Part shown: piece after piece, positions 1-33,193 of the stretch
How positions within the stretch are numbered: position 1 is the first letter of the stretch
Layout of the letters: each line of letters starts with the position of its first letter
Origin: Geobacter sp.
Lineage (GTDB): Bacteria > Desulfobacterota > Desulfuromonadia > Geobacterales > Geobacteraceae
DNA length: 33,193 bases
Reading direction: 5' to 3'
Assembly: GCA_027356255.1 (NCBI GenBank)
Contig: DAIEGL010000063.1
Location: 1-33,193, forward strand
Made by a program: the position numbers and the translations under genes
The notes under the pieces: model-generated
What the model was told of the DNA's origin: nothing
The model's input: only the letters and a program-made list of their open reading frames with translations
The model's database searches: none

Positions 1-524
1 AGCAGATCATGGTTGTAAATCCTGTGCACATAAGGCAGCCAAATGTGTCCTTCATAGATATACTCGTTCAGAAAAAAGAGATGCACCGAATATCCGCCGT
101 ACTTCAAGGTCCGGTTTACCTCGGAGAAAAACATGTCATGGTCATTCACATGCTCAACAACCTGGTTTGAAATGACGATGTCGAACTGCCCATCCCCGTA
201 TGGCCAGGGATCACCGTCCGAAATCGACGCAATCCGCTCTTCCCAGGGTATCCCGGGACAGCGCGATGACAGATTGCAGATTGCCTTGCTTAAAAAACCG
301 TCCTGCTGCACACCATGGTCATGCACATCGAAACCATGAATCTGCCAATCAATGGTCGGGTTCAGCTTTGGCAGATTATTCGTCAGATACGTTATCAGCT
401 TACCGTCTCCACAACCGACATCCAACAGGTGGACTGTCTGATGGTCGGCAAAACGGCCGAGCTCCGTGTTGATGATACTGAGCAGATGTTCGTGAGTGGT
501 ATGTTCGGCCTTGTCAAGACTCAT
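1..524 (-). CDS. SAM-dependent methyltransferase, class I (3' end outside window)
   Basis: Reading the minus strand from an ATG at 524 gives an open frame of about 174 codons with no stop before the window edge, so the C-terminus is missing. The translation shows a Rossmann motif I (LLDVGCGDGKL, around residues 32-42) and a later block with FDIVISNQVVEHV followed by LKYGGY, typical of class I methyltransferases of the Methyltransf_11/23 type. The start overlaps the end of the upstream polymerase gene by 11 bases and has a GGTGG stretch just before it, which indicates translational coupling. Position at the end of a polysaccharide operon suggests it modifies a sugar or lipid intermediate, but the substrate cannot be read from the sequence. 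The family call is firm; the role is inferred. Confidence 0.8.
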   Translation of the reverse strand, partial: MSLDKAEHTTHEHLLSIINTELGRFADHQTVHLLDVGCGDGKLITYLTNNLPKLNPTIDWQIHGFDVHDHGVQQDGFLSKAICNLSSRCPGIPWEERIASISDGDPWPYGDGQFDIVISNQVVEHVNDHDMFFSEVNRTLKYGGYSVHLFFLNEYIYEGHIWLPYVHRIYNHDL

Positions 525-1767
525 ATCCACCAGCCCTGAATTGAAAAATATCCGTGTTCAGCGACTGTATTACGACGCTGAACAGCCCCAGGCCGATGAA
601 CAGCCAGACAGGGAACTCGGCCAACAGCGGGGTGAAAAAGCCCATGAACGTGGTGAAGCACAGGTTCGCCCAGGCAAAGAGGGCAATGGGGCTCCCCGAT
701 TGCAGTAGTTTCAGTCCCAGTATATCCAGTCCGAAACTGTAGACAAGAATGCCAAAGACAACGAAAAGCAACCCTCCGTCCCGGTAAAACGGCTCCAGAA
801 AAGAGCCTACGTTAGTTTCAAATGGGACGGCATAGAATTCGAGGATCTGGCTGGGCGGTTCCTGGATCAGACCAAACCTGGAGAGAAGTTTCGACACCGG
901 ATAAAGAACCCTTTCCGGCGAGTAGGATACCGGTTCATGATGCACGAGCATGTGGTTAAAGTAGGCAAAACCGCTTACGCCATAGGCATACATTACCTGC
1001 GTCACGCCGGGTATGCGCGGGTCTTCGAATTTGTCCTCGTAATATGCCTTGCCCGTCCATTCTCCAATCGCCCAAAACAGCGCAAAAAACAGCACTAAAA
1101 TCAGCAGCGTCCACATGACCGCCTTCCTGAAGTTCACGCTCACCAAGGCAGCCAACACCATGAGGAGGCTCGTAAACATTATCCATATGGGCTGGGTTCT
1201 CCCTATATAGAGAAAATTGCCGAGAAATTGGATCAGCGCCAAAACCAGCCACCATTTTGATACCTGTTTCCGGGCCACGGCATATACCGTCAGGGCTATC
1301 GCAATCCATCCCAGAAACGACACTTGAATGCCGATCGTGGACGACAGGTCGGAGGCGCCCCGTATGGTGTCCGCTGCGCTTGTCAGTGCAAGCAAAACCA
1401 GATTAAATCCTCCCAGATAGCCGGCAATGTGCATAAGCCATGTTGACAGCCCGAGGAGACCGGCCAGGTGAAAGAGAAGCAGCGTCAGCTTCAACGCCGT
1501 CCTGCGCTCGCAGGAAGGAAAGACGTCTCCCGGTTGAGAATGGTCCGCCAATATCGTACCCCGGTAATGCGGATATGATAGCGCCATGGACAAGACAAAG
1601 AATATCTCGGTCGCAATATAGATGGCGAGCGCCATGCCGCTACAGGCATCCAACCTTATGAGCCGCATCAGATACAGGGATAGCCAGATACCCCAGGTAA
1701 AAGCACCGTAAAAACTGGGCATATAAAATAACGTTATGAGCTGGTTACCCAGCGGTTCATTACGCAT
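514..1767 (-). CDS. Probable Wzy-type oligosaccharide repeat-unit polymerase (multi-pass membrane protein)
   Basis: A protein of about 417 residues made largely of hydrophobic segments (roughly ten or more), with a larger polar stretch in the second half that includes FETNVGSFLEPFYRDGG. A long periplasmic loop followed by this sort of TNV...PFYRDGG block is seen in O-antigen/oligosaccharide repeat polymerases, which join lipid-linked repeat units in the periplasm. Wzy proteins are very poorly conserved, so the call rests on topology, this block and the neighbours (flippase upstream, chain-length regulator and export protein in the same operon). I chose the ATG at 1767; a TTG at 1776 is also possible. 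Both overlap the flippase stop. An O-antigen ligase is the main alternative. Confidence 0.65.
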   Translation of the reverse strand: MRNEPLGNQLITLFYMPSFYGAFTWGIWLSLYLMRLIRLDACSGMALAIYIATEIFFVLSMALSYPHYRGTILADHSQPGDVFPSCERRTALKLTLLLFHLAGLLGLSTWLMHIAGYLGGFNLVLLALTSAADTIRGASDLSSTIGIQVSFLGWIAIALTVYAVARKQVSKWWLVLALIQFLGNFLYIGRTQPIWIMFTSLLMVLAALVSVNFRKAVMWTLLILVLFFALFWAIGEWTGKAYYEDKFEDPRIPGVTQVMYAYGVSGFAYFNHMLVHHEPVSYSPERVLYPVSKLLSRFGLIQEPPSQILEFYAVPFETNVGSFLEPFYRDGGLLFVVFGILVYSFGLDILGLKLLQSGSPIALFAWANLCFTTFMGFFTPLLAEFPVWLFIGLGLFSVVIQSLNTDIFQFRAGGYES

Positions 1768-2980
1768 GCAGCTCAATGCTCTTACCCCATTTTGTGCTTA
1801 ATGATAATATCAGGAATGTTACCATCTGGATCGGAACAATCCATGACAAGACGTAGACGTTGATCCCATCCTTTATTGTCAGTGCTAACAACAATCCAGT
1901 TATAACCGCAACCAGCATGTTCACTATCAATCTCTGTAAATATCCCTGGCGCAGCATTGAATACGTAATATTGTTTGCAAATATTATGAGCAGTGAATTG
2001 AGTAGAAACGGCACAGCCAGATAATAAGGACTTGATTTACCGTTCCAAAATTTCATATATGCATAGATCAAGACAATAAACAACGGCACATATCCTATAA
2101 AAAACAATTTGTATCTTTTGAACTGTGACCCAATCAAACGTATTGTGAATGGATACTGAACATACGCTTTTGGAAATATTACAGTACCAAGAATTACTAT
2201 TACGCTTGCAAGGGTCTCAGGAAATTTCGCCATATAAATATACATACTGATATTCTCATCGAAATGGGCTTTTAACCCCATGACAGACAGGAGGATCTGA
2301 TCCATACGATACATGAGGAAATTAAAAGCCTGTTGAACACCCATTTTCAAGTTAACATCGGAAGAAAATCCCTCAAAATGGGCGGGAACGTATTTTTTTC
2401 TTGCCAGCCAAAGCGAGCGGAGCAGACTCGAGATCAGGAATGCCGCCAATGCCACCTCGGTATTCAACCATCCCGCATAGTTCAGGCTGAACAAAATTAT
2501 AAAGAAGAGGGGATAGTTAATTAAATTGGCTATCGACGTTACAGAATAAAACCCACGTGCGTTGAGATCAGCCATAATAATAAGAGAGTAGGCATCAAGC
2601 ACGATGCTTCCTAAAGCAACAAAACCCGCCCATGGAGAAAACACGATACCAACGGCCAATGAAAAAACCGCTGAAATGGGCACCACAGTTTTGACAATGA
2701 ACTTTCCGGCAGCGAAATACTTCTTTTCATCATTGCTCACAACGGCAAATATGAGATGTTCGATCCCTATCTTTGAAACCGCAAAGCCCAATGTCTGCCA
2801 CTGGACAAATAAAATGATGAAAGCGGCGAGATGTCGATCAAAAAGTGACCAGCGTTGGGAAGCTATCAGCATGAAGCCGACTGCCGCCACGACGCCCGAG
2901 CCCAAGAGCGAAATAAATCCGATGAACTTGTTTTTTAACTCGCAACGCTTTTCTTTTCTTTCAATATGCTCGTTATTCAT
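1760..2980 (-). CDS. Wzx-type polysaccharide flippase (MOP superfamily)
   Basis: About 406 residues with some 12 hydrophobic segments spread evenly and short charged loops, the layout of Wzx/RfbX flippases that move undecaprenyl-pyrophosphate-linked repeat units across the inner membrane. The gene is visibly richer in A and T than the genes on either side (many AAT, ATA and TTT codons), as is common for flippases and O-unit genes that move between strains. The ATG at 2980 is preferred over an in-frame TTG at 2986; neither has a clear Shine-Dalgarno sequence. It lies 36 bases after the chain-length gene, and its stop overlaps the start of the polymerase. Without a search I cannot rule out another MOP exporter, but the context strongly favours Wzx. 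Confidence 0.75.
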   Translation of the reverse strand: MNNEHIERKEKRCELKNKFIGFISLLGSGVVAAVGFMLIASQRWSLFDRHLAAFIILFVQWQTLGFAVSKIGIEHLIFAVVSNDEKKYFAAGKFIVKTVVPISAVFSLAVGIVFSPWAGFVALGSIVLDAYSLIIMADLNARGFYSVTSIANLINYPLFFIILFSLNYAGWLNTEVALAAFLISSLLRSLWLARKKYVPAHFEGFSSDVNLKMGVQQAFNFLMYRMDQILLSVMGLKAHFDENISMYIYMAKFPETLASVIVILGTVIFPKAYVQYPFTIRLIGSQFKRYKLFFIGYVPLFIVLIYAYMKFWNGKSSPYYLAVPFLLNSLLIIFANNITYSMLRQGYLQRLIVNMLVAVITGLLLALTIKDGINVYVLSWIVPIQMVTFLILSLSTKWGKSIELHA

Positions 2981-3016
2981 GCGCAATCGGTCGCTGGGGA
3001 CTCATTTCCGCATCCA

Positions 3017-4228
3017 TTAATTATTTTCCTTAATCGAGCGGCCGGCAGCGTACGCCTTCAATCTTTCGATCCGTTCCCGTTTCGCAGGGTCCAGGGAAAC
3101 CCTTTCCCGATACTCCAGGATAATCGCCGTAACGAATGAGATCAGCAAACCCAGAAGTGTGACACTTGCAACCAGGAAAACCCGCCTGGGTTTTACCTGT
3201 TTCTCCGGAGGGGCGGCTTTATCAACGACCTGGATGACCATCGCATCTTTTGCCTCATCGATCTTCGCCATTTCATACTGCTTAGCCATAAGTTCATAGA
3301 GCGTCTCCGAATATTTCAGGTTCCGCAATTTACGGACGTACCCGGTGCCTGCCTCGGGCATGCTCCCCGCGGACATGAAGGTATCCGGGTTCTTTCCCCC
3401 CTTTGCTTCGAGTTTCGAGAGCTGTTCTCTCATCCCCCGCAGCTGCTCTTCAATCTTCTGCAAATCCGGGTTCTTGGGAGTGGCGTACGACCTGAGCACC
3501 TTTAGTTCAACCTCTTTGGCCGCAATCTGCGCCCGCAACTGTGCTATTGATTCTATGATGGCCTTAGTTTGTTCCTTGATCTCAATGGCCCCCGTTTGCT
3601 CCTGGTATCCTTTCATCGATTCTTCTGCACGTATAAGAGCTTCTTTCGTATTTTTGAGCTGCTCTTCAAAAAAGAGCCGTCTTTGGGACGCCTCGGTAAC
3701 AGCGATATACTGGGTAAGGTTCCTCAGCTCCTCGACGAAAGCATTTGCCAATTCGGCGGACCTCGCCGGGTCCCTGTCCTCGACTCCGATGATGATCATG
3801 CCGCTCTTCTTCATATCCTGGATCGACAGCGCCTTCACCAAATTTTGTCGGGCGTCCTCGCGATAGGTTTCCCGGTACACCTTCATAAGGTTGAAGCGGT
3901 CTATCACGCGATCAAGCACGGCCCTGCTCTTCAACAAAGCGGCGTAGAGGTCACTGGTCGTCCGCACACCACCGCTCAGGACGTTGGGCAAAGCTGCCAA
4001 ACCCATCTGGCTCTGTACCTGGAGAGACAGGCTTTGACTGCCCTGCTGCGGCAGCAGAACCTTCGTTTCAGCCAGGTATTTTTTCGGGAGGAACATGCTG
4101 ATAATAACGATTGCTGCGAAACAGGACACCGTGATAAGCGTGATGAGTCTTTTCCACTTCATCACGAAGATCAGATAATCCAGGGCGGTAACACCTTCTT
4201 TTGGCGGTTGTGCCTTGTGCTGCTCCAT
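3017..4228 (-). CDS. Chain-length determinant / polysaccharide co-polymerase (Wzz family)
   Basis: A 403-residue protein with the two-membrane-segment architecture of polysaccharide co-polymerases: an N-terminal segment at about residues 29-48 preceded by LDYLIFVMKWKR, a long periplasmic part with coiled-coil stretches (about 160-260), and a C-terminal membrane segment preceded by the proline-rich block APPEKQVKPRR. These proteins sit in the inner membrane and set the length of polymers made by Wzy. No Walker A or tyrosine-rich tail follows the second membrane segment, so it lacks the fused kinase of Wzc-type proteins. A strong Shine-Dalgarno (AGGAGG) precedes the ATG, and it starts only 12 bases after the export gene, so the two are almost certainly co-translated. 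Confidence 0.87.
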   Translation of the reverse strand: MEQHKAQPPKEGVTALDYLIFVMKWKRLITLITVSCFAAIVIISMFLPKKYLAETKVLLPQQGSQSLSLQVQSQMGLAALPNVLSGGVRTTSDLYAALLKSRAVLDRVIDRFNLMKVYRETYREDARQNLVKALSIQDMKKSGMIIIGVEDRDPARSAELANAFVEELRNLTQYIAVTEASQRRLFFEEQLKNTKEALIRAEESMKGYQEQTGAIEIKEQTKAIIESIAQLRAQIAAKEVELKVLRSYATPKNPDLQKIEEQLRGMREQLSKLEAKGGKNPDTFMSAGSMPEAGTGYVRKLRNLKYSETLYELMAKQYEMAKIDEAKDAMVIQVVDKAAPPEKQVKPRRVFLVASVTLLGLLISFVTAIILEYRERVSLDPAKRERIERLKAYAAGRSIKENN

Positions 4229-4240
4229 AGGCTTCCTCCT

Positions 4241-6400
4241 CTAACGAACAACGAGCAATACGCCCGCTGTCACGGCAATCTGGTAGAGGATCTGCGTAAT
4301 GTCCTTGATATTACGCAGCCAGCCGACACGTTCCAGCTTCTCCGGAACGACAATGGTATCTCCTGAATTCAGGTGGTCTCCGAATCCGAGGAAGCTTCCT
4401 CCGGCCTTGACCGCAGTGCCATTCGCCTGCAGGATGTAGGAGTTACCCTCGTCCGCATTTGACGTATACCCCCCCGCAAGCTCCACGTAGTAGTCGTATT
4501 GCTCTCCCGCATCGTATACAAAGGCACTCTGGTTGTATACCGAGCCGATGACCTGCACGGTCCTGGGGTCTGAAGGCACCGAAATGGAATCGCCCTGATC
4601 AAGCTCGATGTCGTACGCGGACCCCCGGAAAGTAGCCAGATCCGACAGTCGCAACGCTATTCGGCCCTTTGCCTTGGCCGTCTTGAGCTGCTCTATAAAC
4701 TGCCTTTTCTGCTCCAGTTCCATCTGGACCATACGAGCATCGTCCGGGCTGGTCGCGGTGGCGATCTGCGAGGTGCCGGAGCCGAGAAGTTCCCGCTCAA
4801 GCCGTTCGGCCATTTCATCGATCTGTTTCTGCTGCTGCGCACGCACCCTCTCCCTGGTGAAGACCGACCCGCGCAGGTACGCACGCGCCGTAAACCCTCC
4901 CGCCCGTTCGATGAGCGACGAAAGCGTCTCCCCCCTCTTGATCGTATAGGTCCCGGGAAATCTCACCTCTCCGCTGATGGTCGCAGTGCGGTAGAGATTC
5001 CATTCGGGAACGGTACGCACGAAGAGATAATCGTTCATCTGCAAGGGGACATTGTTGGCGGGATCGCCTTCCAGCGCCTTGGCAAGGTCGATGACGAACA
5101 TCTCGGTCTTTGGCCCTGCCTGGGTCACCGTTATTCGCGTCATCTCTGCCTGATTCGATGTATAGTAGAGCAGCCCGCCTGCAAGGGAGATGACATCCTT
5201 CACCCTTGTCACGCCGGGGTTGACGCCGAAATTGCCCGGATGGGCGACCGCACCGGCAATAGTGACGGTATTCGCCGTATCGGCGACCGTAAATATCTTT
5301 GCCAGGTCGCCGTCCTGAAGGACAAAATTCTTTTCCGGGTTTTTCTCGATGTCTATCAGGTCCCCTTCGAACAAGGTCCTGAATTGATGGTCCTGGATTC
5401 GCTGCATCTGCACCCGCCCCGTGAATGCGATACCGGTGATGCCGCCGGCCATATGGACAAGATCGAGGAGGCGGGTCTCACCCTTAAGCTCATAGATCGC
5501 CGGAGTCTTGACGTTTCCCGCAATCCCCGCAAGCGGCCCCGCCGGCGGGATAAAGATCACGTCCTCCGGCAGGAGGCGGATATCCTTGGTCTTGTCCCCC
5601 TGCAACAGGAAGTCGTAGAGATCGAAGGTGACCACGGTCCTGCCGTTTCTCTTCACCTGGATATTCCTCATGGAGCCGGTCTTGGAAGGGCCGCCGCTCT
5701 CGAACAGGGCGTTAATGATGGTCGAAAGCGAAGATATGGTGTAAGCCCCCGGCCACTGGGCATTCCCCACGACGTAGACCGTGATCGACCTGAGCTGCCC
5801 CATGCTCACGTTCATTTCAAAGCCTGTATAATATTTGGAAAGCTCCTTCTGGAGGACCTCTTTCAGCTCTCTGAAGGTCAGTCCCGTTACGCCGAGAACG
5901 CCGATCTTCGGCAGGATTATCTTGCCGTCATTGTCCACAGAGACATGCCAGCTCCTCTCGATCTTTCCCCATACCTCGATTCTGATAGTGTCGCCGGGGC
6001 CGACGACATAATCGGGACCTACCGGCACATGCTGGGCAGGCGCGAACGTGGAAGGAGGCTTCTCGAACAAATCATAGCCGAACTGCTTGATATCGAGCGA
6101 TGTCGATGCTGAAACCTTACCGGAGATATACTTCTCAAACTCGGACATCCCGTCTTTCGCAAGCGGTGCCTTGTTGGCAGTGTTTTCAGAGTTTTTTCCC
6201 CATCCTTGAGAAGACGCTGCCTCCGTAGCGACTGAACGGGAGAGATCTGATTCCACACGATCACCCTGATGCGGGACAGGCTTGGCAGTTGGAGTAATTG
6301 AAGCCGAGGCGCCACCATCTCCTGCAATAGCAAAGGGTATGCTGTAAAGAAGGGATATGAGGGCGAATATTATGACGACGATCTTGTTTTGTCTTTTCAT
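4241..6400 (-). CDS. Outer-membrane polysaccharide export protein with several SLBB domains (Wza-like OPX)
   Basis: A 719-residue exported protein. A signal peptide ends near residue 26 (PFAIAG) with no lipobox cysteine, followed by a low-complexity stretch, then the Poly_export domain beginning at YVVGPGDTIRIEVWG (about residue 130). After it come repeated SLBB-like units, recognisable by G.V..PG.Y.........L...AGG patterns near residues 210, 295, 380, 480 and 615. A hydrophobic C-terminal segment (QIAVTAGVLLVV) could cross the membrane, as the Wza helix does. It is nearly twice the length of E. coli Wza, within the range of the multi-SLBB long forms. It is the first gene of the polysaccharide operon. 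The start at 6400 has no good ribosome-binding site, and a small inverted repeat (6411-6425, ATTCAT/ATGAAT) lies just upstream of the ATG. Confidence 0.87.
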   Translation of the reverse strand: MKRQNKIVVIIFALISLLYSIPFAIAGDGGASASITPTAKPVPHQGDRVESDLSRSVATEAASSQGWGKNSENTANKAPLAKDGMSEFEKYISGKVSASTSLDIKQFGYDLFEKPPSTFAPAQHVPVGPDYVVGPGDTIRIEVWGKIERSWHVSVDNDGKIILPKIGVLGVTGLTFRELKEVLQKELSKYYTGFEMNVSMGQLRSITVYVVGNAQWPGAYTISSLSTIINALFESGGPSKTGSMRNIQVKRNGRTVVTFDLYDFLLQGDKTKDIRLLPEDVIFIPPAGPLAGIAGNVKTPAIYELKGETRLLDLVHMAGGITGIAFTGRVQMQRIQDHQFRTLFEGDLIDIEKNPEKNFVLQDGDLAKIFTVADTANTVTIAGAVAHPGNFGVNPGVTRVKDVISLAGGLLYYTSNQAEMTRITVTQAGPKTEMFVIDLAKALEGDPANNVPLQMNDYLFVRTVPEWNLYRTATISGEVRFPGTYTIKRGETLSSLIERAGGFTARAYLRGSVFTRERVRAQQQKQIDEMAERLERELLGSGTSQIATATSPDDARMVQMELEQKRQFIEQLKTAKAKGRIALRLSDLATFRGSAYDIELDQGDSISVPSDPRTVQVIGSVYNQSAFVYDAGEQYDYYVELAGGYTSNADEGNSYILQANGTAVKAGGSFLGFGDHLNSGDTIVVPEKLERVGWLRNIKDITQILYQIAVTAGVLLVVR

Positions 6401-6445
6401 ATGAGCATGGATTCATTTCATGAATGGGATTTGGTAAGTTGTAAA

Positions 6446-6473
6446 ATTATATTACATCATTTTAATTTATCCA
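6446..6473 (-). promoter_or_regulatory. Candidate sigma70-type promoter of the polysaccharide operon
   Basis: On the minus strand a perfect TATAAT (6451-6446) is preceded, 16 bases upstream, by TGGATA (6473-6468), a 4/6 match to TTGACA. It lies between the terminator of the MCO operon and the export gene, in an A/T-rich stretch, with a leader of about 40 bases. The -35 is weak, so an activator may be needed. Confidence 0.5.
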
Positions 6474-6510
6474 GTGGTGTGACGAAAAAAACTTGGGCAG
6501 GAAAACTCTC

Positions 6511-6545
6511 CAAAAAAAGAAACCCGCTCCAGTTGCGGAGCGGGT
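6511..6545 (-). terminator. Intrinsic terminator after the riboswitch-controlled MCO operon
   Basis: A perfect 9-bp stem (ACCCGCTCC paired with GGAGCGGGT, 6-base loop) is followed on the minus strand by TTCTTTTTTT. It lies about 40 bases past the MCO stop and separates this operon from the polysaccharide operon. Confidence 0.85.
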
Positions 6546-6586
6546 CCCCAATATCCACATAAGATACGATCGTACGTTAGAAATCG

Positions 6587-9500
6587 CTACCAGTTACCCA
6601 CAATCGGTGTCGCGCCGACAAATCCGAATACAGCCATGGCATCCGTCGGCACACCATCCCAGACTCCGTTGCCATTAAAGTCCAGATACCATGTGGCATT
6701 GTCATAGACGCCGATCTTGGTAGCGCCGCTACCGCTCCAGTTACCCGTTACGGGAATGGCGCCGGCAATGCCGAAGTAGTAGGCTTTATCGGTCGGAGTA
6801 CCATCCCAGATACCATTGCCGTTATAGTCCAGATACCACGTGGTGGTGGCAGGGTCATAGACGCCGATCTTGGTAATACCACTACCGCTCCAGTCCCCTG
6901 TTACGGGAATACCGCCGGCAATGCCGAAGTAGTATGCTTTATCGGTTGGAACCCCGTCCCAGATGCCATTGCCATTGTAGTCCAGATACCACGTGGTGGT
7001 AGCAGGGTCATAGACACCGACCTTGCTAGTACCGCTTCCGTTCCAATCGCCAGTTACGGGATTGGTACCTGCATAGCCGAAATAGTAAGTTACATTGTCG
7101 GCGCCCATGGTGCCGTAGCCGTGCATGTCAAGTATCCAGGTGCCGTCGTTGAACACGCCGATCTTGCTCTGGCCACCACCATTCCAATCGCCGCTCACCG
7201 GAACGTCGCCCGGCGCCCCAAAAGTGTAGTTCTTGTCGATCCCTGGATCCCACACTCTATTGCCGTTTGCGTCGAGATACCATTGGCTGCCCCCCTGGAA
7301 AACGCCAACACGGTCATTGGGTTTGAAGACAACCGGCCGCATCATGTCGTTTTCTTCATGACCAAGGAGATGGCAGTGCCAAACATATTCCCACCCGAAG
7401 CTGGTCGTCTGGTTGGTGACGGTCATCGGATTACCGGTATAAGGATCAATTCCGGTGAACTGTGTCGTGGTACCGAGCGGCATCGTCACGTCCAGCGGTC
7501 GGACGCTGTCGGGAACCGGAAACGGTATAGGCGGTGTCGTTGCCTTAAACGCGACAACGATATCCTCCAGCGGGTTCATTCTGACGGTGTCCTTCCACCC
7601 CAGTTCGTTGGCGTCGGGCGGCCTTATGGCCCCGTCCCAGCCGACCCTGTTGATCACCTGCACGTCGTACAGGTGGAAGTGAATGGCATGGGTATCGACA
7701 CCGTTATGGGTGATTTTCCACAACTGGGGTCTGTTGGGAGTAACCTGTTCGGTAGGGGGATCTATGTACCCCAGAGGGATCGTCGTCTGGATCAGGGCGG
7801 TGGTAAACGGCAGCTCTGTCCCGAGCGTGGCGTTCATCCGTCCGTAATCCTTCGTGAACAACTCCTGAATAGTCTTCGACTGCATCGGCATCGTTAGCGG
7901 GGCGGCTGCGCCGACCGGGGTGAAGGTGAGGGAGGTGTCCTGTATCCTTGAGTACGTATCGGCGGCCGCGGAGTAGGGCCCAGGGTACGTGGTCTGCGGC
8001 ACTACCGGCGGAGGCTGCACGGCGGCGTAAATGGTCGGCCAGGCAGCGTTCATCGGCGCGGGATTGAACGGGACTGGGGCTCCCGCCGCTACCCGGATCT
8101 GCATGATGGTGCGGGTATTCGGGCCGTAGCCGGCTTTGGTGGAGGGGGCGCCACCCATCCAGGTGTTGTCGGGGCATCCCGTGTAGTAGTCGTTGCGTGG
8201 ATCGAAGGCAGGCACGGGAGCCGGTGCGTCGTTGTAAAGGATGAGTGTCTTGCCGGCATACTGGGAGAAGTCGATAATGACGTCGGCCCGCTCAGCCGGC
8301 CCTAGGAAGAGGGTCTTGCTGGTGACGTTCAGGACCACGATATTCCGGCGGTTGTACTCGTAGTCGACCGGCTGGTTGGGAAGCACCACCGGCTGCGGCA
8401 GAAGCCCTCCTTCCGTCCCTATCTGGATCATCGACGGACCCGCCAGGGCCGGATCGGGCACACCGCCAGCCCGCGAGTCGGTCGGCCAGGTTGCTGGGAA
8501 ACAACCTGCCGGGGTAAAGGCACCGCTGCAAACGCAGTTCGTCGTGACCGTTGCGCTGCAGGCCGGCCTTGGGACCGCAGCAACCATCTTGACTTCCTTC
8601 TGATAACCGGGATTCGGCAGGCCGGTGACCGGATCGAACGGGCTTATGGTAGGATCGGCCTGATACAGCTGGAGGTTCCACATCCGGTCATTGGCCGCGT
8701 TCAGGATGCGGAACCGGTACGTCTGCGGCTGCACGTCGATGTACGGGTACGCCGTACCGTTGACCACCGGTGTATCCATGAAGCCTTCAGGCACGCCGGA
8801 CACGTTGAATGTCGGCAGGCCGGGAAACTGGACCGGGAATACCGGCCAGAACCAGGGACCGTAGTCCCACCTGCCGAAGTTGTTCGCGCCGCTCAGATCA
8901 GGGTTGGTCGGCCACTGGTTCGTCTCATACACATGGGGGAACCAGAGATCGCCGTAAGTCCCCCATTTGGGGTTGGTCCACTTTGCATCCTGGACAGCCA
9001 CGTCCTGGGGGACGAAGGTCTTGTCCTGAATGACCAATGGGATAAGGTGCGCCAGATCGTTATTTGCCGTATCCGCCATATTGGCCGGATTACGGATAGT
9101 CCCGGGAACGCCCGTGGCGGCCAGCGCCGTTTCTTCCGTCGGATCAACGATCAAGTAACCGGCGGCCTCGCCGGCATACACGTCAAGGCGTGTAATCCCA
9201 TATGAGTGGTCATGGAAGAACATCAACCGGTCGCTTTGGTTGTTGGTCCAGAAAAATGTAGACACGCCGGCCGGCTCGACCCCGCCGTCCATGTCGGGAA
9301 CATTTTGCTGACTCACCCCTTTCGTATAGATTGTGCTGGTTTCCCCGGCCGGGGTGACCCACTGGTGTGGGGTCCCGTCGCTGATCCAGGGAGAATGTCC
9401 GCCATGGAGATGGAGGGTGGCACGGTTCTCCGTGTAGGCATTCATGCCGTCTGGCCCCATCCCCGCTCCCATGTACGTGGGGTCCATGGGGATGAAGAGA

Positions 9501-10069
9501 TCGCCCGCGCCGTTAACGCCGAGCTCGTTGAAGAATTTGATGCGCACCGGCCTGTTCTTCTGGGCAATTATCAGAGGCCCCAGGTACTGCGAAGTATGGT
9601 CCGTGCCGTTTTTCTGGTAATACCCTCTGATCTTCGTCCCGATACCCGCTGCATCCGTGGTGAGAGGGAGGTCCGAATGCATCCGAACCCGAAAATCGCG
9701 CACACCTACCTCGTAATAATCCGAGCCGCTGTATTTTGCCGTATCAGGTGATGCAACGGGGATATACTGGCCGAGAAGGTTTGCGTTCGTTGGGCCGAGC
9801 CCCGGGAGTTTGTCGACAAACTTCCGGAGTGGGGTCCCGGAATTGCTGGAAGCACTGCTGTAAGTCCCCATGGCGTTTCTGTACTTCCATGGGCCTGCCG
9901 GACTGTTGGCGTAAAATGTGCCGCCGCTTGGCGTCGCCGACGCCGGGTAGTCGGGCGGAGGCGACGTCGCCAGAGTTCCCGGCCCTGCGTGGGCAGGTTT
10001 GATAGCCAAACAAAGGGCAGCTATTGCGAATACCAGACTAGCAATTATTATAAATTCCCGCCTGACCAT
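6587..10069 (-). CDS. Secreted multicopper oxidase with five C-terminal aspartate/glycine-rich repeats
   Basis: A protein of about 1160 residues: a Sec-type signal peptide ending KPAHA|GPG, a large oxidase region, then about 240 residues of tandem repeats. All four copper motifs are intact: HLHGG (near codon 230 of the longer frame), HDHSYG (297), HAIHFH (804) and HCHLLGHEENDM (908), giving the three type 1 ligands, an axial Met and the trinuclear-site histidines. It is clearly paralogous to the 2077-residue MCO at 13103-19336 and belongs with Geobacter OmpB/OmpC-like proteins linked to metal-oxide reduction; the substrate is unknown. I prefer the ATG at 10069 because a perfect AAAGGAGG lies 6 bases upstream. 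An in-frame ATG at 10102 also has a GGAGG and would add 11 residues including RRNFM. It is the last gene of the operon behind the riboswitch. Confidence 0.9.
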   Translation of the reverse strand: MVRREFIIIASLVFAIAALCLAIKPAHAGPGTLATSPPPDYPASATPSGGTFYANSPAGPWKYRNAMGTYSSASSNSGTPLRKFVDKLPGLGPTNANLLGQYIPVASPDTAKYSGSDYYEVGVRDFRVRMHSDLPLTTDAAGIGTKIRGYYQKNGTDHTSQYLGPLIIAQKNRPVRIKFFNELGVNGAGDLFIPMDPTYMGAGMGPDGMNAYTENRATLHLHGGHSPWISDGTPHQWVTPAGETSTIYTKGVSQQNVPDMDGGVEPAGVSTFFWTNNQSDRLMFFHDHSYGITRLDVYAGEAAGYLIVDPTEETALAATGVPGTIRNPANMADTANNDLAHLIPLVIQDKTFVPQDVAVQDAKWTNPKWGTYGDLWFPHVYETNQWPTNPDLSGANNFGRWDYGPWFWPVFPVQFPGLPTFNVSGVPEGFMDTPVVNGTAYPYIDVQPQTYRFRILNAANDRMWNLQLYQADPTISPFDPVTGLPNPGYQKEVKMVAAVPRPACSATVTTNCVCSGAFTPAGCFPATWPTDSRAGGVPDPALAGPSMIQIGTEGGLLPQPVVLPNQPVDYEYNRRNIVVLNVTSKTLFLGPAERADVIIDFSQYAGKTLILYNDAPAPVPAFDPRNDYYTGCPDNTWMGGAPSTKAGYGPNTRTIMQIRVAAGAPVPFNPAPMNAAWPTIYAAVQPPPVVPQTTYPGPYSAAADTYSRIQDTSLTFTPVGAAAPLTMPMQSKTIQELFTKDYGRMNATLGTELPFTTALIQTTIPLGYIDPPTEQVTPNRPQLWKITHNGVDTHAIHFHLYDVQVINRVGWDGAIRPPDANELGWKDTVRMNPLEDIVVAFKATTPPIPFPVPDSVRPLDVTMPLGTTTQFTGIDPYTGNPMTVTNQTTSFGWEYVWHCHLLGHEENDMMRPVVFKPNDRVGVFQGGSQWYLDANGNRVWDPGIDKNYTFGAPGDVPVSGDWNGGGQSKIGVFNDGTWILDMHGYGTMGADNVTYYFGYAGTNPVTGDWNGSGTSKVGVYDPATTTWYLDYNGNGIWDGVPTDKAYYFGIAGGIPVTGDWSGSGITKIGVYDPATTTWYLDYNGNGIWDGTPTDKAYYFGIAGAIPVTGNWSGSGATKIGVYDNATWYLDFNGNGVWDGVPTDAMAVFGFVGATPIVGNW
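6590..7320 (-). repeat. Five tandem ~145-base in-frame repeats at the 3' end of the MCO gene
   Basis: Each unit encodes about 48 residues of the form IGVYD..TTWYLDYNGNG, then WDG.PTDKAYYFG.AG and P.TGDW.GSG. The D-x-N-x-N-G-x-x-D-G core resembles calcium-binding loops, and the GDW.G.G.TKIGVY core resembles FG-GAP/VCBS-like repeats. The central copies are nearly identical at the DNA level, while the outer ones have diverged, which points to recent unit duplication. Boundaries are approximate. Confidence 0.85.
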
Positions 10070-10141
10070 AAAATTCCTCCTTTGAATTGCTGTGTTTTTC
10101 ATCGTATTCCCTCCGCGAGCCGATCTTCGTCCTTACCGTGA

Positions 10142-10378
10142 CTACTTCATACCCTCGGATTGCGCCTTTTGTTTGATTTTCTTCATTTCTTCTACCTCGA
10201 TCTTGGCCCGATTGCGCTTGGACAAGGCGGCATTTCCAGACGCACGCTTATCGCCATGCTTGCCCGGTTCGATCTTCTGCAGCTTGGTTTCGGAACCGTC
10301 GTTCGCCCCCCCGTTCACTGTTGCGACCGACAAAGCCGACAAGGAAAATCCGACTGCCAATATCAATAACTTTTTCAT
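10142..10378 (-). CDS. Small secreted charged helical protein preceding the MCO
   Basis: About 78 residues from the ATG at 10378, which has AAAGGAG about ten bases upstream; a longer frame from 10399 lacks this spacing. The N-terminus is a plain Sec signal peptide (KKLLILAVGFSLSALSVA), so the mature protein of about 55-60 residues should be periplasmic or released. The mature part is rich in Lys, Glu and Arg and probably helical; it has no cysteine and no recognisable domain. Its C-terminal half (AALSKRNRAKIEVEEMKKI) resembles the C-terminal half of the other small secreted protein at 19394-19690, which also sits directly before an MCO gene. It begins about 50 bases after the FKBP stop and ends about 70 bases before the MCO start, so it is operonic. 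Function unknown; a partner or chaperone of the MCO is a guess from position. Confidence 0.7.
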   Translation of the reverse strand: MKKLLILAVGFSLSALSVATVNGGANDGSETKLQKIEPGKHGDKRASGNAALSKRNRAKIEVEEMKKIKQKAQSEGMK

Positions 10379-10429
10379 GATCCATTTTCTCCTTTCCATG
10401 AATGTAATTATAGACTTCTCATTCGGTAT

Positions 10430-12187
10430 TCACTTGATGGCGAGGAGCTCTACCTCCACAAGGATCGTTTCATTCGGACCGACAGGCGATCCGATGACAC
10501 TGCTCCGTCCCCGCTCTCCGTATGCAAGCTGCGGGGGAATGAAGAGCTGCCATGCGGAACCCACCGGCATGAGTTTCAACGCCTGGCTCAGACCAGGGAT
10601 GCCCCCTCCTTCGCGAACACTGAAAGTTACCGGCCGGCCGGGATAGGACCGGTCAAACTCGGCTCCATTCAAAAGGGTACCGCGGTAGTTGCAAACGACG
10701 AGGTCTGCATCTGTGGGCGTCCTGCCGTCACCAGCCTTAAGGATCTTGTACTGCAACCCGCTTGGAAGAGAGATCACCCCCTCCTTCGTTTTGTTTTCTG
10801 ACAAGAATGCCAGTCCTTCTTTAGCTGCCACGAGGGGGGCCATCTTCTGCTTCCGCCTCACCTCGGCCTGAACGGCGATCATGGTTTTTCGAAGTTCTTC
10901 ATCGGTCATAAGAAGCTTTCCGCCCGAAAGCGCGTCCTTCATCCCCTGGACCACGACATCCAGATCGATCGCCATCCCCTGCTGCTTGAAGTTCCTGACA
11001 ATACTGACCCCGATACTGTAATTAACCCTGTCCTCCCTAGTCTTGAGAACCAGCGGCTCCCCGGCGAAGACCTCTGCAGCCAGGAGCACAACGCCCAGGA
11101 CCACCAGCCATTTAAGCGACATCATCCCTCCTTTGCGAGAAAAGTCCGGGTTGGTCGTGTCCACTCCCATGTTCATACCGACCGGCAGTTCCTGCGTCAG
11201 TCTGGCGGCAAACCGGCCCAGGAATAAGGAGGCATACAGCACGACGATCAGATACGGCATCGAAGTCTTGCCTGTCAGGATGAAGGCAATAACGCCGAAT
11301 ACCACCGTCAATGCCCAAAACAGGAGTACCACGTAAACGGGGGGGATGTTTTTTCCTACGATCAGGTAATGCAGGTGAAGGGCATCACCCTGAAACGGGT
11401 TTCTCCCCTTCATAAGCCTCGAGAACAACACCCGGAGCGTGTCGAATATGGGGATGAGAAGCACAAGTACAGGAAACATCGCATCCACTGAAGAACCCGC
11501 CCCCTGCGTCAGGAATACGGCCGTGAGGGCAAGAGAAAAACCGATAAAGACGCTTCCCGAGTCCCCCATGAAGATCCTGGCATTGGGAAAGTTGTACAGG
11601 AGAAATGCGGCCAGCGCTCCCACGAAGGTGAAGCAGAGCAGAGCAACCATGACGTTTACCGAGAGGACTGCGGCAATCCCCATGAACATGAATCCCAGGA
11701 GCGAGACCCCCCCTGCCAGGCCGTCGAGACCGTCGAGGAGGTTGACAGCGTTCGTTATGCCGATGATGCTGATGTAGGTGAAGGGGATACTGAACCAGCC
11801 GAGGTCAATCCTCCCCAGGGAACCGTAGGTCCCGATATGATGAATGGTAATATTCCCTCCGAATATGACTATCGTGGCGGCCGCCGCCATCCCGGCAAAC
11901 TTCGTTTTCCATCCAAGCGACTTAAGATCGTCTATTGCCCCCATGCCGACCAGGAGAAACGATGCGAGGATGTAAGATGTCAGTGCACCGCTTCCGTTTT
12001 CGGCAAACAGGAACGGCAGTACGCCGGCAAAGAATGCCAGCCCACCCCACCGCGGGGTTATCTTCTTGTGTTGCCGCCGTCCGCCCGGTATGTCCAGGCA
12101 GTTGCATAGGCAGGCAAAGCGGATGACCAGCGGTGTGACAGCGGCGGTAATCAGGAACGAGACAAGACAGGGAAAGAAGAATTTCAT
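10430..12187 (-). CDS. WecA-like undecaprenyl-phosphate sugar-1-phosphate transferase in one open frame with an FKBP prolyl isomerase
   Basis: One open frame of about 585 residues. The first ~345 residues are a multi-pass MraY/WecA-family enzyme, which links a sugar-1-phosphate to undecaprenyl phosphate at the inner membrane: HKKITPRWGG, AIDDLKSLGWKTK, NAVNLLDGLDGLAGG and FMGDSGS are present. The usual C-terminal HLHH-type motif reads HLHY. The rest starts MMSLKWLVVLGVVLLAAEVFAG, an evident signal peptide, followed by a Mip/FkpA-like helical dimerisation region and an FKBP domain (NYRGTLLNGAEFDRSY, IPPQLAYGERG). Just before that internal Met pair is a perfect AAAGGAGG, so the FKBP may be made as its own exported protein. 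I chose the ATG at 12187; a TTG at 12205 extends the frame by six codons. It is the first gene behind the riboswitch. Both domain calls are firm; true fusion versus two genes is open. Confidence 0.8.
   Translation of the reverse strand: MKFFFPCLVSFLITAAVTPLVIRFACLCNCLDIPGGRRQHKKITPRWGGLAFFAGVLPFLFAENGSGALTSYILASFLLVGMGAIDDLKSLGWKTKFAGMAAAATIVIFGGNITIHHIGTYGSLGRIDLGWFSIPFTYISIIGITNAVNLLDGLDGLAGGVSLLGFMFMGIAAVLSVNVMVALLCFTFVGALAAFLLYNFPNARIFMGDSGSVFIGFSLALTAVFLTQGAGSSVDAMFPVLVLLIPIFDTLRVLFSRLMKGRNPFQGDALHLHYLIVGKNIPPVYVVLLFWALTVVFGVIAFILTGKTSMPYLIVVLYASLFLGRFAARLTQELPVGMNMGVDTTNPDFSRKGGMMSLKWLVVLGVVLLAAEVFAGEPLVLKTREDRVNYSIGVSIVRNFKQQGMAIDLDVVVQGMKDALSGGKLLMTDEELRKTMIAVQAEVRRKQKMAPLVAAKEGLAFLSENKTKEGVISLPSGLQYKILKAGDGRTPTDADLVVCNYRGTLLNGAEFDRSYPGRPVTFSVREGGGIPGLSQALKLMPVGSAWQLFIPPQLAYGERGRSSVIGSPVGPNETILVEVELLAIK
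11120..11134 (-). promoter_or_regulatory. Internal ribosome-binding site and start for the FKBP domain
   Basis: On the minus strand AAAGGAGGG (11134-11126) is followed at once by ATGATG. The second ATG (11122) is four bases from GGAGG and opens a 230-residue product with a proper signal peptide. The +1 frame closes with TAA ten bases after this ATG, the kind of overlap expected if the upstream gene originally ended there. Confidence 0.6.
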
Positions 12188-12246
12188 AATGCGCCCCCCT
12201 TTCAAAACCGCAGAGATCGTTCCCGCGGCAGCATGATCTCCAAATC

Positions 12247-12293
12247 AAAAAAGCCGAGCACGCAAAAGATTCCCATCCTTTGGCGGCTCGGCT
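12247..12293 (-). terminator. Riboswitch expression platform: intrinsic terminator overlapping the aptamer
   Basis: AGCCGAGC (12293-12286) pairs perfectly with GCTCGGCT (12259-12252), with an inner AAAGG/CTTTT pairing, and is followed by TTTTTT on the minus strand. The first strand is also the 3' strand of the aptamer (ACAGCCGAGCCGCC), so aptamer folding and terminator folding should exclude each other. This predicts that ligand binding turns the operon on. Confidence 0.8.
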
Positions 12294-12357
12294 GTCTCCA
12301 TTTCGGAGGCCCGTGGCTTTCCGTCCCCCCCCTCGCGAAGGGGTTGGCTTTGTCTGG
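12281..12357 (-). promoter_or_regulatory. GEMM-I class riboswitch aptamer (c-di-GMP or 3',3'-cGAMP)
   Basis: The minus-strand leader contains the diagnostic GEMM-I elements in order: a first stem CCCCTTC/GGGGGGG capped by a GCGA (GNRA) tetraloop, the conserved linker GGGACGGAAAGCC (consensus GGGACGCAAAGCC), then ACGGGCCT, a short variable hairpin (CTCC/GGAG), and ACAGCCGAGCCGCC matching the 3' strand. The GNRA loop would dock into the second stem as in known GEMM structures. In Geobacter many members of this class respond to 3',3'-cGAMP (GEMM-Ib) and control genes for electron transfer outside the cell. The base that separates the two ligands lies in the segment before the first stem, and my hand alignment there is ambiguous (GCCAA versus GACAAAGCC), so I do not assign the ligand. 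Confidence 0.85.
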
Positions 12358-12368
12358 ATACAATAGAA

Positions 12369-12396
12369 ATAATAAGAAAGTTTTAACGCATGTCAA
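12369..12396 (-). promoter_or_regulatory. Near-consensus promoter of the riboswitch operon
   Basis: On the minus strand TTGACA (12396-12391, perfect -35) and TATTAT (12374-12369, 5/6 to -10) are separated by 16 bases. A start about seven bases later would place the GEMM aptamer right at the 5' end of the transcript. A strong constitutive promoter with control left to the riboswitch is the simplest reading. Confidence 0.75.
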
Positions 12397-12420
12397 GGAG
12401 GGGGTAGTTTATACGCGGGC

Positions 12421-12448
12421 AAAAAAAAGCGCGGCATGAAGCCGCGCT
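12421..12448 (-). terminator. Intrinsic terminator of the dockerin-MCO/lipoprotein operon
   Basis: AGCGCGGC pairs with GCCGCGCT around a 5-base loop, followed on the minus strand by a run of eight T. It lies about 35 bases past the lipoprotein stop. The hairpin is the same, save one loop base, as the one after tyrS at 19844-19880. Confidence 0.9.
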
Positions 12449-12482
12449 ATGGTTGGGAAACACCTCTGTCGGTAAGTTGCGC

Positions 12483-13052
12483 CTATTGATAGGTTGTCGC
12501 AAAACTGATCTTGCAGCCGGGCGAAAGAGTCACGTCGTGGACCAGGAGCACCTCCTGGCTGACCGTGGGAACGAGATCTTCTTCCGGCATCATGGACGGG
12601 GTCCCCCCCGGAGTAGCCAGTGAAAAGTTTATCATCGCTATTTCCGTTCCCTTCCCCCCGTTGGCGGTCGAGCTGCTCTTCAAGGGCAGCCTGCCGTTAT
12701 TTACCATCCTGACGGTCAATACTCTGCCGGCAATGTCGTACGTGCTTGCACTGAAGTCGGATGGAGAAACCTGGACCGGACCGGACGGCACGACAACCCC
12801 CTTGCGCAGGGTACAGAGGCCGGATGTGGCGCCCGGCACCGATGAATAGTTCAACATCACCCCGCTTGGCACATTCATCGTAGTTTGTACGGTTGCGACA
12901 ATCTTATCGGCGGAAGTAATGTTGCCGAACAGATATACCTTGGTGACCGCTTTTGTCGCGGGAGAAGAGCCCCCCCCCCCTCCTCCGCCGCACCCGGCCA
13001 GCGCCAAAACTGAGAAGAGCCCCGTCACCGCTGTCAGAATATACCGTTTCAT
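12483..13052 (-). CDS. Small lipoprotein with a cohesin-like beta domain (tentative)
   Basis: About 189 residues from the ATG at 13052, which has GGAGG ten bases upstream; an upstream in-frame start at 13097 gives no sensible signal peptide. The N-terminus (MKRYILTAVTGLFSVLALAGC) is a lipoprotein signal with lipobox LAGC, followed by seven glycines and then about 160 residues of alternating hydrophobic pattern. The pattern (ATVQTTMNVPSGVMLN near the start, later GRVLTVRMVN, then EIAMINFSLA) resembles the cohesin-like lipoproteins common in Geobacter, but this is a visual judgement. It follows 50 bases after an MCO that ends in a dockerin-like segment, so a cohesin-dockerin partnership at the cell surface is attractive. 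The glycine run is encoded by a tract of eleven G, so the frame is prone to slippage. Confidence 0.6.
   Translation of the reverse strand: MKRYILTAVTGLFSVLALAGCGGGGGGGSSPATKAVTKVYLFGNITSADKIVATVQTTMNVPSGVMLNYSSVPGATSGLCTLRKGVVVPSGPVQVSPSDFSASTYDIAGRVLTVRMVNNGRLPLKSSSTANGGKGTEIAMINFSLATPGGTPSMMPEEDLVPTVSQEVLLVHDVTLSPGCKISFATTYQ
12970..12980 (-). repeat. Eleven-G homopolymer inside the lipoprotein coding sequence
   Basis: Eleven consecutive C on the plus strand (G on the coding strand) lie a few codons after the lipobox cysteine. A gain or loss of one base would shift the frame and truncate the protein just after its lipid anchor. It could be a contingency tract or merely a convenient glycine linker. 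Confidence 0.9.
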
Positions 13053-13102
13053 ATTTAAAAGTCCTCCCATGTATCGCCCATCCCTGCGGGGCGGCATTAT
13101 TT

Positions 13103-16100
13103 CTAAAAATTGGCGATGAGACCCACCGTACGAAGCATGATTGCATAGACGTCCATGAGATCTATCTTGCCGTCCGGCTGAGAAGCCCCGTTGACGAATG
13201 GCGCCACGTCAGCATGGACCATGTCCAGCGGGGACGGTGCCATCAGACCGCCGGCTATCCGCAGTGACTTCAGGGCACTGGCCAGATAGCTGCTGGTGCC
13301 CGGCAACAGGCCGTCCTTGGTGCCGAGAAGGATTGAGGCTGTGACCGGCGGGTAAAGATTTCCGTCGGGCAGTGACTTGTCACGGAACCGCACATAGACG
13401 GTCTTCAACCCTTCGGCCGCATCGAAAGTCCATGCTTTGGATGTGGCATAAGGCTCCTCGGCGGTATAGTTGACCCCATCATTTGAAAACTGCATGGTGG
13501 CGACCCCGTAAGGATCGCCAGCGCTTATGGACAGGGTAACGGCAGGGACTTTCGAGAATATCGCACCGTTGTTGATCTGCACGCTGGTCGTCATATCATT
13601 GGCATGCATGGTCCAGGTCCCCGATTTGACCGATTCGGCATTGCCGGCGACATCCATCGCCAGGTATCTGACGGTCGTACTGACTCCGGGCACGTTGACC
13701 ACCGCTATCGGCGCAGCATAAACGGCAGAGGCAGTGGTCGGTGTGCTCCCGTCGGTGGTGTAGTAGATTTTACCGCACCCGACCCCCGCGTGGTCATTGC
13801 AGGCCAGGGTAACGGACACCGCGCCGTTGGAGTAAGTGCCGGGAATCGGGCTTGCGGTGGTATCCGGCGCCGTCGTGTCAAGGGTGATGCCGGCTGTTAT
13901 CGGGTCATAGAGAACACCCCCGTTGTGCGAATTGTCCCGGAAGCGCACATATACCGTTTTGAGCCCGTCCCCCGCTGCAAGTGTCCATGACTTGCCGGTG
14001 TTGTACGGTTCCTCCGCGGTATAGGTTACGCCGTCGTTGGAGAACTGCATGGTGGCAACCCCCAGTGGGTCAACGGCGCTCAGGTTCAGGGTCACATCAG
14101 CGCTGTTGGTGAACGCCGCGCCATTGTTGATTTTCATGCCGGCCGTCATGTCCGGGACGTGGATGGCCCAGGTTCCGGCCTTGACAGCCTCGGCATTGCC
14201 GGCAGTGTCGACGGCAAAGTATTTTATGGTAACGGTTCCGGTAACGACTATCGGGGCGGTGTACACCGCCGAGGAGATCGTCGGTGTGGTCCCGTCGGTG
14301 GTGTAGTAAATGGTTGCAGCTTCGTCGGCAGAAAGTGTCACCAATACCGGTGCGCTGGAATAGGTGCCCGGGATGGGGCCCGCAGTTGTGACGGGCGAAG
14401 TGGTATCCAGCATGATGTTGGCAACAACCGGCGGATAGAGGTTGCCGGCTGGCAAAGACTGGTCGCGGAACCGGGCATAGACGGTCTTTATCCCGTCGCC
14501 GGATGCAAGGGCCCATGATTTGGTGGTCGAAAAGGGCTCCTCGGCGCTATAGTTGACCCCGTCGTTGGAGAACTGCATAGAGGCTACGCCCACCGGATCA
14601 ACGGCGGTCAGAGTCAGAGTGACGGCCGGCGAATTGGTGAGGGTCGCACCGGTGTTGATGTTCACGCTCGACACCATATCCGCGGCATGAACGGCCCAGG
14701 TGCCGGAGTTGACCATTTCGACATTGCCGGCGGTATCGACGGCAAAGTACTTGATGGTGGTCGTTGCCGCTACAGAAATCGGCGCGGTGTACTTTAGAGA
14801 CGACGTGGTCGGCGCGCTCCCGTCTATGGTGCAGTAAATCGTCGCCGGTTCATTGGCGGCCAGGGTCACGGACACCGGGACAGCAGAGTAAACGCCGGCG
14901 AGCGGTCCGGCTGTGGTCACCGGTGGCGTGGTATCGAGGGTTATGCCTGCCGTGATCGGGGCATAGAGGTTGCCGGTCGGAAGGGTCTTGTCACGGAACC
15001 TGACGTATACGGATTTGGCGCCGTCACCCGCAGCGAGGGTCCAGGGCTTGACGGTTGCGTATGGCTCTTCGGCGCTCCAGTTTACGCCATCGTTCGAAAA
15101 CTGCATTGAAGCAACACCCACGGGGTCGGTAGCGCTCAGGTCCAAGGTAACGGCTGTGGTGTTGGTCACAGCAGCGCCGTTGTTTATCTGGACCCTTGCA
15201 GCCAAATCCTGGGTGTGAATGATCCAGGTCCCGGACTTGACCGCTTCCGTGTTGCCGGCGGAATCAACGGCAAAGAAGTTGATGGTGGTGCTTGCACCTG
15301 CAATATTTGTCACCGGTATCGGTGCAATATAGACGGCAGAGGCCGTGGTCGGGATGCTCCCGTCAGTGGTATAGTAAATGATCGCCGGCTTGTCCGCCGT
15401 CAGGGTCACGTTGACCGGCCCGGTGGAATAGACGCCGGGGATCGGGCTGGCCGTGGTTGTCGGGATCAGCGAGTCGAGGGTGATGCTGGCCGTGACCGGC
15501 GGATAGAGGAAGCCATTGGGTAGAGACTTGTCGCGGAAGCGGACAAAAACCGTCTTCAGCCCGCCGCCGGGGGCAAGGGTCCATGCCTTGGTGGATGCGA
15601 ACGGCTCTTCCGCCGTGTAGGTGATCCCGTCGTTGGAGAACTGCATGGTGGCGACACCCGACGGGTCCACGGCGCTCAGGGACAAGATGACGTTGGCATT
15701 GTTGGTAACCGTTGCCCCGTTGTTGATCTTGACGCTGGCGACAATGTCCGCACTGTGGATATACCATGTGTCTGAATGCACCGCTTCGGCAGCGCCGTTG
15801 ACATCGACGGCGAAATAATTGATGGTGGTGGTGGCATTCACGACTATCGGCACAGTGTACTTGGGAGAAGCCGTGGTCGGCAGACTCCCGTCCGTGGTGT
15901 AATAAATGGTTGCCGGTGGAGCGAGCGTGGAGGCGGTAAGGGTAACCGTCACCGGCGGAGTTGTGTAAATGCCGGGGACAGGGGCGGCAACCGTTACGGG
16001 TGGATTGGGCGGCGGTATGACCTGATACGATAAGGATGTAGTCGCATCATAAACCACGTTCGAACTGGTCCGCACGTCGACGGTGATCGTGTAGCTGCCC

Positions 16101-19100
16101 ACAGGGGTGCTGTCAGGCAATGCCCACGAAGAGCCGAAACCATAATCCTGCACCATCACGTTGCCGGCGCCGCTGTTCAGCCAAAACCGGTACTGGTAAG
16201 CGGGGGTGGTGTTGGGAACCGTGGTGGTGGCGCCCGTACCGAGTGCGGTAAACTGAACGTTCGTACCGACAACGTGCGGGGTCGGCTTGCCCGGGGTGAC
16301 GGTCAGGCCGGTGGCCGCGGTCCAGGTGCCTGTCGATACGGTCGCGATATTCGATGCCGGTGAATCGCCTTTTGTGTTGAAGGCAAAGATACGGTACGAA
16401 TAGGTCGTGCCCGGGGCAATCGACGTGTCGGTGTACATGGGGGGATAGCCAGGCAGGAAAGACATGGTCGCCATGGTCTGGTAAGCTCCGCCGCCCACAG
16501 AGCGCTCTACCCGGAAACTGCTCGGGGTTGTGGTCGAGCCATCCGTCCATTGAAGAACGACCTGGTTGACGGCGGGATTGACGTAAGATGTGACGTAGGA
16601 CGGCTTGCCCGGTACAGTCGTCCCCCCCGGGTAGGCGTTAAGCCCTGCAGGCGCCGGGGGTACTGTTTGGGAAATGGAAAAGACCAACGGACGCATGAAG
16701 TCGTTCTCTTCATGGCCAAGGATATGGCAGTGCCAGACATACTCATAACCGTAGTCATACCCTTGAGGATCGCCGACCGGAACGTTGGGAACGGTACCCG
16801 CCACTGCAGTTGCCGGGGTTGGGAACAGAGTGGTGGCAATCTGGGCCGTAGCCGGCATCGTCGGATCGATCGGACGCTTGCTCACCGGCAGCGGCAAACC
16901 GTTGTTGTCGGGATTCAAGGCCGTCCAGGTACTGGGAAGCGTCTGGCTCTTGGGGAGTAGCGCAACAATCACATCCTCCAGCGGGTTCATCCTGATGGTT
17001 TCCTTCCATCCGATCTCGTTCGGGTCCGGTGGCCGTATGGCACCGTCCCAGCCGACCCGGTTGATCAGCTGAACATTGACCATGTGGAAGTGAACCGGGT
17101 GGGTGTCAACGCCATTATGGGTGATCTTCCATATCTGGGGCTGACCGTCGATGATCGACTCGGTGACCGGCTCGGCGTATCCCATGGGGACAGTGGTCTG
17201 GGTCAGGTTATTGGTGAACGGCAGTTCGACCCCCAGGGTAGCATTCATCCGCCCATACGGGTCCCACAACTCCTGGATGGCCTTGGGTTGGAACGGGATG
17301 GTCGTCGGCACGGTCGACCCGATGGGATTAAAGGTAAAGGAGTAGTCCTGTATTTTGGCATAAAGATCGGTAGGGGCATTCCCGCCGGAAGCGGCCGGAT
17401 AGGTCGCCTGGGGCACGATCGGGGCCGGCTGGGTAGCCTTGAAGGCGGCCGGCAATGCTGCCTGCAACGCCCCCATATTGAATGGGGTGGAGGGTGCTCC
17501 CGCTACCCGGAATTGCATGATGGTGCGCATGTTGGGGCCGTAGCCGCGCAGGGTCGATGGAGCGCCGCCGCCTGCTGTCTGGTCAGGGTCACCCGTGAAA
17601 TAGTCATAGCGCGAATCGAACGCCGGATTTGGCGCCGGCCCGTCATTGTACAGGATGAGCGTAGAGCCGGGGGGGACCTGTGAAAAGTCGATAATGACGT
17701 CCGCCCGTTCCGCCGGCGCCAAAAAGAGCGCATGGGTCGAGACATTCAGCACGACGATGTTCCGGCGGTTGTACTCATAGCCGAGCGGTACCGGTGGGAT
17801 GAGCACCGGCGCCGGCAGGAAGCCCCCCTCGGAGCCGATCTGAATCATGCTGGGGCCCGCCAGGGTGGGATCAGGAACACCGCCAGTCCTGCCGTCCGTT
17901 GGCCAGGTGGGGGGGAAGGTCGGATTCGGCCCGGCTGGGACCATTTTCACTTCTTTGCCGGAAGGATCGGAAGGGTCGGCGTAAAACAGGCTGAGGTTGA
18001 AAGTACGGTCGTTACTGGCGTTGAGGATGCGGAAACGGTACGGCTTCGGTTCCACCGTAATGTATGGGTAGGCGGTGCCATTGATGACCGGGGTGTCCAT
18101 GAAGGCTTCCGGTGTGACAGACGGATCGGGAAGCGTCTGTTTTGCCGGATCCGTGATTGCAACCGGGGGCCAGAACCATGGGCCGTAGTCCCATCTGCCA
18201 AACGGATTTGCCCCATCTGGGTTTTTGGGGTCCTGGTTGGGCTCGTACACGTGGGGAAACCAGAGATCGCCGTAGCCCCCCCAGTTCGGGTTGGTCCATT
18301 TGGAATCCTGCACGGCTATGTTCTGGGGCACGAAGGTCTTGTCCTGGATGATCAGGGGGATGCCGTATTTGTATTCCGGGTGGCCGGCATTCACCATGTC
18401 CTGGCCGGGGATGACGCCGGAGGCGATCAGCCCGTCCTCGGCCGGGTCCGTGAGCAGGTAACCGGCAGCCTCGCCGGCATAGACGTTGAGGCGGGTGATC
18501 CCGTAGGAGTGGTCATGGTAGAACATCAGCCTGTTACTCTGCTGGTTGGTCCAGAAGAACGTCAAGGAACCATCGCCGCTGGCCGGCATGTCAGGTACGT
18601 CCTTCGCGGACACACCTTTTCTCATTTGAAATGGAACCGACGTCTCTCCGACAGGAGCGGTCCATTGATGTGGGGTACCGTCGCTGATCCAGGGCGAATT
18701 GCCGCCATGAAGATGGAGGGTGGCGCGGTTTTCCGTGTACATGGCACACGCGGCTCCCGGAGCGCCCGGATCACACGCCCCCCCAGCCGCGGTGTACGGC
18801 CCCATACCCGCCCCCATGACCGTGGTATCCACCGGGATGAAGAGGTTACCCGCTGCGCCGGTGGGGAGCATGTTCGTGAACTTTACGCGCACCGGCCTGT
18901 CTTGCTGGGCTATGATCAGAGGCCCCAGGTATTGGGTAGACATGTTCGCAAAGGCAGGGTTCAAATCCCTGTACCCCCGCAGCCTGGTTTTTTTGGGCAA
19001 GTCGGAATGCATCTTCTCGGAATACTCGACCAGCCCGATTTCGTAATAATCACCATCGTTGGGAACGCCCGCACGTCCCGTTATCGGCGCTGCAATGGGG

Positions 19101-19336
19101 ATGTACTGACCGAGGTTGTTTGCATTGCACGCCGCAGGCGTGCTGCACCCGGGAAGCCCAAGCCCCGGCAGTGAATCGACAAACTTTCTGAGCGCGATCC
19201 CGGAAGCCCCCCCTGCCGGGCTGTTTGCGTAATAGGTCCCGCCCCCCGGTCCGGCGTGGGCCGGTTCGATGCGCCAGGGGATGGTCATAAGCGCCAACAA
19301 CAAATAGAATACCCTCCAGTAATTACACCTATCCAT
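13103..19336 (-). CDS. Giant OmpB-like multicopper oxidase with Fn3, five large repeats and a dockerin-like C-terminus
   Basis: A 2077-residue secreted protein. A signal peptide ends EPAHA|GPG. The oxidase part (to about residue 890) has all four copper motifs: HLHGGN (about 208), HDHSYG (about 273), HPVHFH (about 748) and HCHILGHEENDFM (about 869). Next come a fibronectin type III domain (about 893-1000), another beta-sandwich segment (about 1003-1110), five repeats of about 178 residues (1111-2007), each a chitobiase C-terminal-like domain (ATIYYTTDGS.PT) plus an Ig-like unit (MQFSNDGV.Y.AEEP), and a dockerin-like tail with SLRIAGGL and DGKIDLMDVYAIMLRTVGL. Fn3 after four copper sites matches what is known of G. 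sulfurreducens OmpB, a T2SS-dependent protein needed for insoluble Fe(III) reduction. The start has GAGGTG upstream. It lies between a small secreted protein and a lipoprotein in one operon. Confidence 0.9.
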   Translation of the reverse strand: MDRCNYWRVFYLLLALMTIPWRIEPAHAGPGGGTYYANSPAGGASGIALRKFVDSLPGLGLPGCSTPAACNANNLGQYIPIAAPITGRAGVPNDGDYYEIGLVEYSEKMHSDLPKKTRLRGYRDLNPAFANMSTQYLGPLIIAQQDRPVRVKFTNMLPTGAAGNLFIPVDTTVMGAGMGPYTAAGGACDPGAPGAACAMYTENRATLHLHGGNSPWISDGTPHQWTAPVGETSVPFQMRKGVSAKDVPDMPASGDGSLTFFWTNQQSNRLMFYHDHSYGITRLNVYAGEAAGYLLTDPAEDGLIASGVIPGQDMVNAGHPEYKYGIPLIIQDKTFVPQNIAVQDSKWTNPNWGGYGDLWFPHVYEPNQDPKNPDGANPFGRWDYGPWFWPPVAITDPAKQTLPDPSVTPEAFMDTPVINGTAYPYITVEPKPYRFRILNASNDRTFNLSLFYADPSDPSGKEVKMVPAGPNPTFPPTWPTDGRTGGVPDPTLAGPSMIQIGSEGGFLPAPVLIPPVPLGYEYNRRNIVVLNVSTHALFLAPAERADVIIDFSQVPPGSTLILYNDGPAPNPAFDSRYDYFTGDPDQTAGGGAPSTLRGYGPNMRTIMQFRVAGAPSTPFNMGALQAALPAAFKATQPAPIVPQATYPAASGGNAPTDLYAKIQDYSFTFNPIGSTVPTTIPFQPKAIQELWDPYGRMNATLGVELPFTNNLTQTTVPMGYAEPVTESIIDGQPQIWKITHNGVDTHPVHFHMVNVQLINRVGWDGAIRPPDPNEIGWKETIRMNPLEDVIVALLPKSQTLPSTWTALNPDNNGLPLPVSKRPIDPTMPATAQIATTLFPTPATAVAGTVPNVPVGDPQGYDYGYEYVWHCHILGHEENDFMRPLVFSISQTVPPAPAGLNAYPGGTTVPGKPSYVTSYVNPAVNQVVLQWTDGSTTTPSSFRVERSVGGGAYQTMATMSFLPGYPPMYTDTSIAPGTTYSYRIFAFNTKGDSPASNIATVSTGTWTAATGLTVTPGKPTPHVVGTNVQFTALGTGATTTVPNTTPAYQYRFWLNSGAGNVMVQDYGFGSSWALPDSTPVGSYTITVDVRTSSNVVYDATTSLSYQVIPPPNPPVTVAAPVPGIYTTPPVTVTLTASTLAPPATIYYTTDGSLPTTASPKYTVPIVVNATTTINYFAVDVNGAAEAVHSDTWYIHSADIVASVKINNGATVTNNANVILSLSAVDPSGVATMQFSNDGITYTAEEPFASTKAWTLAPGGGLKTVFVRFRDKSLPNGFLYPPVTASITLDSLIPTTTASPIPGVYSTGPVNVTLTADKPAIIYYTTDGSIPTTASAVYIAPIPVTNIAGASTTINFFAVDSAGNTEAVKSGTWIIHTQDLAARVQINNGAAVTNTTAVTLDLSATDPVGVASMQFSNDGVNWSAEEPYATVKPWTLAAGDGAKSVYVRFRDKTLPTGNLYAPITAGITLDTTPPVTTAGPLAGVYSAVPVSVTLAANEPATIYCTIDGSAPTTSSLKYTAPISVAATTTIKYFAVDTAGNVEMVNSGTWAVHAADMVSSVNINTGATLTNSPAVTLTLTAVDPVGVASMQFSNDGVNYSAEEPFSTTKSWALASGDGIKTVYARFRDQSLPAGNLYPPVVANIMLDTTSPVTTAGPIPGTYSSAPVLVTLSADEAATIYYTTDGTTPTISSAVYTAPIVVTGTVTIKYFAVDTAGNAEAVKAGTWAIHVPDMTAGMKINNGAAFTNSADVTLNLSAVDPLGVATMQFSNDGVTYTAEEPYNTGKSWTLAAGDGLKTVYVRFRDNSHNGGVLYDPITAGITLDTTAPDTTASPIPGTYSNGAVSVTLACNDHAGVGCGKIYYTTDGSTPTTASAVYAAPIAVVNVPGVSTTVRYLAMDVAGNAESVKSGTWTMHANDMTTSVQINNGAIFSKVPAVTLSISAGDPYGVATMQFSNDGVNYTAEEPYATSKAWTFDAAEGLKTVYVRFRDKSLPDGNLYPPVTASILLGTKDGLLPGTSSYLASALKSLRIAGGLMAPSPLDMVHADVAPFVNGASQPDGKIDLMDVYAIMLRTVGLIANF
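13315..16003 (-). repeat. Five ~530-base in-frame repeats in the OmpB-like gene
   Basis: Five units start near 16003, 15465, 14930, 14393 and 13868 on the minus strand. Each encodes TT..PIPG.YS..PV.VTL, YYTTDGS.PTT, YFAVD.AGN.E.V.SGTW, then INNGA, MQFSNDGV and KTVYVRFRD. The third copy has IYCTIDGS instead of IYYTTDGS; the fifth carries a short insert with two cysteines (CNDHAGVGCGK). Copies have diverged enough that the array is probably old. Confidence 0.9.
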
Positions 19337-19393
19337 GATTCACCTCACCTGTTCTTGCTTTGTTCAATATGGATGCCAGAGGTTTGATTCTGG

Positions 19394-19690
19394 TCAGTTC
19401 GGAATTTTTTTGCCTGACGGGGTCTGGGACATCTGCTGCTGCCGGAGAAGTTCCATCTGTTCAAGACGATACGATCGGACTTTGGCGCGCAGCGCCGCCC
19501 TGCTGGGAGGCTTTGCAGATGAGCCGTTCTCCGGATCGGAGCCATTCCGTTCAGCCGGCACTCCATTATCGGCTGGGGCGGCACTTTCGGCAGGCGCGGG
19601 CGGGATGCTGTTCTCCTCGGCCAGAACGAAAGAGGAAAGGGGAAGCGCCGTCAAGACTAAGGTTATAATCGCCGTGTGTAATTTACTCAT
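19394..19690 (-). CDS. Small secreted alanine/proline-rich protein preceding the OmpB-like MCO
   Basis: A 98-residue product with AAGGAGAT about 6 bases before the ATG. A signal peptide (HTAIITLVLTALPLSSFVLA) is followed by a low-complexity region rich in Pro, Ala, Glu and Asn and then a basic helical part (SRAALRAKVRSYRLEQMEL, ending near LLRQQQMSQ). It has no cysteine and no known domain. Its helical part resembles that of the small protein at 10142-10378, and both genes directly precede an MCO gene. It is the first gene of its operon, behind a consensus -35 promoter, and lies 57 bases before the MCO start. A role in MCO export, folding or attachment is possible but unproven. Confidence 0.75.
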   Translation of the reverse strand: MSKLHTAIITLVLTALPLSSFVLAEENSIPPAPAESAAPADNGVPAERNGSDPENGSSAKPPSRAALRAKVRSYRLEQMELLRQQQMSQTPSGKKIPN

Positions 19691-19757
19691 CTCTGATCTC
19701 CTTTCCGGTCGTTAAAAACCTGTACATACTCTGTCTTATGCTCATTAACATGAAGTG

Positions 19758-19785
19758 AGCGTATCCAACTCCAAACCCTTGTCAA
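19758..19785 (-). promoter_or_regulatory. Promoter of the OmpB-like MCO operon
   Basis: A perfect TTGACA (19785-19780) is followed after 16 bases by TACGCT (19763-19758), a weak -10. The predicted leader is about 60 bases and has no riboswitch-like structure that I can see, unlike the next operon. Confidence 0.6.
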
Positions 19786-19843
19786 CATTATTTACATTTA
19801 ATAAGCAGGATGTTAGCCAAGTCTACAAACGATGCCTGCAGGC

Positions 19844-19880
19844 AAAAAAAATAGCGCGGCATGATGCCGCGCTATTTTTG
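19844..19880. terminator. Symmetric intrinsic terminator after tyrS
   Basis: AGCGCGGC/GCCGCGCT with loop ATGAT, extended on both sides by A/T pairs, so a T run follows the hairpin on either strand. It ends the zapB-to-tyrS transcript on the minus strand and could also stop plus-strand transcripts. Confidence 0.9.
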
Positions 19881-19914
19881 AATAGCCGAACAGATATGAA
19901 AAGATTGTTTCTGC

Positions 19915-21126
19915 TTACCCGAAAAGGACCCGGGCAAAGCGCCGCTTGCCCACCTGAAGTATGTACGTCTCATTGCAGGGAAGCTCCAGGTTTTCATCGG
20001 CGATCTTCTCCCCGTTGACCTTCACCCCCCCCTGCTGGATGGCACGTCGTCCTTCGCTGTTGGATTTCACCAGGCCGGCCTCTGACAGGAGCTTGCCGAG
20101 CAAGATTTTTTCGCCCGTTGCAACCAGGGTTATCTCTGCCATCTCATCCGGCGTCTGTTTGTCTCTGAACCGTTTGACAAAGTTCTCCTCCGCCTCAGCG
20201 GCCGCCTTTTCGCCATGGTATCTCGCCACCATCTCCCGACCAAGCCGTTTCTTGACCTCCATCGGATGGGCGGCGCCATTCTTGAGATCCTCCTTCAACT
20301 GCTGGAGTTCGGCAAGGGACATATCGCTCAACAGTTCATAGTAGCGGAGCATCAGTTCGTCGGAGATGGACATGATCTTGCCGAATATCTCGTCAGCCGG
20401 CTCATTTATGCCGATGTAGTTGCCCAGGGACTTGGACATCTTGTTGACCCCGTCAAGCCCTTCAAGGAGAGGCATGGTGATGACGGTCTGGGGCGATTGC
20501 CCCCATTCCCTCCGCAACTCGCGTCCTACGAGCAGATTGAATTTCTGGTCGGTCCCTCCCAATTCCACGTCCGCCTTGAGGGCCACGGAATCGTAACCCT
20601 GGACAAGGGGGTACATGAATTCGTGGATGCTGATGGGGAGCTGGTTGGAAAAACGATTGCTGAAATCCTCCCGCTCAAGCATCCGGGCAACGGTGTATTT
20701 CGAGGCAAGACCGATCATGTCTGAGGCGGTCAGCTTGCCGAGCCATTCGGAGTTGAAAACCACCTTAGTTTTTTCCGGATCGAGGATTTTGAAGACCTGT
20801 TCCTTGTAGGTTTCAGCGTTCTTCAGAACGTCTTCTCTGGTCAGCACCTTGCGCGTCTCGGACTTGCCGGTCGGGTCACCGATCATGCCGGTGAAGTCGC
20901 CGATCAAAAAGTATATATCATGGCCGAGCTGCTGGAACTGGCGCATCTTGTGGAGCAGCACCGTGTGACCAAAGTGCAGGTCAGGGGCGGTGGGATCGAA
21001 TCCGGCCTTTATCTTCAGCGGCACACCGCTCTTGACCGATTTTTCGAGTTTCTCGACGAGTTCCTTTTCCAGCAAGATCTCCACCGCTCCGCGTTTGATT
21101 ATCTCCAGTTGATCTGTTACCGTCAT
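19915..21126 (-). CDS. tyrS: Tyrosyl-tRNA synthetase
   Basis: About 403 residues; charges tRNA-Tyr with tyrosine in the cytoplasm. The class I signatures are present: HFGH in the position of HIGH (within [16 protein letters not shown], near residue 50) and KMSKS (in NKMSKSLGN). The C-terminal S4 RNA-binding domain is recognisable ([18 protein letters not shown], then VKVNGEKI). The HFGH form and length match the TyrZ-like subgroup rather than E. coli TyrS. Two ATGs are in frame: the one at 21135 is only a base or two from the GGGAG, while the one at 21126 is about ten bases away, so I prefer 21126. It starts about 43 bases after the YmdB gene and is the last gene before the terminator. Confidence 0.95.
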
Positions 21127-21169
21127 CTTGGACATTCTCCCGTAAGGCTTATTGTTTCAGGCCGGTTTC

Positions 21170-21958
21170 TCAACCGCACAAAACGACAATCCGCTCGATC
21201 CTGGTGGCCCTTCCGCTCAGTTCGTCCACCTCGATTGCCACGGCGTTCAGCCGGATATCCTTTTTCGCCACCTCGAACTTGGCAGGCAACTGGGTGAGGA
21301 ACCGACCGATCGCCTCTTCCTTGCGCACCCCGATTACCGAATCAAAGGCGCCGCACATCCCGGCATCCGTCATGTAAGCGGTTCCCCCCGGCAGTATCCG
21401 CTCGTCGGCGGTCTGCACATGGGTATGAGTACCAATGACGGCGCTCACCCGGCCGTCCAGGTAAAAGCCGAGCGCAGCCTTTTCCGAGGTTGCCTCCGCA
21501 TGAAAATCAACGAATATTATGGGCGTTTCCTGCTTCAGCCGTTCGATCTCCCGGTCCGCAACCCGGAAGGGACAGTCGAGGTTGTTCATGAAAACCCGTC
21601 CCTCAAGGTTCAACACCGCCACCTTGACTCCGCCGGCGGTTTTTACCACGGCGCTCCCCTGTCCGGGCGTTCCTTCCGGATAGTTTGCCGGACGGACGAG
21701 CTTCTTTTCACGCTGAATGAAACCGAGGGCGTCCTTTTTATCCCATATGTGATTGCCGCTGGTCAGCAGGTGTATCCCACAGCCGAAAAGGTCCCGGGCG
21801 GTTTCCTCGGTAAGACCGAAGCCGCCGGCGGCATTTTCGCCGTTGGCAATAACCAGGTCGACCATGTGACGGTCGATCAGCCGGTGCAGCTCAAAGGAGA
21901 TGGCCTGGCGTCCCGGCTTGCCGACAATGTCGCCGATAAACAGGAGCTTAACGGGCAT
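21170..21958 (-). CDS. ymdB: YmdB-family metallophosphoesterase (TIGR00282)
   Basis: A 262-residue calcineurin-like phosphoesterase with the family signatures GDIVGKPGR (near residue 9), [27 protein letters not shown] and [14 protein letters not shown], covering the two-metal ligands. In Bacillus the homologue hydrolyses 2',3'-cyclic nucleotides and affects motility and biofilm decisions, acting near RNase Y. Here too it sits directly behind rny and overlaps its stop by 11 bases, a conserved pairing that suggests a shared role in RNA turnover. Full length, no oddities. The exact substrate in this organism is not established. Confidence 0.93.
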
Positions 21959-23513
21959 ACTCAGTAGCCCGGGTCTCTCTGATTACATTGACCTTGATCT
22001 GACCGGGATAGGTCATCTCCGTCTCGATTTTCTTGGCAATGTCCTTTGCCAGGATAAGGGTCCGTTCATCGCTGACCTCATCACTGGAGACCATGACCCG
22101 GATTTCACGACCGGCCTGAATGGCAAAGGAATTGGTCACGCCGCCGAAGGAACTGGCGATCCGTTCCAGATCGTCCAGACGCTTGACGTATGTCTCCATC
22201 ATTTCGCGACGGGCGCCGGGACGGGCACCGGAAAGGGCATCGGCGGCCTGGACGAGTATCGCCAGTACTGTCGCCGGTTTTTCATCCTCGTGATGGGCCA
22301 TGATGGCATGAACGATCTTGGGAGATTCGCCGTACTTCTTGGCCAGTTCCGCGCCGATAACGGCATGGGACCCTTCCACTTCATGGTCCACCGCCTTGCC
22401 GAGGTCGTGGAGAAGGCCGGCCCTTTTGGCCTGCTTGACATTGATCCCCAGTTCGGCCGCCATGATACCGCAGAGGAACGCCACCTCCAGGGAATGCTGG
22501 TAGACGTTCTGGCTGTATGAGGTCCGGTACTTGAGCCGGCCGATCAGCTTGAGGATTTCCGGGTGAATGCCGTGAACGCCCAGGTCAAAGGCCGCCTGTT
22601 CGCCCGCCTCCTTCATCGCCTGTTCAACCTCTTCTTCAGCCTTCGCCACAACCTCCTCGATACGTCCCGGATGGATGCGGCCGTCCGCTATCAGCTTTTC
22701 CAGAGAAAGCTTCGCCACCTCACGCCGGACGGGGTTGAATCCAGAGAGGATAACCGCTTCCGGTGTATCATCGATGATGAGGTCGATGCCGGTCGCAGCC
22801 TCCAGTGCCCTGATGTTGCGCCCTTCGCGACCGATGATGCGACCCTTCATCTCGTCGGACGGAAGAGCGACCACGGATACGGTCCGCTCGGCGACATATT
22901 CGCCCGCATAACGCTGGATGGCCAGGGCCATGATCTCTTTGGACTTTTTGTCGGCAGTCTCCTTGGCTTCCTCTTCGATCGCCTTGATGCGTTTTGCGGC
23001 ATCCAGCTTCGCTTCGTTTTCCATGGTTTCCATCAGGAGCTTTTTGGCCTCAGCAGCCGTCATCCCTGAAATATTTTCCAGCCTCGTCCGCTCTTCACCG
23101 ATCAGCTGATTGAGTTTTTCTTCCTTTTGTCCCAGCACCTGCTCTTTCGTGACCAGCCCCTGTTCCCTTTTAAGCAGCTCCGCGTCACGCTGGTCGAACA
23201 GGTTGATTTTCTTGTCTAGATTTTCCTCTTTCTGCTGCAAGCGCTTTTCCATCGCCTGCAAGTCCCGGCGCTTATCCTTGGTTTCCCTTTCAAACTCGGC
23301 CTTGGCCTGATAAACGACGTCCTTTGCCTGCAGGGACGCCTCTTTGGTAATGGTCTCCGCCTGGCGTTTGGATTCTTCCACCATCTTTGCCGCCAGTTCC
23401 TCAGCCGAAGCCACTATGGCGTCGGAAGATTTCTTGCGCAGCAGATTACCGATGAAAAAACCGATGGCGGCTGCTATTACTGCAAAAATCATCGTCATCA
23501 TATCTATCTTCAA
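21948..23513 (-). CDS. rny: Ribonuclease Y
   Basis: A 521-residue endoribonuclease starting decay of mRNAs at the inner membrane. Order of parts: an N-terminal membrane segment ([20 protein letters not shown]), a long charged coiled coil (about 30-195), a KH domain with [15 protein letters not shown] (about 220), and an HD domain with [10 protein letters not shown] and LLHDLGKA (about 345-370), ending in the family C-terminus. Length matches Bacillus RNase Y closely. The start appears to be a TTG at 23513, nine bases after GGGGAGG; the ATG at 23501 is about 21 bases away, too far for that site. It lies about 30 bases after the 5-FCL gene and overlaps the next gene. Confidence 0.96.
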
Positions 23514-23544
23514 TGCAGTGTACCTCCCCTTCTATATGGTTAAA

Positions 23545-24102
23545 TCAAGGGCGAATCACCCTTGTCTCGCTGACAATCAAGTCCATGCTCACATCATGTG
23601 GCTCGCCGGCAATCTCGTCCAACAGCTGGAAATCGTAACAAAAGCCGACAAACCGGCCGGTCCCTTCCAGGGTATGGAGTGCCTTATCGTAAAAGCCTTT
23701 GCCGTAGCCGATCCTCCTCCCCTTCCGGTCAAACGCCACACCGGGAATAACGATGATATCGATATCATGGGGGGCGTATATCGTACAGGAACTCCTCGGC
23801 TCATGAATGCCGAACGCCCCCGTGTGGAAATCTGCAGGTTTGCTTATCTGCCTGAAAACCAATGTGCCTGCGGCGACAGCGGGGTAAAGCACCGCCTTGC
23901 CGGCAGACAAGGCCTGACACATCAATTCCTCTGTACCGACTTCGTTATGGATCGGCGCGTAGAGCGCCAGAGTTTTTGCACCGGCAAACTCCGCCGAAGA
24001 GAGAAATGTTCGCTGCACAAGCAGACCAAGCTCTTCGACCTGCCTCGGAGAGAGTTCTCTTCGTTTTGCCAGCATAAGTTGCCGAACAGTTCGTTTTGGC
24101 AT
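23545..24102 (-). CDS. fau: 5-formyltetrahydrofolate cyclo-ligase
   Basis: About 185 residues; converts 5-formyl-THF to 5,10-methenyl-THF with ATP in one-carbon metabolism. It begins MPKRTVRQLMLAKRRELS, matching the usual basic N-terminal helix, and carries the signature GYGKGFYDKAL near residue 130. A longer in-frame start at 24189 would add 29 unrelated residues; the ATG at 24102 with GAGAGGGG just upstream is clearly better. In many proteobacteria this gene follows zapA with 6S RNA between them, and the 329-base gap upstream here fits that arrangement. Confidence 0.93.
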   Translation of the reverse strand: MPKRTVRQLMLAKRRELSPRQVEELGLLVQRTFLSSAEFAGAKTLALYAPIHNEVGTEELMCQALSAGKAVLYPAVAAGTLVFRQISKPADFHTGAFGIHEPRSSCTIYAPHDIDIIVIPGVAFDRKGRRIGYGKGFYDKALHTLEGTGRFVGFCYDFQLLDEIAGEPHDVSMDLIVSETRVIRP

Positions 24103-24117
24103 ACTGCCCCTCTCCGA

Positions 24118-24290
24118 TACAATCAAAGACCGAAGCAGACAGGTTTCTCCGGGTAACACCGGTAGAGGAAGGCTCTCAGGAGGGCGCATGGGGACGGGAA
24201 TCAGGTTAGACAGGACTGTCAGGTATAGTCGCTCAGAAAAAGCGCATCAGACTTGTTTGTATAAAGCGACCTTTAAACCCCTATGACATA
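24118..24290 (-). ncRNA. ssrS: Candidate 6S RNA (positional, weak sequence support)
   Basis: This covers most of the 329-base gap between zapA and the 5-FCL gene, the classic site of 6S RNA. On the minus strand AAAGGTCG (24274-24267) can pair over eight positions with CGGTCTTT (24132-24125), two of them G-U wobbles, enclosing about 135 bases as a 6S closing stem would. Two short stretches inside (CTGAGCGACTATACC and CTGAGAGCCTT) resemble E. coli 6S segments on either side of the apical stem. I could not fold a full consensus by hand, and the ends are guesses. A perfect 12-bp palindrome (TCTCCCGGGAGA, about 24410-24421) lies between zapA and this region. Confidence 0.4.
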
Positions 24291-24431
24291 AATGAATATG
24301 TTTTTTCAGGCTACCTATCAGCAAAACGGGGCGACACAACAGAAACTGGATACCCCGCAAAACCGGCTAAACTTCCGAACCCGACATCCACTACCAGTAT
24401 ATGATCAAATCTCCCGGGAGACCTTAAACCG

Positions 24432-24713
24432 CTACCTTAAATCCGTATCGATCCGCTGCATCAACCGCTGAAACCTGTCGTGATCCGACATTCTGCCTGC
24501 TTCAGCTTTTTTAACAAGTGCCAAGTATTCCTCGGCTATATTCATCAGTGCCAGAATGGCAACTACCTGCGAATCGCCCGACCTGACAGAACCGGCAACT
24601 TCCGCCAGTTTCCCGTTGACAAACGATTCGACCTCGCTGACGGTTTCCTTGTCAGCCGTACTCCTGACCTGAATGCCTCGACCTAACACCTTGATCCGGT
24701 GTAATGTGCTCAA
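24432..24713 (-). CDS. zapA: Cell division protein ZapA
   Basis: A 93-residue FtsZ-ring stabiliser. It has the ZapA pattern: a short beta N-terminus with V.GRGIQVRS, then TVSEVESFVNGKLAEV and a long C-terminal helix with MNIAEEYLAL. The start is a TTG whose first bases overlap the zapB stop (TTGA), so translation is coupled. Small size and pairing with a coiled-coil partner upstream support the call. Confidence 0.88.
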   Translation of the reverse strand: MSTLHRIKVLGRGIQVRSTADKETVSEVESFVNGKLAEVAGSVRSGDSQVVAILALMNIAEEYLALVKKAEAGRMSDHDRFQRLMQRIDTDLR

Positions 24714-24895
24714 CTGGGCTCAACCCATTCCAGCTTGTTCAGGATGGCATCGACACGATCCCTTAAACCGATACGATCATGATGCAGCCGGCTGTTTTCA
24801 TCTTTAAGCAACTGGTTTTCACTCTTCAGCGTGCCATACGCCGCTAGCAGCTTTTCAATGCGTTTTTCCAGCTCATCAATAAGCTCAGCATCCAT
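24710..24895 (-). CDS. zapB: ZapB-like small coiled-coil cell division protein
   Basis: A 61-residue protein that is almost entirely a predicted coiled coil (heptads through LIDELEKRIEKLLAAYGTL and on to LRDRVDAILNKLEWVE). ZapB and ZapA act together at the division ring, and here the two genes overlap by four bases. At this length, homology to E. coli ZapB cannot be shown by eye; the name rests on size, coiled coil and neighbour. AAAAGG lies a few bases before the ATG, behind a strong promoter. Confidence 0.75.
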   Translation of the reverse strand: MDAELIDELEKRIEKLLAAYGTLKSENQLLKDENSRLHHDRIGLRDRVDAILNKLEWVEPS

Positions 24896-24917
24896 ATAAG
24901 TACCTTTTCAGCGCAAA

Positions 24918-24946
24918 ATTTTAAGTAATAACCCTGCAAAAGTCAA
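24918..24946 (-). promoter_or_regulatory. Promoter of the zapB-zapA-fau-rny-ymdB-tyrS operon
   Basis: TTGACT (24946-24941) and TAAAAT (24923-24918), each 5/6 to consensus, are separated by exactly 17 bases on the minus strand, in the 69-base gap after ftsY. The predicted leader is about 15-20 bases. Confidence 0.75.
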
Positions 24947-24964
24947 GGTGATTATTGGATACAA

Positions 24965-25984
24965 TTAAAATATCGCCTCGACAAACTGAAGCGGATCGAA
25001 TTCGCGAAGGTCATCCACCCCCTCGCCCACTCCAATGTACCGGACTGGGATTGAAAACTCATGACTGACGGCCACCACAATCCCCCCCTTGGCCGTGCCG
25101 TCCAGCTTGGTAAGAACCACACCGCTGACCTGGGCCGCCTCCTTGAACAACTTTGCCTGGGAAATGGCATTCTGCCCTGTTGCCGCATCGAGGATCAGCA
25201 GGGTTTCATGGGGTGCGCCTGGTATTTCCCGCTCCAGCACCCGCCGAATCTTCTTCATCTCCTCCATGAGATTAACCTTGGTGTGCAGACGCCCTGCCGT
25301 ATCGATCAGCAGAATGTCGCACCCTCTTGCCAGGGCGGCCTTGCAGGCATCAAAAACAACCGCGGAAGGATCAGCCCCTTCCTTGTGCCGCACCACGTCT
25401 GCGCCAACCCGGTCTCCCCACACCTCCAGTTGCTCAGCAGCCGCAGCCCTGAAAGTGTCGCCGGCGGCCAACAGCACCTTTTTCCCTTCAGACCTGTACT
25501 TGGCAGCAAGCTTGCCGATCGTGGTGGTTTTGCCCACGCCGTTTACCCCAATAACCAATATCACGAAGGGAGACGCGGCATTCACATCAAGGGCTGTCGC
25601 GTGCCGGCTCAGCCTTGCCGTAATCTCGTCCTTGAGCGCCCCCTTCAAGGCATCACCATCATGCAGCTCGTTTCTCTTCAGACGCTGTTCCAGGGTCTTG
25701 ATCAACTCTACAGTCGTCTTCACCCCGAGATCAGCGGTAATGAGTATCTCCTCCAGCTCCTCAAGGGTGTCGGCATCTATCTGCTTCTTGCCCAAGAGCA
25801 GGGTATCGATCCGGCCAACGATGCTCTCGTGGGTCTTGCTAAGTCCCCTTTTCAGCCTTTCGAAAAGTCCGGGTGCCGGCACCTGCTCCGTCTCTTGGAC
25901 TGCAACCGTTTCGTCGGAAGCCGGTTCGTCTGTTCCGGCAATCTTATCGAGCAACCCCTTAAAAAAGCCTTTTTTCCCAGTCAT
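24965..25984 (-). CDS. ftsY: Signal recognition particle receptor FtsY
   Basis: A 339-residue SRP GTPase that docks ribosome-nascent chain complexes at the inner membrane. A short acidic N-terminal region (about 1-40) and a four-helix N domain precede the G domain with P-loop GVNGVGKTTTIGK (about 146-158), DTAGR (about 228), TKLDGTAKGG (about 290) and a closing GVGEGVDDLREFDP. The A domain is much shorter than in E. coli, as in many non-enteric bacteria. The ATG follows the upstream stop directly (TAG then ATG) with GGAGATC before it, so it is coupled to the Roadblock gene. Confidence 0.96.
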   Translation of the reverse strand: MTGKKGFFKGLLDKIAGTDEPASDETVAVQETEQVPAPGLFERLKRGLSKTHESIVGRIDTLLLGKKQIDADTLEELEEILITADLGVKTTVELIKTLEQRLKRNELHDGDALKGALKDEITARLSRHATALDVNAASPFVILVIGVNGVGKTTTIGKLAAKYRSEGKKVLLAAGDTFRAAAAEQLEVWGDRVGADVVRHKEGADPSAVVFDACKAALARGCDILLIDTAGRLHTKVNLMEEMKKIRRVLEREIPGAPHETLLILDAATGQNAISQAKLFKEAAQVSGVVLTKLDGTAKGGIVVAVSHEFSIPVRYIGVGEGVDDLREFDPLQFVEAIF

Positions 25985-26344
25985 CTAATAGATCTCCTTC
26001 ATCAACAATCGCACGGTGCGCGTGAATCTGCTCAGCGCCAAGCCAATCACCGCCGCCCTGTCAAGGGTCATGACCAGGGAGTAGTCCGAACCTACCGGGC
26101 CAACGATGGCATGCCGGCTCGCAGTGGTTATGACGGCATCCCTCAACCCTCCGGCAGGGAAATTAGCCAGCACATCCTTCAGCTGGTTGAGAATGATCCC
26201 GTTGTGGGCTGCCGTCACCTTCAATTCGAACGTATCCGTCATGCAGTACTGCTCAACCGCCTCCCCCTCCCAGTCTGCCAGAATAGCGCCGTTCGCGCCG
26301 GGGGTGGTTTCCACCAATTCCTTGAGAATAGTTTTGAAAGGCAA
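25985..26344 (-). CDS. Roadblock/LC7 domain protein (MglB-like)
   Basis: A 119-residue single-domain protein with the Roadblock/LC7 pattern: TPGANGAILADWEGEAVEQY, a long helix ending in LNQLKDVLANF, then strands through AVITTASRHAIVGPVG and DYSLVMTLD, and a final helix. Family members dimerise and often regulate small Ras-like GTPases (MglB on MglA in Myxococcus); no MglA-like gene is in this window. The start is a TTG with GAGGAGG five bases upstream. It is squeezed between smc and ftsY, abutting ftsY exactly, so its abundance is tied to FtsY. A role in GTPase regulation is inferred from the family only. Confidence 0.82.
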   Translation of the reverse strand: MPFKTILKELVETTPGANGAILADWEGEAVEQYCMTDTFELKVTAAHNGIILNQLKDVLANFPAGGLRDAVITTASRHAIVGPVGSDYSLVMTLDRAAVIGLALSRFTRTVRLLMKEIY

Positions 26345-26415
26345 TGAATCCTCCTCAAAAGGCCGGTCACAGCAAGGAAGAAGGGAGATACACCCTGGCG
26401 CCCTTCCCCCTCTGA

Positions 26416-29400
26416 CTAATTAAGCTTTACCGACACCAGTTTGGACACCCCGGGTTCCTCCATGGTAACGCCGTACAAGGTATCGACCACGGCCATGGTC
26501 GTTTTGTTGTGGGTTATTATGATAAACTGGGAAATCGTACTCATCTCGCGCACCATATCGTTGAACCTGCCGATGTTGGCATCGTCCAACGGCGCATCAA
26601 CCTCATCAAGCAAGCAAAACGGCGTCGGCTTGATCAAAAAAATCGAAAATATCAATGCCACGGCAGTCAAGGCCTTCTCCCCGCCCGACAGAAGTGTTAC
26701 ATTCTGTAGCTTCTTCCCAGGCGGTTGCACGATTATTTCCAGCCCCGTTTCCAGCAGATCCTCTTCGTTGGTCAACTTTAGTTCGGCCCTCCCGCCGCAG
26801 AAGAGGCGGGGAAACACCTCCTGAAATTTGGCATTGACGAGCTGAAAGGTTTCAAGAAAACGCTTACGAGTGGTCTTGTTGATCCTTTGTATGGCTTTCT
26901 GCAACGAATGGAGCGATTCCTCCAGATCCTCTTTCTGCCCGGCAAGGAATACGAACCGCTTATCGAGCTCCTGGTACTCGTCAATGGCTGTCAGATTCAC
27001 ATCACCCATCTCTTCAATGAGTTTGTGCAGCTCACCCTGGCGTGCAACCTTCTCCCTTGTATCGAAATCGTAGGTCCAATATTTGGGAAGGAGCACTGCT
27101 ATATCCAGATGGTATTTTTCCTGCAACTGGTTTTCCAGATGCGTCAGTTGCAGGGTAAGCTCCGAGGACTTTATAGTCTTTGCGGTAATGGCCTCTTTTG
27201 CATCAATAACCAGGCTGCGCAATCCTTTCAGCCTTGTCTCTTCCTCCTTGTAAGTCGCTGCTTCCAGCTCATAACGCTCTTTGACCGCTGTAAAAGCGGT
27301 CTCCGCGGTTGCCAGCTTTTGCAGCAAAAGCCCGATGGACTCATCGCTTTGATTGATGGCCGAAATCAGCCTTTCGCGCTCCTCGGCCGATTTCTCCAGT
27401 TCGGCACCATGCCCGGCAATCTTTTGCCTCAAGGAGTTAATAAGGTCTTCCATCCTTCTGATCGATTGCACATTGGATTCGCGTTTTTCTTTAAGCGAAG
27501 CGACCCTGACTTTACGCGCGGTAACCGATTCGCGCACCGATTCCTTCTCTTCTTTTTTCACTGCCAGGGATTGTTGCAGTTCGTTCAAATGCGACTCGTA
27601 GGCAGCCTTGCGCTCTTCACCGGCAGACTTTCTATAGTTCGTATCCGATAGCTCCTTTTCTAGGAGCAACTTCTCTTCGTTAAGCTGCTCATCCTCCATG
27701 CTTCTGATGGCGGCTCGTTCCTCAATCCGCTGAAGCTCTTCCTGGGCACGGATCAAATCCTTTTCACTGTTGAGTGACTGAATATCAGCCTGGTGCAGCC
27801 TCTGCCTGACGTCGCGCAGCCCCTTTTCGACAGCGGTTGCTTCCTCCCCGAGCTCGGCCTTTGTTTCCGCCAGTTCCTTAACCCGAGCAGCGGCAACCGT
27901 CACCTCACGGGAAAGCTCCTTGATTTCGCGCTTCTTATGGATCAGCCCGTGCTGAGCCGCCTCCAGCGATCCGCCGGTGACTATCCCCCCCGAATGAACC
28001 ATGTCACCATGGGCGGTAACGAAGGCAAGCTGCGGATGTTGTTTACCAAGGGAAAGCGCCTTGTCAAGAGTGTCAGCCAGATAGGTATGCGCCAGCAAAG
28101 GCGCGACAAACTCCTTGAAACCGTCTGCAACCGTTACCTTCTCCAGCAGTTCGTCTGCGCCTGGCACGAGTGGCCCCTGTGCGGCCTGCAATTTCTGGAG
28201 GACAAAACTGCTCCGCCCGCCTGAAACTTCCTTCAGATAGGCCACTGCATCCAATGCGTCATCATCCAGATCGCACAAAAGCCACTGAAGTCTCTCACCG
28301 AGTACGACCTCCACAGCGGCCTCGTACGCCTCATCTGTTTCAACGATATCGGCAACCATGCCTCGGAAGCGGTTCATGAAGCCATCGGCTTGGAGAAGGG
28401 TTCGGACCCCCTGTCCATAACCGGCAAACTGGGCCTCCAGTTCCTGTATGGAAGAGAGTCGTGACGACTTGGCACTCAACTGTTCACGCTGAACCTGAAG
28501 CTCCTTTTCTTTAGCTGCCAGAGTTACCTTCAGCTCATCTTCGCGCTGCTTGAGTTCAGTCATCTCATCAGCGGTCGCGCGTTTTGTCACAACAATTTTC
28601 TTGCATGCGCTTTCCAGGTCCGCAACCCGCTCGTTCGCCTCCGCATGCTTTTCTCCCAGCATGAGGCTTTCCCGCTGGTTTCGCTCTAAGCGTTCCGCCA
28701 TTGCGTCAAGCCGTTTTGCAGTGCTGGAATATTTATTGTTGAACTGGGCAATTTCCGACAGAATCGCAAATAGTTCCCTGCGATGCTCTTCAACCTGGCC
28801 GGAAACGGCCATTTCCGCACGAGTCAATTCTTCCAGAAGGCCTTCGTTCTCCAGCAGACTCTGCTCTTCGTCAGCAAGCTCTGCAATGAATCCATCCTTG
28901 TGCTCCAGGAGAGACCCGAGTTCGCTTTCTGCATCGGTCAGTTGCTGCGTCTGGTTTGCCAGGTCGTCGTTGAATCGGTCCGCCATGCGGTCCAGATTCA
29001 TCATCTCTTTTTTCTGATATTCCCTGAGATTCTCCGCCCCCTGAATATCGCCCTTAACCCGGTATATCTCTTCCTGAGACCTTGCAAGCGCCTCTTCCTG
29101 CTCAACAAGGGTTATCCGTTTCCCCTCCATCGCAAGCTCTTCATTTTCCTGATCGGCAACAAGATATGCCACTCTTTTATTGAGCTCTGCAAGTTCTTCA
29201 TCTACCAGGGTTTTATCGTCTTTCAAGGCATGATATTTGTTCACGAAAAACAGGAGATCAATCTCCTTTAATTCTTCCCGAAGCTCTCGGAACTTTTCTG
29301 CTTTTTTCGCTTGGCGCTGTAACCCGCTCAGTTGCCGCTTGATTTCAGCCAATATGTCTCTGATGCGCAACAGGTTTTGCCTGGTGACATCGATCTTTTT

Positions 29401-29943
29401 CAACGCCACCTGCTTGCGTGCCTTGAATTTGGTGACGCCCGCAGCCTCTTCGATAAGTACACGACGCTCTTCCGGCTTAGAGTGAAGAATCATACCAATC
29501 TTGCCTTGCTCAATGATTGAATATGCCCTGGCGCCCACACCGGTATCCATGAAAAGCTCCGCAATATCGAGCAATCGGCATTGCGACTTGTTCAGCAGAT
29601 ATTCGCTCTCTCCATCACGATACAAACGTCTTGTAACTTGAATATCACTGTAATTCAAATACTTCGCCGGCACGCGGCCGTCTTCGGTAGAAAATACCAA
29701 AGACACTTCCGCCATACCAAGCGGCTTTCGGCATTCGCTGCCACCGAAGATAATATCCTCCATCTGCTTCCCACGGAGGTTCCTAGCGGACTGCTCCCCC
29801 ATCGCCCAGCGGATGGCATCTACCACATTGGATTTACCACAACCGTTGGGACCGACTATCCCCGTAATACCTTGCTGGAAATCCAGGGACACTCTGTCAT
29901 GAAATGATTTAAAACCTAATATGTCCAGCCGTTTGATTTTCAT
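26416..29943 (-). CDS. smc: Chromosome partition protein SMC
   Basis: A 1175-residue condensin ATPase that organises and separates chromosomes. The N-terminal head has Walker A GPNGCGKSN (about 32-40) and a Q-loop region; two long coiled coils flank the hinge (about 510-640, including AGYGQGVRTLLQADG); the C-terminal head has the signature TLLSGGEKALTAVAL and Walker B CLLDEVDAPLDDANI. Length is usual for bacterial SMC. The N-terminus MKIKRLDILGFKSF is canonical, so the ATG at 29943 is secure even though no Shine-Dalgarno precedes it. About 70 bases separate it from the Roadblock gene. ScpA and ScpB are not in the window. Confidence 0.97.
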   Translation of the reverse strand: MKIKRLDILGFKSFHDRVSLDFQQGITGIVGPNGCGKSNVVDAIRWAMGEQSARNLRGKQMEDIIFGGSECRKPLGMAEVSLVFSTEDGRVPAKYLNYSDIQVTRRLYRDGESEYLLNKSQCRLLDIAELFMDTGVGARAYSIIEQGKIGMILHSKPEERRVLIEEAAGVTKFKARKQVALKKIDVTRQNLLRIRDILAEIKRQLSGLQRQAKKAEKFRELREELKEIDLLFFVNKYHALKDDKTLVDEELAELNKRVAYLVADQENEELAMEGKRITLVEQEEALARSQEEIYRVKGDIQGAENLREYQKKEMMNLDRMADRFNDDLANQTQQLTDAESELGSLLEHKDGFIAELADEEQSLLENEGLLEELTRAEMAVSGQVEEHRRELFAILSEIAQFNNKYSSTAKRLDAMAERLERNQRESLMLGEKHAEANERVADLESACKKIVVTKRATADEMTELKQREDELKVTLAAKEKELQVQREQLSAKSSRLSSIQELEAQFAGYGQGVRTLLQADGFMNRFRGMVADIVETDEAYEAAVEVVLGERLQWLLCDLDDDALDAVAYLKEVSGGRSSFVLQKLQAAQGPLVPGADELLEKVTVADGFKEFVAPLLAHTYLADTLDKALSLGKQHPQLAFVTAHGDMVHSGGIVTGGSLEAAQHGLIHKKREIKELSREVTVAAARVKELAETKAELGEEATAVEKGLRDVRQRLHQADIQSLNSEKDLIRAQEELQRIEERAAIRSMEDEQLNEEKLLLEKELSDTNYRKSAGEERKAAYESHLNELQQSLAVKKEEKESVRESVTARKVRVASLKEKRESNVQSIRRMEDLINSLRQKIAGHGAELEKSAEERERLISAINQSDESIGLLLQKLATAETAFTAVKERYELEAATYKEEETRLKGLRSLVIDAKEAITAKTIKSSELTLQLTHLENQLQEKYHLDIAVLLPKYWTYDFDTREKVARQGELHKLIEEMGDVNLTAIDEYQELDKRFVFLAGQKEDLEESLHSLQKAIQRINKTTRKRFLETFQLVNAKFQEVFPRLFCGGRAELKLTNEEDLLETGLEIIVQPPGKKLQNVTLLSGGEKALTAVALIFSIFLIKPTPFCLLDEVDAPLDDANIGRFNDMVREMSTISQFIIITHNKTTMAVVDTLYGVTMEEPGVSKLVSVKLN

Positions 29944-29952
29944 AAATGGCGT

Positions 29953-29982
29953 ATAGTAACAGAGACAAGCTTTTATTGTAAA
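29953..29982 (-). promoter_or_regulatory. Candidate smc promoter very close to the start codon
   Basis: TTTACA (29982-29977) and TACTAT (29958-29953), each 5/6, are spaced by 18 bases on the minus strand. A normal start point about seven bases after the -10 would lie only a few bases before the smc ATG at 29943, which has no ribosome-binding site. Confidence 0.5.
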
Positions 29983-30047
29983 GTCAAAGATACAGGCGGT
30001 AACAGCTGATATTGCCCCACTGATTGCAGCAATTGTTTATCGGATAC

Positions 30048-30087
30048 AAACGAAAAAAGGCACAGTTTCCTGTGCCTTTTTTCGTTT
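30048..30087. terminator. Intrinsic terminator at the end of the ribosomal operon
   Basis: A perfect 18-bp inverted repeat (arms 30048-30065 and 30070-30087, 4-base loop) with GGCACAG/CTGTGCC at its core and A/T tracts at its base, so it can end transcription in either direction. It lies just after rplQ. Confidence 0.95.
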
Positions 30088-30108
30088 GGCTATAATCAAA
30101 TAGATAAC

Positions 30109-30648
30109 TTAGTCAGCCGTGGCTTCACACTCTTCTGCAGGATCAGTCACAGAAGATGCTTGAACAGCTTTCTCTTCATCAATTTCAACCGGCTCAACCG
30201 GCAAAGTATTCTCTACCATGGGTGCAGCTGCCTTGAGCACAGCCTTCTTAACCTCGGGTTTCTTTTTCTTAGTCGCTTTAGGCGCCTTCAATTCTTCCTC
30301 TACCAGCTCAATAACTGAAAGAGGTGCATTGTCACCAGGCCGGATACCCAGCTTAATGATTCGTGTGTAGCCACCAGCACGTTCCATATAACGGGGTGCA
30401 ATTGTCGTAAACAACTTGGTGACCACCTTTTTGTCGCGAATGTAAGAAGCTGCCTGGCGCATCGAATGAAGATCACCCTTTTTACCAAGGGTTATCATTT
30501 TTTCAGCAATCGAACGCAGCTCTTTAGCTTTCACATCAGTCGTCGTAATTCTTTCATGATTTAAGAAGGAAGTAACCATGTTTCTGTACATGGCAATCCT
30601 GTGACTGGTGGTTCTTCCTAATCTTTTCCCTGCTTTATTATGACGCAT
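30109..30648 (-). CDS. rplQ: 50S ribosomal protein L17 with a long C-terminal extension
   Basis: The first ~118 residues are a standard L17 ([17 protein letters not shown], then [14 protein letters not shown] and YTRIIKLG). The remaining ~60 residues are an extra tail: first lysine-rich ([16 protein letters not shown]), then acidic and probably unstructured. Typical L17 is about 120-130 residues, so the tail is a clear addition. It follows rpoA by about 35 bases, as in most bacteria, and is the last gene before the terminator. Confidence 0.96.
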
Positions 30649-30683
30649 GACTACAAATTCCTTTCTCTTATAAGCCTCGCGAA

Positions 30684-31706
30684 TTATTCTTCTTCGTTTT
30701 GCTCGCCACGCAGCCTGCGCATAATCTCAGGATCAGGGAAATTATCCAACTTCATCCCGAGGGTAAGGCCCATGTCTACAAGAATATCCTTAATCTCGTT
30801 CAAAGATTTTCTGCCAAAGTTTTGAGTCTTCAGCATCTCCGCTTCGGTACGAGATACTAGTTCACCGATCAATTTGATTCCAGCGTTTTTTAAACAGTTT
30901 GCAGAACGTACAGAGAGTTCCAACTCATCGACAGAGCGATAAAGGTTCTCGTTAAAGCGCTCACGTTCCTCTTCGGGTTCAATCTCTTCTAAAGGTTCAA
31001 CTTCCTCATCGAAGTTTATGAATATGGTGAGCTGATCCTTTAGGATTTTCGAAGCATACGCTACGGCATCCTGGGGTTTAACGCTTCCATCAGTCCAGAC
31101 CTCGATGATCAGCTTGTCATAGTCTGTTATCTGTCCCACACGAGCATTAGATACCGTAAAATTCACCTTTGTCAGGGGAGAGAAAATAGAATCAATGGGA
31201 ATAGTTCCTACTGGTGCCTTTTCATCACGATTGCGATCAGCTGGAACATAACCTTTGCCCAACTTTACGACCATTTCCATTTCCAGATTCGCATCTTTAG
31301 AGCAGGTAGCTATGTGATGATTAGGATTTAGAACTTCCACATTGGGGTCGGTTATAATGTCTCCGGCTTTTACTACGCCTTCACCCTTCTGTACAATCCG
31401 AACCACTCTTGATTCATGCCCATGCATCTTGAATCTAACGCCTTTAAGGTTCAAGATGATGTCAGTTGCATCTTCTGTTACACCTGGTATTGCAGAGAAC
31501 TCATGTAGCACACCCTTGGCCTTAACAGAGGTAATTGCAGCGCCCTGCAATGACGACAAAAGCACCCTTCGCAGAGAATTCCCGAGTGTAGTTCCAAAAC
31601 CACGCTCAAAAGGCTCAGCATAAAACTTGCCATACGTATTTGTAAGCGTTTCAGTCTCAACCTGCAACTTCTTTGGCTTGATCAGGTCGCGCCAATTCCT
31701 ATACAT
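30684..31706 (-). CDS. rpoA: RNA polymerase alpha subunit
   Basis: A 340-residue full-length alpha. The N-terminal dimerisation domain includes [20 protein letters not shown]-like core residues (about 30-50), and the C-terminal domain has [16 protein letters not shown] and the [11 protein letters not shown]-like helix (here [11 protein letters not shown]) that binds UP elements and activators. A strong GGGAGG site precedes the ATG. It sits between rpsD and rplQ, the usual place in the alpha operon. No oddities. Confidence 0.97.
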
Positions 31707-31740
31707 GTATTTCCTCCCTGTAGCGGGGTCTTGTTAGCCT

Positions 31741-32367
31741 TTACTTGGAATAGAGCTCTACTATCAGCTGCTCTTGGATTGGCATCGTAATATCTTCCCG
31801 GACAGGAAGAGTCTTCACCACCCCTTTGTAAGCTCCTTTATCAAGTTCAAGCCACTGCGGAATTCCGCGCCTTACTACTGCTTCCAGAGATTCGTTTATA
31901 CATGCAACTTTACGGCTTTTCTCCCTTAGTTCCATCACATCGCCTGCCTTGACCTGAATGGAAGGTATGGTTACTTTCTTGCCGTTGAGCGTAAAATGTC
32001 CATGTCTTACCAACTGGCGTGCCTCGATCCTGGAAGAGGCGAAGCCAAGCCTGTAAGCTATATTGTCCAGGCGCCTCTCAAGCAAGAAAAGTAAGTTCTC
32101 GCCTGTAACGCCTTTAAGCCTGTCAGCACGCTCAAAGTATCCGCGAAATTGATTTTCAAGAATTCCATAAATACGCCGAACCTTCTGCTTTTCACGCAGC
32201 TGCACACCATAATCGGAAGTCTTTGACCGCCCCTGTCCATGCTGACCCGGGGGATAATTTCTTCTCTTGATGGCACATTTGTCAGTGTAGCAGCGCTCAC
32301 CCTTCAGAAACAGCTCCGTATTTTCCCTTCTGCACAATCTGCAAGATGGGCCTGTATATCTAGCCAA
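31741..32367 (-). CDS. rpsD: 30S ribosomal protein S4
   Basis: A 208-residue protein that starts assembly of the 16S 5' domain. It opens [15 protein letters not shown] and contains an S4 domain ([18 protein letters not shown], about 95-113, then [11 protein letters not shown]). The N-terminus has the zinc-binding cysteine set (CRLC, later C and C within the first 31 residues: [14 protein letters not shown]), so this is the C+ form. In many bacteria S4 represses the alpha operon; I see no leader here to judge that. Confidence 0.97.
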
Positions 32368-32400
32368 TGAAGACCTCCTTAAACTATTAACGCTATGGGT

Positions 32401-32796
32401 TTAGACTCTTCTTCTTTTAGGCGGGCGACAACCGTTATGAGGTATAGGCGTGACATCCCGAATGAAACTGATGCTGAATCCTGCAGCCTGTAAAGCACGT
32501 AATGCAGATTCGCGCCCAGAGCCAGGGCCTTTAACAAATACTTCAACACTACGCATCCCATGCTCTTGTGCTTTTTTTGCACAATCTTCAGCAGCCATCT
32601 GCGCAGCAAAAGGAGTACTCTTTCTGGACCCCTTAAACCCTTTGCACCCAGACGTACACCAAGCAACTACGTTCCCCACAGGGTCTGTGATAGTTATCAT
32701 GGTATTGTTAAATGTGGCTTGAATATGGGCCACACCATTAGGTATGTTTTTCTTCTCTTTTTTCTTTTTAACTATCTTTTTAGCGGGACTAGCCAT
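32401..32796 (-). CDS. rpsK: 30S ribosomal protein S11
   Basis: A 131-residue S11 with the usual signatures: [15 protein letters not shown] near the start, [15 protein letters not shown] in the middle and the C-terminal [14 protein letters not shown]. It binds the 16S platform near the mRNA exit. Spacing to rpsM and rpsD is 20-35 bases, as in a single transcript. Confidence 0.97.
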
Positions 32797-32818
32797 TATT
32801 CCTCCAGAGACTCAGTTA

Positions 32819-33187
32819 CTATTTCTTCTTGCCTGCTACTGTCCGCGCAGGCCCTTTTCTTGTTCGTGCATTGGTCTTGGTCCTCTGACCGTGAACCGGC
32901 AGCCCCTTCCTATGACGAAGCCCCCGGTAGCACCCCAGATCCATTAATCGCTTTATATTCATAGAAATGTCACGACGAAGATCACCTTCGACCTTGACAT
33001 TTTTATCTATATTTTCTCTAATGCGCGCGACCTCTGACTCGGTCAGATTGTCACTCCGGGTATTCGCATCCACTCCCGTTTCTAAAAGTATCTTCTGCGC
33101 AGTTGATCTGCCGATACCATAGATGTACGTTAAAGCGATCTCAATACGTTTATTCCTCGGTAGGTCTATTCCAGCGATACGTGCCAA
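32819..33187 (-). CDS. rpsM: 30S ribosomal protein S13
   Basis: A 122-residue S13, complete within the window although its ribosome-binding site is at the very edge. [31 protein letters not shown], and the C-terminal [20 protein letters not shown] tail are all typical. It sits in the small-subunit head and contacts the P-site tRNA. It is the first gene visible of the alpha-operon order rpsM-rpsK-rpsD-rpoA-rplQ. Confidence 0.97.
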
Positions 33188-33193
33188 TGCCCG

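Follow-up and report, generated by a model that had tools for sequence, protein, structure and literature searches.

A lipoprotein with a predicted cohesin fold beside a dockerin-ended multicopper oxidase in Geobacter: a putative surface anchor and one of many such gene pairs in the Geobacterales

The closest described relatives of the gene pair analysed here are the type I and type II cohesin–dockerin pairs of cellulosomes (Clostridium thermocellum CipA, Acetivibrio, Ruminococcus), in which both modules have the same fold as in our pair and in which, likewise, the dockerin is C-terminal on a secreted enzyme while a cohesin provides surface anchoring (as in OlpA/OlpC). In known examples, cohesins and dockerins engage in stable docking and not in transient contact. 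However, the Geobacter pair departs from the cellulosomal arrangement in belonging to a Gram-negative organism, in having a lipid anchor in place of SLH or sortase attachment, in having a single cohesin per receptor and in carrying a multicopper oxidase (MCO) as cargo. The dockerin of this MCO has moreover lost the first calcium loop of cellulosomal dockerins and extended the second and, unlike the cellulosomal modules, neither the Geobacter cohesin nor the dockerin is reliably detected by Pfam profiles. The pair works like a one-cohesin cell-surface anchor and not like a cellulosome, although the anchoring itself is an inference.

Cohesins and dockerins outside cellulosomes are known in both archaea and bacteria (Peer et al. 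2009, as cited in PMC9012536 and PMC5244752). As far as the accessible parts of the sources go, they have been reported from ANME and their partner sulfate reducers (PMC9012536, PMC10553843, PMC5244752), with adjacent cohesin and dockerin domains in the syntrophic sulfate reducers (PMC10553843). These cases resemble ours in a use unrelated to cellulose and in organisms with electron transfer outside the cell. However, the evidence in those reports is domain annotation, the functions they put forward are adhesion or the recognition of partners, and the portions available contain no lipoprotein cohesin combined with a dockerin-ended oxidase. Nor did the searchable literature, which did not cover the Peer et al. 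2009 survey, yield any description, for the order Geobacterales, of cohesin receptors that are lipoproteins or of genes for such receptors paired with dockerin genes.

On the oxidase side, OmpB of G. sulfurreducens is needed for Fe(III) oxide reduction and, together with OmpC of the same species and MofA of Leptothrix, is an extracellular MCO with an Fn3 domain, as is the Geobacter protein described here (PMC5566968). MofB beside MofA also has a counterpart in a peptidyl-prolyl isomerase gene near the Geobacter MCO (PMC5566968). The latter differs from OmpB, OmpC and MofA in its long Ig repeats, its dockerin and its own receptor gene; the order's MCOs of about 1200–1450 aa have neither such repeats nor a dockerin with a receptor. 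In a soil metatranscriptome, Geobacter genes that encode dockerin, cupredoxin and laccase parts were highly expressed under Fe(III) reduction (PMC6199725), and these transcripts probably come from genes of the dockerin-MCO kind. That study noticed no receptor and linked the type-I dockerin genes to the breakdown of cellulose.

The window, by which we mean the whole stretch of DNA analysed, comprises 33,193 nucleotides of a Geobacter sp. contig. Its relevant features are as follows.

13103–19336, minus strand: gene for a secreted MCO of 2077 aa (Pfam Cu-oxidase_2, five CHB_HEX_C_1 matches and a weak fn3 match; four copper motifs).
16604–19249, minus strand: oxidase (cupredoxin) region of the MCO, used as an 882-aa query and conserved across the order.
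13322–15979, minus strand: CHB_HEX_C/OmpL47-type beta-sandwich repeats, the putative spacer from oxidase to dockerin (Pfam and NCBIfam; limits approximate).
13109–13315, minus strand: dockerin module, MCO residues 2008–2076 (AlphaFold2 pLDDT 93.6, pTM 0.81; Foldseek and VIA).
13151–13210, minus strand: candidate second, extended calcium loop, residues 2043–2062, D-VAPFVNGASQP-DG-K-ID-LM-D (column conservation and alignment).
12483–13052, minus strand: lipoprotein gene, 189 aa from its likely start (homologues begin MK(R/K)Y; GGAGG at 13063–13067).
12990–13052, minus strand: signal peptide and lipobox LAGC, with the codon of the cysteine predicted to be lipidated at 12990–12992 and Gly, not Asp, at +2 (read from the sequence).
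12969–12989, minus strand: glycine linker of seven Gly residues (read from the sequence).
12486–12968, minus strand: cohesin-fold domain, 161 aa (AlphaFold2 pLDDT 67, pTM 0.67; best VIA match 1anu, Z 8.2).
12428–12448, minus strand: intrinsic-terminator-like hairpin and T run just 3' of the lipoprotein gene (8-pair stem with 7 G-C pairs, 7 T; consensus match only).

Both open reading frames are as an earlier sequence-only reading had described them, an MCO gene followed by a lipoprotein with a glycine linker. The MCO consists of an OmpB/MofA-like N-terminal oxidase, Fn3, five to six Ig repeats of the chitobiase-C/OmpL47 type and the C-terminal dockerin. All four copper-ligand motifs are present (HLHG at residue 208, HDH at 274, HPVHFH at 746 and HCHILGH at 869), Cu-oxidase_2 scores above the Pfam cut-off, fn3 is weak and under its own cut-off, and the oxidase part is 71–74% identical in homologues; with full copper motifs and the Fn3 architecture the product qualifies as an extracellular MCO of the OmpB/MofA type. 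The label 'OmpB-like' given to it earlier is thus apt for the oxidase part but does not extend to the whole protein, as most OmpB/OmpC-like MCOs of the order are of about 1200–1450 aa and lack a dockerin. The NCBIfam domain name OmpL47 had suggested a beta-barrel, a reading that we dropped, the segments being Ig-like repeats.

The surroundings of the gene merit brief description. A second MCO of 1171 aa (6587–10102, minus strand) ends not in a dockerin but in GDWNGSGTxKVGVYDPATTTWYLDYNGNGIWDG repeats, and an ending of this type is also found on the MCOs of several relatives (L137, L140 and L146). Between the two oxidase genes lies an ORF of 591 aa (10430–12205, minus strand) in which a WecA/MraY-like glycosyltransferase 4 domain and an FKBP peptidyl-prolyl isomerase are fused; L146 has a comparable fusion next to an MCO (6650–8701), and relatives with a dockerin-ended MCO have a small separate FKBP-like gene directly upstream of it, which recalls MofB beside MofA. 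An exopolysaccharide cluster (514–6400, minus strand), with a Wzy-like polymerase, an EpsF/Wzc-like chain-length protein and an SLBB/Poly_export protein, lies next to this pair of MCO genes.

The C-terminal segment of the MCO, previously called dockerin-like, was modelled by AlphaFold2 from the window's own module with 21 alignment rows and gave a confident fold of three helices (model residues 12–23, 31–37 and 55–65). The first 14 Foldseek matches in the PDB were all dockerins, with probability up to 0.98, as were all 22 rows of the VIA structural alignment (Z 9.2 to 5.4), so that the module meets the definition of a dockerin fold (three helices and two F-hand repeats in about 60–70 residues). 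Pfam left the window module unmatched, and Dockerin_1 was reached weakly by 6 of 15 family members (best 1.2e-5). The segment is not a chance resemblance, because a search with its profile finds such modules in 101 of the 141 genomes that represent the order. The consensus of the family is GD(L/I)xGDGxVDxxDALxALRIAxGL...GDVAPLVNGxPxPDGxIDxxDxxVILRxxVGL. In two relatives the two halves of the module are alike (DLAP..PDGVVDMADAL and DVAP..PDGVIDISDVL), which is the internally duplicated pattern that dockerins should show; the near-identical DxAP...PDGxxDxxDAL halves of these modules (L120, 5772–7853; L122, 8627–10168) are perhaps an ancestral form of the extended calcium loop.

Dockerins are characterized by a duplicated calcium loop of the form DxNxDGxINxxD. 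The sequence-only reading had noted that just one such loop is clear here and that the first half is degenerate, and column conservation, compared between 15 MCO-type and 37 other dockerins, bore this out as a conserved trait of the MCO clade. Among the 15 MCO-type modules, the acidic ligands are gone from the first loop (Leu at position 1 in 87%, Ser at position 12 in 100%); in the second, D, DG, I-D and D are retained at 87–100%, with an insertion between ligands one and two. In the other 37 the first loop is mostly intact (Asp 84% and 100%). The single clear loop, as far as the alignment can tell, is therefore a conserved subtype and not a product of decay, while any binding of calcium by it is an inference.

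The longest ORF for the lipoprotein spans 12483–13097 (minus strand, 204 aa), and the start is placed at 13052 because relatives begin MKRY and a GGAGG ribosome-binding site lies 10 nt upstream. The N-terminus reads MKRYIL...LAGC-GGGGGGG. In E. coli, a lipoprotein without Asp at +2 is sorted to the outer membrane, and the protein has the attributes expected of an outer-membrane lipoprotein (signal peptide, lipobox, Cys and no Asp at +2), although the membrane face is undetermined by sequence. A scan inside the end of the MCO gene gave only weaker, unconvincing terminator consensus matches; that a strong terminator-like hairpin follows the lipoprotein gene alone suggests that the MCO and the lipoprotein share one transcript.

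The AlphaFold2 model of the lipoprotein, built from ten alignment rows, is a beta sandwich in which residues 126–150 fall under 50 in pLDDT. Foldseek alone found no significant match for it (best E 0.089, to a cohesin). When Foldseek's 1000 best chains were realigned with VIA, rows 1–25 were all cohesins, as were 38 of the first 41; the best match, 1anu, aligned over 119 of 138 residues with an rmsd of 3.0, and unrelated beta sandwiches mostly ranked below the cohesins. Absence of a cohesin fold had been set beforehand as one of two findings that would refute the proposed pair, the other being a lack of binding, and this first refutation did not materialize. The fold required, a nine-strand flattened jelly-roll beta sandwich, is predicted by a model of moderate confidence, so that we regard the cohesin assignment as well supported within that limit. 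It was resolved by structure alone: searches of Pfam, NCBIfam and PDB sequences with the lipoprotein or its family profile gave no significant cohesin match, and Pfam Cohesin (PF00963) matched only 1 of 21 family lipoproteins, under the cut-off (E 0.0036). Matches to antibodies and galectin were dropped as low-complexity or weak.

In relatives the genes for the two modules travel together. A dockerin-ended MCO is followed by a cohesin-family lipoprotein in 16 of 16 examined cases with the oxidase visible, or 19 of 19 when three contig-end fragments are added, the lipoprotein gene lying on the same strand, directly downstream and usually within 100 bases. The 16 loci comprise 13 OmpB-like genes in Geobacterales, two MAG copies with broken frames whose cohesin lipoproteins are more generic (L118 and L119) and L151, which belongs to another MCO subfamily and whose partner lipoprotein has 399 aa and a cohesin at its C-terminus. 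Three pairings of MCO and dockerin look separate: that of the OmpB-like clade, that of L118/L119 and that of L151. By comparison, only one of 12 MCO homologues without a dockerin and with a visible C-terminus (L146) adjoins a gene of the lipoprotein family. In L108/L109 the dockerin and lipoprotein genes are in frame, and a read-through fusion is possible. Many relatives also have, just downstream of the lipoprotein, a secreted protein of about 430 aa (L127 704–1981, L129 454–1764, L132 6373–7656, L135 763–2082, L136 3–1316 and L110 10862–12148) with a Pfam Cohesin match in 4 of 5 scanned (E 9e-6 to 0.002), which passes the cut-off in L132 and L135. Judged from these matches, a second, more classical cohesin is present in the relatives' cluster; its gene is absent from the window.

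The association extends across the order. Dockerin modules, found by profile search, number one to 18 in each of the genomes that carry them, with four in the source genome. Cohesin lipoproteins occur in 90 of the 141 genomes and both modules in 89, so that 89 of 90 lipoprotein-carrying genomes have dockerins (Fisher p 6e-23), and counts per genome are correlated (Spearman 0.85; 0.74 within dockerin-carrying genomes). When loci were picked by dockerin alone, a cohesin lipoprotein lay within 1.7 kb downstream in 30–35 of 59, the lower figure being obtained with a lipoprotein profile made without those loci and the higher one otherwise, compared with 3 of 185 control genes, two of whose matches were trivial (one control was itself a lipoprotein gene, and the other was a broken MCO gene with its own dockerin downstream). 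The six-frame count is preferred here, as ORF-caller counts are low where lipoproteins are hidden by longer reverse-strand ORFs (as in L118). For about 40–50% of dockerin genes no cohesin lipoprotein is encoded alongside, and pairing is therefore not always by neighbourhood. Over 52 pairs, dockerin and cohesin distances were correlated (r 0.75), and shuffling partners within genomes lowered this to 0.51 (p 0.0014). Without the MCO clade the correlation was not significant under within-genome shuffling (p 0.09), and the within-genome signal therefore rests on that clade, in which MCO-type dockerins always occur with MCO-type cohesins (15 loci), even where the same genome has other pairs. The genomes are related, so that the p-values for co-occurrence and distance overstate independence.

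Our working hypothesis is that the two modules are a cognate pair by which a lipid-anchored lipoprotein holds the MCO at the cell surface. We consider this likely, since both folds, the gene pairing and the genome co-occurrence are supported by computation, while binding, calcium dependence and the outer face are inferred. The large MCO would be exported, its Ig-like repeats would space the oxidase head outward, and its C-terminal dockerin would plug into the cohesin domain of the lipoprotein encoded by the next gene of the same operon, which the lipidated cysteine and glycine linker would tether to the outer membrane; the oxidase would thus stay on the outside of the cell and not be lost by diffusion. 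Any calcium dependence is inferred to act via the second loop only; that the MCO takes part in the chemistry of metals or electrodes is inferred by analogy with OmpB (PMC5566968). The earlier proposal of a lipid-anchored cohesin for the MCO therefore stands as regards folds, near-perfect gene pairing and strong co-occurrence, and remains an inference as regards anchoring. Weighing against a cognate pair are the lack of binding data, the moderate cohesin model, the lost first-loop ligands and the possibility that the lipoproteins face the periplasm.

One rival idea is that the pair binds in the periplasm, where the lipoprotein would assist export or assembly, as a pilot or chaperone that holds the dockerin protein ahead of type II secretion, and would not be a surface anchor. 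The strict gene pairing and the folds fit either role, and the face to which an outer-membrane lipoprotein is sorted cannot be read from sequence. In its favour, G. sulfurreducens OmpB is secreted by an atypical type II system according to the title of Mehta 2006, listed in PMC5566968. Against it, cohesin–dockerin binding in the known examples is a stable docking and not a transient contact, and MCOs without a dockerin occur without an adjacent lipoprotein, so that export as such seems not to require one; we therefore think a periplasmic role unlikely.

It could also be argued that the real partner of the cohesin-fold lipoprotein is one or more of the other dockerins in the genome and that adjacency to the MCO reflects operon history, given that the source genome has only two family lipoproteins for its four dockerins and that some other genomes also have more dockerins than cohesins. 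The consistent matching of MCO-type modules at the 15 loci, despite other pairs in the same genomes, leads us to give this little credence. Weaker still, and hardly tenable in our opinion, is the suggestion of no binding at all, in which case the module would be a cap stabilised by calcium and the lipoprotein an Ig-fold protein that is unrelated and merely travels along: sequence similarity to the classical families is indeed weak and one calcium site has been lost, yet cohesin and dockerin folds were found independently in adjacent genes and the two families strongly co-occur.

The putative cognate pair of the window has many counterparts in the order, and the dockerin-bearing proteins are by no means only oxidases. 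Dockerin carriers sampled included, besides MCOs, NHL-propeller/Ig proteins, proteins with carboxypeptidase-regulatory-like repeats, lectin-fold/MBG/InlB-repeat proteins and Fn3 proteins, and a large multiheme cytochrome was encoded in the examined flank of 8 of 80 dockerin genes, sometimes beside NHL-propeller/Ig carriers. Receptors are either single-domain lipoproteins of 160–200 aa or longer ones of 380–450 aa whose cohesin is C-terminal. Modules of the same kind are also found beyond the order, in records from Nitrospirota, other deltaproteobacteria and Thiogranum, but the lipoprotein family is seldom met in the phylum at large. A cellulosome would call for a scaffoldin with several cohesins and a carbohydrate-binding module, together with glycoside hydrolases that bear dockerins. 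Cellulosome membership was rejected on the grounds of the single-cohesin lipoprotein and the non-hydrolase cargo, a judgement that covers sampled dockerin proteins only, without a whole-genome hydrolase screen.

Some loci show other arrangements. L114 and L077 have three tandem dockerin-ended genes with no cohesin lipoprotein nearby, and the partner must be elsewhere or lost. In L115 (10237–14326) two tandem dockerin genes are followed, about 600 bases past the second, by the gene for a lipoprotein of 279 aa whose C-terminal half is cohesin-like, and one receptor may serve several cargos there. Several dockerin matches, mostly in genomes of one genus (g17), contain one in-frame stop, TGA or TAG (among them G079:C82, G083:C52, G091:C150, G093:C29, G105:C234 and G113:C366); these could be errors, read-through or matches running past the gene end.

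The window pair may thus be one member of a Geobacterales-wide display in which dockerins on large secreted proteins meet single cohesins on small lipoproteins. We offer, as a proposition for which the chances seem to us evenly balanced, a lipid-anchored 'plug and socket' with up to about 18 dockerin-tagged giants per genome, many with a dedicated cohesin lipoprotein, forming a Gram-negative counterpart of the cellulosome surface that serves extracellular electron transfer and attachment and not cellulose degradation; the proposed cargo consists of oxidases, NHL-propeller proteins beside multiheme cytochromes, and lectin-like and Ig proteins. How Geobacter-type cells retain large, anchor-less exported redox proteins at their surface is poorly explained, and a specific, heritable and removable oxidase socket would make the question testable by deleting one small gene. 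As the family is nearly invisible to current profiles, many anchored extracellular proteins may have been read as free or cellulose-related. The small cohesin–dockerin pairs, of different types within a genome, are candidate orthogonal couplers for enzyme display on electroactive cells. With binding and the outer face inferred, this mode of display appears to be widespread in these metal-respiring bacteria but largely unnoticed.
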